Below are positions 1 through 64,000 of a stretch of 64,000 bases of DNA, in pieces. The notes beneath the pieces are model-generated. The model saw nothing but the letters and a program-made list of their open reading frames with translations, had not been told where the DNA came from and did no database searches. The DNA comes from Vibrio coralliilyticus (GTDB taxonomy: Bacteria > Pseudomonadota > Gammaproteobacteria > Enterobacterales > Vibrionaceae), in the NCBI RefSeq assembly GCF_024449095.1, contig NZ_CP024627.1, forward strand, positions 1,054,001-1,118,000, written 5' to 3'. Numbering within the stretch: position 1 is the first letter of the stretch; the number at the start of each line of letters is the position of its first letter. The position numbers and the translations under genes were made by a program.

Positions 1-1
1 G

Positions 2-157
2 AGCAGTGAAGGTCATCGTTTCATTCGAGAGCAATTTGACATGAAAGAGATGACTAAGTTGATGGGTGTCGATTGGGAGTTAAATGGTGCTCAGCCTTAT
101 GTAAGAAACAGTGAAGCGTTAAAAAATCCTGATGCATACATTGGTATCTATTCTTAA
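2..157 (+). CDS. mcrB: McrB C-terminal end (partial, 5-methylcytosine restriction GTPase subunit)
   Basis: An open frame enters from the left edge and ends 51 residues later at a TAA that overlaps the ATG of the next gene (TAATG). The visible part contains REQFDMKEM and ends in DAYIGIYS. With so little sequence the identity is inferred mainly from context: a McrC-family gene follows with translational coupling, and McrB always lies directly before McrC. McrB is the AAA+ GTPase that recognises methylated DNA and drives translocation. The Walker motifs and DNA-binding domain lie outside the window, so whether the gene is intact cannot be judged. Confidence 0.6.
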   Translation, partial: SSEGHRFIREQFDMKEMTKLMGVDWELNGAQPYVRNSEALKNPDAYIGIYS

Positions 158-1482
158 TGCTTTCTAGAAAAGTTTATTCTCATATTACTATTCGAGAGTT
201 CGGCTTGTTGCTTAATGGTGGCGATAAGTCGAGCATTGATTGCCACTCAATACCACGCACAGCGTTTGAGTGGCTGATGGTCAACGGCCAAAGTAATAAC
301 CCAGAATCCGTTAATCTTGTAAGGGTAAAGAAGCACGGTAGTTTGATTGCTTTGCAAGTTATCAACTATGTCGGGGTTTTAGAGACCCCTTGTGGAACTC
401 GTGTTGAAATTCTTCCTAAAATATCAGAGAAGGAAGACAGCCAAGCTACCACGAAAGTACTTCTCAAGATGCTTTCAACGGTCCATAAGCTTAACTTGCA
501 GAGATTTGAAAGCTCTTCCCTGCAAACATTAAACAGGCCTTTATTTGAAGAATTGATTGGTTATTTCTTGAAAGAAGTTTCGGATGTACTTAAAAAGGGA
601 GTCCGCAGCCAATACAAAAGAGTTCAGGCTCGGAAGTCTTATCTCAAAGGTCAGCTACAAACTTCAAAGCAAATCAATCAAAGACCAGGTTGTCTCAATA
701 GCTTCCATATTTCTTACGATGAGTTTTCACCGGATAGAGCGGAAAATAGACTAATACGATCTGCGCTTAGTCAAGTGATAAAGTGGTCCAAAAATAGCGA
801 TAACTTGCGTTTAGGGAGTGAATTGCAGTTTGCGTTTGATGAGATCTCTTGCTCAACAAATTATGCATTGGATTTTCGTCAGTGGTCCAAGGAGCGCTCA
901 CTTATCCATTATTGGTCTGTGAAACCCTGGTGTGAGTTAATTTTGAGTTACCAATCACCAGTTTCACTATCAGGGGGGCATAATGGCATCTCGATGCTTT
1001 TCCCCATGGAGAGCCTATTTGAGCAATACGTAACAATCAGGCTCGGAAAATCGCTTTCTCATGAGCTCACGTTAAGAGCTCAAGCAAGCAGTTGTGCCCT
1101 AGTGACTCATAAGCCCCGTAGCGGAAAGTCTCAAGAGTGGTTTAGACTCAAGCCCGATATTGTTGTTAGGGATAAGACTTCGCATGAGCCGCTGTATGTG
1201 GCTGATACTAAGTGGAAACGAATTGACGAGAAGCAAGCCACGGCCAAGTATAAGTATGGTATTAGTCAACCGGACATGTATCAGATGTTTATATATGGTC
1301 AAAGTTATTTAGGTGGCTCAGGTGTGGTATATCTTATCTACCCAGCATACGAGAACTTTAATGAGCCTCTACCACCATTTAAATTTGACGAACGGCTGTC
1401 TGTAAGGGTTATTCCTTACGATCTCAGCAATGATGAATGCGATCTATTGAGTTCCGGTTCACCGGTATCACTTCTTCAATGA
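157..1482 (+). CDS. mcrC: McrC family protein, nuclease subunit of a McrBC-type restriction system
   Basis: A 441-residue protein with the architecture of McrC: an N-terminal region with beta-rich GTPase-contact segments (NYVGVLETPCGTRVEILPK) and a C-terminal PD-(D/E)xK nuclease fold. The catalytic signature is visible as LKPDIVVRD followed by ADTKWKRID, which supply the Asp and the D-x-K pair. Known role in the family: McrC stimulates McrB GTP hydrolysis and cuts methylated foreign DNA. The start overlaps the stop of the preceding McrB-like frame by one base, so the two are translationally coupled. The gene marks the right end of what may be a defence locus extending beyond the left edge of the window. 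Length is a little above that of E. coli McrC, as in many environmental homologues. Confidence 0.88.
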   Translation: MLSRKVYSHITIREFGLLLNGGDKSSIDCHSIPRTAFEWLMVNGQSNNPESVNLVRVKKHGSLIALQVINYVGVLETPCGTRVEILPKISEKEDSQATTKVLLKMLSTVHKLNLQRFESSSLQTLNRPLFEELIGYFLKEVSDVLKKGVRSQYKRVQARKSYLKGQLQTSKQINQRPGCLNSFHISYDEFSPDRAENRLIRSALSQVIKWSKNSDNLRLGSELQFAFDEISCSTNYALDFRQWSKERSLIHYWSVKPWCELILSYQSPVSLSGGHNGISMLFPMESLFEQYVTIRLGKSLSHELTLRAQASSCALVTHKPRSGKSQEWFRLKPDIVVRDKTSHEPLYVADTKWKRIDEKQATAKYKYGISQPDMYQMFIYGQSYLGGSGVVYLIYPAYENFNEPLPPFKFDERLSVRVIPYDLSNDECDLLSSGSPVSLLQ

Positions 1483-1539
1483 GGCCGTCAGATCAAGTCA
1501 TAACGCAATCTATCGGCCTAGCTCAAAAGGAGCATCAAT

Positions 1540-1863
1540 GTGATTGAAACAATGGTGTTTGTTGTTCTAGGTTTTTTTTACTTCTTTGTCGAGGGTAGTG
1601 AGACATCCTTAAAGGAAGCGCTTATTGCTATGGCATTGTATGGGATCTACCTGATTGTCTATCTGCTGATAGAGCCATTTCCCGCTATGACGTCTAAGTA
1701 TATGGGGCAACTTTACGGTTTGTTACCAGCGCTATCTTTTGGTGCCATATTGTTTCCGCATTTCAATCAGCATTCTCCTGAAATTGTCACCAAAGCTATT
1801 GGCTGGGTCGGATTGACGACAGCGTTTATTATTCTTTGTTATTTTAAGTGGTTAGTGTGGTGA
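1540..1863 (+). CDS. Small integral membrane protein of unknown function
   Basis: A 107-residue, strongly hydrophobic protein with three to four predicted membrane segments (about residues 2-16, 25-43, 58-73 and 85-104) and few charges. I chose the GTG at 1540 because an AAAGGAG ribosome-binding site ends seven bases upstream. An ATG two bases earlier is useless because a stop follows at once, and the next in-frame ATG (1552) would be too far from that site. It lies 57 bases after mcrC on the same strand and may be cotranscribed with it. I recognise no family. A link to the restriction system is possible from position only. Confidence 0.6.
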   Translation: MIETMVFVVLGFFYFFVEGSETSLKEALIAMALYGIYLIVYLLIEPFPAMTSKYMGQLYGLLPALSFGAILFPHFNQHSPEIVTKAIGWVGLTTAFIILCYFKWLVW

Positions 1864-2146
1864 GGACTGAATTACTGATAGGTGACTAATTAAATTATGA
1901 ATACCTTAAGTCAGTAATGCATGATTGGCTTTCTAATATGACCAACACGGACACACATCACCATAAGTGATTGCGGCATATATAACTCACGAGCTAATAC
2001 AGGTCGAGATGCCGAATTCGCTCTTACCTTCTGACCGTGTCATGAGCCGACTGATAAAACGATACAGTAAGAGCAAAATGGGTGTGGAATAAAACTCATC
2101 AGCGGCTAGATATCCCCTAAAGTCCAGAGCCCCCCCACACACATTG
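1864..2146. other. Intergenic, no gene seen
   Basis: Convergent space between the small membrane protein and the VOC protein. I found no convincing open frame or strong hairpin with a T-tract here. Confidence 0.5.
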
Positions 2147-2608
2147 TTAAGTGAGTTCGACCACGGGTAATGGGGCGCCTACTATCTTGTTGTCGGGTGA
2201 AAAAGGGAAAATAATTTCAATCGTGATACCGTTTGGATCGTCGAGAAAGATCTGATGCTCATTGATTTGCGGGATCACGCGTTCACGAAAAGGAATCTTC
2301 AGTTGCGTCAAGTGCTGCTGAGTTGATGCGAGGTGGTGCCCTTTGAATGAGATATGGTCTATGGCCCCTGAGCCTGATTGGCCTTCTTTGCCTCCTAAAT
2401 AATCCACCAGAGCTTTGGGAGTATGCCCAGCAGGGAGAGACACTAGATGTAAAATAGGGTGTCCATCATCGTTGTACATCCAAGCACCTGGAAAAGCAAA
2501 TTGAGGGCGAGGGCCGCGCTGCAGCCCAAGAGACTGTTCAAAGAACTGTATGGTTATATCTAGGTTAGAGGTTCTGATGGTAAAGTGATCGATGGCCTTT
2601 ATACGCAT
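2147..2608 (-). CDS. VOC superfamily (glyoxalase/dioxygenase-like) protein
   Basis: A 153-residue protein starting MRIKAIDHFTIRT, the typical opening of a vicinal-oxygen-chelate domain, with the second half-motif AIDHISFKG near residue 82 and a closing metal-ligand segment FLDDPNGITIEIIF near residue 125. Two beta-alpha-beta-beta-beta modules are evident. The conserved His residues (H8, H84) and the Glu near the C terminus fit a metal site. Members act as lyases, dioxygenases or drug-binding proteins, and the substrate cannot be told from sequence. It is a single gene in divergent orientation to the downstream old yellow enzyme gene. Confidence 0.8.
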   Translation of the reverse strand: MRIKAIDHFTIRTSNLDITIQFFEQSLGLQRGPRPQFAFPGAWMYNDDGHPILHLVSLPAGHTPKALVDYLGGKEGQSGSGAIDHISFKGHHLASTQQHLTQLKIPFRERVIPQINEHQIFLDDPNGITIEIIFPFSPDNKIVGAPLPVVELT

Positions 2609-3000
2609 ATGATTGCCTTGTGCCTGAAGGGAAACGTACTATTCACAATACGTGATCGGTGACGGCAAAGAGAAGGGCAGCCAACCTAAAAACACTTTTT
2701 ATCCAAACCGAATAGTCGATAACTTATCCTGCGACACACTAGTCATAGTTCTGTCGTACCCTGATATCTTGTCCACTATCACATCGGTTACAATGCCATG
2801 CTCTCCGCTTCTTGATCTTTAGTTGAGGCGGCTCACCCATTCAGCCCCTCATTCGTCATTATTTGGCTGAGCCGAATAGTTAATTCAAATTTCCCCTAAT
2901 TATCAAACTAGCTCTGATCAATATACTGACTCCATGATTATCAGGTCGACTGGAGTTCGTTAGCAATCATCCCAGTGACCGCGTCTTAACTGAGGAACCG
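2609..3000. other. Divergent intergenic region, no gene seen
   Basis: About 390 bases between the divergent VOC gene and the ene-reductase gene. It must hold the promoters of both. A GGCTCA/TGAGCC inverted repeat with a roughly 30-base loop lies near 2831-2873; this is too loose to name. No adjacent regulator gene (such as nemR) is present. Confidence 0.4.
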
Positions 3001-4095
3001 ATGATGAGCAAACTATTTGAACCGACGCAACTAAAGCAACTGGATCTGCAAAACCGTGTTGTAATGGCACCCATGACCCGAGCGCGCACCAGCCAGCCGG
3101 GTAATATACCTAACCCAATGATGGCAACTTATTACCAGCAACGCGCGACCGCGGGCTTAATTATCTCTGAAGCAACACAGATTTCTGACGATTCGCAAGG
3201 TTATTCTTTCACTCCGGGCGTATACACCGACGAACAAGTCGCGGGTTGGAAAACCGTGACTCAAGCCGCCAAACAACAAGGTGCTGTCATGTTTTGTCAG
3301 CTCTGGCATGTCGGTCGCGTATCGCACCCAAGTTTTCAAAACGGCGAGCAACCTATCGCGCCATCAGCTCTGAAGCCAGTAGATACTCAAGTGTGGATCG
3401 CCGACGAAAATGGCGATGGCAATATGGTGGATTGTGTCGAGCCAAGAGCCATGTCTCAGGCAGATATTGACCGAGTGGTGAGCGATTTTGCTTATGCGGC
3501 AAAGCGTGCGATTGAAGCGGGTTTCGATGGCGTTGAAATTCACGGCGGTAACGGTTACTTGATTGATCAGTTCCTGCGCACAAACTCCAATCACAGAACC
3601 GATCAATACGGCGGAACTCAGGCAAACCGTATCCGCTTTTTATTAGAGGTGGTCGATGCCGTTAGTGATGCCATCGGTGCTGATAAAGTCGGAGTGCGAC
3701 TGGCGCCTTTCATCACGTTTAAGGACATGAACTGCCCGGAGATTGTACCGACGATTTTAAAAGCGTCTAAGCAACTTCAAGCTCGTGATATTGCTTACTT
3801 ACATCTGTCGGAAGCTGACTGGGATGACGCGCCAGTGATTCCCGAAAGTTTCAGAGCTGAGCTGCGTGACTACTTCACCAATACCATTATTGTCGCGGGC
3901 AGCTACACCCAACAACGTGCGGAGATCGTACTCGAAAAAGGGTATGTAGATTTAGTCGCGTTTGGGCGTCCGTTTGTTTCTAACCCAGATTTGGTGGCAC
4001 GCCTAAAGCATCAACAGCCTCTGCAGGAGCTGGATGGTGCGACACTGTTTGGTGGTGATGAACGCGGGTATACCGATTACCCTACGTATGGCTAA
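3001..4095 (+). CDS. Old yellow enzyme family alkene reductase (NemA-like)
   Basis: A 364-residue FMN-dependent ene-reductase. Diagnostic features are the opening LFEPTQLKQLDLQNRVVMAP with the MTR motif, the H-x-x-N substrate-binding pair in HGGNGYL near residue 181 followed by the catalytic Tyr of that segment, and the FMN phosphate-binding end VAFGRPFVSNPDL. Family members reduce activated C=C bonds and nitro compounds with NAD(P)H (E. coli NemA, yeast OYE). Two consecutive ATG codons follow a GAGGA site; the second, at 3004, has the better spacing. It is followed after 50 bases by the YbhB-like gene and may share its transcript. The natural substrate is unknown. Confidence 0.9.
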   Translation: MMSKLFEPTQLKQLDLQNRVVMAPMTRARTSQPGNIPNPMMATYYQQRATAGLIISEATQISDDSQGYSFTPGVYTDEQVAGWKTVTQAAKQQGAVMFCQLWHVGRVSHPSFQNGEQPIAPSALKPVDTQVWIADENGDGNMVDCVEPRAMSQADIDRVVSDFAYAAKRAIEAGFDGVEIHGGNGYLIDQFLRTNSNHRTDQYGGTQANRIRFLLEVVDAVSDAIGADKVGVRLAPFITFKDMNCPEIVPTILKASKQLQARDIAYLHLSEADWDDAPVIPESFRAELRDYFTNTIIVAGSYTQQRAEIVLEKGYVDLVAFGRPFVSNPDLVARLKHQQPLQELDGATLFGGDERGYTDYPTYG

Positions 4096-4145
4096 AGGCA
4101 CTGGGCTCAAGCTGCTACTTTTAAACAAAACAGGAAAGGACAACA

Positions 4146-4679
4146 ATGAAAAAGATAGCTAAATCTTTACTGGCAGTCGGTATCCTAACGACGGGCTCTG
4201 TTCAGGCGTTTGAACTTATGAGCGAAGACGTTATTGAAGGCCATCCGATGCAGAAAACCTTTGAGTATCAGGGCTGGGGTTGTGATGGTGACAATTTGTC
4301 TCCTCAGCTGACATGGAAGGGAGCACCTGCTGGGACCAAGAGCTATGCAATCTCAGTGTATGATCCCGATGCACCGACAGGCAGTGGCTTCTGGCATTGG
4401 TTGGCATTTAACATTCCGGCTTCTGTTAATGCATTACCCCGCGGAGCAGACATTAACAAATTAGGTGGCACAGAATCTCGAATCGACTTTGGCACGACCG
4501 GCTATGGAGGTGCGTGCCCGCCCGTTGGAGATGGTATGCATCGCTACCAGTTTACTGTTTGGGCGCTTCCTACTGCCACCTTAGATCTTAATGCACAAAC
4601 GCCCGCAGCAGTAGTCGGGTTTACCTTAAATAGTGTGGCTTTAGGTAAAGCGACATTGACAGCGACCTATACGCGCTAG
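4146..4679 (+). CDS. Exported YbhB/YbcL family (PEBP-like) protein
   Basis: A 177-residue protein with an N-terminal Sec signal peptide (KKIAKS, hydrophobic core, cleavage after VQA near residue 22). The mature part carries phosphatidylethanolamine-binding-protein features: NLSPQLTWKGAPAGTKSYA, then DPDAPTGSGFWHW, then the C-terminal Y-G-G-x-C-P-P and HRYQFTVWAL blocks. An AGGAAAGGA site precedes the ATG. PEBP-like bacterial proteins bind small anionic ligands; no enzymatic role is settled. The signal peptide suggests the periplasm, unlike cytoplasmic YbhB and like periplasmic YbcL. A hairpin terminator lies about 110 bases downstream. Confidence 0.88.
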   Translation: MKKIAKSLLAVGILTTGSVQAFELMSEDVIEGHPMQKTFEYQGWGCDGDNLSPQLTWKGAPAGTKSYAISVYDPDAPTGSGFWHWLAFNIPASVNALPRGADINKLGGTESRIDFGTTGYGGACPPVGDGMHRYQFTVWALPTATLDLNAQTPAAVVGFTLNSVALGKATLTATYTR

Positions 4680-4791
4680 AGAGTACAAAGCTCAGATCGT
4701 GTTTCATCACTGCTTACTCAGATACAAGCAGCACCCGTGCTGATTAGTTAAGCCCGAAATGGACGGTTGAACGAGCCTACGAGGATGTCAG

Positions 4792-4824
4792 AATCCAAGT
4801 GTATTCGTGCACTTGGATTTTTAT
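4792..4824 (+). terminator. Rho-independent terminator after the YbhB-like gene
   Basis: Perfect ten-base-pair stem AATCCAAGTG/CACTTGGATT with an eight-base loop, followed by TTTTAT. It lies downstream of the rightward YbhB-like gene. Confidence 0.75.
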
Positions 4825-4937
4825 GTTGTTAAGACGAGGTCTAAACAGCGCTCTGGTCTGTCAGGCTTATGCCTACTTAAGGTAATAGGTGGGTGTTTTA
4901 AAGAGGCTGGAGTCATTACCATCCATTACTTCTTATC

Positions 4938-5336
4938 TCAACAACCTCCAATCACCAACTCGGTATACCCCGTTGTTTCATCCTGTTCTCTGGAAAAATT
5001 CAGGTTAGGGTACTTGTGAAGGATCAGTTCTGCTGTGGTGTCTATGATACTGTTTTCGAGAAGATGGCCGCCAATTACCTGACCTGCGCTATTTGCGACC
5101 GAAATGTGGATGTGTTGGTGATTTGGGGTCAGTGTCCCCATCACTGAAACAATTTCAAAAGGTTGGGTTAGCGTTATGGATTGTTCGGCGCCTGCGAGGC
5201 GAATGCTGATTTGTTGCAAACACCCTACACAGGATGCAATTGTTCCTGCCTGAATACTATGTTGTTTTACCAGAGACTGAATTTGCTTTTTTAGGTCTTG
5301 CCCTTTGGTGAGTCGAGTCGCAATAGGCTGAATCAT
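4938..5336 (-). CDS. PPC (DUF296) domain protein
   Basis: A 132-residue single-domain protein of the plant-and-prokaryote-conserved (PPC, DUF296) family. The diagnostic middle block reads VSVMGTLTP, then HIHISVANSAGQVIGGHL, then a final TAELIL strand; the H-x-H and G-G-H residues are the conserved putative metal-binding positions. In plants the fold is joined to an AT-hook. Bacterial stand-alone members are small trimeric proteins of unknown function, so calling them DNA-binding is not justified here. It is a single gene converging on the YbhB-like gene and separated from manA by a terminator. Confidence 0.87.
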   Translation of the reverse strand: MIQPIATRLTKGQDLKKQIQSLVKQHSIQAGTIASCVGCLQQISIRLAGAEQSITLTQPFEIVSVMGTLTPNHQHIHISVANSAGQVIGGHLLENSIIDTTAELILHKYPNLNFSREQDETTGYTELVIGGC

Positions 5337-5366
5337 AGAATATTCTCACGCGCTAAAAGTTTGTAA

Positions 5367-5395
5367 AATAAAAGGAGCAAATTGATTGCTCCTTT
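5367..5395 (-). terminator. Terminator of manA
   Basis: Ten-base-pair stem AAAGGAGCAA/TTGCTCCTTT with a five-base loop. On the minus strand it is followed by TTATTTTA, so it ends leftward transcripts from manA. Confidence 0.7.
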
Positions 5396-5431
5396 ACATT
5401 GTTTAATTTGTATCACTTCAAGCGTAAAAGC

Positions 5432-6616
5432 TTAATGCGCTCTTGCGACTGCACCTTGCGAGCTGACATTGATCGTTAGGGTTGATAGAGGGACGAAAGC
5501 GGACTGCCCTTTACTTAGAACTAAGGTATTGTCACCAGCTTGCAGTGTTACATCGTTATCGATGGCGAAGATGATCTCTGCTCGGCTCAACACCAATGTA
5601 TGATTTTCTGGCTGTTGGAGCACAGAGAATTTAAAGTCGTCGACAGGAACTGGAAAGCTTAGCTCGCAACCGTCTGTAATTGGTTGAGTCAAGATTTTGT
5701 TGTTATCCAGTGCTTCGAATTTACAACTATTGACCAGCTCTTCAACATCCATGTATTTAGGGGTTAAGCCTGCACGCAACACGTTATCAGAGTTAGCCAT
5801 GATTTCTAGACCTGTGCCTTTGATGTAGGCATGAGGAGTACCTGCATCTAAAAACATGGCTTCACCCGGCTGGAGCTCTAGTACATTCAACATCAACGGA
5901 GCAAGTAAGCCCACATCGTTCGGATATTGTTTGTTGAGTGCTAAAACCAGTGTTGCCAGTGGATCTTTACTATTTCCCGCCCAACTTAGCAGTGCATCAA
6001 GCGCTTTCGACTTCTTCTCGCCATCAAGCTCTAGTATCGCTTTAAAGAATTTCTGTAACCCTTGCGGAGAAAGGTCTGAACGAAATGCGTCAATATCGAA
6101 TTGCAGAACTTGCGCGTTGAGGGCGTCAAATAGCGCGATAATATCGTTAAAATCACGAAAACCATTCATCGCCATATAAGGTGTAAGAGCGTAAACCAAT
6201 TCCGGTTTATGGTTAGGGTCTTTGTAATTTCGGTTAGATGCCCCGCGGTCAATACCGGCTTTGTCTTCTCTCGCAAATCCTTCTTCAGCTTGTGCTTTGG
6301 ACGGGTGTACTTGGATGGACAGCGCTTGTGCGGCAGCTAGCACTTTAAACAGGAAAGGCAGCTCACCGAAGCGTTGATTTGTCTCTGCACCGATGGTTTG
6401 GTCTGGGTTTTGCTCTATGTAGTCAGAAAGCAGTACGGTTTTATTATCAACCTGGATCTTTGAGCAGCCGTTTGGGTGGGCGCCCATCCAAATTTCCGCT
6501 TGAGGCTGATGGTCAGGGTTGGCGATACCAAACAATGTATTGATCGAATCGTGGCTACCCCAAGGGTAGTTTTGAATAACGTTTTCCAATAGGAAAAATG
6601 GAGCAGAGTGAGACAT
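5432..6616 (-). CDS. manA: Mannose-6-phosphate isomerase, class I
   Basis: A 394-residue type I phosphomannose isomerase, close to the E. coli ManA length. It opens with ENVIQNYPWGSHDSI and contains the zinc and active-site block LSIQVHPSKAQAEEGFARE (Gln and His ligands), DPNHKPELVYAL (His and Glu ligands) and the distal YIKGTGLEIMANSDNVLRAGLT with the catalytic Arg. It interconverts fructose 6-phosphate and mannose 6-phosphate in the cytoplasm, feeding mannose catabolism and GDP-mannose synthesis. It is divergent from a ROK-family sugar kinase that probably supplies its substrates; the 165-base gap holds both promoters. Confidence 0.96.
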   Translation of the reverse strand: MSHSAPFFLLENVIQNYPWGSHDSINTLFGIANPDHQPQAEIWMGAHPNGCSKIQVDNKTVLLSDYIEQNPDQTIGAETNQRFGELPFLFKVLAAAQALSIQVHPSKAQAEEGFAREDKAGIDRGASNRNYKDPNHKPELVYALTPYMAMNGFRDFNDIIALFDALNAQVLQFDIDAFRSDLSPQGLQKFFKAILELDGEKKSKALDALLSWAGNSKDPLATLVLALNKQYPNDVGLLAPLMLNVLELQPGEAMFLDAGTPHAYIKGTGLEIMANSDNVLRAGLTPKYMDVEELVNSCKFEALDNNKILTQPITDGCELSFPVPVDDFKFSVLQQPENHTLVLSRAEIIFAIDNDVTLQAGDNTLVLSKGQSAFVPLSTLTINVSSQGAVARAH

Positions 6617-6781
6617 TCTTATACCTTACAAAAAATACCGCTAGCAAATGGCCAAAAAGTTCTCAGGCCTAAACTCGTCTAGTTTACAAACTTGCCAATA
6701 TCATGAGCAAGATAAAAGAGATAGGAGTGTGACTATGTCATGATGAAGTGAAATTTTAGCAGGACGATGACGAGGAAAACT

Positions 6782-7684
6782 ATGCTGGTAGGGCTGGATA
6801 TAGGTGGGACAAAAATAGAAGGTGTGGGGTTAGATAAAGAGACCTATGCAACGCTAATCAAGTATCGTGAGTCAACGGATACCAAAAGCTATCAAGGGTT
6901 TCTCCATTCAGTCCTCACTGTGATCAAACAAGTTGAGAAATATGGTGAGGTTGATTCGATTGGCATTGGTTGTTGTGGCTCGGTGGGTAACGATGGGCTG
7001 ATGCAAGGGGCGAATGTCACGGTGTTAAATGGTCAAGATTTCATTGGGGATTTGCGCAAGTTTATTGATGTTCCCGTTGCGCTCGCCAATGATGCTGATT
7101 GCCTTGCGCTGTCCGAGTTTAAAGATGGGGCAGCAAAACAGGCACAGAACTCCTGCGTCACTATGATTATTGGCACGGGCTGTGGTTCTGGCGTCATCAT
7201 CAATAATGGTTTAGTGACGGGTTTAAATAAGCTAGGCGGAGAGTTAGGACATAACCCATTGCCTGGATACGATAAGGAAAAAGACGGTCAACCAGTTGAG
7301 TGTTACTGCGGTTCGCTTAACTGTACTGAGTCATTTGTATCTGGTACTGGATTTAGTCGTTCATTTTCAGAGAAGTACTATCCTGCGGATTCGAAAAAAA
7401 TTATGGCTATGTATGCGCAAGGTAACCAAGATGCAAGACAGCATTTTGATCTCTACTGTGACCAACTAGCTCGCGTATGTGCTTCCATTGTCAATTTTAT
7501 CGACCCTGAAGTAATTGTTCTTGGAGGTGGGATGTCAAATGTTGATGCCGTGTATCCGCTTGTCAATGAAAAACTTAACCAGTATACGTTTAATAAATCA
7601 GCCAAAACGCGCATTGTGAAAAACGTTCATGGTGACTCGTCAGGTGTTCGCGGAGCAGCGTTCCTGCATTCGTTTGAACAATAA
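6782..7684 (+). CDS. mak: ROK-family sugar kinase, manno(fructo)kinase-like
   Basis: A 300-residue ROK kinase. The N-terminal phosphate loop GLDIGGTK, the NDADCLALSE catalytic Asp block (near residue 105), the ATP loop IIGTGCGSGV, the GHNPLP segment and the zinc motif C-x-C-G-x-x-x-C (CYCGSLNC) are all present, as is the C-terminal VIVLGGGMSN and HGDSSGVRGAA. This pattern resembles E. coli Mak, which phosphorylates fructose and mannose. NagK is the main alternative. Divergence from manA supports mannose or fructose use. I prefer the ATG at 6782, which has a GAGGA site six bases upstream and gives the usual short N terminus; an in-frame ATG lies at 6767. Confidence 0.82.
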   Translation: MLVGLDIGGTKIEGVGLDKETYATLIKYRESTDTKSYQGFLHSVLTVIKQVEKYGEVDSIGIGCCGSVGNDGLMQGANVTVLNGQDFIGDLRKFIDVPVALANDADCLALSEFKDGAAKQAQNSCVTMIIGTGCGSGVIINNGLVTGLNKLGGELGHNPLPGYDKEKDGQPVECYCGSLNCTESFVSGTGFSRSFSEKYYPADSKKIMAMYAQGNQDARQHFDLYCDQLARVCASIVNFIDPEVIVLGGGMSNVDAVYPLVNEKLNQYTFNKSAKTRIVKNVHGDSSGVRGAAFLHSFEQ

Positions 7685-7685
7685 A

Positions 7686-7991
7686 TCAGTTAATCGAATA
7701 GCTTTTTACGCTTGGGTTTGTCTGCTTGGGTTCCGATTGCGTTTGTTCATTGAGAGGAGCCCATTTTAACGCGCCGTTAGTTTCAAAATCATTGGCTTCG
7801 GTGCACTTCATGTAGTGTTCTCCGACCTGAAGTATCGCGCCTAATGAGTATCCTTGGTCTTGATAGTAACAAACCCGCTTGGCCGCTTCGCTTCCATCAA
7901 TGGCTATGACGGCTTTGCCGGGCGTCGTAATAACGTTTGCTGAAGCGGATGCTGATGCCAACAACAGCAAAGTGAATAGATTGATGCGCAT
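7686..7991 (-). CDS. DUF1496 family exported protein (YnjH-like)
   Basis: A 101-residue protein with a Sec signal peptide ending at about ASANV (residue 19). The mature part has the DUF1496 block VCYYQDQGYSLGAILQVGEHYMKC followed by NDFETNGALKW. Two conserved cysteines (in VCYY and MKCTE) could form a periplasmic disulfide. E. coli YnjH has the same core and unknown function. The C-terminal tail rich in Gln, Ser and Asn is not part of the domain. It converges on the ROK kinase gene, with one base between the stop codons. Confidence 0.82.
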   Translation of the reverse strand: MRINLFTLLLLASASASANVITTPGKAVIAIDGSEAAKRVCYYQDQGYSLGAILQVGEHYMKCTEANDFETNGALKWAPLNEQTQSEPKQTNPSVKSYSIN

Positions 7992-8088
7992 AAACTCTCC
8001 TTAGACGAAATCATAAGTTATAGGCGACCGATCCTTAGTCGCGATTAAGTCGTTACCGAGAAAAATGTGTGATTGTGTTTGTTTCTCT

Positions 8089-8982
8089 TTAGTCTCCATA
8101 TTTACGCTGATAACGAGGTAGCATACTTTCGTTCCCCAGTAAGCCACCTTGATGGACGTAAATGATCGTTTTATCAGGGTTCTCCGCAAACCAAGACCGT
8201 AAGCATTGCCACATCATTGGGTCGTAGAGTAAATCAAATTCAACGTCAGTTTGCTCCAAAAGTTTACGCCAGATTTCGTAATCTTGGCGATAAAGTTTGC
8301 CGAAATGATGTTTGTTTTCGAGTTCAAGGATATGTGGGAAATCGGTTTCGCCGAGCTGTTTAAATTGCTCGATAAGATACTCCTTACCTCCGACACATGG
8401 GCAAGTAATGACCTCGATATGATGCATTTTAAGAAATTGATGTAGGTATAAAGCGGTGGTGCCCGTTCCTGAAGGTAAGGCGACGGTAAACGTTTTACCT
8501 GTTTCAAAGCGAGTCCAAGACAATATTTCACGGGCAAGTTGTTCAACCCCCAATCGGGCATCGTTGGAGCGACCACCTTCTTCGACGACTAGGCAGGTGG
8601 AATCTGGCTGACGGACAGTTTTAATGAATTCAGTTGGGTGAAGGTTGAGTGCATTGACGGGGATGATGCTGGCACCAAGGTCTAGCGCACCACGATAATT
8701 ACCGATAGGTCTTTCAATTAACCATTGGGGGATATGATCTACGTAAAATTCCAATGACCAGCCCTTGATTGCACACAGTGCTGCTAATGAATAGAGTGAA
8801 TTGGCTTGTGCACTGCCATAGCTAATCAGCGTTTTTGTATTTGGGTAATCTCCTTCCAACAGTGTCATGAACTTGCGCGCTTTGTTACCACTGAAGTGGC
8901 TATGCAGCTGATCATCACGTTTTAGGTAAAAATCAATACCATCGAATTGATGCTGAGTGATTGGCGTGTCGCTAAGTTTCAT
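8089..8982 (-). CDS. PLP-dependent ACC deaminase/D-cysteine desulfhydrase family enzyme
   Basis: A fold-type II PLP enzyme of about 297 residues. LKRDDQLHSHFSGNKARKF holds the Schiff-base lysine in S-G-N-K, GSAQANSLYSLAALC is the substrate-binding turn, and ALPSGTGTTALYL is the phosphate-binding loop. The family covers 1-aminocyclopropane-1-carboxylate deaminases and D-cysteine desulfhydrases; the second activity is commoner in gammaproteobacteria and is my guess. I start at ATG 8982 because the family begins just before this point. An in-frame start at 9066 would add 28 residues encoded partly by a TGTC tandem repeat. No clear ribosome-binding site supports either start. Confidence 0.78.
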   Translation of the reverse strand: MKLSDTPITQHQFDGIDFYLKRDDQLHSHFSGNKARKFMTLLEGDYPNTKTLISYGSAQANSLYSLAALCAIKGWSLEFYVDHIPQWLIERPIGNYRGALDLGASIIPVNALNLHPTEFIKTVRQPDSTCLVVEEGGRSNDARLGVEQLAREILSWTRFETGKTFTVALPSGTGTTALYLHQFLKMHHIEVITCPCVGGKEYLIEQFKQLGETDFPHILELENKHHFGKLYRQDYEIWRKLLEQTDVEFDLLYDPMMWQCLRSWFAENPDKTIIYVHQGGLLGNESMLPRYQRKYGD

Positions 8983-9127
8983 TTGTCTGTCTGTCTGTGC
9001 ATGAAGGAGGGCTATCTTACTCGAATAAGGTTCAAATGTATGAAGGTGGATCAAAAACCGATGCACGTAAGGTTGATGGCATATGGGAAAGGTTATGGCC
9101 TAGAAGTATTGTAGAAAATAATAGGAT

Positions 9128-9159
9128 AAAAAAAGCCCAGAGCAATCTGGCCCTGGGCT
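9128..9159 (-). terminator. Orphan terminator-like hairpin reading leftward
   Basis: Seven-base-pair stem AGCCCAG/CTGGGCT; on the minus strand the 3' arm runs straight into a seven-T tract. No leftward gene lies upstream of it before the divergent psrA-like gene, so it either ends a short untracked transcript or is a leader attenuator for the PLP enzyme. Confidence 0.55.
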
Positions 9160-9353
9160 GATACAAAACATAGGAGTTAATAAGAAAAAGCAGCGTAAAT
9201 TAGTAGTGTCAGTCAAGAAAACAAGTATTACGGCCTGTAAACTTAAGAAGGCTCTGCTAACTACACCTATTCAGACCCCCTTTATTCAAATCAGTTCCAT
9301 CAAAAGCAAAAAAATTTAATTTTTTCTTCAGAAGGTTATCTAGCAACTTTGAT

Positions 9354-9370
9354 ATCTGGTCGGACCAATG
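9354..9370. promoter_or_regulatory. FadR-type operator
   Basis: The 17 bases ATCTGGTCGGACCAATG match the known FadR consensus (A-N-CTGGTCNGACCNGTT type) through the whole core TGGTCGGACCA, which is a near-perfect palindrome. It lies about 24 bases upstream of the proposed -35 of the psrA-like gene. FadR is the acyl-CoA-sensing regulator of fatty-acid metabolism. A site beside a PsrA-type regulator and fadE is functionally coherent. Confidence 0.75.
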
Positions 9371-9393
9371 TTCAAAAGTGTGATGTTAAAAAC

Positions 9394-9437
9394 TTGTTGG
9401 TTATTTGTTTCGGTTGTATATTTCAAACAGTTGTTTA
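9394..9437 (+). promoter_or_regulatory. Promoter of the psrA-like gene with overlapping PsrA-type box
   Basis: TTGTTG (9394-9399) and TATATT (9417-9422) are separated by 17 bases. At 9424-9437, over the expected start of transcription, lies CAAACAGTTGTTTA, an inverted repeat matching the reported gammaproteobacterial PsrA motif (S-AAAC-N4-GTTT-S) with one outer base off. This suggests autorepression. Confidence 0.6.
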
Positions 9438-9452
9438 ATACGAGTGATTGAA

Positions 9453-10079
9453 ATGTCGATGAGAAATACGACCAAAGAGAAAATCCTAGATGTTGCGGAA
9501 GCTCTGTTTGCAGAACACGGTTTCAATGACACGTCATTGCGTACGATAACCAGCAAAGCGGGTGTCAACCTAGCATCGGTGAACTATCACTTTGGTGATA
9601 AGAAGACATTGGTACGTGCCGTATTGAATCGCTATTTGGAGGCATTTATGCCAGCGGTTCAAGATGCCTTGATCAATCTTAATCTCAACGAAGATTACGC
9701 AATGTCCGACGTATTTGAATCATTGCGAGGGCCTTTGCGTGCGCTCAATGATGTCAGACCTAATGGTACGAGTCGTTTCATGTTGTTGATCGGCCGTGGC
9801 TATACCGATGTACAAGGTCATTTACGCTGGTTTATTACCACTCGTTATCAGGATACGTTGTCTTTATTTACTGAATCAGTAATGAAGGCGAATCCTAAAC
9901 TGACTCAGGAAGAGCTGTTCTGGAGATTGCATTTCACCTTGGGGACTTGTGTCTTCACGATGGCGTCAAGCCAAGCTCTGATGGAAATTGCTGAGAATGC
10001 TTACGGGAAGCAGATGGACGCGAAGTCAATTGTCGATCAGCTTATCCCATACTTGGCGGCTGGTGTTGCAGCTGAGTAA
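9453..10079 (+). CDS. psrA: TetR-family regulator, PsrA-like (fatty-acid metabolism)
   Basis: A 208-residue TetR-family protein: N-terminal helix-turn-helix at about residues 8-55 (TKEKILDVAEALFAEHGF, then LRTITSKAGVNLASVNYHFG) and an all-helical ligand domain. PsrA-type regulators sense long-chain fatty acids or acyl-CoA and repress beta-oxidation genes, often including their own gene and fadE, which follows after 66 bases. I use the ATG at 9453 because the upstream frame overlaps the predicted promoter; 9459 is another ATG. The family call rests on the sequence type, the neighbour fadE and the PsrA-type box over its own promoter. Confidence 0.8.
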   Translation: MSMRNTTKEKILDVAEALFAEHGFNDTSLRTITSKAGVNLASVNYHFGDKKTLVRAVLNRYLEAFMPAVQDALINLNLNEDYAMSDVFESLRGPLRALNDVRPNGTSRFMLLIGRGYTDVQGHLRWFITTRYQDTLSLFTESVMKANPKLTQEELFWRLHFTLGTCVFTMASSQALMEIAENAYGKQMDAKSIVDQLIPYLAAGVAAE

Positions 10080-10145
10080 ATAGACAAATCGAAACATAAA
10101 ACAAATATAAATTAGACCACCAACTGTGAACAAAAGGATCTGATT

Positions 10146-12431
10146 ATGTGCTCTCTACGTAGAAAATGGGTCAGTGACCCAGCTTTCAAAATGTTTAAAA
10201 AAGTACTGCCACCGCTTTCCAGCACAGAGAAGGAAGCGATGGAAGCGGGTAGTGTTTGGTGGGACGGGGAGCTGTTCTCTGGTCGCCCGGACTTCTCCAA
10301 GTTACACCAATATCCAACGCCAACTTTGACCGCGGAAGAGCAATCTTTCATTGATAATGAGTTGGAAACTTTGTTGGGAATGCTTGATGACCATAAGATC
10401 GTTAAAGAAGACCGCGACTTGCCTCCTGAAGTTTGGGAGTACCTACGTAAAGAGCGTTTCTTCTCACTCATCATTTCTAAAGAATACGGTGGTCGAGAGT
10501 TTTCTGCGTTAGCAAATTCGACAATCGTCACTCGAATTGCAACACGCAGTATTAGTACTGCCGTTTCTGTCATGGTACCGAACTCATTAGGCCCAGGCGA
10601 ACTTCTTTCACACTACGGGACTCAAGAACAAAAAGACTATTGGTTACCACGTCTTGCCGATGGTACGGATATTCCATGTTTTGCATTAACTGGCCCTGAA
10701 GCTGGCTCTGATGCTGGCGGCATTCCTGATGATGGTATCGTGTGCTATGGCGAACACGAAGGCAAAGAGGTACTGGGTATTCGCCTTAACTGGAACAAGC
10801 GTTATATCACGCTGGCGCCAGTCGCCACCGTACTTGGTCTTGCATTTAAAATGTACGACCCAGATGGCTTGATGGGCGATAAGAAAGAGTTGGGGATCAC
10901 CTGTGCTCTTATCCCTGCCGATCACAAAGGGGTTGAGATTGGCGAGCGTCATGACCCACTAGGTCTTGCTTTCATGAACGGCCCAACGCGTGGTAAAGAT
11001 GTGTTCATTCCAATGGAATGGCTGATTGGCGGTCAGGATTACGCAGGTAAAGGCTGGCGTATGCTGGTGGAATGTCTGTCTGCAGGGCGTGGTATCTCAT
11101 TACCAGCACTGGGCACCGCGATTGGTCATCTAACATCACGCACCACGGGTGCTTATGCCTATGTTCGTAAGCAGTTCGGTATGTCGATTGGTAAGTTTGA
11201 AGGTGTGGCTGAAGCAATGGGCCGAATTGGTGGCCTTACCTACTTGTTGGAAGCGACACGTACTCTAACGACGACATCTTTGGATCTCAAAGAAAAGCCG
11301 GGCATTGTAACGGCAATTGCTAAATACCATATGACAGAAATGGCGCGCACCATCTTAAATGATTCGATGGATATTCACTCGGGTCGTGCGATTCAGGACG
11401 GTCCGATGAACTATTTGGCGACGCACTACTTAGGCATTCCGGTTGCCATTACGGTGGAAGGGGCAAACATTTTGACTCGAAATCTGATGATCTTTGGTCA
11501 AGGTGCGACGCGTTGTCATCCATTTGTTCTAAAAGAAATGGAAGCGGCAGCGAACCCAGATGAGAAGCAAGGGGCAAAAGAATTTGATGAGTTACTCTTC
11601 AAGCATATTGCCCATGCGACTAAGAATACATTTGGTGCGTTTGCGGCAGCCCTCACTGGTTCACGCTTCATCAAAGCCGATATGAGCGGTCCGACTCAAG
11701 GTTATTACAAAGACCTGACTCGTCTAAGCCGTGCTCTGGCCGTAAGTTCTGATATTGCAATGGCGACCTTGGGTGGAGATCTAAAACGTAAAGAAATGAT
11801 CTCGGCGCGTTTAGGTGATGTTCTAGCATACCTTTACATGGGTTCAGCCGCGCTCAAGAAATACGAAGATGAAGGTCGTCAGCAGCAGGATCTTGATTAC
11901 GTGCATTATGCGGTTCAACATTGTCTGCATAACGCTGCGAAAGCGCTTCAAGAAGCGTTTACCAACTATCCTCAAAAAGCAGTGGGCCGTTTGTTGAAGG
12001 TGCTGATCTTCCCATTGGGTAACCACTTTACCAAGCCAAGTGACAATTTAACTGTGAAATTGGCTGAAAGTTTGATGACACCAGGAGCGCACCGCGATCG
12101 CTTAACCCATCTTTGTTATATCGGTAAAGAAGAGGACGACAGCGTTGGTCTGATGGAAAATGCTTTCCTTGCGATGTACGGGGTGAAGAGCCTTGAACGC
12201 AAGCTAATGAGAGCAGCCAAAGAGGGCAAGGTTGCCCGCAAAGGCCTACTTAAAGATCGCCTCGCACAAGCGCTTGAAGCCAACGTGCTGACTCAGGACG
12301 AAGTCGATCAAATTGTTGCTGCGGATGCATTGCGCTACCAAGCGATTCAGGTCGATGACTTTAGCCACGACTTTAGTGAAGTGAGAACGGGTCAAGCGCC
12401 GGTAAAGCCAAAATTGGATAGTGTTGCATAA
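10146..12431 (+). CDS. fadE: Acyl-CoA dehydrogenase FadE
   Basis: A 761-residue FadE-type acyl-CoA dehydrogenase that does the first, FAD-dependent step of beta-oxidation. It contains RFFSLIISKEYGG, the flavin and substrate block PCFALTGPEAGSDAGG, WNKRYITLAP, the GPTRGKDVFIP loop and VEGANILTRNLMIFGQGA with the C-terminal domain special to FadE. Compared with E. coli FadE (814 residues) it lacks the N-terminal hydrophobic segments: the homologous text begins near residue 13. An in-frame stop at 10113 rules out an upstream extension. An AAGGA site lies seven bases before the ATG. It follows the psrA-like gene and is followed by a strong terminator. Confidence 0.95.
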   Translation: MCSLRRKWVSDPAFKMFKKVLPPLSSTEKEAMEAGSVWWDGELFSGRPDFSKLHQYPTPTLTAEEQSFIDNELETLLGMLDDHKIVKEDRDLPPEVWEYLRKERFFSLIISKEYGGREFSALANSTIVTRIATRSISTAVSVMVPNSLGPGELLSHYGTQEQKDYWLPRLADGTDIPCFALTGPEAGSDAGGIPDDGIVCYGEHEGKEVLGIRLNWNKRYITLAPVATVLGLAFKMYDPDGLMGDKKELGITCALIPADHKGVEIGERHDPLGLAFMNGPTRGKDVFIPMEWLIGGQDYAGKGWRMLVECLSAGRGISLPALGTAIGHLTSRTTGAYAYVRKQFGMSIGKFEGVAEAMGRIGGLTYLLEATRTLTTTSLDLKEKPGIVTAIAKYHMTEMARTILNDSMDIHSGRAIQDGPMNYLATHYLGIPVAITVEGANILTRNLMIFGQGATRCHPFVLKEMEAAANPDEKQGAKEFDELLFKHIAHATKNTFGAFAAALTGSRFIKADMSGPTQGYYKDLTRLSRALAVSSDIAMATLGGDLKRKEMISARLGDVLAYLYMGSAALKKYEDEGRQQQDLDYVHYAVQHCLHNAAKALQEAFTNYPQKAVGRLLKVLIFPLGNHFTKPSDNLTVKLAESLMTPGAHRDRLTHLCYIGKEEDDSVGLMENAFLAMYGVKSLERKLMRAAKEGKVARKGLLKDRLAQALEANVLTQDEVDQIVAADALRYQAIQVDDFSHDFSEVRTGQAPVKPKLDSVA

Positions 12432-12453
12432 AGCGCTAATCCATAATCAGTCA

Positions 12454-12483
12454 AGGCACCTTAGCGGGTGCCTTTCTTTTTTG
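12454..12483 (+). terminator. Terminator after fadE
   Basis: Stem AGGCACC/GGTGCCT with a six-base loop, followed by TTCTTTTTT. Confidence 0.85.
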
Positions 12484-12609
12484 GGCGAAATCTAAAACTC
12501 GTATGAAAGTGCTCCAACCACTTGCATTTTGCCGACATTTTTACAGAAATTAGATGCGAACTGGTGTTGAACCTTTTATCCTAGCGGAGTTTTTTAAAGG
12601 AAGTTGAAT

Positions 12610-13812
12610 ATGATCATCAAACCTAGAATTCGTGGATTTATCTGTACTACAACGCACCCTGTGGGTTGTGAAGCTAACGTAAAAGAACAAATTGCTTACA
12701 CAAAAGCACAAGGCCCAATCAAAAACGCGCCTAAGCGTGTTCTTGTTGTTGGTGCTTCAAGTGGCTACGGTCTATCTTCTCGTATCGCTGCGGCATTTGG
12801 TGGCGGCGCTTCAACTATCGGTGTGTTCTTTGAAAAAGAAGGCACAGAGAAAAAGCCAGGCACAGCAGGTTTCTACAACTCAGTTGCCTTCGAAAAGCTG
12901 GCTCGTGAAGAAGGTCTTTACGCGAAGAGTCTGAATGGCGACGCTTTTTCTAATGAAGCGAAGCAAAAAACAATTGATCTCATCAAAGAAGATCTAGGCC
13001 AAATCGATATGGTGGTTTACTCACTGGCTTCTCCAGTGCGTAAAATGCCAGAAACGGGCGAAGTGATTCGCTCATCGCTAAAGCCAATCGGTGAGACTTA
13101 CACGTCTACCGCTGTTGACACCAACAAAGATGTCATCATCGAAGCAAGCGTTGAGCCTGCTACTGAAGAAGAAATCAAAGACACTGTCACAGTAATGGGC
13201 GGTGAAGATTGGGAACTTTGGATCAACGCGCTTTCTGATGCTGGCGTTCTAGCTGAAGGTTGTAAAACCGTTGCATACAGCTACATAGGTACTGAGCTTA
13301 CTTGGCCAATCTACTGGGATGGTGCGCTAGGTAAAGCGAAAATGGATCTAGACCGTGCTGCGACTGCTCTAAACGAGAAGCTTTCTGCAACAGGTGGAAC
13401 CGCAAACGTTGCAGTTTTGAAGTCTGTCGTGACTCAAGCAAGCTCTGCAATCCCAGTAATGCCGCTATATATTGCAATGGTATTCAAAAAAATGCGTGAA
13501 GAAGGCGTACACGAAGGTTGTATGGAACAAATCTTCCGTATGTTCAGCCAGCGTCTATACAAGGAAGACGGTTCTGCGCCTGAAGTTGATGACAAGAACC
13601 GCCTGCGTCTGGATGATTGGGAACTGCGTGATGACATTCAGCAGCACTGCCGTAACCTATGGCCACAAATCACCTCTGAGAACCTTAAAGAGCTGACAGA
13701 CTACGTTGAGTATAAAGAAGAGTTCTTGAAGCTATTTGGCTTTGGCGTTGAAGGTGTTGATTATGATGCTGATGTTAACCCTGACTACAAAGCAGACTTT
13801 ATTACTATCTAA
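12610..13812 (+). CDS. fabV: Trans-2-enoyl-ACP/CoA reductase FabV
   Basis: A 400-residue NADH-dependent enoyl-ACP reductase of the FabV class, first described in Vibrio cholerae, which completes each cycle of fatty-acid elongation and is not inhibited by triclosan. The start [20 protein letters not shown] is characteristic. [13 protein letters not shown] is the nucleotide-binding loop near residue 50 and [10 protein letters not shown] gives the Tyr-(8 residues)-Lys catalytic spacing. An AAAGGAAG site lies upstream of ATG 12610; an in-frame TTG at 12604 is unlikely. It sits just after the degradative psrA-fadE pair, so synthesis and breakdown genes are neighbours, but it has its own leader and terminator. 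Confidence 0.96.
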
Positions 13813-13834
13813 TTGAGCATCAAAATTAGAAAGC

Positions 13835-13866
13835 AAATCCGGAGTCTAGGCTCCGGATTTTTTATA
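13835..13866 (+). terminator. Terminator after fabV
   Basis: Perfect ten-base-pair stem AAATCCGGAG/CTCCGGATTT with a six-base loop, followed by TTTTTAT. Confidence 0.9.
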
Positions 13867-14201
13867 CCCGTAATTTCTATAATTGGCAGTCAATGTGGGT
13901 TTCTACTTAGACCGCGAGCGACGAATCATGCCTGTCCCTAAGAAGATGACATTCGCTAATAGCGGATTCATCAAACCCTAATTTTCCCCTGATTTCTCAC
14001 TTAACAGCCCAATTACTCACAGTAATAAGCCACTAAGATAAACCTGCATATAACGCTGGTAGGACTGTCTAATGTTGAGGCTTAGCGAATAATTTAAAAT
14101 CGGTGTTTAGCTAATTGTTTGAAATATCTTGCTTTATAGAGTCGATATCTTTAGGTGGTGCGTTTTGATTTTATGGTATTCATTTTCTAAGTGAGAAATC
14201 A
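13867..14201. other. Intergenic leader of the orphan gene, no feature seen
   Basis: AT-rich sequence of about 335 bases between the fabV terminator and the orphan 546-residue gene. I could not place a convincing promoter or ribosome-binding site; only GTGAGA lies just before the ATG at 14202. Confidence 0.4.
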
Positions 14202-15842
14202 ATGAGCAATAAATATTTAACTGACATCGTTTCACAGCCAGATATAGCGCAGTATAAAAAAAGTTTGGTCTTAAGGCTTTTGAATTCAAAAAGGCCTTTT
14301 GTGCATTACCCACCCAGTGCCAGAGGGGATATGAATGCCTACAAATACGTCGCCTTCAAAGACGAAATGTCGCGACCGATTACGGTATTTGAATATTTTG
14401 ATTCTCCCAAAGAAGGGTCTGAGCAGGAAGAATTTAATCGAAATATCCCGGCAATCAATCAGCACATTAGAGATCTTGGCTTACTCCAAGAGGGGCGGGA
14501 CTATGTTTGGTTGACCACCAAGGATGTCAATGAAGTCAAAAAGCACGCAGATAAAGTCCATCATTACCAAGAATATGACAACAACACTTATGATCGCGAT
14601 ATCCGCCGACAAGCGTTGCTATTCTATAAAGACAAAATCAACAATGATCTGAGTGTCATACAATATCTAAACTCGAAAAACATTGTACAGGTTAGAAACA
14701 GAGAAAAGTGCCTGGCGATATTCAACATTAACCGGCGAGCCAAAAGCGAGGTTTGGGATCCGAGAAATGAAAGACACAGCACTTACATGCAAGCCTTTAA
14801 AGACATTGTAAACATCATCAATGAAATCAATGAAGATAAGCATTTACCCATGCATGATATTTGTTTCGTGGGTAGTAAATTAACGCCAGGTGAGGTCACC
14901 GATTGGCAGAACTATTGCGCCGCGGTGGGAACAAATTTGATTGACCTGACCGATGTGATGGATGCGCCTCATGGCCTGAATCGCACTCAGCAAAGGTGCG
15001 TACATGTTGCGTTAGCGGAGAACTACAAAAGTACCCTCTATTTTGGTCATCAATCTGGCGTTAATGAAGACGCGAACATCCTCCCCAGAACCAACGTGTT
15101 CAGCTTAAGTGAATATCTTCACCTTGGGCAAATCGGCATTAGTCGGGTTGAAGCGCGATCTCAGTTGGACCCTGAGTATCAAAACGAATTGGGCATGGGT
15201 GGGGCATATAGCGCTTTTGGCAATTTTTACAGTTTGCGTAACTGTGAGTTTCTCACTTCTGACGGCGTGCTAGCGGCAATTCAGCTCAAATTGGATATGC
15301 ACAAAGACAATCATATTTCTCTTGAAACAGTATGGGATGACGTTTTAGGGCGATATGCTTGGGAGTTGGATGTGCCTTCCATCCCAAAGAAGAGGTTGGA
15401 TAAGTCAGAGCCTTACGTTGTGTTTTGCAATAAGTATTACTATATCGATGACATAGGGATATCCGATGATCAGGCGGTAAAAAGGTTACTTAATCGGATC
15501 TTTGTCAGTGCAGGGGTGGATGAGACCAAGTTCTGGGATAAGGTGGAAGATAAGGAAGCCAAAAGGGCCTATATTGAGGCGGCAGAATTATTGGTACGGC
15601 GAAAGCTGAAAAACCAAAATCAATTCACTGAACAAACTAAGGTATGGCTGACTCGCATCCTTGAGCAATTGTTTGAGAGACATGATAGTGAGTCGCCACT
15701 TTCAGCGCATAAGAAAAGGCTTGAAGCGCAAAATGCAGGACGAGTCATGTATACGCTGGGTGGCAATCAAATTAAACACCGTGCCATTAAAGACACGTCG
15801 TGGAGTGACTTCTGGAATCTAGTCGATAATCAATCCGAGTAA
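14202..15842 (+). CDS. Large protein of unknown family (orphan)
   Basis: A 546-residue soluble protein without signal peptide or membrane segment. It is rich in Asn, Asp, Lys and Tyr. I recognise no family. The most structured stretch is residues 225-305 (HDICFVGS, then NLIDLTDVMDAP, LNRTQQRCVHVALAE, LYFGHQSGVNEDA, VFSLSEYLHLG). Its order (a strand ending in G-S, a helix, a strand, then a G-x-x-S-G-x-x-E turn) recalls the donor-binding half of GT-B glycosyltransferases, but that is a shape impression, not a motif match. It stands alone between the fabV terminator and convergent xthA, with a long AT-rich leader, and could be a lineage-specific insertion. Confidence 0.75.
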   Translation: MSNKYLTDIVSQPDIAQYKKSLVLRLLNSKRPFVHYPPSARGDMNAYKYVAFKDEMSRPITVFEYFDSPKEGSEQEEFNRNIPAINQHIRDLGLLQEGRDYVWLTTKDVNEVKKHADKVHHYQEYDNNTYDRDIRRQALLFYKDKINNDLSVIQYLNSKNIVQVRNREKCLAIFNINRRAKSEVWDPRNERHSTYMQAFKDIVNIINEINEDKHLPMHDICFVGSKLTPGEVTDWQNYCAAVGTNLIDLTDVMDAPHGLNRTQQRCVHVALAENYKSTLYFGHQSGVNEDANILPRTNVFSLSEYLHLGQIGISRVEARSQLDPEYQNELGMGGAYSAFGNFYSLRNCEFLTSDGVLAAIQLKLDMHKDNHISLETVWDDVLGRYAWELDVPSIPKKRLDKSEPYVVFCNKYYYIDDIGISDDQAVKRLLNRIFVSAGVDETKFWDKVEDKEAKRAYIEAAELLVRRKLKNQNQFTEQTKVWLTRILEQLFERHDSESPLSAHKKRLEAQNAGRVMYTLGGNQIKHRAIKDTSWSDFWNLVDNQSE

Positions 15843-15906
15843 GACTAGAAATAGGCCACTGAAAATCGCATCGACGTTGGGACCAATATGTTGCGTTTGG
15901 GCATGC

Positions 15907-15932
15907 AAAAAGGGTGACAAAACACGTCACCC
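15907..15932 (-). terminator. Terminator of xthA
   Basis: Seven-base-pair stem GGGTGAC/GTCACCC with a seven-base loop; the minus strand continues into TTTTT. Confidence 0.75.
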
Positions 15933-15947
15933 CTTGACCTCTTTTCG

Positions 15948-16754
15948 CTATTTAAACGTTGACCAAATCGGCGCGTGGTCGGAAGGTTTTTCGATACCAC
16001 GCAGTTCGTAGTCGATATCTGACTCGATACATTTTTCAGCGAGCTTTGGTGTCGCCAGTACCACGTCAATGCGCAGCCCCCGATTGTCATCAAAACCGCG
16101 TGAGCGGTAATCAAACCATGAGAAACGATCCTCTACCTCAGGGTGAAGCTGGCGGAAGGTATCCACAAACCCCCAGTCCATTAATGTTTTCAACCATTCA
16201 CGCTCTTCTGGTTGGAAAGAACATTTACCTGTCTTCAGCCAGCGTTTACGGTTAGGTTCTCCAATGCCGATGTCGGCATCAATTGGGCTGATATTGATAT
16301 CGCCCATCACGATAAGCTGTTCGTCGCTGTTGTGATGATCATTAAGGTAAGTCATCAGGTCTTTGTAGAACTGGCGTTTGTAAGGGTATTTGGTTTCGTG
16401 ACTGATGTTGTCACCTTGTGGGAAGTAGCCGTTGAGCACGGTGACTTTCTCACCATTATCATCTTCAAACGTCGCGATGATCATACGCTTTTGATGTTCT
16501 TCATTGTCAGTTGGAAAGCCTTTCTGCACTGAAAGCGGTTCTTTCTTACATAGCATAGCAACACCGTAGTGTGCTTTCTGACCATGGAAGTAGACTTTGT
16601 AGCCCATCGCTTCAACGTCTTCGATAGGGAAAGCTTCATCATGCACTTTGATCTCTTGAAGACCGATTACGTCTGGCTGATGCTTATCAATAACTGCCTG
16701 TAATTGATGCAAGCGTGCACGAAGACCATTGATATTAAAGCTGATGACTTTCAT
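15948..16754 (-). CDS. xthA: Exodeoxyribonuclease III
   Basis: A 268-residue AP endonuclease/3'-5' exonuclease, same length as E. coli XthA. Visible family motifs are [11 protein letters not shown] at the N terminus, the metal Glu in [14 protein letters not shown], the catalytic [13 protein letters not shown] (Asp and Asn) and the terminal PSDHAPIW with the catalytic His. It repairs abasic sites and 3' blocking groups in the base-excision pathway. A single gene with its own terminator, divergent from the chemoreceptor gene. Confidence 0.97.
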
Positions 16755-16973
16755 TTTTATTCCTTATTATTGAAATAATTCAACGAATTGAAATTTTTCC
16801 GATATTACCACTTTCTTTATCCTGCGCCTAAAGTTAACAGTGACTGATTGGTATTAACATATTGGTAATATTTCAATTGATAATTGATTGCAATATGTTG
16901 TAATTGGTCTCGGAATGTAGAATCTGCTTTTGTTCTTAATCTGTATGAATGAGTTTGCTTATAAGGATGTACT

Positions 16974-19091
16974 ATGCGAGCCCTTTCCGTTCAATGGAAA
17001 ATAACCTTACTAGCAGGTTGCTGCCTGCTCATCACATCTCTATCCCTGATCGGGTTCTCTGTCTACAACGCGGTGACTAACCAGCAGCAGATCAAAGCAC
17101 AGAGTGCTGCATCTGTTATCAATAAATCGGAACAACTACTTGAAACTCGAGCCTTACTCAATGCGACAGAGGTTGCCGAATACCTCAATGAGGCTTTGTA
17201 TCGCGCTGAGATGTTGGCATCGAACGCACTGTTTCTGAAAACCAATACCGAAGAAAATTTTGGAGATAGTGAAGAATTACGCACAGCGCTGGATGAAATG
17301 GTGCGCAAATCAGTATTGGGCTTTGAATCTATTCAGGGAGCTTACTTGGTATTTAGGCCCAACATGTTAGATGGCGAAGACAGTAACTACGTTGATGCGG
17401 AATACGTAGGCTCGAATGAGAGAGGGCAATTTGCGCCTTATTGGGTGACAGCGCAAAATGGAGAGAATGTTGTATCGAATGTGCTAAGTGAAGCTGCACT
17501 GGAAGATACTCAAAATAGTGAGAGATTCTTTTGCCCGCTATCTAGTGGCGGTTCATGTGTTAGCACGCCTAGATTCATCAGCCAAGCTGGTGGACAGGTT
17601 CTGGCTACCTCTATATCTGTTCCTATCATGATTGATGATACTGTGATTGGCTTCTTTGGTACTGATCTTCGCCTAGATACGATGGCGAATATTGTGGCTG
17701 AGTCAGACAGCCAGCTTTTTGATGGTAGCGGAAATGTCAATATTATCAGCTTGGATGGTTCCTTAATTGCTAGTGATGATCCTTCTCATGCAGTCGGTCA
17801 AGCTTTCAATAGTAAGACGTTGTCCAATGACCAACTGACGGACCTTCTGTTTGGCCAAGAGGTGCAAACCCAATGGAGTGCAGATGGAAAATGGTTGAGC
17901 GTATTTGCCCCTATTATGGTTGCTAATCAAACTTGGGGTGTATTATTTGATATGCCAAGAAGCAGTGTGTTGGCTGATGCAGAGATGCTTGATCAGACCA
18001 TCAGTCACCAAGTAGAGTCGAGTGTGAAAACCGAAGTACTAGCGGGCTTAATTTTGGTTATTTTTGGTTTAGTGACCATCGCGTTGATGGCCTCTCGTTT
18101 AGTCAAACCCATTCGTGAAGTGGTTGCGAGGTTGGATGATATTGCATCTGGTGAAGGGGACTTAACTCAACGGCTGGATGTGAAATCCCAAGACGAGATT
18201 GGTCAGCTTGCTACTGGGTTCAACAAATTCCTTGATAAGCTTCAGTCTATTATTAGTGATGTCGTAGAAACGACGTTGCAGATAGGTACGACGACAGAGC
18301 AGTCTCGAATCGCAGCTCAGCAAACTCGCTCAAGCAGTGATTCTCAGTTTAAAGAAGTCGATTTGGTGGCCACCGCCTCTGAAGAAATGACACAAACGGC
18401 AGGCCTTGTTGTTCAAAACGCGGAAGTGGCTGTCAGTGAAGCTGAAAAAGCCAACGTCGCTGCAGACTCAGGTAAAAAAGTAATAGAACAATCTCAGGAT
18501 GAGATGGTTCGTTTGGTTGAGAGAATGACGGCAGCGGTGCCTGTTGTTGAAGAGTTAGCGAAGAATAATGCCAACATCACTGAGATATTGACGGTTATTG
18601 AAGGGATTTCTGAACAGACAAATTTGCTGGCATTAAACGCTGCTATCGAAGCTGCACGGGCCGGTGACCAAGGGCGTGGCTTTGCGGTTGTTGCTGATGA
18701 GGTACGCAACCTCGCTAGCCGAACTCAGTCTTCTGTGGGAGAGATTCGTCAAGTGATTGAAGATGTTCAAAAGGGGACGCAAGATGTGGTGAATGCCATT
18801 CAAGACGGTAATGATCTCGCCAACGATTCTGCTCAGCAAGTTGAAAGAGCGGTGTTGCAACTGAACAATATCTTTGAAGCCATTGCTTCGATTAACGATA
18901 TGAACTCGCAGATTGTGAAAGCGGCTGAAGAGCAGCAGTCGGTCTCTACGGAGGTCAATCAGAGCGTCAGCAATATTCGAGACTTGAGCGCACAAATCTT
19001 ATCTCAAGCAGAAGAGTCCGAAACTGTCAGTAGGCAAATTGGAAATTTGTCCCAAAGACAGCAACAGCTGGTGAGCCAGTTTAAAGTGTAA
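16974..19091 (+). CDS. Methyl-accepting chemotaxis protein with dCache sensor
   Basis: A 705-residue chemoreceptor. Order: membrane segment at about 9-31, periplasmic double-Cache sensor at about 45-345, second membrane segment at about 355-373, HAMP at 374-427 ([25 protein letters not shown]), then the cytoplasmic signalling hairpin with its conserved tip [20 protein letters not shown]. Two cysteines 8 residues apart in the sensor ([12 protein letters not shown], about 187 and 195) could form a disulfide. There is no C-terminal pentapeptide tether for CheR/CheB; it ends [10 protein letters not shown]. An AAGGA site precedes the ATG. The ligand cannot be predicted. Confidence 0.95.
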
Positions 19092-19095
19092 AAGT

Positions 19096-19124
19096 AAAGG
19101 GCCTCTTGATGAGGCCCTTTTGCT
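19096..19124. terminator. Bidirectional terminator between the chemoreceptor gene and roxA
   Basis: Ten-base-pair stem AAAGGGCCTC/GAGGCCCTTT with a five-base loop between convergent genes. T-runs exist on both sides, though short. Confidence 0.75.
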
Positions 19125-19126
19125 AC

Positions 19127-20263
19127 CTAATCTAGGTACCAGTAACCAAGGTTAACTAGTGTTGTAAGTAGCTGCATTTGTGAGTCAGATAATTTGCCAT
19201 CGATGTGTTCGATCTCAATCGACTCTTGATTACACAGTAGGTCGACGAGATGTTGTGACTCAGCCAGATAAGCATCACCGTTAATGTAAACATGTGTAGA
19301 TTCATTCTCATGGTACAGCGCGCGTAAACCAGAGACTTTGCGTAAACTGCCCAGTGATTCTAGATGGTGGTAGATTTCTAGAGTATTGAGCGACTCTTCA
19401 GGTTCGACAATATCGAGCTGATGGCGAGACTGACTTAACATGCCCCCCATAAACTCTCGGATATCGGATTCTGATTGTAGGGCTGAACGAAGCATGGCTG
19501 TCAGCTTTTCTAAGTCAGTGTTGAGTATCTCGCCGTATTGATGCTGAACCGTCATCTCAGGGTTATGCAGGTGAACATCGCCTTTTTCATTGGCTAGCAC
19601 ATAGTCAGCGAAATTACTGAGCAGTTCTTGTTCTTTGGGGGAGCGGAAACCCATAGAGTAGCTCATGCTTGGCTCTAATGTATTTCCTTCGTGAGGAAAA
19701 CCTGGGGGAATATAGAGAATATCTCCGGGTTCGAGAACTTCATCAATGATGGCATCAAAACCTTCAATCTGTCGCAGCGCACCAGCTTGGATAGATTCAC
19801 GATATTGCCCCTTGTCCAGTTCACCGACACGCCAGCGTCGCTTACCACTTCCTTGGATAATAAATACATCATATTGATCTATGTGTGGGCCAACTCCTCC
19901 TTCTGGTGCGGAAAAGCAGACCATCAGATCATCAAATAGCCAGTTTGGCAGCTGCTTAAAAGGCTCTATGAGCTCGGCTGCCCCAAGGTGCCAGTGATTA
20001 CAGGCTTGAACAACTAACTGCCAGTGTGACTCAGGAAGATGTTCAAACAGAGAATCGTCAAAAGGGCCGTGTTGTGCAGACCATTGGCCATTTGAATTGG
20101 AAATGTAACGAGAATCAACCTCTTCCTCCATGGCAAGCCCGGCTAATTCGTTTGGAGAAATTGGGTCAACAAAATTACTAAATCCGTTTTTAATTACGGT
20201 GGGCTTCTTGTGCCAATATTGGGTGAGAAACTCGGCCATATCAAAATTGATGGGATAATTCAC
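19127..20263 (-). CDS. roxA: Ribosomal protein uL16 arginine hydroxylase RoxA (YcfD), cupin/JmjC-type
   Basis: A 378-residue Fe(II)/2-oxoglutarate oxygenase of the YcfD family (E. coli YcfD is 373 residues). The metal-binding H-x-D is in GPHIDQYDVF near residue 127, the distal His in IPPGFPHEGN near residue 190, and LPNWLFDDLMVCFS and SGKRRWRVGE are typical surrounding blocks. YcfD hydroxylates Arg81 of ribosomal protein L16. It is the last gene of the leftward dinG-yfcA-priC-ybaM-roxA run and overlaps ybaM by four bases (ATGA). Confidence 0.93.
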   Translation of the reverse strand: MNYPINFDMAEFLTQYWHKKPTVIKNGFSNFVDPISPNELAGLAMEEEVDSRYISNSNGQWSAQHGPFDDSLFEHLPESHWQLVVQACNHWHLGAAELIEPFKQLPNWLFDDLMVCFSAPEGGVGPHIDQYDVFIIQGSGKRRWRVGELDKGQYRESIQAGALRQIEGFDAIIDEVLEPGDILYIPPGFPHEGNTLEPSMSYSMGFRSPKEQELLSNFADYVLANEKGDVHLHNPEMTVQHQYGEILNTDLEKLTAMLRSALQSESDIREFMGGMLSQSRHQLDIVEPEESLNTLEIYHHLESLGSLRKVSGLRALYHENESTHVYINGDAYLAESQHLVDLLCNQESIEIEHIDGKLSDSQMQLLTTLVNLGYWYLD

Positions 20264-20424
20264 GAGTTAGACTCCAGCTTTCTTTCCAAATCCGACTTAA
20301 CAATCTTGATGGCGGCAAGGGCCACTTTAGGATCGATGTCGTTACTTTCGATAAGATAAATCAGATCAACGGCGAGTTTGATTTCGTCTGGCGCTTGATC
20401 CAGACCTGACGAGTTCGATGACAT
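20260..20424 (-). CDS. ybaM: YbaM family (DUF2496) small protein
   Basis: A 54-residue protein too short for most ORF filters. Core APDEIKLAVDLIYLIESN and ALAAIKIVKSDLERKL match E. coli YbaM (53 residues) almost block by block, and ybaM lies next to priC in E. coli as well. The longer frame reaching back to 20553 runs through priC out of frame and is not the gene. Starting at 20424 puts the ATG one base past the priC stop, and the stop overlaps the roxA start, as expected within an operon. Function unknown. Confidence 0.88.
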   Translation of the reverse strand: MSSNSSGLDQAPDEIKLAVDLIYLIESNDIDPKVALAAIKIVKSDLERKLESNS

Positions 20425-20425
20425 G

Positions 20426-20974
20426 TTACTGATTCCGCTCTTTGTAGATAATTTGCTTTTCGATTTTGACTTTAGCTTGCTGGCATCGTTGTAAGCGGCG
20501 ACGAGCCGACTGCAATGTCTGCGCTGCAAGTGATTTGCTTCTCGCATCGGCATGCTTATGTTCGATTTCCTTACTTTGAACCAAATCTTTTAAGCGCAGT
20601 TCCCACTCTTGATGCTGAGCTAGATTTTGATAGAGATCGTTAAGGCTTTGTTGATTGAAAGACTTATCCCTAGGTTCGTTTATTCTCAACGATTGGGTGG
20701 CAAGCTCTCGCTTAATCGCACTCACTTGGCAAAGTAGGCGTTCAGACAAAAATTCGGCCTGTTCGGGTGTTAGTGACCTTGATGATTGCTCCATAAGAAT
20801 TTTGTCTAGGGTCTCTCGAGTTTCGTCTACATACGGAGCTAATTGTTTGGACTGACAGCGAAATAACTTTTGATCAAATAGAGGACCGTAGTGCTCGCCT
20901 CTGGTGGAGTCTAACTGAGCAGCCTCACTTTCTAGATGTTCTAACAATGATGACAGTCGGTTAAATTGATTCAT
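20426..20974 (-). CDS. priC: Primosomal replication protein N'' (PriC)
   Basis: A 182-residue basic, helical protein. It opens MNQFNRLSSLLEHLE and has the family's central FLSERLLCQVSAIKREL and the C-terminal Arg-rich HQEWELRL and RRLQRCQQAKVKIEKQI blocks. PriC drives PriA-independent replication restart by binding abandoned forks and SSB to load DnaB. I use the ATG at 20974, which overlaps the stop of the upstream permease gene by four bases. Sequence conservation in this family is low, so the identification leans partly on synteny with ybaM. Confidence 0.88.
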   Translation of the reverse strand: MNQFNRLSSLLEHLESEAAQLDSTRGEHYGPLFDQKLFRCQSKQLAPYVDETRETLDKILMEQSSRSLTPEQAEFLSERLLCQVSAIKRELATQSLRINEPRDKSFNQQSLNDLYQNLAQHQEWELRLKDLVQSKEIEHKHADARSKSLAAQTLQSARRRLQRCQQAKVKIEKQIIYKERNQ

Positions 20975-21750
20975 AAGCTTACAAACCAAGCCTCATAAGC
21001 AAGCTTAACGGCAAGAATACTCACTACCGTAACAAATACGGGGCGAATAAACTTAGCGCCGAATCGTATTGCCGAATGCGCACCGACAAAAGCTCCCGCC
21101 ATCAGGCAGACGCCCATGGTTAGCCCCAACAGCCAATCAATGTGACCAAGAATGGCAAAGGTGATTAGTGAGGTGAAGTTACTGGTAAAGTTCATTGCTT
21201 TCGATAAACCGGATGCCAGCAAAATATTCAGTCGATAGAGAGCCATAGAGCTGACGGTCCAAAATGCGCCTGTCCCCGGACCTGCGATGCCGTCATAGAA
21301 ACCTATACTCAACCCTTGGAGGTATTGCTTCTTGTTGAACTTAGGGCATGGCTGTGGCATTTCATTACTGTTCGAATGCGGTGTCTTATGCCAAATGGTA
21401 TAAATCGCCGCCAGCAAGATGATCAGCGGGAGAATTTTTTCCAACCACTCGGTGCTGATTAGATCGACAACCAGTGTGCCAAGTATGGCACCGACTAAAG
21501 TGGCGATAAATGCCCGTCCCCAGCAGTGAGGCTTGAATAAGCGTTTTTTGTAGTAGGTAAACGCAGCCGTCGAGGAAGCAAACGTGGCGGCTAGTTTATT
21601 GGTCCCTAAAGCGATATGAGGGGGTAAGCCCAATGAAAGAAGGGCAGGGACAGTCAGCATACCGCCTCCACCAGCGACAGCATCAATAAAGCCTGCAACG
21701 AAGGCGACCAGCGCTAGCACCAACAGCATTGTTGGTTCAAAAAATTCCAT
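20971..21750 (-). CDS. yfcA: TSUP family transporter (YfcA/TauE-like)
   Basis: A 259-residue membrane protein with about eight membrane segments. Signature features are GFIDAVAGGGGMLTVPALL near residue 20, the LGTNKLAATFASS block, and the repeat half GFYDGIAGPGTGAFW near residue 150. The TSUP family (UPF0721) includes sulfite, sulfonate and thiosulfate carriers; the substrate of YfcA-type members is not established. It lies between dinG and priC, 18 bases after dinG, with no obvious functional link. Confidence 0.9.
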   Translation of the reverse strand: MEFFEPTMLLVLALVAFVAGFIDAVAGGGGMLTVPALLSLGLPPHIALGTNKLAATFASSTAAFTYYKKRLFKPHCWGRAFIATLVGAILGTLVVDLISTEWLEKILPLIILLAAIYTIWHKTPHSNSNEMPQPCPKFNKKQYLQGLSIGFYDGIAGPGTGAFWTVSSMALYRLNILLASGLSKAMNFTSNFTSLITFAILGHIDWLLGLTMGVCLMAGAFVGAHSAIRFGAKFIRPVFVTVVSILAVKLAYEAWFVSL

Positions 21751-21768
21751 ACAGTGTCTTAATTCTAG

Positions 21769-23841
21769 TTATTCGATGATACGTTTAAATGGCGGCAGAG
21801 AATCGAGTAGCGCCTTTCCATATCGCTTAGTCACGATACGGCGGTCAAGGATGATGACTGTACCAGAATCCCGCTCTTTGCGCAGCAGCCGTCCCACGGA
21901 TTGAATCATTTTTTTGCTCGCTTCAGGCACTGTGATTTGCATAAAAGGATTACCGCCTTTACTTTCAATGTATTCGGCATGAGCTTGCTCTACGGGGGAT
22001 GTGGGTACTGCAAAAGGTATCTTAGTGATGATCAGGTTTTCCAGTAATTCTCCCGGAAGATCAAGCCCTTCCGAAAAACTGCCAGTGCCAAATAGTATGC
22101 TAGTTTTTTGACATTGAACTAAGGTTTTATGTTTTTTTAGGATCTCTGAGCGCGACTCTTTACCTTGAACCTGTAACGTCCATCCTTTTTTTATAAAATA
22201 TGAGGATAAAGCATCTGTCACCTGATTCATCTGCCAGTAGGATGAAAACAAAACAAGATTGGCTTTGTTCTTTGCAATAAGCTCTGGTAAACGGTCCACT
22301 AAATAATCGGTAAACTGAGGCGCTTGAGGTTCATAAGCCATTTTCGGGACGCGCAGTTCTGCTTGGTTTTGGTAATCGAACGGGGAGGCAAGAGCTAAAA
22401 ACCTGACACCGTCTTCTGGCTTTTCACTGATCCCAGCCTGTCGACAGAAAAAACTAAATGAATTAAGGGCTCTCATGGTTGCAGACACAAGAACGGCGCC
22501 AATACAACGGCTCCAAAGCCGTTGATCTAATTGCCAGCCGACCTCCAGTGGTGACACATTTACGACGAAGTCACCTTCACGCTCTGGGGCGACTTCCAAC
22601 CATCTCGCTAGAGGTGCGCCTTTCTCGCGCTGAGGCTCAGCCATCAAATTCCAAACTTGGGCAAGATTGTCCATTCTCTGTATGTAAAAGCCAAGCTCTG
22701 CTAAAGCCGGCTCGGCAAGTCGATTGGCAAGCTCACCATCTTTGACCTGCTCAGCGATGAGGTCGGCAATCTTGGCGACAGATTGCGCACCTTTTTGAGT
22801 CATCACTTTTAATTGCTTAGATTCCTCCTCTAACCATGCAGGTAGGTCACCATTTTCGAAGCGATAACAGCCATCCTCAAATTGGTCAGCATTAAAACGA
22901 CTAGCCAGTTGAGTAAGAGAAGGGATGAGCTGTTGTACAGAGTCCTGAAGCTCATTTCGAAAGCGGCCTACACGCTTTTCATCAGCCAAGTTGGCAAATT
23001 TAGTCACGGATTGATTTAAACGCTCAAGCCAGCTTGACGCACCTTTTAAACTCGCGGCGGCTGAAGAGTGATCTCGTGCCACATGAGGTAGATGATGAGC
23101 CTCATCAAAAACGTAAATCGTGTTCTCGGGCTCAGGAAGAATGACACCCCCGCCGAGATCTGCATCAGCCATGACTAGGCTGTGGTTGGCAATGATGACA
23201 TCCGCTTTGTCTAACTCTGAACGTGCTTTTTGAAAAGGGCAGTCACGGTGAACGGGCATGCTGTTATTACAGCTGTGTTTGTCACTAACGATGGACTGCC
23301 AAATTTCATCTGGGATCGGCTTTGGCCAAGAATCTCTGTCACCATCCCATTTGTTTTGGGCGAGTTTCTTATACATCAACTCAAGCTGCTCGATGTCTTT
23401 TCGTTTTGGCTTGCTATCAAACATCGTCATTTGACCGCCATCAGCACCACATGCAGCAGCAAGTTTTTCTGCGCAGCAATAGCGTTGCCTGCCCTTTGCC
23501 AAAATGAAAGAGAACTCCCGATCAATAAGCCTTCTATAAAGAGGAAGATCTTTATTCATTAACTGCTCTTGTAATGCAACAGTGGCAGTAGAAATAACGA
23601 CTTTGCGATTATTGAATAAAGCTACTGGAATCGCTGCCATTAAATAGGAGAGCGATTTCCCGATACCTGTCCCAGCTTCTGCGACAATCATACGTGTTGA
23701 TTTGTGGTACTCGCCACATAGGGTTTTAGCAATCTCTGCAACGAGATAGTTTTGAGCTCTGCGAGGCACAAAATGATCCAGCTGAGACTGCAAATTTTGA
23801 TAACTGGTACGAATGGATTTCTGGATTTTACTGGTTGTCAT
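21769..23841 (-). CDS. dinG: ATP-dependent DNA helicase DinG
   Basis: A 690-residue XPD-like superfamily 2 helicase that unwinds 5'-tailed duplexes and R-loops. Walker A is EAGTGIGKS near residue 58; VFDEAHHLP is the DEAH box; VSATMRALNSFSFF and LFGTGSFSEGLDLPG are motifs III and V; SVGRLLRKERDSG is motif VI. The Fe-S domain is odd: E. coli DinG uses four cysteines (120, 194, 199, 205), whereas here I see C122-C123, C191 and C201, with no Cys in the middle of HSCNNSMPVHRDC. I start at 23841 (GAAGG site upstream); a start at 23877 is less likely. It begins the leftward operon. Confidence 0.93.
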   Translation of the reverse strand: MTTSKIQKSIRTSYQNLQSQLDHFVPRRAQNYLVAEIAKTLCGEYHKSTRMIVAEAGTGIGKSLSYLMAAIPVALFNNRKVVISTATVALQEQLMNKDLPLYRRLIDREFSFILAKGRQRYCCAEKLAAACGADGGQMTMFDSKPKRKDIEQLELMYKKLAQNKWDGDRDSWPKPIPDEIWQSIVSDKHSCNNSMPVHRDCPFQKARSELDKADVIIANHSLVMADADLGGGVILPEPENTIYVFDEAHHLPHVARDHSSAAASLKGASSWLERLNQSVTKFANLADEKRVGRFRNELQDSVQQLIPSLTQLASRFNADQFEDGCYRFENGDLPAWLEEESKQLKVMTQKGAQSVAKIADLIAEQVKDGELANRLAEPALAELGFYIQRMDNLAQVWNLMAEPQREKGAPLARWLEVAPEREGDFVVNVSPLEVGWQLDQRLWSRCIGAVLVSATMRALNSFSFFCRQAGISEKPEDGVRFLALASPFDYQNQAELRVPKMAYEPQAPQFTDYLVDRLPELIAKNKANLVLFSSYWQMNQVTDALSSYFIKKGWTLQVQGKESRSEILKKHKTLVQCQKTSILFGTGSFSEGLDLPGELLENLIITKIPFAVPTSPVEQAHAEYIESKGGNPFMQITVPEASKKMIQSVGRLLRKERDSGTVIILDRRIVTKRYGKALLDSLPPFKRIIE

Positions 23842-24359
23842 ACAGGAGCCTTCAATTGGGGAAGGCGATGTTAGCACATTTCTTCAAATGATATGTAGTT
23901 CACGAAATGAGATCATTTCATGCCAAATCTAGATCTCCTTCACAAAAAAAAACTGAACCTTCATAAACTTAGAGCATATTTTTTGATTTAAAAATATATC
24001 TCTCCATAAGTGTTTTTTGATAAGAGAAAAGCTCTGTTTATTAACTTTAATTTAACTATTTTTGGGTTTATATGTTGATAATTTCGTTTTTTCTTTTTGA
24101 TGATAGTTTACTTAGTTTGCTTATATCTTGCTCTAAATACCATGCTTGATGTGTCTAAGTTTTTGTAATGAAAGGTTTTTATGTTTTTTGATTTGTTTTA
24201 TTTATATCATTTGACAGTGAGAGGATTCTTTTGCAATCTAGACCCCGAATTTTAGTGGCGACAACATCTGACCAGTTAGAGTTCAGAGTTGTCATCAAAA
24301 AACATAAAGGGAACCGGATAAGGATTTCCCCTATTCTATAGAAAAGGCAGTGGATTATT
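23842..24359. other. Long AT-rich divergent region between dinG and the porin gene
   Basis: About 520 bases with no credible gene. Close to dinG lies the perfect palindrome GAAATGAGATCATTTC (23904-23919). The porin side has very AT-rich stretches (about 23940-24200) and a full -35 hexamer TTGACA at 24211-24216 but no good -10 at normal spacing. Long leaders are usual for Vibrio major porins, which are controlled by ToxR, CRP and small RNAs; none of those sites can be named with confidence here. Confidence 0.45.
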
Positions 24360-25385
24360 ATGAAAAAGTCTCTATTAGCACTTTTAGTTGCTTCGGCAGC
24401 AACAACAGTTAGCGCTGGCGAGATCTACAGCACGGATACGTCTGTAGTTAAGCTAAAAGGTGAAGTTGATGCTTACCTATCAAAAACAGAAGTAGACAAC
24501 GGCACTACTAAAACACAAACTGACCCAGATGTTAATGTATGGGCTAAAATCCAGTTGGATGCAGAGCACAATATCAGTGATTCACTAACTGGTTTTGCGT
24601 CATTCGAGATTGAATCTGGTTCTGGTTACAATGAAACTAATAACAACGCCAAATTTGATGACGTACATGTTGGTGTTAAAACTGACGTATGGGGTTTTGC
24701 TGTTGGTGAAGTTGGTGACGTAGCTGACTCTATGGATGCTATCCAAAAAGATGACATCACTAACGAAGGTGAGTACATGGGTTCTACAGGTGGTCACCGT
24801 GCAGAATCTACTGGCCATGGTGCTGTATTCAAAGCTAAGGTTACTGATGGCCTAGTATTCGTTGCTGATATCAACACAGAGTCTGACGAAGATATCGATA
24901 ATACTGCAGGTGCTTCTTTTGACTGGGCTATTAACGACATGTTCTCTGTAGGTGCTTCATACGTATCTGGCGAACAAGCAAAAGATACTGACTACTCAGT
25001 AATGGGTGTGTCTGCATCTGTTGACGTTGAAGGTTTCTACTTTGCTGCGACTTACGGTGCTTTCGAAGGTAACAACAGCTGGGGTCTATTCGATGACTCT
25101 GCTGCATACTACGATGGTGATGCATACGGTGTAGCTGCTGCGTACACTATTGAGAAGACTCGCCTTTACACTACTTATGCTGTTATGTCTCTAGATGAAG
25201 CGACAGTTTCTGGTGCAGACGCAAATGGCGATACGTCTAACTGGGTTCTAGGTGTTGATTACGCTCTACTAGACAATGTAACTATCTTCGGTGAGTACCA
25301 AACTGCAGAAACTTCTAACGATTTCTCTGCTGGCGCTGACCAAGACGCTGATACAGTTGTTCTAGGTGCTTACTACACATTCTAA
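24360..25385 (+). CDS. Outer-membrane porin (Gram-negative porin family)
   Basis: A 341-residue porin: signal peptide MKKSLLALLVASAATTVSAG, then an acidic barrel of alternating strands with loops rich in Asp and Asn, ending in the outer-membrane C-terminal signature VVLGAYYTF. Typical porin phrases are WAKIQLDAEHNISDSLTGFASFE and KFDDVHVGVKTDVWGFAVGEVGD. Position next to dinG and before a DUF2057 gene corresponds to ompT in V. cholerae, so it is probably the OmpT-position general porin, though OmpU-like paralogues are similar. A GC-rich terminator follows directly. Confidence 0.9.
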   Translation: MKKSLLALLVASAATTVSAGEIYSTDTSVVKLKGEVDAYLSKTEVDNGTTKTQTDPDVNVWAKIQLDAEHNISDSLTGFASFEIESGSGYNETNNNAKFDDVHVGVKTDVWGFAVGEVGDVADSMDAIQKDDITNEGEYMGSTGGHRAESTGHGAVFKAKVTDGLVFVADINTESDEDIDNTAGASFDWAINDMFSVGASYVSGEQAKDTDYSVMGVSASVDVEGFYFAATYGAFEGNNSWGLFDDSAAYYDGDAYGVAAAYTIEKTRLYTTYAVMSLDEATVSGADANGDTSNWVLGVDYALLDNVTIFGEYQTAETSNDFSAGADQDADTVVLGAYYTF

Positions 25386-25408
25386 TTGCTAGTTATTTAG
25401 AATAAGTT

Positions 25409-25436
25409 AAAGCCAACGCTCACGCGTTGGCTTTTT
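25409..25436 (+). terminator. Terminator after the porin gene
   Basis: Stem AAAGCCAACGC/GCGTTGGCTTT with a four-base loop, then T-rich sequence. It overlaps the 5' end of the longest frame of the next gene, which argues against that upstream start. Confidence 0.9.
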
Positions 25437-25459
25437 GTTATTTAACAAGGGAATACCAC

Positions 25460-26125
25460 GTGAAAAAAATGAAACCTCTATTTCTGGCTGTACTGGCGAC
25501 TGCTATTTCTCTTCCTTCTCTAGCGCTTGATTTGGATTTAGGCAGTGGTATTTCAGCGGAAATACTTAACGGTAAAAAAGTCAAAGATGAAAGTTATGAG
25601 CTGATTAATGGTGACAATCAGTTTGTGTTTGAATTTAACGGTAAGCTCAAAGATGGCCACAAGCGCGAATATTACTCTTCTCGCCCGTATATCGTGACGC
25701 TGGATTTAGAAAATGCGGATATTTTGAAAGTAGAGTTGGTTTCAAATCGACTCAGCAGCATTGAAAAAAAAGTTGATAAGCGTGAGCCTATTTTTAAGTT
25801 TATCATTGATGGTAAAACAGTCACCGATACTCAAGAAATGCTACCTCCAGCTGAAGGGGCGTTTCCTTATTCAAATGTCCCTGCTTTGGTAGATGCATAC
25901 AACAAAGAGCGTGGTTTGGTTTTTGATTCAGGTAAAGTCGTGGAGCTTAAAGCAGAGCTAGCGAAACTTGAGCAAAGTGAGGCTGTCGGATCAGGCGAGA
26001 GAAAAACGACGACTATTGCAGGAGTAGTAGAATCAGAAAATACACTGCAGTTAAAGCTTTTGTATCTACGCTCAAGTGATGAAGAGCGCAAAAATTTCAA
26101 GCGCTGGATGATTGAACAAGACTAA
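25460..26125 (+). CDS. DUF2057 family exported protein (YccT-like)
   Basis: A 221-residue protein with a signal peptide (MKPLFLAVLATAISLPSLA) and a mature DUF2057 domain starting LDLDLGSGISAEILNGKKV and containing NGDNQFVFEFNGKL and YYSSRPYIVTLDL. YccT homologues are periplasmic, and in Salmonella YccT affects curli. The C terminus LYLRSSDEERKNFKRWM is shared with E. coli. I choose the GTG at 25460, seven bases after an AAGGGA site; ATG 25469 is the alternative. The longer frame from 25427 would begin inside the porin terminator. Confidence 0.87.
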   Translation: MKKMKPLFLAVLATAISLPSLALDLDLGSGISAEILNGKKVKDESYELINGDNQFVFEFNGKLKDGHKREYYSSRPYIVTLDLENADILKVELVSNRLSSIEKKVDKREPIFKFIIDGKTVTDTQEMLPPAEGAFPYSNVPALVDAYNKERGLVFDSGKVVELKAELAKLEQSEAVGSGERKTTTIAGVVESENTLQLKLLYLRSSDEERKNFKRWMIEQD

Positions 26126-26133
26126 TTTGATGT

Positions 26134-26161
26134 AAAGAGGCTTCCAATTGGAAGCCTCTTT
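26134..26161. terminator. Bidirectional terminator between the DUF2057 gene and bioA
   Basis: Perfect 12-base-pair stem AAAGAGGCTTCC/GGAAGCCTCTTT around AATT, between convergent genes. Confidence 0.85.
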
Positions 26162-26172
26162 AGTATCAATGT

Positions 26173-27450
26173 TTAATTGAAACAAGTTGGATTTAATAGA
26201 GCAGCTTCAATCGCACCAATGAGAGTTTCTATATGGTTGGGCTGACTAATAAACGGTGGCATCATATAAATAAGCTTACCAAAAGGCCTGATCCATACCC
26301 CCTGTTCAACAAAGAGTGCTTGTATTTTTTCCATATTGACTGAGTTGGTTGTTTCAACCACTCCAATCGCTCCCAGCCATCTCACATCAGCCACTAAGTC
26401 GTATTTTTTTAATCTAGGCAATAGTTCTGAAAAAGAGGATTGGATTTGTTGTGTCTGGCGAAGCCAATGATTTTGCTCAAGCAATTCTAAACTTGCAGCT
26501 GCTACAGCACATGCTAACGGGTTACCCATAAAAGTTGGCCCATGCATAAAACAGCTGGCTTCACCTCCACATACTGTGTCAGCAACGTCTTTTGAAGCAA
26601 GAGTGGCTGACAGTGTCATATACCCACCCGTAAGAGCTTTGCCCACACAAAGAATATCGGGCTCGACTTCTGAATGTTCACAGGCAAACATTTTTCCTGT
26701 TCTTCCAAAGCCCGTTGCTATCTCATCAAGAATCAATAATACCCCGTACTGATCACATAGCTTACGTACCCCTTTTAGAAAGTTAGGATGGTAAATACGC
26801 ATCCCTCCCGCCCCTTGAACAATAGGCTCAAGGATCACTGCTGCGATTTCGTTATGATGCTTTTTTAGCTTCGAGGCGAAGTCCTCAAGATCAGAGTCAT
26901 CCCACTCCTGATGGAAGCCAATTTTTGGGGATTCAGCAAAGATATGTTCTGGAAGAAAGCCCTTGTATAGAGAGTGCATGGAGTTGTCAGGATCGGTGAC
27001 TGACATCGCTGCAAAAGTATCACCGTGATAACCATCTCTGAGCGTTAGGAACTTTGGTCGCTTTTCTCCTTTGGCATGCCAATATTGAAGCGCCATTTTC
27101 AAACTTACTTCAACGGCAACAGAGCCTGAATCTGCGAGAAAGACATGTTTAAGGTTAGTGGGAGTGAGAGAAAGGAGCTTTTTGCATAAATGAATCGCTG
27201 GGTCGTGAGTTATGCCACCAAACATAACATGCGACATTTTTTCTATTTGTTCATGAGCTGCTTTATTAAGATGAGGATGGTTGTAACCATGAATAGCCGA
27301 CCACCAAGAAGACATACCATCAATTAACTCTCTGCCATCTTCAAGTTGAATATAAACACCTTTAGCTGATGTCACGGGGTAGCAGGTCAGAGGTGTCAGT
27401 GTCGACGTATAGGGATGCCATATATGGCGGCGGTCAAACTCAAGATCCAT
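26173..27450 (-). CDS. bioA: Adenosylmethionine-8-amino-7-oxononanoate aminotransferase
   Basis: A 425-residue PLP-dependent class III aminotransferase (DAPA synthase), usual length. It opens with FDRRHIWHPYTSTLTPL, the BioA-specific start, has the substrate-site SSWWSAIHGYNHP, the PLP Asp in LLILDEIATGFGRTG and the Schiff-base lysine in CVGKALTGGYMTLSAT. It makes 7,8-diaminopelargonate from KAPA with SAM as amino donor. It is divergent from bioBFCD, the enterobacterial and Vibrio arrangement, and shares the intergenic control region with it. Confidence 0.97.
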   Translation of the reverse strand: MDLEFDRRHIWHPYTSTLTPLTCYPVTSAKGVYIQLEDGRELIDGMSSWWSAIHGYNHPHLNKAAHEQIEKMSHVMFGGITHDPAIHLCKKLLSLTPTNLKHVFLADSGSVAVEVSLKMALQYWHAKGEKRPKFLTLRDGYHGDTFAAMSVTDPDNSMHSLYKGFLPEHIFAESPKIGFHQEWDDSDLEDFASKLKKHHNEIAAVILEPIVQGAGGMRIYHPNFLKGVRKLCDQYGVLLILDEIATGFGRTGKMFACEHSEVEPDILCVGKALTGGYMTLSATLASKDVADTVCGGEASCFMHGPTFMGNPLACAVAAASLELLEQNHWLRQTQQIQSSFSELLPRLKKYDLVADVRWLGAIGVVETTNSVNMEKIQALFVEQGVWIRPFGKLIYMMPPFISQPNHIETLIGAIEAALLNPTCFN

Positions 27451-27489
27451 TAATATTTCCTAAATACAATTCGAGTAAAAAATAACCAA

Positions 27490-27543
27490 ATGTAAACTTT
27501 TGATTTTGAATTTAATTGACAGTTTAACGCGCGTCAGTAGACT
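27490..27543 (+). promoter_or_regulatory. bioB promoter with possible degenerate BirA half-sites
   Basis: TTGACA (27516-27521) and TAGACT (27538-27543), 16 bases apart, form a plausible bioB promoter. Flanking half-sites ATGTAAACT (27490-27498) and AGTTTAACG (27521-27529) resemble the BirA operator arms (TTGTAAACC and GGTTTACAA) but lie 22 bases apart rather than the usual 14-16, so BirA control is likely by pathway but not proven by this site. Confidence 0.45.
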
Positions 27544-27583
27544 AGCCAAGTCAAGAAACTAACAATAATAGTAAGGAATACAT

Positions 27584-28636
27584 GTGGAAGTACGTCATAA
27601 CTGGACCGTGGCTGAAGTACGCGAGCTAATGGCAAAACCGTTTATGGATCTTCTTTTTGAAGCGCAGTTAGTCCATCGTCACTATCAACAACACAACCAC
27701 GTACAGGTCAGTACGTTACTTTCTATTAAAACTGGGGCTTGTCCTGAAGACTGTAAATACTGCCCTCAAAGTGCGCGTTATCAGACTGACATTGAAAGAG
27801 AGCGTTTGATGGAAGTGGAACGCGTGCTCGATGCTGCACAAAAAGCGAAAAGTGCAGGTTCGACGCGTTTTTGTATGGGGGCTGCTTGGAAGAACCCAAA
27901 AGCTCGTGACATGCCGCACCTGACCGAAATGATTAAGGGCGTAAAAGGAATGGGGCTTGAGACTTGTATGACTTTGGGAATGCTGACTCCAGACCAAGCA
28001 AAAGAGCTGGCTGATGCTGGTCTGGATTATTACAACCACAACCTCGATACCTCTCCAGAGTTTTACGGCAATATTATTACGACACGCACTTATCAAGATC
28101 GTCTTGATACATTGTCTCACGTGCGTGATGCCGGCATGAAAATTTGCTCGGGTGGCATCATCGGCATGGGGGAAAGTGCTAACGATCGAGCAGGCTTGTT
28201 GGTTGAATTGGCTAACTTACCCACTCACCCTGAAAGTGTGCCAATCAATATGCTGGTCAAAGTCAAAGGTACACCACTGGAAGAAGTCGACGATGTTGAA
28301 CCCTTCGACTTTATTCGTCTAATTGCCATTGCTCGTATCTTGATGCCCAAGTCGGCGGTTCGTTTGTCTGCTGGCCGTGAAAATATGAATGAGCAAATGC
28401 AAGCTCTGTGTTTTATGGCTGGTGCGAACTCGGTGTTTTATGGATGTAAATTGCTGACCACACCAAACCCGTCTGAAGATAAAGACATGCAATTGTTTAA
28501 TAAACTGGGTATCAATAGTCAGGAAGTATCCCAGCGCCCAGATGAAATTGAAGAAAATGACTTGCTTGACCGAGTTGTTGAGCGTGTAGCTGCTCGCCCA
28601 ACGCAAGACGATCTTTTCTACGATGCCAGTGTTTAG
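27584..28636 (+). CDS. bioB: Biotin synthase
   Basis: A 350-residue radical-SAM enzyme that inserts sulfur into dethiobiotin. The [4Fe-4S] motif is C-P-E-D-C-K-Y-C (C-x3-C-x2-C) near residue 53; other typical blocks are [20 protein letters not shown], and [10 protein letters not shown] with the Arg that binds the [2Fe-2S] cluster. The start is GTG at 27584 ([12 protein letters not shown]). An ATG two bases earlier is in another frame and stops after 15 codons, so the ribosome must choose between overlapping starts after the AAGGA site. Its end overlaps bioF by 14 bases. Confidence 0.98.
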
Positions 28637-29768
28637 CGACCGTATCCGCCAATCCCTGATATCAAGAAAACATCAGGGATTGGAACGTTCACTTCAAGTG
28701 GTTGGGGCTGGTAACAGTGCGAACCTGCTCTTTGAAGGCAAACCTTACATCAACTTTTCCAATAATGATTATTTAGGCCTTGCTGCCGACAAAGAGTTGG
28801 CCATTGCATGGCAGCGTGGATTAGATCTGTATGGTAATGGCAGTGGAGCCTCCCCGTTGGTAACCGGATATTCAAAAGCGCACCACAATTTAGAAGTTTC
28901 TCTATGTGATTGGCTAGGTTATGAACGCGCTATTTTGTTCAGTTCAGGTTTTTCTGCTAACCAAGCATTGCTATTTAGCCTATTGCATAAAGACGATCTT
29001 CTCCTCCAAGACAAACGGAATCATGCGTCACTAATGGAAGCTGGCATGCTCTCTCCAGCGAAAATGAAACGCTTTCACCATAATGACCCAGTTCATTTAC
29101 AAACTCTATTGGAGCAAAGTGCTCTTGTTGTGACAGAGGGGGTGTTTAGTATGGATGGCGATTTGGCTCCTCTTGCAAAGATACATGCTGTCACGCGAGG
29201 AGGCTCTTGGTTGGTTGTGGATGATGCGCACGGTATTGGCGTGCTCGGAAAAGAAGGACGAGGCAGTTGTCACTTTGCTGGTATTCAGCCAGAGGTACTC
29301 GTTGTTACCTTTGGTAAAGCTCTGGGGCTTTCTGGTGCTGCTATCATGTGCAACAAAGAAACCGGAGACTACTTAACTCAATTCGCTCGACACCATGTTT
29401 ACTCGACCGCTATACCTCCCTCTCAAGCGTTTGCGCTTACCCACGCTGTTCATATGGTACGAAATCAAGCTTGGAGGAGAGAGAAGCTTCAAGAGCTACA
29501 AGAAGAGTACAAACAGTGCTTTTCTTCGTTTGAAGGCTATGTTGATACACCAACCCCGATCAAACCGTTGTTACTGGGAGAGAGCCAACTTTCGGTCAAA
29601 GTTGCAGATTCTGTCAGGCAATCAGGTTATTGGCTAACAGCGATTAGGCCCCCAACAGTGGCGAAAAATTCAGCAAGGCTTAGGGTGACCCTCTCAGTTA
29701 ATCACTCTGTACAACAAGTTCGAGAGTTGGCGAACATCGTTGAGACTGCGATGGAGAAGGAATATTGA
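28623..29768 (+). CDS. bioF: 8-amino-7-oxononanoate synthase
   Basis: A 381-residue PLP-dependent alpha-oxoamine synthase that joins pimeloyl-ACP and L-alanine to [15 protein letters not shown] is the N-terminal signature, [13 protein letters not shown] the substrate-binding turn, [12 protein letters not shown] the cofactor Asp-His block and [13 protein letters not shown] the Schiff-base lysine segment. Translationally coupled: it starts inside bioB and its TGA overlaps the bioC ATG (TGATG). Confidence 0.97.
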
Positions 29769-30571
29769 TGGAACAAGCGACTTTAGTACAGAAGACTTGT
29801 CTGCAAGACAAATCTGCCATCGCAGAAGCGTTTGGAAAAGCCGCGAATACCTATGACAGTCATGCCGCTTTTCAAAGAGAAGTGGGAGAGCGTTTATTAG
29901 AAAGGCTACCTCACAATCTTTTTGGTAAAACAGTACTCGATTTGGGCTGCGGGACTGGGTATTTTTCTGAGAAACTGCGCGAACGTGGGGCTTTAGTGAT
30001 CTGTTGTGACTTATCTCAACAAATGTTGAATAAAGCAAAAGAGAGGTGTGGCTCTGAGGGGGTTAAATATCAGCAAGCAGATGCTGAGTCCTTACCATTT
30101 CGTGATAGTTCGGTAGATTATGTGTTTTCTAGTCTTGCACTGCAATGGTGTGACGACTTATCACTGCCCTTACGCGAAATGCGCAGAGTGATCAAACCTC
30201 AAGGTAAAGCCTATTTCTCTACACTGTTAGACGGCTCTCTAAAAGAGTTGAAGTGCGCGTGGCGTGAAATTGATTCATATCAACACGTCAACGATTTTAT
30301 CAGCAGCAATCAGGTAAAAATTGCGTTAGCGCAATCTGGTAACCAGAACCATCATCTAGACTTGCCTACCATGACAGTTTGGTACGATACCGCGTTTGCA
30401 CTCATGCGTGATTTAAAGGGGATTGGAGCCAATCATGTTAACGGTCGTTCACATGGGTTGACCAGTCGCAGTACGTTGCTGCAAGTTGAACGGGCGTATC
30501 GACAGTTCAAAAACCATCAAGGTCTTCTACCTGCAACTTATCAGGTTTGTTTAGGGGTTATACATCTATGA
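29768..30571 (+). CDS. bioC: Malonyl-ACP O-methyltransferase
   Basis: A 267-residue SAM methyltransferase. It begins the fold with [20 protein letters not shown], has motif [16 protein letters not shown] near residue 60 and LALQWCDDL near 130, both typical of BioC. It methylates malonyl-ACP so that the fatty-acid machinery can build the pimeloyl chain. The start is ATG 29768, overlapping the bioF stop; an in-frame TTG precedes it. The stop overlaps the bioD ATG (ATGA). Confidence 0.95.
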
Positions 30572-31251
30572 TTGATGCATTTTTTATTGCTGGTACGGAC
30601 ACCGATGTTGGTAAAACAGTTGCTTCAAAGGCAATTCTGAACGCGTTAGCGCAAAAGGACTTAAAAACTATTGGTTATAAACCTGTCGCGGCAGGTTGTG
30701 AAAAAACATCGCACGGATACCGTAATTCTGACGCATTGTACCTTCAAAGTGCGGCAACACTTGACGTCGATTATGATGATGTCAATCCATATGCATTAGA
30801 GCTACCAGCGTCACCACATATTGCGGCGAAACGAGAAGGGGTCAATATTCAATATTCTGTTCTGAGTGAGAAACTGGCGGAACACAAAGCGAAATCCGAT
30901 GTGGTGTTGGTTGAAGGGGCGGGTGGCTGGCGTGTGCCAGTGTCTGATTCAGATTGCCTTTCAAGCTGGGTTCAACAAGAGAACTTACCGGTCATACTGG
31001 TGGTAGGTATAAAACTAGGCTGTTTGAGCCATGCCATGTTAACTATTGATGCTATTAAAGCTGATGGCATAAATGTAATTGGTTGGGTGGCTAACCGAGT
31101 CAATCCTGGCACTGAGCATTATGCTGATATCATTGAAATGCTAGAGCAGAAAATAGAAGCCCCTAAACTTGGAGAGATTCCCTACGTACCGAGTGTTAAA
31201 CAGAAAGACTTGGCCAAATATATTGATGTCTCAACTTTGCTCACAGTGTAG
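30568..31251 (+). CDS. bioD: Dethiobiotin synthetase
   Basis: A 227-residue ATP-dependent carboxylase that closes the ureido ring of dethiobiotin. The P-loop [10 protein letters not shown] is at residues 8-17, [10 protein letters not shown] follows, and [10 protein letters not shown] is the catalytic Glu loop. The ATG at 30568 overlaps the bioC stop by four bases, which settles the start against a longer frame from 30547. It is the last gene of bioBFCD, followed by a terminator. Confidence 0.96.
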
Positions 31252-31274
31252 TAGTCATCACTTAACCTAAACAA

Positions 31275-31297
31275 AAAGGCTGCCATTGGCAGCCTTT
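31275..31297. terminator. Terminator after bioD (also serves the facing small gene)
   Basis: Ten-base-pair stem AAAGGCTGCC/GGCAGCCTTT with a three-base loop between convergent genes; A- and T-runs on both flanks allow use in both directions. Confidence 0.8.
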
Positions 31298-31318
31298 GTC
31301 GTCTTTATGTTCTAATGT

Positions 31319-31486
31319 TTACTTGTCTTGGTTTAAGCCCATCAGTGCTTGTTGGGTATCAGAGATACGCTTTTGTGCATGTTGCTCTGAAGAAATACCA
31401 AGTTGCTGCTTGGCTTCTTCCTCTGAAATACCAAGGTGGCAGCATAGTAGGTCAATAGCCATTTGATAGTTGTTAGTTTCAACCAT
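31319..31486 (-). CDS. Small conserved-looking protein of unknown function
   Basis: A 55-residue protein from ATG 31486, preceded on its strand by an AAAGGA site seven bases upstream. It contains YQMAIDLLCCHLGISEEEAKQQLG and a polar C terminus, which looks like one compact helical domain. The longer frame to 31537 lacks a ribosome-binding site. I recognise no named family. It is a monocistronic gene facing bioD. Confidence 0.65.
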   Translation of the reverse strand: MVETNNYQMAIDLLCCHLGISEEEAKQQLGISSEQHAQKRISDTQQALMGLNQDK

Positions 31487-31673
31487 GATTTTGTCCTTTT
31501 CACACATGGGTATTTGAATCTGATAACAATCTAGCACGCTTTAGTCTAGGTACAATAAGACCAAAGTCTAATATCTCTGTATTATGTTGGTGCTTTTTGA
31601 TGGTTTCGTGGCGTGTGAAATAAGAAGTTTTCACAATTTTTACAGCTAAGAAAACAAATGTTTCAATTTGCAT

Positions 31674-31699
31674 CTATCCCTTGTATTTAAAAGGGATAG
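31674..31699. promoter_or_regulatory. Perfect inverted repeat in the htpX promoter region
   Basis: Nine-base arms CTATCCCTT (31674-31682) and AAGGGATAG (31691-31699) around eight bases. CTTGTAT (from 31680) and CTATATCT (31701-31708) make a weak sigma-32-like pair, as expected for a heat-shock protease gene, and the palindrome overlaps it. The 31487-31787 gap is otherwise empty. Confidence 0.5.
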
Positions 31700-31787
31700 A
31701 CTATATCTATTAATTAGACATAAAGCCTTGGTGCGACGTTCGTATCGGTGAGGCAAATCATTAAGCTTCCAGTTTCGGAGAAAAGTA

Positions 31788-32648
31788 ATGAAGCGAGTAA
31801 TGCTGTTTTTGGCGACCAACCTAGCCGTTGTGCTGGTTTTGAGCGTTGTTCTTAATATTGTTTATGCGGTAACCGGGATGCAACCAGGCAGCTTATCGGG
31901 GCTGCTGATCATGGCTGCGGTATTTGGTTTTGGTGGTTCTTTCATCTCGTTAATGATGTCAAAAGGCATGGCTTTGCGCTCGGTTGGTGGCATGGTTATT
32001 GAGAGTCCACGTAACGAGACCGAACACTGGCTGTTAGAAACCGTTCGACGCCAGTCCGAGCAAGTGGGTATTGGTATGCCAACTGTTGCTATTTATGACT
32101 CTGCAGATATCAATGCTTTTGCGACAGGAGCTAAGCGCAATGACTCATTGGTCGCGGTCTCTACTGGCCTACTTCATAATATGACACGTGATGAAGCCGA
32201 AGCTGTACTTGCGCATGAGGTGAGCCACATTGCTAATGGTGATATGGTCACGATGACACTGATGCAAGGTGTTGTGAACACGTTTGTTATCTTCCTATCA
32301 CGCTTCATTGCGAATATTGTGTCTTCTAATGATGAAGAAGAAGGCGGTAGCAATATGATGGTTTACTTTGGGGTTTCCATTGTTCTTGAACTCGTTTTTG
32401 GCTTCCTCGCGAGCTTTATTACTATGTGGTATAGCCGTCACCGTGAGTTCCATGCGGATGCAGGTGCTGCGCAGCTGGTTGGTAAGCACAAAATGATTGC
32501 TGCGTTAGAGCGTTTGAAAGTCAGCCATGAATCCCAACTTGAAGGCTCCATGATGGCATTTGGTATTAATGGCAAACGTTCAATGACAGAGCTACTGATG
32601 AGTCACCCACCATTGGACAAGCGCATTGCGGCGTTGCGTAACTCATAA
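31788..32648 (+). CDS. htpX: Inner-membrane zinc protease HtpX
   Basis: A 286-residue M48 metalloprotease. Two N-terminal membrane segments (about 3-25 and 33-55), the zinc motif H-E-V-S-H in [12 protein letters not shown] near residue 145, the third Glu ligand near [12 protein letters not shown] (about 223) and a membrane hairpin between (about 160-215) fit HtpX exactly. It works with FtsH in quality control of membrane proteins. A strong terminator follows, so it is not part of the downstream operon. Confidence 0.97.
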
Positions 32649-32664
32649 GTTTTTGATTTAACGA

Positions 32665-32694
32665 AAAGGCTTGATTCTATATCAAGCCTTTTTT
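32665..32694 (+). terminator. Terminator after htpX
   Basis: Stem AAGGCTTGAT/ATCAAGCCTT with a five-base loop, followed by TTTT. Confidence 0.88.
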
Positions 32695-32716
32695 GATCCC
32701 TTCCTATCGAATCGAC

Positions 32717-32800
32717 GTACAAATGTACAAATTAAACTTTTACAAAATTTATATTTGTACAACTCAAGAAAGTGACCTAATCTTTAGTTTATCTTGTACA
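32717..32800. promoter_or_regulatory. Cluster of TGTACA-type repeats upstream of the eight-gene operon
   Basis: GTACA (32717), TGTACA (32724), TTTACA (32739), TGTACA (32756) and TGTACA (32795) lie within 85 bases ahead of the NTF2-like gene. CarH/LitR-type MerR light regulators are known to bind repeated TACA elements near promoters of light-induced genes, and this operon is of that type. Separately, TGACCT (32773) with TGTACATAA 16 bases later loosely resembles the TGATCC-type promoters of ChrR-linked ECF sigma factors. Which regulator applies is inference. Confidence 0.45.
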
Positions 32801-32841
32801 TAAAAATATTTTGTATAACTAAATTGCTTATCGGAGAAGGC

Positions 32842-33261
32842 ATGAACGTCGAGTCGGTTGGTCAAGTCTACCAGCAACTAAGTAAAAGCAATCTGTATCT
32901 GTTGAACGATGTGTATCACCAAGATGTGATCTTTGAAGATTCAGCGCATCGCCTCCAAGGTTGGCAGGCCTTACAAAGTTATTTCGATAGTCTTTACACT
33001 AATGTCAGACGCTGTGACTTTGATATAAAAGAACATCAGCAATTAGGCGACAGTGGATTCTTGACTTGGTCAATGTCGCTAGAGCACCCCAAGCTGCAAA
33101 AAGGTAAGACGGTTGTCGTCAATGGAGTCAGTCATCTCAAGTTCAAAGATGGCAGGGTGATCTATCACCGGGATTATTTCGACCTAGGTGAAATGCTGTA
33201 TGAAAATCTACCTTTGCTTGGCTCAATCATCAAAACAATCAAGCAGAGGTTAGGACAATGA
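32842..33261 (+). CDS. NTF2-like (SnoaL-fold) protein, first gene of the stress operon
   Basis: A 139-residue single-domain alpha-beta-barrel protein. VYQQLSKSNLYLLNDVYHQDVIFEDSAHRLQG and FYLD-type strands such as SHLKFKDGRVIYHRDYFDLGEMLYE mark the NTF2/SnoaL family, whose members bind or modify small hydrophobic ligands. I use ATG 32842 with a GGAGAAGG site; the frame from 32794 starts inside a TGTACA repeat. Its stop overlaps the next start by four bases. Homologues commonly open the ECF/ChrR-linked operon containing SDR, FAD, DUF1365 and CFA genes. Confidence 0.85.
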   Translation: MNVESVGQVYQQLSKSNLYLLNDVYHQDVIFEDSAHRLQGWQALQSYFDSLYTNVRRCDFDIKEHQQLGDSGFLTWSMSLEHPKLQKGKTVVVNGVSHLKFKDGRVIYHRDYFDLGEMLYENLPLLGSIIKTIKQRLGQ

Positions 33262-33983
33262 CTTGTGTTCTCATCACTGGTGCCACATCTGGTATCGGCA
33301 GGCAACTTGCTGAAGATTATGCTAAAGCGGGTTATGAAGTAGTGGCTTGTGGAAGAAACCAACAAGCGCTTGAAGAGCTAAGATCGAGCTCTCCTTTTAT
33401 TACTACGCTTGAGTTCGATTTAACCGAGTTATCTAGTACAAAACGGTCGCTAGAAACTCTAGAGGTTATACCTGAGGTTTGGATATTTAACGCTGGTGAT
33501 TGTGAGTATATAGACGACGGTGTCATTGATGCTCAATTGATTAAGCGCGTATTCGAAATCAATGTGATTGGTCTTGCCAACGCTATTGAAGCCAGTCAGC
33601 ACCACTTTCAACCCGGGCACATTGTTGCTCTGGTGGGGTCTATCGCCAGTGAAGTGGCGTTACCAAGAGCAGAAGCCTATGGGGCATCTAAAGCCGCGGT
33701 GAGTTATCTAGGCCGAACACTTCAACTCGACTTGGATAAGAAAAACATCTCAGTGTCACTCATATATCCAGGCTTTGTCAAAACGCCTCTTACGGACAAA
33801 AACACATTTCCAATGCCAATGCTGGTATCGGTACAACAGGCTTCTGAAGCAATACGGAAAGGGCTGTCGGCACGTAAACCTTACATTTACTTTCCGCGAA
33901 GATTTACAACGCTATTGCGTCTCATCGGCACGATGCCATACCGCTGGCAGAAGTGGCTTACCGCCAAATTGATCTCAGAGTAA
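33258..33983 (+). CDS. Short-chain dehydrogenase/reductase
   Basis: A 241-residue classical SDR: ITGATSGIGR nucleotide loop near residue 6, the strand motif N-A-G at WIFNAGDCE, the catalytic Ser in VGSIASEVALP and Y-G-A-S-K (Tyr and Lys) near residue 140. The cofactor is NAD or NADP. The substrate is unknown; the neighbourhood suggests a lipid or membrane-protective compound. Coupled to the NTF2-like gene by a four-base overlap. Confidence 0.92.
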   Translation: MTCVLITGATSGIGRQLAEDYAKAGYEVVACGRNQQALEELRSSSPFITTLEFDLTELSSTKRSLETLEVIPEVWIFNAGDCEYIDDGVIDAQLIKRVFEINVIGLANAIEASQHHFQPGHIVALVGSIASEVALPRAEAYGASKAAVSYLGRTLQLDLDKKNISVSLIYPGFVKTPLTDKNTFPMPMLVSVQQASEAIRKGLSARKPYIYFPRRFTTLLRLIGTMPYRWQKWLTAKLISE

Positions 33984-33994
33984 GAGGATTCACA

Positions 33995-35275
33995 ATGAAA
34001 ATAGCCATAATCGGGACAGGTATCTCTGGGTTGACATGCGCTTATCATCTCAACAAGCAACATGATGTCACTCTTTTTGAAGCCAACGACTATATTGGTG
34101 GCCACACTGCTACGGTCAATGTTGAGGTGCAAGGTGAGAACTATGCAGTCGACACTGGCTTTATTGTTTACAATGATAGGACTTATCCCAATTTCATTGC
34201 CATGATGAAGCAAGTTGGTGTCGAAGGTATTCCAACGCAGATGAGCTTTAGCGTGCGCAATGACGGTTGTGGCCTAGAGTATAACGGCCATACATTATCG
34301 ACACTTTTCGCGCAGAAAAGAAATTGGTTCAATCCTAAATTCTACGCTTTCATATTCGAGATCTTACGCTTCAACAAACAGGTAAAACAGTTAGTCAAGC
34401 AAGCTAATGAACCTGAAAAAACGCTTGGCGAATTTTTATCAGAAGAGAAGTTTAGTGACTATTTTTGCGACAACTATATCTTACCCATGGGGGCTGCTAT
34501 CTGGTCTTCCACTTTGGCTGATATGCGTGCTTTTCCTCTTCAGTTTTTTGCTCGTTTCTTTCTGAATCATGGGTTACTCGATGTACTGAACAGACCTCAG
34601 TGGTACGTTGTGAAAGGAGGCTCAAATGCTTATGTTGAGCCGCTAACCCGTGAGTTCGCACATCGTATACGGCTGTCAACGCCGGTTAAATCTGTCCGCA
34701 GAGAGCAACTTGGTGTACGAATCGACCTAGGTCAGCGAACTGAACGCTTTGACCAAGTGATTTTTGCATGTCACAGCGATCAGGCGCTAGCTTTGCTACA
34801 GGATGCTAATGACCTAGAGAATGAAGTGCTTAGTCAGTTGGAGTACCAAGCCAATGAGGTCACTCTTCATACGGACGAAAGTTTACTTCCCAAGCGAAAA
34901 TCAGCGTGGGCTTCTTGGAATTATTGGTTAGATGGAGAGCAAGGTGAAAGTGAGTGTCCGCCAACGCTGACCTACAACATGAACATACTGCAGCACATAC
35001 AAGCTCCCGTGACATTCTGTGTTTCTTTAAACAGTTCACACCTGATAGAGCCGAGCAAAGTGCTTAAAACATTTACCTATCATCACCCTGTTTTTAGTGA
35101 ACAATCGATGCGCGCTCAAAAGCGCCGCCCTGACATAAATGGACAGGATAAAGTTTGGTTCTGTGGTGCCTATTGGTATAACGGGTTCCATGAAGACGGG
35201 GTAAAAAGTGCTTTGGATGTCGTGAGAGAGCTTCGCCTTCGTGATGAAGAAGAACGACAGAGAGGTGCCGCATAA
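33995..35275 (+). CDS. FAD-dependent oxidoreductase (NAD(P)-binding amine-oxidase-like)
   Basis: A 426-residue flavoprotein. The Rossmann loop IIGTGISGLTCAYHL opens the chain, followed by LFEANDYIGGHTATV (Glu for FAD ribose and the G-G-H-T motif), TGFIVYNDRTYPNF, and the C-terminal VWFCGAYWYNGFHEDGVKSAL FAD-contact block. This is the family that always precedes DUF1365 and CFA-like genes; it is often annotated as amine oxidase or desaturase, without a proved reaction. ATG 33995 with an AAGAGGA site is used; the frame from 33953 overlaps the SDR gene. The stop overlaps the next ATG (TAATG). Confidence 0.88.
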   Translation: MKIAIIGTGISGLTCAYHLNKQHDVTLFEANDYIGGHTATVNVEVQGENYAVDTGFIVYNDRTYPNFIAMMKQVGVEGIPTQMSFSVRNDGCGLEYNGHTLSTLFAQKRNWFNPKFYAFIFEILRFNKQVKQLVKQANEPEKTLGEFLSEEKFSDYFCDNYILPMGAAIWSSTLADMRAFPLQFFARFFLNHGLLDVLNRPQWYVVKGGSNAYVEPLTREFAHRIRLSTPVKSVRREQLGVRIDLGQRTERFDQVIFACHSDQALALLQDANDLENEVLSQLEYQANEVTLHTDESLLPKRKSAWASWNYWLDGEQGESECPPTLTYNMNILQHIQAPVTFCVSLNSSHLIEPSKVLKTFTYHHPVFSEQSMRAQKRRPDINGQDKVWFCGAYWYNGFHEDGVKSALDVVRELRLRDEEERQRGAA

Positions 35276-36072
35276 TGAAGCCTGAGCATGGCTGCTCTCT
35301 GCTTGTTGGTGACGTAAGACATCGACGCTTTAGCCCAGTAGAGCATCAGTTAAAATACCCCATTTTTATGCCTTGTATTGATTTGGACCAGATCAAAGCA
35401 GTGGAAAAATCTGTATGGGGGTTTGGGCAGAAGTGGTGGCACTGGGCGAGATTCAAACGAACGGATTACCTTGGGGAAGGAGATCTAAAACGCGCGGTCT
35501 TCGATAAGATAGAAGAATTGACTGGAGAGAAAGTGGATGGGCGCGTTGAGGCAGTTATTCACCTTCGCTATCTCGGCATCTATTTCAGTCCGGTAAACTT
35601 CTACTATGTTTATAACAAGGATGGAGATTGGCGTTATCTGTTGGCTGAGGTAAGTAATACTCCCTGGAATCAAAGGCACTACTATGCAGTTCCTGCTTTC
35701 GATGAAACATTGTGGCGACACAGCAAAGCATTTCATGTGTCCCCTTTTAACCCCATAGAACAAGAATATGTTTGGCGGTTGAAACCCTTAGGGAAGAAGC
35801 TTTCTATTCATCTTGAGTGTCATCGGGATCAAAAGGAATTTGATGCCACGCTCAGTATGAGTAAGCAACCACTTACATCAAGGATACTCCTTAAACATTT
35901 GATTAGAACGCCGTTAATGGCAGCAAAAATGTTGTCAGGCATATACTGGCATGCGTTTAAGTTGTGGTGTAAAGGTGCACCGTTCTACTCACATCCTAAA
36001 TATAAAATAAAGCCGGAAGCCTCTTCCGGAAAATATAAATCGAGAGATCAGGTTAAGGAGCATAGGACATGA
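35275..36072 (+). CDS. DUF1365 family protein
   Basis: A 265-residue protein of the DUF1365 family. Characteristic text: VRHRRFSPVEHQLKYPIFM near the start, the H-L-R-Y-L-G-I-Y-F-S-PVNFYY block near residue 95, then LLAEVSNTPWNQRHYY and KAFHVSPFNP. It almost always lies between the FAD oxidoreductase and a CFA-like methyltransferase, which suggests a joint reaction on membrane lipid chains, perhaps making an unusual fatty acid. It overlaps the next gene by four bases. Confidence 0.92.
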   Translation: MKPEHGCSLLVGDVRHRRFSPVEHQLKYPIFMPCIDLDQIKAVEKSVWGFGQKWWHWARFKRTDYLGEGDLKRAVFDKIEELTGEKVDGRVEAVIHLRYLGIYFSPVNFYYVYNKDGDWRYLLAEVSNTPWNQRHYYAVPAFDETLWRHSKAFHVSPFNPIEQEYVWRLKPLGKKLSIHLECHRDQKEFDATLSMSKQPLTSRILLKHLIRTPLMAAKMLSGIYWHAFKLWCKGAPFYSHPKYKIKPEASSGKYKSRDQVKEHRT

Positions 36073-37307
36073 TCAACTCCCAAACTTTAGGTTACTCATC
36101 ATCACTGAGCGCAGGGCAAAAAACAGCGCGCAGTTTGGCAATGTCATTCCTAAAAAAAATCACATCAGGTTCACTCACTGTCATAGAATCTTTCTCACAG
36201 TCAGAAGTTAGAGCAACTTTTGGCGCAGCGCAGACATCACGGTTACATGCGGTCATTGAGATCAAACACCCGAGTTTTTACGCAAGGTTGCTTAAAGGTG
36301 GCAGTATTGCTGCTGGTGAAGCTTATATGGATGGTTGGTGGGATAGCCCGGATTTAACCAAGCTGATGGAATTGATGGCCTTAAATTTAAAAACCTTAGA
36401 TTCTATCGAAGGACAGAGTAGTTTTATTTCCCGCATATCTTACCAACTCGGGCATTGGTTCAATCGCAATACAGAGAAAAATGCCGCGAAGAATATTAGT
36501 GCTCATTATGATTTGAGTAACGAGCTTTATGAAACCTTTCTTGATAAAGAAATGTTGTATTCGGCAGCCCTCTTCAACTCAGCGTCAGATAGCTTAGAGC
36601 AAGCTCAGCTCAATAAAATGGAAAGGCTATGTCAGCAGCTTGAGCTGACATCCAGTGATAGGGTGATTGAAATTGGTACCGGTTGGGGAGGGATGGCGAT
36701 ATACATGGCGGAAAAGTATGGCTGCCATGTAACGACCACCACGATATCGGAGCAACAGTACCAGTACGCTCAACAGAAGATAATCGAAAAGGGACTTGAG
36801 CATAAGATAACTCTACTAAAACAGGATTACAGACAGTTAAAAGGCCATTACGATAAGTTAGTGTCTATTGAGATGATCGAAGCGGTGGGCAAAGAATACT
36901 TGGGGTCATATATCGACAAATGTCAGTCCCTTTTAAGACCACAAGGGTTAATGGCGATTCAAGCGATAACCATTGCCGATCAAAGGTACGATTACTACAG
37001 CAACAATGTAGATTTTATCCAGAAGTATATTTTTCCTGGCGGTTTTTTACCCTCGATAACAGCCTTAACTCACGCGACGACGACTCATAGCGATCTAGTC
37101 TTGAGAAACCTTTTCGACATTGGCTTAGATTATGCGAACACTTTGAAAGAGTGGCATGCAAGGTTTGTGGCATCGGAGAGAGACGTAAGACAACTAGGGT
37201 TTGATGAGACGTTTATTCGTATGTGGAAATATTATTTTTGCTATTGCGAGGGTGGATTCCGTGCGAGAAGTATCAGCACGGTACATATGACTTTTCAAAA
37301 GGCTTGA
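36069..37307 (+). CDS. cfa: Cyclopropane-fatty-acyl-phospholipid synthase family methyltransferase
   Basis: A 412-residue SAM-dependent methyltransferase. NISAHYDLSNELYETFLDKEMLYSAALF, the SAM loop VIEIGTGWGGMAIYMAEKYGC and YFCYCEGGFRARSI at the C terminus are hallmark CFA blocks. Cfa adds a methylene bridge to unsaturated phospholipid chains. In this operon type the homologue may instead make a related modified fatty acid, so cfa is the family name rather than a proved activity. It is longer at the N terminus than E. coli Cfa (382 residues). Confidence 0.92.
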   Translation: MINSQTLGYSSSLSAGQKTARSLAMSFLKKITSGSLTVIESFSQSEVRATFGAAQTSRLHAVIEIKHPSFYARLLKGGSIAAGEAYMDGWWDSPDLTKLMELMALNLKTLDSIEGQSSFISRISYQLGHWFNRNTEKNAAKNISAHYDLSNELYETFLDKEMLYSAALFNSASDSLEQAQLNKMERLCQQLELTSSDRVIEIGTGWGGMAIYMAEKYGCHVTTTTISEQQYQYAQQKIIEKGLEHKITLLKQDYRQLKGHYDKLVSIEMIEAVGKEYLGSYIDKCQSLLRPQGLMAIQAITIADQRYDYYSNNVDFIQKYIFPGGFLPSITALTHATTTHSDLVLRNLFDIGLDYANTLKEWHARFVASERDVRQLGFDETFIRMWKYYFCYCEGGFRARSISTVHMTFQKA

Positions 37308-37308
37308 T

Positions 37309-37833
37309 ATGACAAACAAAAGGCTGATCGTTTACTCTCTCTGGTTCCAAGTTGTCTGGCTTGTCGCGGTATTAGGCCGGGAGGACTTTGAGTGGGTGGC
37401 TGTTGGCCTTGTTGTTGTTAGTTACGTATACAGTCAGTTAGTCGCACCGATAAAGCTTGAACGAGTGTTTTTAATGGCGGTATTGGGCGTCGTTGTTGAT
37501 TACGCCAATATGACGCTGGGGATCTTTCGTTTCCAATTCAGTGAATTCCCGATTTGGTTGATGGCACTCTGGTTTATTTTTGCTTGGTATGCGTATTTTC
37601 TTGCCCCACTAGTGAGCCGATTTCCAATTTTTCTCGTATCTATATTAGGAGGAATTGGAGGAGCACTCAGTTATTTAGCAGGAGAAAAACTGGGCGCAGT
37701 CTATTTTCCTTTACCGACAACCACAACGATTCTTATATTAATGGTCGAGTGGTTACTCATAATTGCTGCTGTGATAAAGGTTTATGGAAATACGTCAAAT
37801 AAAATCGGTTACGCTGGCAGGGTTAATCGCTAG
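37309..37833 (+). CDS. DUF2878 family membrane protein
   Basis: A 174-residue protein with about five to six membrane segments and the DUF2878 core (WFQVVWLVAVLG near the start, then VVVDYANMTLGIFRF and PIWLMALWFIFAWY). It begins one base after the CFA-like gene. Function unknown; it regularly accompanies CFA-like operons in Vibrio and Shewanella. The last 50 bases overlap the next gene in another frame. Confidence 0.87.
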   Translation: MTNKRLIVYSLWFQVVWLVAVLGREDFEWVAVGLVVVSYVYSQLVAPIKLERVFLMAVLGVVVDYANMTLGIFRFQFSEFPIWLMALWFIFAWYAYFLAPLVSRFPIFLVSILGGIGGALSYLAGEKLGAVYFPLPTTTTILILMVEWLLIIAAVIKVYGNTSNKIGYAGRVNR

Positions 37834-38338
37834 CTCTTTAACCATCAGTACAAGCATAAAAGCTGATGCTGTGAGTGATAAAAATTGGCAGGAGTGGCGC
37901 CAAGTTGGGAGTGCTCAACTTACTTATTTCTTTTTCGAAATCTACCATTCTCAGCTTCTCACACCTACTGGTAATTATACCCAAAGCGGAGATCTTTCCC
38001 CACATCCTCTCGCTTTATCTATTGAGTATCAAAGAGATATTAGCCAAAAGCAGTTGGTTAATGCCACCAGAGAGCAGTGGGAGAAACTTGGCTATTCTGA
38101 CACTGGCCCATGGGTTACTCAGTTAGAAAAAATCTTCCCAGATATCAAAGATGGACAGCAACTGACCTACGTATCCGATGGTGATAAAGGACGTTTCTAC
38201 TTTTCTTCTCATCAAGAAAAAAATCAGTGGATTGGATCGATTACGGATCCGAAGCTCAATGACGCGTTTCTTGCGATCTGGCTATCTCCTCAAACGCAAT
38301 ACCCAAAGCTTAGACAAGACTTAATTGGAGCTAAGTAG
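37784..38338 (+). CDS. Exported chalcone-isomerase-like protein
   Basis: A 184-residue protein with a signal peptide (VTLAGLIASSLTISTSIKADA). The mature part, NWQEWRQVGSAQLTYFFFEIYHSQLLTPTG onward, is the chalcone-isomerase-like domain of bacteria, containing LSIEYQRDISQKQLVNATREQW and GRFYFSS. Such proteins bind fatty acids rather than chalcones in most characterised relatives. The start at 37784 lies 50 bases inside the DUF2878 gene; no later start would keep the signal peptide intact, so the overlap seems real. Confidence 0.88.
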   Translation: MEIRQIKSVTLAGLIASSLTISTSIKADAVSDKNWQEWRQVGSAQLTYFFFEIYHSQLLTPTGNYTQSGDLSPHPLALSIEYQRDISQKQLVNATREQWEKLGYSDTGPWVTQLEKIFPDIKDGQQLTYVSDGDKGRFYFSSHQEKNQWIGSITDPKLNDAFLAIWLSPQTQYPKLRQDLIGAK

Positions 38339-38339
38339 C

Positions 38340-38876
38340 ATGCGAAAAATGAAAACGGCCATCATCGGTGTACTTTTAACGATACTTATCGGCTGTTCGA
38401 CAGAAGTTTCTGAATATAAAGGAAGTACGCCAGCTTTTAATCTATTTGAGTACTTTGATGGTGAAGTGACCGCTTGGGGAATGGTTCAAGATTATACCAA
38501 TAAACAGCAGCGCCGTTTTAAGGTTGACATCGTTGGCACTATTAATGGAGATACCATAACTCTCGTTGAAGATTTTGTGTTTGATGATGGTGAGCTTGAC
38601 CAGAGAATTTGGAAAATTAAGCGATTAAGTGACAGCACTTATGAGGGGGAAGCGGGGGATATATTGGGTATTGCACAAGGTAAAGAAGTAGGTAATGCGC
38701 TCCACTGGGTATACGACTTTGAGCTGACCCTTGATGATTCAAAGGTGAAGGTCACTTTTGATGATTGGTTATTCAGACAGGACGATCGACATGTATTTAA
38801 TATCACCAGTATTCGTAAGTTGGGTGTTGAAGTCGGTCAAATCACTTTGTTCTTTCAAAAACGGACACCGAATTAA
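38340..38876 (+). CDS. DUF3833 lipoprotein
   Basis: A 178-residue protein with a lipobox (LLTILIGC, Cys near residue 20), so a predicted lipoprotein. The mature domain (NLFEYFDGEVTAWGMVQDYTNKQQRRFKVDI and DDWLFRQDDRHVFNITSIRKLG) is DUF3833. Last gene of the operon, beginning one base after the chalcone-isomerase-like gene. ATG 38340 has a GGAG site eight bases upstream. Function unknown; location suggests lipid handling in the envelope. Confidence 0.88.
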   Translation: MRKMKTAIIGVLLTILIGCSTEVSEYKGSTPAFNLFEYFDGEVTAWGMVQDYTNKQQRRFKVDIVGTINGDTITLVEDFVFDDGELDQRIWKIKRLSDSTYEGEAGDILGIAQGKEVGNALHWVYDFELTLDDSKVKVTFDDWLFRQDDRHVFNITSIRKLGVEVGQITLFFQKRTPN

Positions 38877-38912
38877 CTCGATAGCTTTCAGGTAATTGGG
38901 AGTCAAAAAGAA

Positions 38913-38946
38913 AGGGTTGACGTTGTTACGTCAACCCTGTTGTTTT
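38913..38946. terminator. Terminator between the stress operon and purB
   Basis: Ten-base-pair stem AGGGTTGACG/CGTCAACCCT with a six-base loop, followed by TGTTGTTTTT on the plus strand; the minus strand has AAAAAG before it, so purB may use it too. Confidence 0.75.
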
Positions 38947-38960
38947 TATACCGTGTTCTA

Positions 38961-40420
<1,460 letters not shown>

Positions 40421-40436
40421 TGGGTTTGTTCTGGTA

Positions 40437-40467
40437 GAAAAAATACGCTCGCGTCGTGACGCGAGCG
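40437..40467 (-). terminator. Terminator after hflD
   Basis: Ten-base-pair stem CGCTCGCGTC/GACGCGAGCG with a two-base gap; on the minus strand followed by TATTTTTT. It ends the mnmA-hflD transcript. Confidence 0.82.
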
Positions 40468-40480
40468 GTATGATTAAGTC

Positions 40481-41098
40481 TTACATTCTGGCGAGTAGGA
40501 TTTGAGCTTGTTCAACCATCTTCTTACGCCCAAAGATAAGGTGACGGCGCTTGCCTCCGACTTGACGCCAAAGCACTGCGCTTCGAATACCCGATAGCAG
40601 CAATGCTCTAACCTTGTGCTGGTTACCTGTCTGCTGTAGGACAGAAGGGGTACCAGTGACTTGGATTCTAGGACCAATTGGGCTAATGACATCGAGATAG
40701 ATACTGGCCAAGTTGCTGATCATTTGGTCGTCAAGCAACTCAAAGTGATCAAGCTGTCTTTCGATCATCTGGATACGATCACCAAGTTGAGACATTGCAT
40801 CGTTACGGCCACTCAGCTTACGTTCTAACGCCATCAGGCTAATAATGTAGCGAGTAATTTCACTACCAGTAGGGGTACTATCAATGCCTTTTACTAGGCA
40901 CTCAAGTCCTAGCTTTAAATCCGACTCACGACCATAAACACTAACGGTGTTGCTTGGGTTAATGTTGAGGATCGCTTTTAGTGACGTTTCAAACGCATCA
41001 GAGTCACAGTGACCATTTTTCGCGACCTGTTGAACCAGAGCGACAGCTTGGCAAATTCCTGCAAATGCGATGGTGCGATCGTAAAGTGCGTTAGCCAC
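40481..41098 (-). CDS. hflD: HflD family protein
   Basis: A 205-residue helical protein. Typical stretches: [23 protein letters not shown] at the start, then [13 protein letters not shown] and [10 protein letters not shown], and [38 protein letters not shown] at the end. HflD in E. coli is a peripheral membrane protein that modulates lambda lysogeny through CII; the cellular role is unclear. It lies between mnmA and purB, the standard gammaproteobacterial order, 26 bases after mnmA. Confidence 0.94.
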
Positions 41099-41124
41099 GT
41101 AGTAATACTCCTAAATGCGTTGAA

Positions 41125-42246
41125 TTAAATTCGTTCTTCAATGATGCCGCCACCTAAGCAGACATCGTCTTTATAAAATACCGCTGACTGACCAGGAGTC
41201 ACGGCGACCTGGGGATCGTCGAAGATTACTTTGATCGTTTCATCATCAATAGGGATGAGAGTACATGGAATATCTGTCTGACGGTAACGCGTTTTCACGC
41301 TGCACTGAACAGGTGCTTTGATGACTTCACGGTCTACCCAGTGTAGTTGAGAGGCAATTAGCCCTTGAGACTTTAGTAATGGATGATCAGCGCCTTGAAC
41401 TGCGATAAGTACGTTACGCTTTAAATCTTTATCAGCAACGTACCAAGGATCTTCATTGCCGCCACCACCTTTCTGGCCACCAATATGCAGGCCTTTACGT
41501 TGTCCCAAAGTGTGATACATCAGACCTTGGTGCTCACCGATCACTTTACCTTCCGGTGTTTCGATCTTACCTGGTTGTGCCGGTAAATAGCGTGACAAGA
41601 AGTCGGTGAATTTACGCTCACCGATGAAGCAGATTCCGGTTGAGTCTTTTTTCTTAGCGGTAATCAAATCTTGCTCTTCTGCAATACGACGTACTTCAGG
41701 CTTTTCTAGTTCACCGACAGGGAAAAGACTGCGAGCGATTTGCTCACTGCTGAGTGTGTACAAGAAATAGCTTTGATCTTTATTACCATCAAGGCCACGA
41801 AGCATTTGAGGTTTTTCGCCGTTTTCAGGGAAAGTACGGCGTACGTAGTGACCCATTGCGATGTAGTCGGCATCGAGCACTTCATCGGCGAATTCAAGAA
41901 AAGCTTTGAACTTGATTTCTTTGTTACAAAGGATATCTGGGTTAGGGGTGCGGCCAGCTTTGTATTCTGCCAAAAAGTATTCAAAAACGTTGTCCCAGTA
42001 CTCTGCAGCAAAGTTGATGGTGTGCAGATGAATACCTAGCTTGTCACAAACGGCTTGAGCGTCAGCCAAATCTTCTGCAGCAGTACAGTATTCTTCGTTA
42101 TCGTCTTCCTCCCAGTTCTTCATGAACAGTCCTTCGACCTGATAGCCCTGTTGTTTCAGAAGATACGCGGAAACGGATGAGTCGACACCGCCAGACATGC
42201 CGACGATAACTTTCTTTTTACTGTTGTCAGTACAGTTCTCAGACAT
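41125..42246 (-). CDS. mnmA: tRNA-specific 2-thiouridylase MnmA
   Basis: A 373-residue enzyme that thiolates U34 of tRNA Lys, Glu and Gln. The PP-loop [16 protein letters not shown] is near residue 15, the first catalytic Cys is in [12 protein letters not shown] (about 102) and the second in [13 protein letters not shown] (about 199). I start at ATG 42246 (MSENCTDN). It heads the leftward mnmA-hflD pair, followed by the hflD terminator. Confidence 0.97.
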
Positions 42247-42439
42247 TACTAAACACCACACAATTTAACTGGAGGCAGATCTTAACAGAAAGCGTTTCGA
42301 GGTGACAGTTCCGAGATCGAACTCACACTTCGATTTTGCTGCAATTTTACTCGCACGTAACTGAAATCTACGATTTTATGACTATAGACAGCCTATATAT
42401 GGCATAGTTGACGAAATTCAAGTTAAACAAGGTGTAAAC

Positions 42440-42709
42440 ATGAGTGATGATAACCAATTCATGTCGGAAGCAGAGCTGATTGAGATTGTTGAAAATCAGC
42501 TTGAAGATGGTAAGCCGCTGAAGGTTAAAGAAACGCTAATGCGATTGATGATGACGGGAACACCAAAAGACGAAGCCATAGCGATGATGGCTTGTGCTGT
42601 TTCGATTGAAATATTTGATGTCATGAAAAACGAGGGTAAATTCAACTTAAAGCGCTACTCTGAGCACTTAGACAGGCTCCCCGATATAGGGTTTATGGAA
42701 GGCGAATAA
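42440..42709 (+). CDS. Small acidic protein of unknown function
   Basis: An 89-residue, mostly helical acidic protein (SEAELIEIVENQLEDGKPLKVKETLMRLMMTGTPKDEAIAMMACAVSIEIFDV in outline). An AAGGTG site lies about six bases before the ATG. I recognise no named family; length and clean boundaries support a real gene. It lies alone between divergent mnmA and gsk. Confidence 0.72.
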   Translation: MSDDNQFMSEAELIEIVENQLEDGKPLKVKETLMRLMMTGTPKDEAIAMMACAVSIEIFDVMKNEGKFNLKRYSEHLDRLPDIGFMEGE

Positions 42710-42767
42710 GCCTCCATTTAGGTACCCAATGTGCCACTCAAATAGAGCTGGCATATTTTTCATACAG

Positions 42768-42785
42768 ACCCTTGAAGGGTTTTAT
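42768..42785 (+). terminator. Weak terminator after the small acidic gene
   Basis: Short stem ACCC/GGGT with a five-base loop followed by TTTTAT; modest strength. Confidence 0.4.
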
Positions 42786-42823
42786 GAGTCCCTCTTATTT
42801 ATTACATCAAGATTAAATTTTAG

Positions 42824-42843
42824 TGGCAAACGTTTGCTATAAT
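42824..42843 (+). promoter_or_regulatory. gsk promoter -10 with adjoining PurR box
   Basis: TGGCAAACGTTTGCTA (42824-42839) contains the perfect palindrome GCAAACGTTTGC and abuts a consensus -10, TATAAT (42838-42843). A bound repressor would occupy the -35/-10 spacer. No good -35 is visible at 17 bases, which fits a regulated promoter. Confidence 0.8.
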
Positions 42844-42916
42844 TCCAGTTATTGCCGCGTTAGGTAGTGCGAGGTAGAATCCGGCATCCTTTCATCCCTT
42901 ACTCAGAATATTTGTT

Positions 42917-44221
42917 ATGAAGTTTCCTGGCCAACGAAAATCTAAGCACTATTTTCCTGTGCATGCGCGTGACCCTTTAGTGAGTCAATCTCAAGAAAGC
43001 AAGAAAATGTCCAGCACGCACATTATTGGTATTGACCAAACTTTGGTCGATATTGAAGCGAAAGTAAGCTCGGAGCTTATTGAGAAATACAAGCTGAGTA
43101 AAGGTCACTCATTAGTCATAGATGATGCTACTGCAGAAGCGCTTTATAATGAGTTGAAAGATAATGCCCTCATCACCAATGAATATGCTGGTGGGACGAT
43201 CGGTAATACACTTCATAACTATTCTGTTCTGGCCGATGATCGTTCAACACTTTTGGGTGTCATGAGCCAAGATATTAAGATCGGAAGTTACGGCTTTCGC
43301 TATTTATGCAACACTTCAAGCCGGATGGATTTGAATTACCTTCAAGGTGTTGATGGTGCAATTGGTCGGTGTTTTGCTCTCATTTCTGATGATGGTGAAA
43401 GGACGTTTGCTATTAGCGAAGGTCAGATGAATCAATTACATCCAAGTAGTATTCCTGAAACGATTTTCGAGAATGCCTCTGCTTTAGTATTAACCGCCTA
43501 TTTAGTGCGTTGCAAAGAAGGTGATCCAATGCCGGAAGCGACGATGAAAGCCATTGAATATGCGAAGAAATACAATGTGCCAGTCGTTCTTACTCTCGGA
43601 ACGAAATTTGTGATTCAAGATGATCCTGTATTCTGGCAAGACTTTTTGCGTGACCACGTTAGCGTCGTAGCAATGAATGAGGATGAAGCTGAGGCGTTAA
43701 CCGGTGAGTCCGATCCGTTAGCGGCGTCAGATAAGACATTGGAGTGGGTAGATTTGGTTCTCTGTACCGCCGGTCCTGTGGGTCTATTTATGGCAGGTTA
43801 TACTGAGGAAGCGGCCAAGCGTCAGACTTCTCTACCATTACTTCCAGGTAGTATTGCTGAATTTAATCGTTTTGAATTTAGTCGTCCAGCAGCGAAAGCG
43901 GCCTGTGAGAACCCAATTAAGGTGTATTCGCATATTTCACCTTACATGGGGGGGCCAGAAAAAATTAAAAATACTAATGGGGCAGGTGATGCAGCATTGT
44001 CCGCGTTATTGCATGATATGGCTGCGAATAAATACCATAAAGAAAATGTGCCTAATTCAAGTAAGCATGCACATACATTCTTGACATATTCGTCATTCTC
44101 TCAGGTTTGCAAATATTCGAATCGTGCTAGTTATGAGGTTTTAGTTCAGCATTCACCACGCCTATCACGAGGCTTGCCAGAGCGTGAAGATAGTTTAGAA
44201 GAAGCATATTGGGAACGTTAA
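42917..44221 (+). CDS. gsk: Inosine-guanosine kinase
   Basis: A 434-residue PfkB/ribokinase-family nucleoside kinase, same length as E. coli Gsk. It opens MKFPGQRKSKHYFPVHARDPL, has AGGTIGNTLHNYSVLADDRS, MNEDEAEALTGESDPL, and the catalytic anion-hole loop NTNGAGDAALSALLHD with its Asp near residue 356, ending SPRLSRGLPEREDSLEE. It salvages guanosine and inosine to GMP and IMP. A PurR box and -10 lie about 75-90 bases before the ATG, so salvage is probably repressed with the purine regulon. Confidence 0.96.
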   Translation: MKFPGQRKSKHYFPVHARDPLVSQSQESKKMSSTHIIGIDQTLVDIEAKVSSELIEKYKLSKGHSLVIDDATAEALYNELKDNALITNEYAGGTIGNTLHNYSVLADDRSTLLGVMSQDIKIGSYGFRYLCNTSSRMDLNYLQGVDGAIGRCFALISDDGERTFAISEGQMNQLHPSSIPETIFENASALVLTAYLVRCKEGDPMPEATMKAIEYAKKYNVPVVLTLGTKFVIQDDPVFWQDFLRDHVSVVAMNEDEAEALTGESDPLAASDKTLEWVDLVLCTAGPVGLFMAGYTEEAAKRQTSLPLLPGSIAEFNRFEFSRPAAKAACENPIKVYSHISPYMGGPEKIKNTNGAGDAALSALLHDMAANKYHKENVPNSSKHAHTFLTYSSFSQVCKYSNRASYEVLVQHSPRLSRGLPEREDSLEEAYWER

Positions 44222-44240
44222 TTCAGTAATAATTAATTAC

Positions 44241-44270
44241 AAAAAAACCTCGCATAGCGAGGTTTTTTTT
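44241..44270. terminator. Terminator between gsk and hns
   Basis: Stem AACCTCGC/GCGAGGTT with a three-base loop, flanked by seven A and eight T, so it can work in both directions. Confidence 0.88.
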
Positions 44271-44313
44271 ACAATACAAAAGTGTTTATTAAAAACACTT
44301 CTATAAATTTCAA

Positions 44314-44721
44314 TTAGATCAGGAAGTCATCAAGTGATTTACCTGCATCTAGCTGTTCTTGGATTGCTGAAGGTGTACGACCTTGACCTGTCCATGTTTT
44401 TTCTTCGCCGTTAGCATCTACATATTTGTATTTTGCTGGGCGTGGAGCGCGTTTTGATTTCTGTTTACCAGTAGCTTCACCTGCTAGAGCTGAAATAACC
44501 ATGTCTTTATCTAGACCTAGTTGCTTAATTTGCTCAGCAATATCTGCCAATTTTGCTTCTTGTGCTGCTTTGGCTTCACGCTCTGCTTCTTCCGCTTCTT
44601 TTCGTTCAGCTACAACAGTTGATAATTTGTCTAGAGCTTCCTCTAGTTGTTCCAAGGTAAGCTCACGCGCAAATGCTCGTAGGCTACGAATGTTTAATAG
44701 AGTTTTTGTTAGTTCCGACAT
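44314..44721 (-). CDS. hns: H-NS family nucleoid protein (VicH-like)
   Basis: A 135-residue H-NS. The N-terminal oligomerisation part MSELTKTLLNIRSLRAFAREL and a long coiled coil (about 20-70, Glu/Ala/Lys rich) lead to the C-terminal DNA-binding domain with KYKYVDANGEEKTWTGQGRTPSAI, containing the T-W-T-G-Q-G-R-T-P minor-groove loop. It silences AT-rich, often horizontally acquired genes. ATG 44721 is used; an in-frame GTG four codons earlier is less likely. The position between gsk and the lysine carrier gene is the Vibrio cholerae vicH position. Confidence 0.97.
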   Translation of the reverse strand: MSELTKTLLNIRSLRAFARELTLEQLEEALDKLSTVVAERKEAEEAEREAKAAQEAKLADIAEQIKQLGLDKDMVISALAGEATGKQKSKRAPRPAKYKYVDANGEEKTWTGQGRTPSAIQEQLDAGKSLDDFLI

Positions 44722-45327
44722 GTAATTTCCCACTTAATTAAGGAGCCGATGAAATAAATATTAAACCCGTATTATTCGCAATACAATATTTTCCAGTTAA
44801 ATTGTTATAAAAACTATTAATTAATCGCCTAAGGATTAGAGTAATGAGACCTTTCTTATTAACTGATGAATTCTTGTTGCATAGAATATCGTTGGTTTTG
44901 TGATTTTGACAATACTGATAGAGGATAAGTTTCATACACTAATGATATTTATTTTATATCATAAAAATAAGTTGGATTATCCTTTTGTCATGACATTATC
45001 AAGATAGTAACAAATCTTCTTTAATTCATATTTTTTCTCACTAAATGCTGATTTTTTTCTTCACTTTACGAGCGTAATCGAAGATGTACATCGAAAAGAC
45101 CGAGTTGATGAATAAATAGGAAGGGTCATCGCTCGCCCATTATGATATTAGTTGAGCTTAAATGGTATGAGCAGAAACTTTATGCACAGAAGAAGAAAAA
45201 TCATTAATGCTTAATTGGGTAAGATGTATTGCAATGGGGCTTTCGATCAGTACAATGGGCGCCACCTAATGCGATGTGTTGGTTAAATTGTTGTTAAAAT
45301 TGTTTTTCAGTAGTTTAAAATATCAAC
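44722..45327. other. AT-rich intergenic region upstream of hns and of the lysine riboswitch
   Basis: About 600 bases with no supported gene. It holds the hns promoter on the left. On the right, TTGTTA (45291-45296) and TAAAAT (45316-45321) make a possible promoter with a long 19-base spacer whose start site near 45328 would fall just before the riboswitch aptamer. A 65-codon leftward frame (44738-44935) lies in the hns leader and lacks a ribosome-binding site. Confidence 0.45.
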
Positions 45328-45510
45328 TGTCGCGGTAGAGGTGCGAAATAAATCAGTAGTATTTGTTGGGGTGATGCCAATGAACAGATATGAAAGGTTG
45401 TTTTGCCGAAGTGAGTATTCATATCAACGGTGCTTGCTGGGGTTACACTCGAAAGGGGTAACACTGCCATAGTCTATAATTTTGTAAAACTATGGAGCGC
45501 TACTGTAGGG
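45328..45510 (+). ncRNA. Lysine riboswitch (L-box)
   Basis: Sequence shows the L-box landmarks in order: GGTAGAGGTGCG at the 5' side, the TTGGGGTGATGCC and TTGTTTTGCCGAAGT core, TCAACGGTGCTTGCTGGGGT, the hairpin GGGTTACACTCGAAAGGGGTAACACTG, CATAGTC/GACTATG-like helix pieces, and GGAGCGCTACTGT at the 3' side. P1 can form between GCGGTAG (45332-45338) and CTACTGT (45500-45506). Lysine binding to such RNAs lowers expression of lysine synthesis or uptake genes; here the gene is the NhaC-family carrier downstream. Confidence 0.9.
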
Positions 45511-45590
45511 CAGGGTGGAGTTTTCGCTTCCCTTTCGCTTAGTTCAACATAAATTGTTTGATACTCATTTCTTTCAATTTATCTGCAGTA

Positions 45591-45625
45591 GATCTCTAAC
45601 CATTGATTACTGGTTTTTGAAGATC
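45591..45625 (+). promoter_or_regulatory. Hairpin directly before the lysW start codon
   Basis: GATCT (45591-45595) pairs with AGATC (45621-45625) and AACCA (45598-45602) with TGGTT (45611-45615). The 3' arm contains the GAAG ribosome-binding element and ends at the ATG. It may be the riboswitch expression platform acting on translation. Confidence 0.45.
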
Positions 45626-47227
45626 ATGAATTTAATTGATTTTGCAACATCTCCGATTTCTTTGCTACCTCCATTGGTTGCACTGAGTTTGGCGATTATT
45701 ACTCGTCGTGTACTGGTGTCTTTAGGTGTGGGTATCACTTTGGGCGCTGTCCTTCTTAACGATTACTCTCTGGGTAATACACTCAGCTATGTAGGCTCAA
45801 CGGTATCGAGTGTCTTCATTGAAGACGGCGGTATTAATACATGGAATATGAGTATCGTTGGTTTCCTACTTTTACTTGGTATGATGACGGCGTTACTGAC
45901 GTTATCGGGTGGTACCCGTGCTTTCGCCGAATGGGCGCAATCGCGCGTTAAAAGTAAACGTGGTTCCAAATTACTCGCGGCTTTTCTAGGCGTATTTATT
46001 TTTGTTGATGACTATTTTAACAGCCTAGCCGTTGGTGCGATTTCTCGTCCTGTCACAGACCGCTTCTATGTGTCTCGAGCTAAATTGGCTTACATCTTAG
46101 ACTCAACAGCAGCACCAATGTGTGTGATTATGCCTGCATCAAGCTGGGGCGCGTATATCATGACGATTATTGGTGGCATTCTCGTTTCACATGGCATTAC
46201 TGAGTATTCCGCTCTTGGCGCATATGTGCGTCTTATTCCAATGAACTTCTATGCGGTATTTGCATTGCTGATGGTGTTTGCCGTTGCTTGGTTTGGCCTT
46301 GATATTGGTAAAATGCGTAATCACGAAATTGCGGCCTCACAAGGCCATGGTTTTGAGAAAGAGCAAGCGAATGATTCACAGGAAGCTCATGAAATCAATG
46401 AAGAGTTAGATATTCAAGAGAGCGAAGGCGGTAAAGTTTCAGACTTGGTTTTACCGATCGTATTCCTGATTGTTGCGACCATTGCTTCTATGTTATACAC
46501 CGGCGGTCAAGCTTTGGCTGCTGATGGCAAGGCATTTAATATTCTAGGTGCCTTTGAAAACACCGATGTAGGCACCTCGTTAATTTATGGTGGCCTTGTT
46601 GGTTTAGCTATCGCACTGTTTACGGTATTTAAGCAAGGTATTGCGGTAAGCGAGATCACACGCACACTATGGATTGGTGCAAAATCAATGTTTGGTGCCA
46701 TTTTGATCTTAGTTTTTGCTTGGACTATTGGCTCAGTGATTGGTGATATGAATACGGGTAAATACCTGTCGACATTGGCGCAAGGTAATATAAATCCAAA
46801 TTGGCTGCCAGTTATTCTATTCCTACTCTCTGGCCTTATGGCATTTTCTACCGGTACGTCATGGGGGACATTTGGCATCATGCTTCCAATTGCCGGTGAT
46901 ATGGCTGGCGCAACGGATCTTGCTTTGATGTTGCCTATGCTAAGTGCTGTATTAGCTGGTTCAGTATTTGGTGACCACTGCTCGCCAATTTCTGATACGA
47001 CGATTCTATCTTCAACAGGGGCTCGTTGTAACCATATTGATCATGTAGCGACCCAGTTACCTTATGCGCTTTCAGTGGCTGCTGTATCTTGTATTGGTTT
47101 TATCACATTGGGGATGACGGCTTCCGTAGGAATTTCATTTGCCGCTTCAGCCGTTGCCTTCTTTGGCGTTTGTGTATTGTTGTCAATTCTTTCAAGAGCC
47201 AAGATAGCAAGCTGTCATAACGCTTAA
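45626..47227 (+). CDS. lysW: NhaC-family transporter, predicted lysine carrier (LysW-like)
   Basis: A 533-residue membrane protein with about twelve membrane segments and a charged central loop (about 225-275). NhaC-family text: ALSLAIITRRVLVSLGVGI, IFVDDYFNSLAVGAI, DSTAAPMCVIMPASSWGAY, STGTSWGTFGIMLP and GDHCSPISDTTILSSTGA. NhaC proteins are usually called Na+/H+ antiporters. Comparative work on lysine riboswitches proposed that NhaC members behind L-boxes in Vibrio are lysine transporters (LysW), and this gene has an L-box upstream. I start at ATG 45626 (MNLIDFATSP); a frame from 45515 would begin just after the aptamer, in the expression platform. Confidence 0.88.
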   Translation: MNLIDFATSPISLLPPLVALSLAIITRRVLVSLGVGITLGAVLLNDYSLGNTLSYVGSTVSSVFIEDGGINTWNMSIVGFLLLLGMMTALLTLSGGTRAFAEWAQSRVKSKRGSKLLAAFLGVFIFVDDYFNSLAVGAISRPVTDRFYVSRAKLAYILDSTAAPMCVIMPASSWGAYIMTIIGGILVSHGITEYSALGAYVRLIPMNFYAVFALLMVFAVAWFGLDIGKMRNHEIAASQGHGFEKEQANDSQEAHEINEELDIQESEGGKVSDLVLPIVFLIVATIASMLYTGGQALAADGKAFNILGAFENTDVGTSLIYGGLVGLAIALFTVFKQGIAVSEITRTLWIGAKSMFGAILILVFAWTIGSVIGDMNTGKYLSTLAQGNINPNWLPVILFLLSGLMAFSTGTSWGTFGIMLPIAGDMAGATDLALMLPMLSAVLAGSVFGDHCSPISDTTILSSTGARCNHIDHVATQLPYALSVAAVSCIGFITLGMTASVGISFAASAVAFFGVCVLLSILSRAKIASCHNA

Positions 47228-47251
47228 TGAATTGAACTCAATAAAGAACTT

Positions 47252-47277
47252 AAAAGGGAGCGAAAGCTCCTTTTTTA
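47252..47277 (+). terminator. Terminator after lysW
   Basis: Stem GGGAGC/GCTCCT capped by GAAA, followed by six T. Confidence 0.85.
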
Positions 47278-47379
47278 TTTGTCTAATACAAATTTTAAAA
47301 ATCTTTAATTTTTAGTTGAAAAATAGTTTTTCCTTGGTTAGTGTGGTTATCAAGCAAGCGAACTGAAGAGCTTATAAGT

Positions 47380-47427
47380 ATGCGTAATTTTGTAATGAAC
47401 ATTCATCACCATCATCACCCAGTCTAG
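47380..47427 (+). CDS. hisL: His operon leader peptide
   Basis: A 15-residue peptide MRNFVMNIHHHHHPV with five consecutive His codons, ending in TAG. Too short for usual gene callers. Scarcity of charged histidyl-tRNA stalls the ribosome here and prevents formation of the downstream terminator. Confidence 0.93.
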   Translation: MRNFVMNIHHHHHPV

Positions 47428-47501
47428 TCTTTCGGGAGATGTACGCATACCCGGGGGACAGGAAACTCCCGGAGGCAGAAATCGCAAACTACAAGATTTA
47501 G

Positions 47502-47537
47502 AACCCTCGGGAGACTACTCTTCCGAGGGTTTTTTAG
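47502..47537 (+). terminator. His operon attenuator
   Basis: Nine-base-pair stem AACCCTCGG/CCGAGGGTT with a 12-base loop followed by TTTTT, 75 bases after the leader peptide and 40 before hisG. The region between (CCCGGGGG and CTCCCGGAGG around 47449-47475) can form the competing hairpins. Confidence 0.88.
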
Positions 47538-47578
47538 TTTTAACGATTTAAGAATTAATTTGCACAGGGATAAAAGCA

Positions 47579-48475
47579 ATGCAAACACAACGCCTGAGAA
47601 TCGCAATCCAAAAGAAAGGTCGCCTCAGTAAAGAGAGCCAAGCTCTACTTAAAAAGTGTGGCGTTAAATTCAACGTTATGGGTGAGCGCCTTGTCGTTCA
47701 CTCTGAAAATATGCCAATTGATTTACTTTTGGTTCGTGACGACGATATTCCGGGTCTGATTATGGATGGTGTCGTTGACCTAGGCTTTATTGGTGAAAAT
47801 GAATTAGAAGAAGTTCGCCTCGACCGTAAAGCATTGGGCGAACCATCGGAATTTATCCAACTTCGTCGACTTGATTTCGGTGGCTGCCGTTTGTCTATCG
47901 CAATTGACAAAGACGAAGAGTACAACGGCCCTCAAGACCTTGCTGGTAAGCGCATCGCAACTACATACCCACAGTTGCTAAAAGCTTACATGGATGAAGC
48001 GGGTGTCCCATTCTCAACATGTATGCTGACAGGCTCAGTAGAAGTTGCCCCTCGCGCTGGTCTTGCAGATGCGATCGCTGACTTAGTGTCTACGGGGGCA
48101 ACACTGGAAGCGAACGGCCTCAAAGAAGCAGAAATCATCTTCAAGTCAAAAGCGACACTGATTCAACGCACCGGTGAATTCGATGCGGACAAGGTGGCGT
48201 TAATCGAGAAACTCCTGACTCGTATGCAAGGCGTACAGCAAGCGAAAGAATCTAAATACATCATGCTACATGCACCTGCTGAGAAGCTAGGCCAAATCAA
48301 GGCACTACTTCCGGGCGCTGAAGACCCTACTGTATTACCTCTGTCTGCCGACAAGCAAAAAGTTGCGGTTCATTTGGTCAGTACTGAAAACCTGTTCTGG
48401 GAAACCATGGAACAGCTGAAAGAGCTGGGCGCAAGCTCAATCCTAGTGCTACCAATTGACAAAATGATGGAGTAA
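47579..48475 (+). CDS. hisG: ATP phosphoribosyltransferase
   Basis: A 298-residue long-form HisG, first step of histidine synthesis and target of histidine feedback. [21 protein letters not shown] opens the chain, [12 protein letters not shown] and GCRLSIAID follow, and the PRPP motif region is [16 protein letters not shown] near 180. The C-terminal 80 residues ([17 protein letters not shown]) are the regulatory ACT-like domain of the long form, so no HisZ is needed. Starts 42 bases after the attenuator; hisD follows after 5 bases. Confidence 0.97.
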
Positions 48476-48480
48476 CCGCA

Positions 48481-49773
48481 ATGAGAACCGTCGTATGGCA
48501 ATCGCTGAGTGAATCTCAGCAAGACTCGATTCTAGAACGTCCTGCAATTGCAGAGGGTGCAAACATCACTGCTGCGGTTTCTGACGTTATCGCGAAAGTT
48601 CGTAGTGAGGGCGATTCAGCCCTGCTTGAATTAACTGAGAAGTTTGATCGCGTGAAGCCGGAATCCATTCGTGTATCGGCTCAAGAGATTGAGGAAGCGT
48701 CAGCACGTCTTTCTGAAAAAATGAAGAACGCACTGGAGCAAGCTTATGCCAACATCTCTAAGTTTCACAAAGCGCAGAAGCCACAACCTATCAAAGTAGA
48801 AACTCAACCGGGTGTGCTTTGTGAACAGGTCACGCGTCCAATCCAAAAAGTGGGTTTGTACATTCCAGGTGGCAGCGCTCCATTACCATCGACGGTTTTG
48901 ATGCTTGGGGTTCCTGCAAAAATTGCAGGCTGTCGTAAAGTGGTGCTTTGTTCTCCACCGCCAATTGCTGACGAGATCCTTTATGTAGCAAAACTGTGTG
49001 GTATTGATGAAGTGTACAACGTCGGTGGTGGCCAAGCCGTTGCTGCGATGGCCTATGGTACAGAGACAGTATCCAAAGTCGATAAGATCTTTGGCCCGGG
49101 CAACGCCTATGTGACAGAAGCAAAACGTCAGGTAAGTAATGATTTTCGCGGCGCAGCGATTGACATGCCAGCGGGTCCTTCAGAAGTACTGGTTTTGGCC
49201 GATGAAACTGCGGACCCTGATTTTATTGCTGCCGACCTGCTAAGCCAAGCAGAGCACGGCCCTGACTCTCAAGTAGTGCTTGTGACGCCTTCACCTGTGA
49301 TTGCGGACCAAGTCACTGACGCAGTTCAGCGCCAACTCAAAGAGCTATCTCGTGCGGATATTGCTGAGAAGGCACTCGCTTCAAGTTTGGTTATCATCGC
49401 GGAGTCGTTGACTCAGGCGGTTTCAATCTCAAATTACTACGGCCCTGAGCACTTGATTGTTCAGACCAAGAACCCTCGCGAGCTTTTGCCTTTACTCGAT
49501 AATGCAGGTTCCATCTTCCTAGGGGATTGGTCACCAGAATCGGCGGGTGATTACGCATCGGGCACTAACCACGTTCTCCCTACTTACGGTTACACGCGTA
49601 CGTATTCGAGCTTAGGTTTAGCGGATTTCTCTAAGCGGATGACAGTTCAAGAGTTGTCTGCTGATGGTCTAAAAAACCTTGCTCCAACGGTGGTGACCAT
49701 GGCTGAAGCAGAAGGTTTGGATGCACACAAACGTGCCGTGACTATTCGTGTAGAAAAACTGGCAGTTAAGTAA
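48481..49773 (+). CDS. hisD: Histidinol dehydrogenase
   Basis: A 430-residue zinc-dependent NAD enzyme for the last two oxidations to L-histidine. [19 protein letters not shown] is the nucleotide-contact segment, [18 protein letters not shown] and [16 protein letters not shown] follow, [12 protein letters not shown] holds zinc ligands, and the catalytic His is in YYGPEHLIV. The C-terminal [15 protein letters not shown] block gives further zinc ligands. Confidence 0.98.
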
Positions 49774-50826
<1,053 letters not shown>

Positions 50827-50895
50827 GTAGAGACAAAATTAATTGCTTTCGCTGACAAAGCGGAGGCGCCAAAGATTAGCAATAAGGAAGTTCGA

Positions 50896-51969
50896 GTGAG
50901 CAAACAACAAAAAATCCTTTTTATCGACCGTGATGGCACCTTAATTGTTGAGCCGCCGGTTGATTTTCAAGTTGATCGTTTAGATAAACTAAAACTAGAA
51001 CCATTTGTTATCCCAAGTCTGCTGTCGTTGCAGGATGCAGGATACCGTCTAGTGATGGTAACGAACCAAGACGGTTTAGGGACTGACAGCTACCCACAAG
51101 CAGATTTTGATGCACCGCACGATATGATGATGGAAATCTTCGAATCTCAAGGTGTGAAGTTCGATGACGTACTGATTTGCCCTCACTTTGAAGAAGATAA
51201 CTGCTCATGCCGTAAGCCTAAATTAGGCATGGTGAAAGAGTACCTTCAGGGTGGCAAAGTGGACTTCCAAAACTCTGTTGTGATTGGCGATCGTCAAACC
51301 GATCTTCAACTTGCAGAAAACATGGCAATTCGAGGTATTCAATACAACCCAGAAACCATGGGTTGGAAACAGATCCTGAAAGATCTGACGGTGAAGGCTC
51401 GCGTTGCTGAAGTGGTTCGAACTACGAAAGAAACTGATATTAAAGTCGCGGTAAATCTTGATGACCAAGGCGGTAATGACATTTCTACGGGCTTAGGCTT
51501 CTTCGATCACATGTTGGATCAAATCGCAACACACGGTGGATTTAAGATGGTGTGTAAAGTGGAGGGCGATCTACACATAGACGATCACCACTCAGTAGAA
51601 GATACCGCACTTGCGTTGGGCCAAGCGCTGAAAGAAGCGCTAGGTGATAAGCGTGGTATTGGCCGATTTGGCTTTAGCCTGCCAATGGATGAGTGTTTGG
51701 CACAATGTGCGCTAGACCTATCAGGGCGTCCTTACCTTAAGTTCGACGCGAAGTTTAGCCGTGAGCAAGTGGGTGACCTTTCAACCGAGATGGTGGTTCA
51801 CTTCTTCCGCTCTCTAACTGACACCCTAGCGTGTACGCTACACCTCTCTTCTGCGGGCAACAATGATCACCACATCATCGAGAGCCTATTTAAAGCGTTT
51901 GGTCGCACTCTGCGCCAAGCAATCAAAGTAGAAGGCACTGAGCTACCGAGTAGTAAAGGCGTGCTATAA
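50896..51969 (+). CDS. hisB: Bifunctional histidinol-phosphatase/imidazoleglycerol-phosphate dehydratase
   Basis: A 357-residue fusion as in E. coli. The N-terminal HAD phosphatase (about 1-165) shows FIDRDGTLI, the zinc cysteine set in [14 protein letters not shown] and [13 protein letters not shown]. The C-terminal dehydratase (about 168-357) has [31 protein letters not shown] and [15 protein letters not shown] with metal-binding His clusters. Start codon is GTG at 50896 after an AAGGAAG site. Confidence 0.97.
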
Positions 51970-51995
51970 GGCTCACGTTAGCAAGGAGAAAAACA

Positions 51996-52610
51996 GTGAC
52001 AGAACAGAAAGTTGTCATCATCGATACTGGCTGCGCCAACGTCTCTTCGGTGAAGTTTGCTATTGAACGCCTAGGTTATGACGTAACGATTTCAAAAGAT
52101 CCACAAGTTGTATTGTCGGCAGATAAGCTATTTCTACCGGGCGTAGGAACCGCCAGTGAAGCGATGAAGAACCTAGAAGAGCGCGATCTTATCAGCTTGG
52201 TAAAACAGGTAGAAAAGCCACTACTAGGTATCTGTTTAGGCATGCAACTGTTAGGTAAAGTGTCTCAAGAGAAAGGACAGAAAGCTGATGAATTGGTTGA
52301 GTGTCTTGGACTTTGTGATGGCGAAGTGAAGCTACTACAAACTGGCGACTTGCCGCTGCCGCATATGGGCTGGAACACAGTCTCTGCGAAAACAGGCAAC
52401 CCGCTGTTCAAAGGCATTGAAGAAGGTGAGTACTTCTACTTTGTACACAGCTTTGCCATGCCAGTAGGGGACTACACCATTGCAGAATGTGAATACGGAA
52501 ATCCGTTCACGGCAGCGGTGCAAAGCGGTAATTACTACGGCGTGCAATTCCACCCTGAGCGTTCTTCAAAAGCGGGCGCAAAGCTTATTCAAAACTTCTT
52601 AGAATTATAA
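51996..52610 (+). CDS. hisH: Imidazole glycerol phosphate synthase, glutamine amidotransferase subunit
   Basis: A 204-residue class I glutaminase. The catalytic Cys is in [12 protein letters not shown] near residue 80; His and Glu are in [10 protein letters not shown] near the C terminus. It supplies ammonia to HisF. GTG start at 51996 after an AAGGAG site. Confidence 0.97.
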
Positions 52611-54111
<1,501 letters not shown>

Positions 54112-54115
<4 letters not shown>

Positions 54116-54747
54116 GTGTGAAAGCCGCCGAAGTCAGTTCGCTAGCTGAGCGAATCAACTGGGAAAAGGTGGATGGTCTGGTACCTGCCATCGTACAAGA
54201 TTTCCAATCAAGCCAAGTGCTGATGATGGGTTACATGAACCAAGATGCGTTGGCAAAAACGGGTGAAACGGGTCAAGTGACGTTTTTCTCTCGTACCAAA
54301 CAGCGTCTTTGGACCAAAGGTGAGACCTCTGGCAATGTATTGCAATTGGTGAACATTCAGCTCGATTGTGACAACGATACGCTACTGGTGAAAGTGAATC
54401 CCATTGGTCCTACGTGCCACTTGGGTAACACAACTTGCTGGGATGTCGATCCACAAGAGGAGTCACAAATGGTGTGGCTTCATCAACTTGAGCAGCTATT
54501 GGCTGCCCGCAAGAGTGCCGACCCAGATTCCTCTTATACTGCCAGTCTTTATGCCCGTGGCACCAAGCGTATTTCGCAGAAAGTGGGCGAAGAAGGCGTT
54601 GAAGTCGCGCTTGCGGCGACGTCGGGTGACAAGGCGGAGTTAGTGTGTGAATCAGCAGACTTGATTTATCACTTGCTGGTATTGCTGCAAGACCAAGGCT
54701 TATCGATGAATGACGTAGTGAACAAACTTAAAGAGCGTCATAAATAG
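54112..54747 (+). CDS. hisI: Bifunctional phosphoribosyl-AMP cyclohydrolase/phosphoribosyl-ATP diphosphatase
   Basis: A 211-residue HisIE fusion. The cyclohydrolase half (about 1-118) has [38 protein letters not shown] and [12 protein letters not shown] with its zinc cysteine. The diphosphatase half (about 120-211) has [27 protein letters not shown]. Last gene of the operon, followed by a terminator. Confidence 0.97.
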
Positions 54748-54810
54748 CTTTTTGGCTTTCGAGCAAAACCTAATCTTATAAGTATACTCATCTCAACATC
54801 TCCCCTGACT

Positions 54811-54838
54811 AAACCGTAAGTACGCCTTACGGTTTTTT
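54811..54838 (+). terminator. Terminator of the his operon
   Basis: Ten-base-pair stem AAACCGTAAG/CTTACGGTTT with a five-base loop, followed by a T-tract. Confidence 0.88.
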
Positions 54839-54986
54839 TGTTGTAAATATCATCTTTATCGATCGTTTCTTTCGTTATCGCGTATATAAACTACTCTTCT
54901 TAAAAGGGCTTTTATGTTGCTACTTTTGTTGGTAAGAAGTTGTAGCGTAAGACGAAATGAGGTTGTTGAGTTATGAGGAGGTCGGA

Positions 54987-56198
54987 GTGAAGGTGGCTCA
55001 CGGCAAAAAAATAACGCTTATTGCAGATGATCAAAAAGTAGTGAGGCACACCCTGAAGCTCTGCTTACAAAATCTCGATTATCAGGATGTGCTAGAAGCA
55101 TGTGATGGAAAAGAAGCCAAGCAACTCGCAGTCGAGCACGATATTGATATCATCTTTTGTGACTTAAATATGCCAGTTGAAGATGGCTTTGAGGTGTTGC
55201 GATACTTAGGCGAAATCCATTTCAGTGGCAGTGTGATTTTAATCAGTGGCGAGGAAGAAGAAGTGTTATCTTCATCTTCGAACCTAGCCCGTCTTTACAA
55301 GCTCGACATTTTAGGTAGTTTGAAGAAACCCATCTCTTTTACTACGGTGAAAGATTTGATGTCACAGGTCGAAAAGTCAACAATATCAAGAATCAACAAT
55401 CGTCCTCCCCCGGTTTTGAGTGCGGCATCGGTTCAACACTTTATTGATACGGGTTGCGTGAGGGCATTCTTTCAACCCCAGATAGAGTTGGAAACGGGTC
55501 GGGTCTGTGGCTTAGAAGTTTTGGCTCGTGTTGTGGATGAAGATGATAATATTATCCCTCCTGACAGTTTTATTCCCGTAGCAGAAAAGAATTTAGACCT
55601 CATTTTATCACTCACCAAAACCATTATTCGAGCAGCCTTTTCTGATATAGCCAAACATTTCCAATCTCTTCAAGACATTACATTTTCCCTCAATATATCG
55701 GCAAAAGTTTTGGAAGACCAAGGTTTTACTAGCTGGCTGGACCAGGTTGCAAATGAATATCAAATTCCGCAAGAAAGCATTTTATGTGAGTTAACCGAAA
55801 CAGCGCTGACTCATGATCAGGCGGCTATTAACACGCAATTGCTTCGGCTAAGGCTACTTAAGTTTAATCTTTCAATCGATGACTTTGGTACAGGCTATTC
55901 TTCTATTGCTCAGCTTCACTCTATACCTTTCAATGAACTTAAAGTAGACAAGCGCTTTGTGCTCGACTGCTTAACAAACACCAAGTCTCAAGCAATCTTG
56001 GAGCAAAGTGTTCGGATGGGTAAAGCAATGGGTATGAGTGTTGTAGCCGAAGGGGTCGAAAATCGTGAAGTTGAAGAATTTTTAGTGTCTATCGGTTGCA
56101 ATATTGCCCAAGGCTACTTGTATTCTAAGCCGGACGAACTGAGCTACATCCTTGCTTATATGAAGCGCTCAAATAGCATTTATGAGGATCGCTCATGA
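54987..56198 (+). CDS. Response regulator with EAL domain (c-di-GMP phosphodiesterase)
   Basis: A 403-residue REC-EAL protein. The receiver (about 8-125) has the acidic pair in LIADDQK, phosphoacceptor D59 in FCDLNMPVEDG and K114 in LKKPI. The EAL domain (about 145-395) keeps the catalytic set: E177 in GLEVLAR (written E-V-L), N236 in SLNISA, E271 in ELTETA, D298-D299 in IDDFGTGYSS, K319 in ELKVDK, E355 in VAEGVE and Q375 in IAQGYLYSKP, so it should hydrolyse c-di-GMP. I choose GTG 54987, five bases after GAGGAGG; an ATG at 54957 has no site. The stop overlaps the kinase ATG (ATGA), so this regulator is probably its output. Confidence 0.92.
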   Translation: MKVAHGKKITLIADDQKVVRHTLKLCLQNLDYQDVLEACDGKEAKQLAVEHDIDIIFCDLNMPVEDGFEVLRYLGEIHFSGSVILISGEEEEVLSSSSNLARLYKLDILGSLKKPISFTTVKDLMSQVEKSTISRINNRPPPVLSAASVQHFIDTGCVRAFFQPQIELETGRVCGLEVLARVVDEDDNIIPPDSFIPVAEKNLDLILSLTKTIIRAAFSDIAKHFQSLQDITFSLNISAKVLEDQGFTSWLDQVANEYQIPQESILCELTETALTHDQAAINTQLLRLRLLKFNLSIDDFGTGYSSIAQLHSIPFNELKVDKRFVLDCLTNTKSQAILEQSVRMGKAMGMSVVAEGVENREVEEFLVSIGCNIAQGYLYSKPDELSYILAYMKRSNSIYEDRS

Positions 56199-59100
56199 AG
56201 TTTTCTACCAAACTACCGTTACTGTTTTTTGTTTTTGGAGTGTTGATGTTGGGAGCGGTGACTCTGACATCTTGGAAAGGTAAAGACATTCTACAAGAGA
56301 CGACGTTCACGAATATTGAAAGGGAAGCGGCGCTGCTTATCCGCCTTATTGAGCGTAACTTATTTGAGCGCTACCACGATGCTCAAGCGTTTCCTATGTC
56401 GTTAGGTGTGGTAGATAAAGAGCAGTTAGACTACGTGGCAACCAGTTCTTTGATGGCTGAAAACCTTAATAATTTTGTACAAAATTATAAAGTTTATAGG
56501 CGGATACTTATTTTCGATTACGAAGGTAATATTCTTGCTAGTAATACAGAGAATGAATTTGGAAAAACGTTACCTAATCTCACACGTACCGCACGAGAGG
56601 TAAGAGAGACCCAGTGGTTTTCGGAAGCCATTTCTGGAATCACATTAGCCCCAGACAGCCCAAGAAGTAGTTATGTTTTTGGGCCTGAACGATATTTGAT
56701 CGATGACAACCCTAATTCTTACGATATGGTTTTTGCCACGCTAATTTTAGACCGAGCTGGAGAGCCGGCGGGCCTTTGGGTAAATGTGGTTGATTTTAAA
56801 GCTGTAGAGGCCATTGTCTCTGATACATACGACCTGTTATCGAAACGTGGTTTCTTAAGTTCTGAGTTAACGATACTTGATAACAAGGGCCGGATAATTG
56901 TTGACTACGATCCGGTAGGACAAAGTGAAGCTGTCTATGAAAGGGATTTCGACGTTCTGAGCCAGTTAAACTTAGCAACCAATGGTGTTGAGGGGGCAAG
57001 ACTGGCGGTGTCAGGGCTGAGTGGCTCAAATGTGTCTACCCATTTTCGGAAACAAGTCGATCAGGTGACAGGATACGCCTACACCAATGGCGCTTATGAC
57101 TACCCAGGTTTAGGTTGGTCCGCGTTAATACGTGTTGAAGTCAGCGAGGCATTCGCGGATTCGGAAAGTCTATACAAAAGCTCTTTTGCGCTGGCGGGCT
57201 TATTATTGACGCTCATCATCTTAGTGGCGTTTTATCTTGGGAAAAGAATCGCCAGACCGCTGAATGAATTATCTAAAGCAATCAACAGCTTAGCACATGG
57301 AGAGAAGGATGTGACTTTACCGGAAATATCCGGAAAAGATGAAATTGCTAAAATGGTTTCTGAGTTGAAAAACCTCAAAGAAATCGTTGTGGAGCGAGCT
57401 AAGCTAACCAAAGAAACGGATGAGCAGCGTTTTCAATTAGAAATCCAAAGCCGCGCAATCGATTCGACAGCAACGGGTATTACGGTTGCAGATGTACGGT
57501 TGCCTGACTCACCAATCATATTTACTAATAAAGCGTTTGAAGATCTTACTGGGTATACACGAGATGAAGTCATCGGTCGCAATTGCCGATTCCTGCAAGG
57601 TAATGATACCGAGCAACCTGATATTGAGAAACTCAGGTATGCAATAGCCAATAAAGTATCTTGTTCGGTAGTGCTAAAGAACTACAAAAAAGACGGTACC
57701 TTGTTCTATAACAATTTACGTATCGACCCTGTATTTAATGATGATGGCGAACTCACTCATTACATTGGTGTTCAGACGGATATTACTGAAATTAAGAGGA
57801 TTGAGGATCAAGCGAAAATTAAGCTTGAGGATGAAGTTGCCCGAAGAACCCAGCAAGCTCGTGATTCTGAAAGTCGCCTACGTACGGTTTTTGATACTGC
57901 GCTCGATGGTACGGTGGTGATTGATAATAAAGGCATTATCGTTGATGTTAACCGCTCGCTTGAAATGATTTTTGGTCGAATAAGAGAGGAGCTGGTTGGG
58001 GAAAATGTCAGCATTCTTATGCCTCCACACTATGCTGATGTTCATGACGGTTTCATTTCTAAGTACTTGTTAACTGGAAATAAAAAACTCATCGGGACAC
58101 CACGCCAAGTAGAAGGGTTACATAAATCTGGTCGTGTATTTCCTATCGAGGTTTCTGTTGGGGAAACTTGGTTGGGAGATGCTCAGGTTTTTGTTGGCGT
58201 AGTCAAAGACATTACATCACAAGAAGAAACCAAACAGCGAGAGAAGAGACTACAGTCGGAATTACGCGAGCGGGAACTGGTCTACCGCGCCGCATTCAAT
58301 CAGGCGGCAGTAGGTATTTGCCGAGTGGATCTTGATGGCAACTTTATCGAAGTAAACGACAAAATGTGTGAGATCTTCGGTTACAGTGAACCTGAGCTAT
58401 TAGAGCTGAGCTATCTCGATGTGACTCATCCTGAATACCGCGAAAAGAGCCAACGTTTGGTAGGGCAACTGACCGAAAGCGATAAGCGATCGTTCACTAT
58501 CGATAAGCTCTACTTAAGTAAATCGGGGTCAGAGTTCTGGGCGACTATTTCAGTGTCCATCGTTTGCGAGGACGACACAGTACCCAAATATTTTGTGGCT
58601 GTTGTTGAAGATATCTCTAATCGAAAACGGATTGAAAAAGAGCTTCGCTCTGCAAAAGCTGTTCGAGACGAGTTATTACGAGGAATGCGTTTAGCCTCTG
58701 ACGCTGGTGGTATCTGTAACTGGTCGCTAGACATTCAGTCACAGGCACTACGCTGGGATGAAGGCATGTATCGCCTATATGGTATTGAACCCAATAAGCC
58801 AGTGTCCTATCCCGATTGGGAACAAAGCATACACCCTGATGACCGTGAAAGTGCAGTAACAAGCTTTAATCGCGCGGTTGAAGACGGTGATGTATACAAC
58901 GCAGAGTTTCGAATCATTAACCAGGCTACAGGCACAATGCATTGGGTGAAGGCCGCTGGGGATGTAGTTGTTGATAAAGACTCTAATTTACGTCATGTCT
59001 TTGGTATTAACCTCGATATCACAGAAGAAAGAGATATTCAGGCCGCTCTCGAGAAAGAGAGTATTGCCGCAAAACAAGCGAATGAAGCCAAATCTCGCTT

Positions 59101-60991
59101 CCTCGCCACGATGAGCCATGAAATACGTACACCGATGAATGGTGTTATAGGCATGGTAGACCTTCTGAAAGAAACTGCTCTCGACTACGATCAAGGGAGA
59201 ATGGTGAGCACCATTCGTGATTCGTCCTTCTCCTTACTGGAAATCATTAACGACATTCTCGATTTCTCGAAAATCGAATCGGGGCAGATGGAGTTAGATC
59301 CGACGGAAACTAACCCTCTTTATCTGATAGAAAAAACACTGGAGGCGCTGTGGTTAAGCGCTAATCAGAAAGGCGTTGATGTGTTTATGACATACGAGAG
59401 CCAAATTCCAGAATTTATACTTATAGATCCAGTTAGAACTCGCCAAATTATCCTTAATCTGCTTGGCAATGCCGTCAAGTTTAGTCAGTGCAAAGATAAA
59501 TCGGGCTTAGTCAAAGTGGCGACGAGCTATGATAATACACAGCAGCTTCTCTCGATCTCGGTAGAAGATAATGGCGTGGGTATGACAGAAGAGCAGCAAT
59601 TGAAGCTGTTTAAGCCATTTACACAAGCTGACAGCTCAACCACAAGAAAGTTTGGTGGTACAGGGCTTGGTCTTAGCATTACTAAATCCTTCATTGATCT
59701 AATGGGGGGGAATATTGATGTCGAAAGCCGTATTGGTGAAGGAAGCAAATTTTCGTTTACGATTCCTGCCGCGCCATGCCGTACCCACTCAGTATTTGGT
59801 CGTTTTGATTTCTCTACGATAACGTTGGTTTTAGACATTGAAAATGCCAACCTCAAGCATATATGTGCTGAAATTCTAAGTAGCTTCGAGACACGAGATA
59901 TTATTGTTGATGTTCAGTCATCGTTTACTTGGGAAGAGCATAAAGCGGTCTATTTGACCGACGATGATATCGCCAATGTGGCTCAAGGGCGTTCGCTGAT
60001 ACTCAGTGATAATCCGGCAGCAAAAGGGGGGTACATAGCGCCGGATAAGTATGGTGTTGGTACACACCCACTCAAGCCCAGTGAGCTAGTGATCGGTCTA
60101 GCTATCTTGACCGGTCAAGAAAGCCCAGATTTTGATTGGAGCGAAGCGATTACAGCTGAGAGCACCGATAACAGCGAAATTGATTGGGTGAATAATCAAG
60201 ATATCACAATCCTATGCGCAGAGGATCAACCAACCAATCAGATGGTATTGGCTCAGCAGCTTACTAAGTTAGGTTATCGCTTTGATATGGTGGACAACGG
60301 GCGTGAGGCGCTTGAAAAATGGCAATCAAATGACTATGCGCTAGTGTTAACAGATTGCCATATGCCGGAAATGGATGGCTTTGAACTGACTTCAGAAATT
60401 CGCCGTATTGAGTCGGAAATGGTCAGTGAAAGGACTCTGATCATTGCCATTACTGCCAATGCGTTGGTCGGTGAAGCGGAACATTGTTTAGAAGCGGGAA
60501 TGGATGACTATATTCCCAAGCCTGTTGAGCTTTCTACCCTAAGGAAAGTATTAGCACTTCGTTTACGTGGCAAATCACTACGCAAGCCGAAAGGTGACAG
60601 TGAGAACCAACTTGCTGAACCAGTCAAAACTCTTGATTTACCTGAAAATGACTCGAAGCCATTGATCGACTTAAATCACCTTAGTGAAGTGATCGGTAGC
60701 CGAGATGAAGAAATGACTCGAGCTGTTTTATCGATGTTTTGGGAAAGTGTGTCGCAGGATATCGAGAAAATGCAAGTAGCCTGCCAAGAGAACGACTTAT
60801 CACAAGTTAAAAGTTTGTCTCATGGTGCGAAGGGGGCAGCAGCTTCCAGTGGGGCTTTATTACTGAGTGAGATCTTTCGTTCGATAGAAAAAAACAGCCA
60901 TGATATTGAACACGTCGAGCAAGCGATAAAAGAAGTGGTCAATATGATGAAGAAAATACAGCAGCAGTTAGAGCGAGATAAAATCATCTAG
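56195..60991 (+). CDS. Hybrid histidine kinase with dCache, LOV, PAS, REC and HPt domains
   Basis: A 1598-residue membrane kinase. Order: membrane segment 7-27; periplasmic dCache-like sensor 30-327; membrane segment 330-349; HAMP 350-402; LOV-type PAS at about 415-535 with GRNCRFLQG (flavin Cys464) and the FMN contacts N496 in KNYKKDG, N506/N507 in FYNNL and Q527 in IGVQTDIT; PAS at about 558-675, 692-810 and 830-948; phosphorylation His975 in MSHEIRTPMNG; ATPase N-box LLGNAVKFS, G1 EDNGVGM, G2 GGTGLGLSI; receiver about 1335-1455 with D1387 and K1442; HPt with H1543 in HGAKG. A complete phosphorelay in one chain, coupled to the REC-EAL gene before it. Blue-light sensing is predicted from the LOV motif, not shown. 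Confidence 0.93.
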   Translation: MKFSTKLPLLFFVFGVLMLGAVTLTSWKGKDILQETTFTNIEREAALLIRLIERNLFERYHDAQAFPMSLGVVDKEQLDYVATSSLMAENLNNFVQNYKVYRRILIFDYEGNILASNTENEFGKTLPNLTRTAREVRETQWFSEAISGITLAPDSPRSSYVFGPERYLIDDNPNSYDMVFATLILDRAGEPAGLWVNVVDFKAVEAIVSDTYDLLSKRGFLSSELTILDNKGRIIVDYDPVGQSEAVYERDFDVLSQLNLATNGVEGARLAVSGLSGSNVSTHFRKQVDQVTGYAYTNGAYDYPGLGWSALIRVEVSEAFADSESLYKSSFALAGLLLTLIILVAFYLGKRIARPLNELSKAINSLAHGEKDVTLPEISGKDEIAKMVSELKNLKEIVVERAKLTKETDEQRFQLEIQSRAIDSTATGITVADVRLPDSPIIFTNKAFEDLTGYTRDEVIGRNCRFLQGNDTEQPDIEKLRYAIANKVSCSVVLKNYKKDGTLFYNNLRIDPVFNDDGELTHYIGVQTDITEIKRIEDQAKIKLEDEVARRTQQARDSESRLRTVFDTALDGTVVIDNKGIIVDVNRSLEMIFGRIREELVGENVSILMPPHYADVHDGFISKYLLTGNKKLIGTPRQVEGLHKSGRVFPIEVSVGETWLGDAQVFVGVVKDITSQEETKQREKRLQSELRERELVYRAAFNQAAVGICRVDLDGNFIEVNDKMCEIFGYSEPELLELSYLDVTHPEYREKSQRLVGQLTESDKRSFTIDKLYLSKSGSEFWATISVSIVCEDDTVPKYFVAVVEDISNRKRIEKELRSAKAVRDELLRGMRLASDAGGICNWSLDIQSQALRWDEGMYRLYGIEPNKPVSYPDWEQSIHPDDRESAVTSFNRAVEDGDVYNAEFRIINQATGTMHWVKAAGDVVVDKDSNLRHVFGINLDITEERDIQAALEKESIAAKQANEAKSRFLATMSHEIRTPMNGVIGMVDLLKETALDYDQGRMVSTIRDSSFSLLEIINDILDFSKIESGQMELDPTETNPLYLIEKTLEALWLSANQKGVDVFMTYESQIPEFILIDPVRTRQIILNLLGNAVKFSQCKDKSGLVKVATSYDNTQQLLSISVEDNGVGMTEEQQLKLFKPFTQADSSTTRKFGGTGLGLSITKSFIDLMGGNIDVESRIGEGSKFSFTIPAAPCRTHSVFGRFDFSTITLVLDIENANLKHICAEILSSFETRDIIVDVQSSFTWEEHKAVYLTDDDIANVAQGRSLILSDNPAAKGGYIAPDKYGVGTHPLKPSELVIGLAILTGQESPDFDWSEAITAESTDNSEIDWVNNQDITILCAEDQPTNQMVLAQQLTKLGYRFDMVDNGREALEKWQSNDYALVLTDCHMPEMDGFELTSEIRRIESEMVSERTLIIAITANALVGEAEHCLEAGMDDYIPKPVELSTLRKVLALRLRGKSLRKPKGDSENQLAEPVKTLDLPENDSKPLIDLNHLSEVIGSRDEEMTRAVLSMFWESVSQDIEKMQVACQENDLSQVKSLSHGAKGAAASSGALLLSEIFRSIEKNSHDIEHVEQAIKEVVNMMKKIQQQLERDKII

Positions 60992-61010
60992 CCGATGGCA
61001 AGGAGGTACT

Positions 61011-61934
61011 TTGTTAAACCTACATGTGATGGATCAAACGCCTTTTGCGACATTTTCTGAGGCGAGTCGTAGTACGCTGAAATACCTTAGAAATAAGTAT
61101 GGGTATGGGGCTTGGATGATGACGCGTAAAAATGAGGATGAGTGGGTTATATTACAGGTTGAAGGAGATGGGTATCAAATCGACGAGTTAACGGTCATTA
61201 ATTGGAATGACTCTATGTGCAGTCGCATGGTCAAAGGTGAAGGGCCTAGGTGGGCTCCTGATGTCGATGACATTCCATCTTATGTTGAAGCGCCAATTTA
61301 TAGAGCGGAAAAAATTAAGTCATATGTTGGGATCCCAGTTTGTTTTGCCAATGGCGATCTGTTTGGCACCTTATGTGCGATTGATACAGTACCATCTGGT
61401 AGAATCCCTGCGGATGGTAAAGAAACCGTTGAATTAGTCTCTAAACTACTCTCAAGCCTATTGCAGTTAGAACTGCAAAATATAGCTTTATCTCGTAAGC
61501 AAATTAGTTTTTTACCTGAACCATTAAAAGATAACCAAACGGGTTTTTTAAACCGATTAGGGTGGTCAATATACTTGGAGAAGGAGGAGAGTAATGTTCG
61601 TGCAGTGGGGACTCCTCTGTATATTGTGGCTCTGGATGTGACCTTGCCTGGCAAAGAAAAGGGAGATGAGTATCAACAGTTGCTGACTATTGTTGTATCT
61701 ATCATTAATTCATCAGTCACTGATGAGGGGGTTATCGCCCGGCTTAGTGATAACATATTTACCATTTTGTTAGCGAATAGCTCAAATAAGCAGTTTAAAC
61801 TTTGTCTGGATACACTAGAAAGGGAATTAACCGAGGCGAGTGTTGTCGCTCAAATTGGCTCTGAGAAACACAACTATACAGATAAGCTAGATGCGACGGT
61901 AATGAGTGCAATAAAAAGTGCACGATCGAGTTAA
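61011..61934 (+). CDS. GAF protein with degenerate GGDEF domain
   Basis: A 307-residue cytoplasmic protein. GAF domain at about 10-155 (YVGIPVCFANGDLFGTLCAID is its hallmark strand pair). A GGDEF fold at about 170-305 starts with DNQTGFLNRLGW, the usual D-x-x-T-G-x-x-N-R entry, but the active-site turn reads RLSDNIFTIL: SDNIF replaces GGDEF, and no RxxD I-site is seen, so it should not make c-di-GMP. It may bind GTP or c-di-GMP or act as partner. Start is TTG at 61011, supported by AAGGAGGT at 61000-61007; the next starts lie too far away. Follows the kinase after 19 bases. Confidence 0.85.
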   Translation: MLNLHVMDQTPFATFSEASRSTLKYLRNKYGYGAWMMTRKNEDEWVILQVEGDGYQIDELTVINWNDSMCSRMVKGEGPRWAPDVDDIPSYVEAPIYRAEKIKSYVGIPVCFANGDLFGTLCAIDTVPSGRIPADGKETVELVSKLLSSLLQLELQNIALSRKQISFLPEPLKDNQTGFLNRLGWSIYLEKEESNVRAVGTPLYIVALDVTLPGKEKGDEYQQLLTIVVSIINSSVTDEGVIARLSDNIFTILLANSSNKQFKLCLDTLERELTEASVVAQIGSEKHNYTDKLDATVMSAIKSARSS

Positions 61935-61955
61935 AAGAAAGAGTTAGGGGGTGAC

Positions 61956-63101
61956 ATGGATGTTTCGCAAACCAGTATTTACATATTCTATAATTCGAAA
62001 GAAATACTAGATATGGTAAAGCCTGTTGCGTCAATATTGTTCGATAATGTGTCACCCATTAATATTGAGAAAGAACAAGCCAAGTTTGTGCAGTCGCTTA
62101 AGCAGCCACACTTAAGCATTATTTCTATCTATGCTTTTGAAAGTCCTAAAGAAGCGGCCACCCTTTCCAAGTTGCTCAATGAGCATGGTGCTCTTCAACA
62201 TCAAGCACACATTCCTAAATACGATCTATTAATGTGCAATAAATCTTATCGTCAGGAAGCATATGACCTATGCGTTAAGGAACTGTTCTATAGCTATGAA
62301 ACGATCAAGCCAATTTATGACACCAACAAGGTTATCCTGACATTGCGTCGACTAGCGCAGCACTTGGCGACCAAAGTAGAGCTCCAACAAGTTGAACAAG
62401 ATAATCTTAAGATGGAAGAGAGCATTAATAGCAGTATTGAGTCGATAGATGCTTTGCAAACGCAGGTACAGGAGACATCAACTCAGCAAGATAGTGAGTT
62501 TGAACAGGTGACTAAGTCGCTTAATGAGCTATTGGCTCGAGTGCCAGCCATTGAGTGGGAAAAAGCATTTACTAATATTGTGCGCTCAATGCCGGAATCT
62601 GTACAAAGAACGACACTCAGCCAATTCTCTATTAAAGAATTTCGTGATGATCTAGAAAAATATCGCAATAACAGTGCAGAAATGCTGAATAAGATTTCCA
62701 GCTCTCTGGACGCTTCAAAGCCTCAGACTTTATCTAAAGGGCCGTTGATCGTTGTTGCTGATGATCAGCCTGTGATGCTAAAAATCATATCCTCAATTTT
62801 AGAGCCAAAGGGCTATAAAGTCGAAAGCGCAAGTAATGGTGTCGAAGCTCTTATGAAAGCAAAAGTCATGAAACCAGAGCTCATACTTCTCGATATAGAT
62901 ATGCCGATCATGGATGGTTTAGCAACGTTAGACGCAGTGAAAAAGGTCGAGACTATTAAGCACATACCAATTATCATGCTAACCAGTCACTCTGATAAAG
63001 ACATCATTAAATCCAGTATCAGCCTGGGTGCTGTCGATTATGTTGTGAAACCGACGAAAGCTGATATCCTTCTTGCGAAAATCGCGAATGCGTTAAAATA
63101 G
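61956..63101 (+). CDS. Response regulator with unusual N-terminal and coiled-coil regions
   Basis: A 381-residue protein. The C-terminal receiver (about 262-381) is complete: VADDQPV acidic pair D269-D270, phosphoacceptor D313 in LLDIDMPIMDG, Thr in MLTSHSD and K365 in VVKPTK. The N-terminal 130 residues (SIYIFYNSKEILDMV, then HLSIISIYAF) alternate strands and helices like a receiver without phosphorylation residues; I cannot name the family. Between lies a helical linker, with a likely coiled coil at about 135-195. No output domain is present, so it may act by protein contact or as phosphate sink of the kinase. Starts 21 bases after the GAF gene. Confidence 0.85.
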   Translation: MDVSQTSIYIFYNSKEILDMVKPVASILFDNVSPINIEKEQAKFVQSLKQPHLSIISIYAFESPKEAATLSKLLNEHGALQHQAHIPKYDLLMCNKSYRQEAYDLCVKELFYSYETIKPIYDTNKVILTLRRLAQHLATKVELQQVEQDNLKMEESINSSIESIDALQTQVQETSTQQDSEFEQVTKSLNELLARVPAIEWEKAFTNIVRSMPESVQRTTLSQFSIKEFRDDLEKYRNNSAEMLNKISSSLDASKPQTLSKGPLIVVADDQPVMLKIISSILEPKGYKVESASNGVEALMKAKVMKPELILLDIDMPIMDGLATLDAVKKVETIKHIPIIMLTSHSDKDIIKSSISLGAVDYVVKPTKADILLAKIANALK

Positions 63102-63176
63102 GCCACATGAGCTAGTTATTAAACGATAGAAGCCATCAATTTTATGCAAACTCATTTGTGCGTTGACTTAACGTTG

Positions 63177-64000
63177 TCACTCGAATACTAGGTAGTAACT
63201 GTAACCCACCACTAGGGCTGGAATCGCAGAGTAAACAGTCGCAACTAGTGCCGCTTTAGGGGCCAATGCGATAGCAGGAAATAGCGCATCGCCATCATTG
63301 GATATCGCATTCGCTAATTGTGCAGATAAAGGCACCGCGCCTGAAATGTAGAGACTGGTGACTAAGATTTGAGGCCCACATCCTGGTAGCATACCGACAG
63401 CGACCCCGAGCAAAGGCATCCACGCACCCCAACCGGAAAAAGTCTCCGTTAAGTTAATGTGACCAAAGTAGGCTATGAGTTCAAAGGTCATAAAAGCGAG
63501 AACAACCCATGCAGTTACGAAGTTAGTATCTTGCGCCGCTTTCTGCAGGGGATGTGAAGAAACGGTTTTTTTATCTTCCGATACTGTTGACTCATAATCT
63601 TTGATTTCTTTGGTTAAGGACCAAAGTAACATGCTAAGAATGATAAGCCCTGTTCCTAGCCATTCAATACTCGCTGCAGGAAGAGAAAGAAGCGTGTTGA
63701 TATCCACTTGAAACGAGCCTAGTACGGCAACAAATATTGCTGGTACGATTAGCCATTGCCAAAAGGCACCTTGGAGATTGATGGCCTTCTTTTCAAAGTG
63801 GGACTGCTGACTATGATCAGAGCGGCAGCAGAACTTTTCAGCTAATGCTGATGTAACGGTTGGTCTTAAGAAGTCGTCTTGATGGATAGCGTTGACAACC
63901 CATCCAGAGACCGAGCCTACCACAATGCCCAGTGCAACAACGGCCAAACCTATGTCAGGTTTACTGGCTAACAGAAGAAACGCAGCATCCCCCATCGTAG
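63177..64000 (-). CDS. Multi-membrane-segment protein, putative metal exporter family (partial)
   Basis: The last 274 or so residues of a membrane protein that runs off the right edge; the reading frame is still open at base 64000, so the Met at 63995 is internal. At least seven membrane segments are visible, with a His/Cys-rich loop (FCCRSDHSQQSH) and the block GMLPGCGPQILVTSLYISGAVPL plus SNDGDALFPAIALAPKAALV. This looks like the family annotated as putative manganese or 10-TM heavy-metal exporter (DUF2899/ArsP-like). The metal is not known. Orientation is convergent with the signalling cluster. Confidence 0.65.
   Translation of the reverse strand, partial: TMGDAAFLLLASKPDIGLAVVALGIVVGSVSGWVVNAIHQDDFLRPTVTSALAEKFCCRSDHSQQSHFEKKAINLQGAFWQWLIVPAIFVAVLGSFQVDINTLLSLPAASIEWLGTGLIILSMLLWSLTKEIKDYESTVSEDKKTVSSHPLQKAAQDTNFVTAWVVLAFMTFELIAYFGHINLTETFSGWGAWMPLLGVAVGMLPGCGPQILVTSLYISGAVPLSAQLANAISNDGDALFPAIALAPKAALVATVYSAIPALVVGYSYYLVFE

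Follow-up and report, generated by a model that had tools for sequence, protein, structure and literature searches.

A candidate LOV-controlled phosphorelay to a c-di-GMP phosphodiesterase in Vibrio coralliilyticus, with putative auxiliary regulators

We describe a four-gene cluster of Vibrio coralliilyticus, lying on the + strand downstream of the his operon, that encodes a REC-EAL response regulator, a membrane hybrid histidine kinase with a LOV domain, a GAF protein with a degenerate GGDEF domain and a last protein that ends in a receiver (REC). To the reading of this cluster as a LOV-controlled phosphorelay to a c-di-GMP phosphodiesterase, equipped with VieB- or HnoD-like auxiliary regulators, we give somewhat better than even credence. 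The membrane kinase would read a periplasmic signal together with blue light, the latter via its LOV domain, and phosphate would travel from His975 to Asp1387, on to His1543 of the HPt domain and from there to the REC of the EAL phosphodiesterase; the phosphorylated REC would change phosphodiesterase activity and hence the breakdown of c-di-GMP. The last protein would be a second phospho-acceptor that acts on the kinase in an auxiliary role, in the way VieB acts on VieS, rather than a classical output, and likely a dimeric docking protein working through its N-terminal domain (N-domain) and coiled coil. The GAF protein would be a pseudo-enzyme with an optional regulatory part in this complex. 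The light response, the flow of phosphate, the sign of the effect and the roles of both partner proteins are what we infer from sequence. The general plan of a kinase, a REC-EAL protein and an auxiliary REC protein is already known from VieSAB, Hno and Roc/Pvr.

Gene layout and domain content

The window, by which we mean the whole stretch of 64,000 nucleotides that was analysed, covers positions 1054001-1118000 of contig 1 in a genome of 5.02 Mb and three contigs, and the features under discussion are collected in Table 1. The four genes are packed as the original prediction described them, on one strand with overlaps or gaps of about 20 bases: the REC-EAL and kinase genes overlap by 4 bases, and gaps of 19 and 21 bases lead into the GAF-GGDEF gene and the last gene, respectively, a spacing that suggests an operon. 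A terminator-like hairpin separates it from hisIE, so that the cluster is probably transcribed as a unit of its own. The 10-pair stem of this hairpin is the longest among the sites listed in a scan of positions 54600-63400, which observed nine terminator-like sites where shuffled sequence would lead one to expect 6.3. Between the hairpin and the REC-EAL gene the scan listed no sigma-70-like promoter. On the 3' side the cluster faces a convergent gene (63177-63995) for an ArsP_2-type exporter. Elsewhere in the window, Rfam matches mark a lysine riboswitch (45328-45510), a histidine operon leader (47403-47538) and, on the minus strand, VrrA (9127-9264), a Vibrio small RNA regulating OmpA.

Table 1. 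Coordinates of the cluster's features in the window
Feature	Position	Strand	Basis
Terminator-like hairpin with T tail, between hisIE and the REC-EAL gene	54811..54835	+	hairpin scan
REC-EAL response regulator, candidate c-di-GMP phosphodiesterase	54987..56198	+	Pfam, alignment
REC and EAL domains of this protein	REC ~55017-55349; EAL ~55428-56132	+	Pfam, both far above cut-off
Membrane hybrid histidine kinase, 1598 aa	56195..60991	+	Pfam, alignment
LOV domain, residues 420-545	57452..57829	+	solved LOV chains among best matches
HisKA (His975) and HATPase_c	59087..59773	+	Pfam, alignment
REC (Asp1387) and HPt (His1543)	60209..60964	+	Pfam, alignment
GAF and degenerate GGDEF protein	61011..61934	+	Pfam, alignment, predicted structure
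N-domain of last protein, no Pfam family	61956..62321	+	predicted structure, alignment
Coiled-coil linker: long helix at residues 123-195, further helices to 254	62322..62720	+	predicted structure
C-terminal REC of last protein (gene runs 61956-63101)	62745..63095	+	Pfam, alignment

For the REC-EAL gene we kept the predicted start at GTG 54987, which is preceded by AGGAGG and matches the first residue of the relative in L026; an in-frame ATG at 54957 is the alternative. Four REC and ten EAL positions, chosen as functional, are all invariant in 18 aligned sequences, window included; the REC acceptor is Asp69 when the protein is numbered as 413 aa. The EAL fold thus keeps its metal-binding and catalytic residues, as had been predicted, which marks the protein as a candidate c-di-GMP phosphodiesterase. 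Its best NCBIfam match is PvrR (NF052596), at 225.6 bits against a curated cut-off of 580, and we rejected it as a PvrR equivalog on that score.

The kinase runs from a dCache-like sensor through HAMP, LOV, three PAS domains, HisKA, HATPase_c and a segment with no Pfam match to REC and HPt. The phosphorylatable His of HisKA, the HATPase_c domain, the REC Asp and the HPt His are all present, so that the description as a LOV-containing hybrid kinase with an HPt holds at the level of its phosphorelay and LOV residues. The periplasmic sensor foreseen as dCache does give a dCache match, yet one below the Pfam cut-off (24.1 against 45 bits), and such a domain is probable there. The segment without a Pfam match (residues 1200-1330) was compared with the N-domain and with REC, and neither comparison supported kinship (E 0.32 and 0.11, respectively). 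The LOV motif, GRNCRFLQ, holds the photoactive Cys464 (codon 57584-57586), and this Cys and six further LOV positions are canonical in the alignment, as are the Asn, Asn and Gln positions that follow GxNCRFLQ. The domain is accordingly a candidate flavin-binding photoreceptor with a photocycle, to judge by these residues.

The third gene starts at TTG, preceded by AAGGAGG, and its product bears out the prediction of a GAF protein with a degenerate GGDEF: LSDNI replaces the signature motif and the metal-site loop is shortened. We rejected it as a diguanylate cyclase, given that it has neither a GG(D/E)EF motif nor a full metal-site loop, although the top Foldseek neighbours of its GGDEF-fold domain (mean pLDDT 91.4) are diguanylate cyclases. 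The degenerate form is common to all 12 close-subfamily members aligned; a canonical GGDEF occurs in 10 of 11 more distant rows, and in 10 of 23 rows overall. Named relatives of this gene include one from V. coralliilyticus; in the genus sample relatives occur in four of 227 genomes, three of them degenerate and in this cluster and one canonical and at another site. All eight loci seen with the degenerate protein, a small number, have REC-EAL in the cluster. A GAF-GGDEF protein with an intact GGDEF (L048, 6071-7027) is 35% identical to the third protein, lies outside any kinase cluster seen and may resemble the ancestor from which the degenerate form arose.

The last protein, modelled with a mean pLDDT of 84.2 and a pTM of 0.46, had been predicted as a coiled-coil REC protein; both parts are there, and a separate alpha/beta domain at its N terminus had been overlooked. 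Asp313 (the acceptor), Thr343 and Lys365 of the C-terminal REC are invariant in all 20 aligned family members. For the N-domain, Pfam scans of 12 members returned no credible family, and the best match to a solved structure by sequence was a designed protein (E 0.045). Its predicted beta-alpha order fits receiver topology, its acceptor Asp is not conserved, and comparison with REC profiles gave E 3.6e-5 (probability 45%) with broad alignments and E 0.23 with narrow ones. The narrow-profile value gives no support to a plain receiver; after the broad-profile value we kept the N-domain as probably a receiver without its acceptor Asp. In a fold search of the whole protein the rows shown match the C-terminal REC, and some PleD rows nearly span the model, at an rmsd above 20. 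Cys94 and Cys106 are invariant in 20 close sequences aligned; across 23 rows that include distant ones Cys106 is still invariant and Cys94 is kept in at least 90%, and the still more distant L087 has neither. The nearest named relative belongs to V. zhanjiangensis. In two distant relatives (L083, 8713-10314; L085, 8249-9817) a hemerythrin domain follows the receiver, and the acceptor Asp of that receiver seems to be replaced.

Conservation of the neighbourhood

Ten of the 227 genus genomes, window included, hold close relatives of the last gene, defined by an E value of 1e-30 or less, and the 17 close-relative loci that we read (window counted) are all ten of the genus and seven more. The hybrid kinase adjoins the last gene in every one of the 17, REC-EAL lies 5' of the kinase in ten, and a GAF gene stands between kinase and last gene in three, namely the window, G032 and G204. 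Conservation of all four genes together, which the original prediction had proposed as a check, is rare, with a complete set in three loci; the steadier pair is the kinase and the last gene. Among the loci read, the site at the his operon is common to the window and G032 alone. A scan of genome contigs yielded one full-length relative of the last gene (L021, which is the G204 contig) and four loci that match its receiver part only. The kinase frame is broken at two loci, into two ORFs in L044 (4702-9485) and three in L075 (6823-11580), the latter one of the 17; either decay or assembly error may account for this.

Outside the 17 loci, Pseudoalteromonas luteoviolacea encodes both partner proteins, and five Salinivibrio-type genomes, of a sister genus and with L044 among them, carry REC-EAL, the kinase and the GAF gene. 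Whole-genome searches of these five at E 0.01 found no N-domain, so the last protein is not obligate. From these genomes and the 17 loci together, we conclude that the presence of the GAF protein does not depend on that of the last protein, nor the reverse, and that the kinase is constant.

Since the genome that holds the window has 56 HATPase_c matches in its 5.02 Mb, kinase adjacency by chance can be estimated at a few per cent, a figure that uses an assumed gene number and not a matched control. Pairwise identities of the kinase core track those of REC-EAL (r 0.94, 14 rows; 0 of 2000 permutations reaching the value), of the GAF protein (r 0.90, 7 rows; 2 of 2000) and of the last protein (r 0.78, 16 rows; 0 of 2000), values that common species history alone also yields. 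Sequence and neighbourhood agree with the prediction that the REC-EAL protein is the partner of the adjoining HPt kinase, with which it co-diverges. Because residues are intact at every step and the partners co-diverge, His-Asp-His-Asp transfer to REC-EAL would be the most likely path, by which light might either lower or raise c-di-GMP. The patchy spread of the last gene (10 of 227 genus genomes) and of the GAF gene (4 of 227) would fit a view of both proteins as phosphate sinks or decaying passengers with no specific role, but the receiver residues invariant in 20 of 20 members, the kinase linkage in 17 of 17 loci, the invariant N-domain positions among proteins 33-73% identical to the window's and the degenerate GGDEF common to 12 of 12 close-subfamily members all argue against it, and we regard it as quite improbable.

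The N-domain reaches well beyond this close family. With a cut-off of E 1e-3, its profile matched 20 genomes among 394 from the order, and with one of E 1e-5 it matched 5 among 369 from the class, the window's own genome counted each time; the distant set so obtained comprises 17 N-domain genes in 16 loci, with the locus of every new genome covered. A kinase, identified by BLAST with the window kinase and for some also by Pfam scan, lies no more than two genes from 15 of these 17 genes, the exceptions being L077 and L083; in L080 it is on the opposite strand, and in L086 one gene intervenes. The inputs of these kinases vary, with NIT in an L078 kinase and CHASE in an L076 kinase, and in L079 and L092 the kinase and the N-domain gene are separated by a stand-alone HPt gene. 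This recurrent kinase with varied inputs argues that the last gene is a general phosphorelay component, not one specific to light. REC-EAL is also near five of the 17 (the second copy in L076, and L078, L080, L094 and L095). L076 has two N-domain genes (9618-10781 and 17632-18741), about 8 kb apart and each behind its own hybrid kinase; at the second, REC-EAL lies between kinase and N-domain gene.

The loci that lack REC-EAL bear on what the last protein does. Seven of the 17 kinases with a neighbouring last gene have no REC-EAL beside them, so that the module does not require the phosphodiesterase as a linked output; these loci, and the lack of REC-EAL near 12 of the 17 distant genes, mean that the last protein can serve without a neighbouring phosphodiesterase. 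This is what one would expect if it were a separate output arm, in which REC phosphorylation would alter docking of the N-domain to some cell machinery (motor, pole or secretion) and REC-EAL would be a second, optional arm; the hemerythrin domain added in two distant relatives points the same way. In the neighbourhoods read, where the systematic search covered kinase, EAL, GAF and N-domain genes, we saw no other gene recur, however, and unlinked phosphodiesterases could still be targets, so that we think a separate arm unlikely, if worth keeping in view. We prefer to see the last protein as a regulator of the kinase, because its receiver is intact, it joins an N-domain to a coiled coil, and its constant partner is the kinase and not the EAL protein.

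The LOV site across the family

We compared 20 family kinases, with three outgroup rows set aside and the broken kinases of L044 and L075 left out. All seven LOV positions are canonical in ten (window, L026-L029, L043, L045-L047 and L072); seven (L030-L034, L070 and L074) have at the same place a PAS domain without the Cys in which LOV-site residues are partly kept; L073 has the variant motif DCTLLH; and L035 and L071 have no LOV-like domain. Light may accordingly be the kinase's input, as originally predicted, where the LOV residues are present, and light as a general input of the module was rejected, the Cys having been lost in relatives. The L073 kinase ORF (7931-11860; 1309 aa) is without most of the periplasmic sensor and may be a genuine short version or the product of a frame break. 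In L035, a Motilimonas-type genome whose kinase has neither LOV nor the membrane sensor part, the relative of the last gene has a DNA photolyase family gene (Pfam FAD_binding_7; 2780-4372) some 3 kb away.

That the module persists without the Cys in seven of 20 kinases, with LOV-site residues partly kept, could mean that the domain at this position is mainly a redox or flavin sensor and light a side input in some lineages; a parallel exists in RmcA, a Pseudomonas aeruginosa phosphodiesterase with a Cys-less LOV-like PAS domain, which the part of PMC8846402 used here ties to phenazine redox and light. Against this stand the seven LOV positions canonical in the window, four further genus genomes, four Salinivibrio-type genomes and one other, a set that would be hard to keep in ten genomes without photochemistry, and we judge a mainly redox role improbable. 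An intact LOV site also goes with a REC-EAL neighbour, which is beside ten of ten intact-LOV kinases against four of ten others (one-sided Fisher about 0.005, by hand), an association that is suggestive, the rows being related.

Within the genus the canonical site is scarce. A scan of 227 genomes with degenerate DNA and no mismatches found GxNCRFLQ in six; five of the matches are this kinase, and the sixth (G131), in no ORF of at least 90 aa, was set down to chance. The five kinases with an intact site hence account for all in-frame GxNCRFLQ motifs in the sample, in a scan that covers that motif only, so that LOV proteins with another motif escape it, and whose control, the pattern written backwards, gave a single match in each of four genomes. 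The five genus and four Salinivibrio-type intact-site kinases form one clade (98/98) and L072 is placed elsewhere; on the kinase-core tree (18 rows) the fewest LOV-site changes are two. A single clade of all ten was rejected (p-AU 1e-39), in a test with three long end branches and a group defined after the first tree was seen. Either two gains or repeated losses would account for this history.

Known systems and the meaning of the cluster

A close published parallel is VieSAB of Vibrio cholerae, where a complex sensor kinase and an EAL response regulator likewise share one operon with a REC protein as its third product. According to the part of PMC4352251 available to us, VieB binds VieS and blocks its autophosphorylation and phosphotransfer, tuned by the REC Asp of VieB. 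VieSAB differs in the additional HTH domain of VieA, in a tetratricopeptide repeat domain (listed among the keywords of PMC4352251 and taken by us as VieB's) and in the position of the receiver, for Asp62 of VieB implies an N-terminal REC, whereas the live REC of our last protein is C-terminal, after N-domain and coiled coil; that part of the paper mentions no LOV domain, unlike the kinase here. A whole-protein Pfam scan at E 0.01 assigned the last protein to no TPR family, and the N-domain alone gave a TPR_NAA35 match below cut-off (16.6 against 27 bits), so by domains it is not a REC plus TPR protein of VieB type. In the Shewanella system HnoK/HnoS-HnoB-HnoC-HnoD, a REC-EAL phosphodiesterase similarly stands under kinases and an output-less response regulator, and HnoD inhibits the REC-EAL protein HnoB; it differs in the degenerate HD-GYP domain that HnoD carries and in sensing NO with a protein of its own, HnoX, which acts on HnoK (PMC6335343 and PMC8846402, in the parts consulted). 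A HnoD type was rejected for the last protein on domains, the Pfam scan giving no HD-GYP match.

Our likening of the last protein to VieB and HnoD thus follows their published descriptions and not sequence similarity. By this analogy we favour a VieB-like action on the kinase over a HnoD-like action on the phosphodiesterase, because the last gene stays with the kinase also at loci that have no REC-EAL. The possible new adaptor step of the original prediction would not be new in kind if it is an output-less auxiliary response regulator in a system with a kinase and an EAL protein, as VieB and HnoD are published cases.

In RocS1-RocA1-RocR and PvrSR/RcsCB of P. aeruginosa, kinases also feed a REC-EAL phosphodiesterase via HPt, RocS1 and RocS2 using their own and PvrS that of RcsC; their other regulators bind DNA, and the portion of PMC5812489 used here does not mention LOV. 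PST-LOV of Pseudomonas syringae resembles our kinase in joining LOV, histidine kinase and REC and in affecting motility under blue light, and differs in that the sections of PMC8508746 at hand describe no membrane sensor, HPt or REC-EAL neighbour. SL2 and BlrP1 place an EAL domain under blue-light control, but as one-protein sensors with no phosphorelay, as summarised in the relevant part of PMC8846402. In titles and abstract openings of mostly non-subscription literature we recognised no account of this cluster, of the family that joins N-domain, coiled coil and REC, or of such a LOV kinase in Vibrio.

We advance, at a little short of even credence, a broader reading: the last protein would belong to the hybrid-kinase phosphorelays of Gammaproteobacteria as a third component not described before, gating kinase or phosphodiesterase for any input (LOV, NIT, CHASE or PAS), and a few Vibrio and Salinivibrio would have gained or kept true LOV photochemistry and with it a direct light-to-c-di-GMP phosphorelay. 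If so, the Vibrio LOV kinases would be the only canonical LOV proteins seen in the genus sample. They would qualify the printed statement of a review, in the part of PMC8508746 seen, that 84 Vibrionales genomes hold no LOV homologue. The same reading would name a recurrent and testable family of regulators in phosphorelays that are often beside c-di-GMP phosphodiesterases, and would give a reason for the output-less partner of some hybrid kinases. The natural variants with and without the LOV Cys, REC-EAL and the GAF protein offer a set in which different inputs and outputs can be compared on a single phosphorelay, and some Vibrio would have a direct blue-light route into the c-di-GMP pool.
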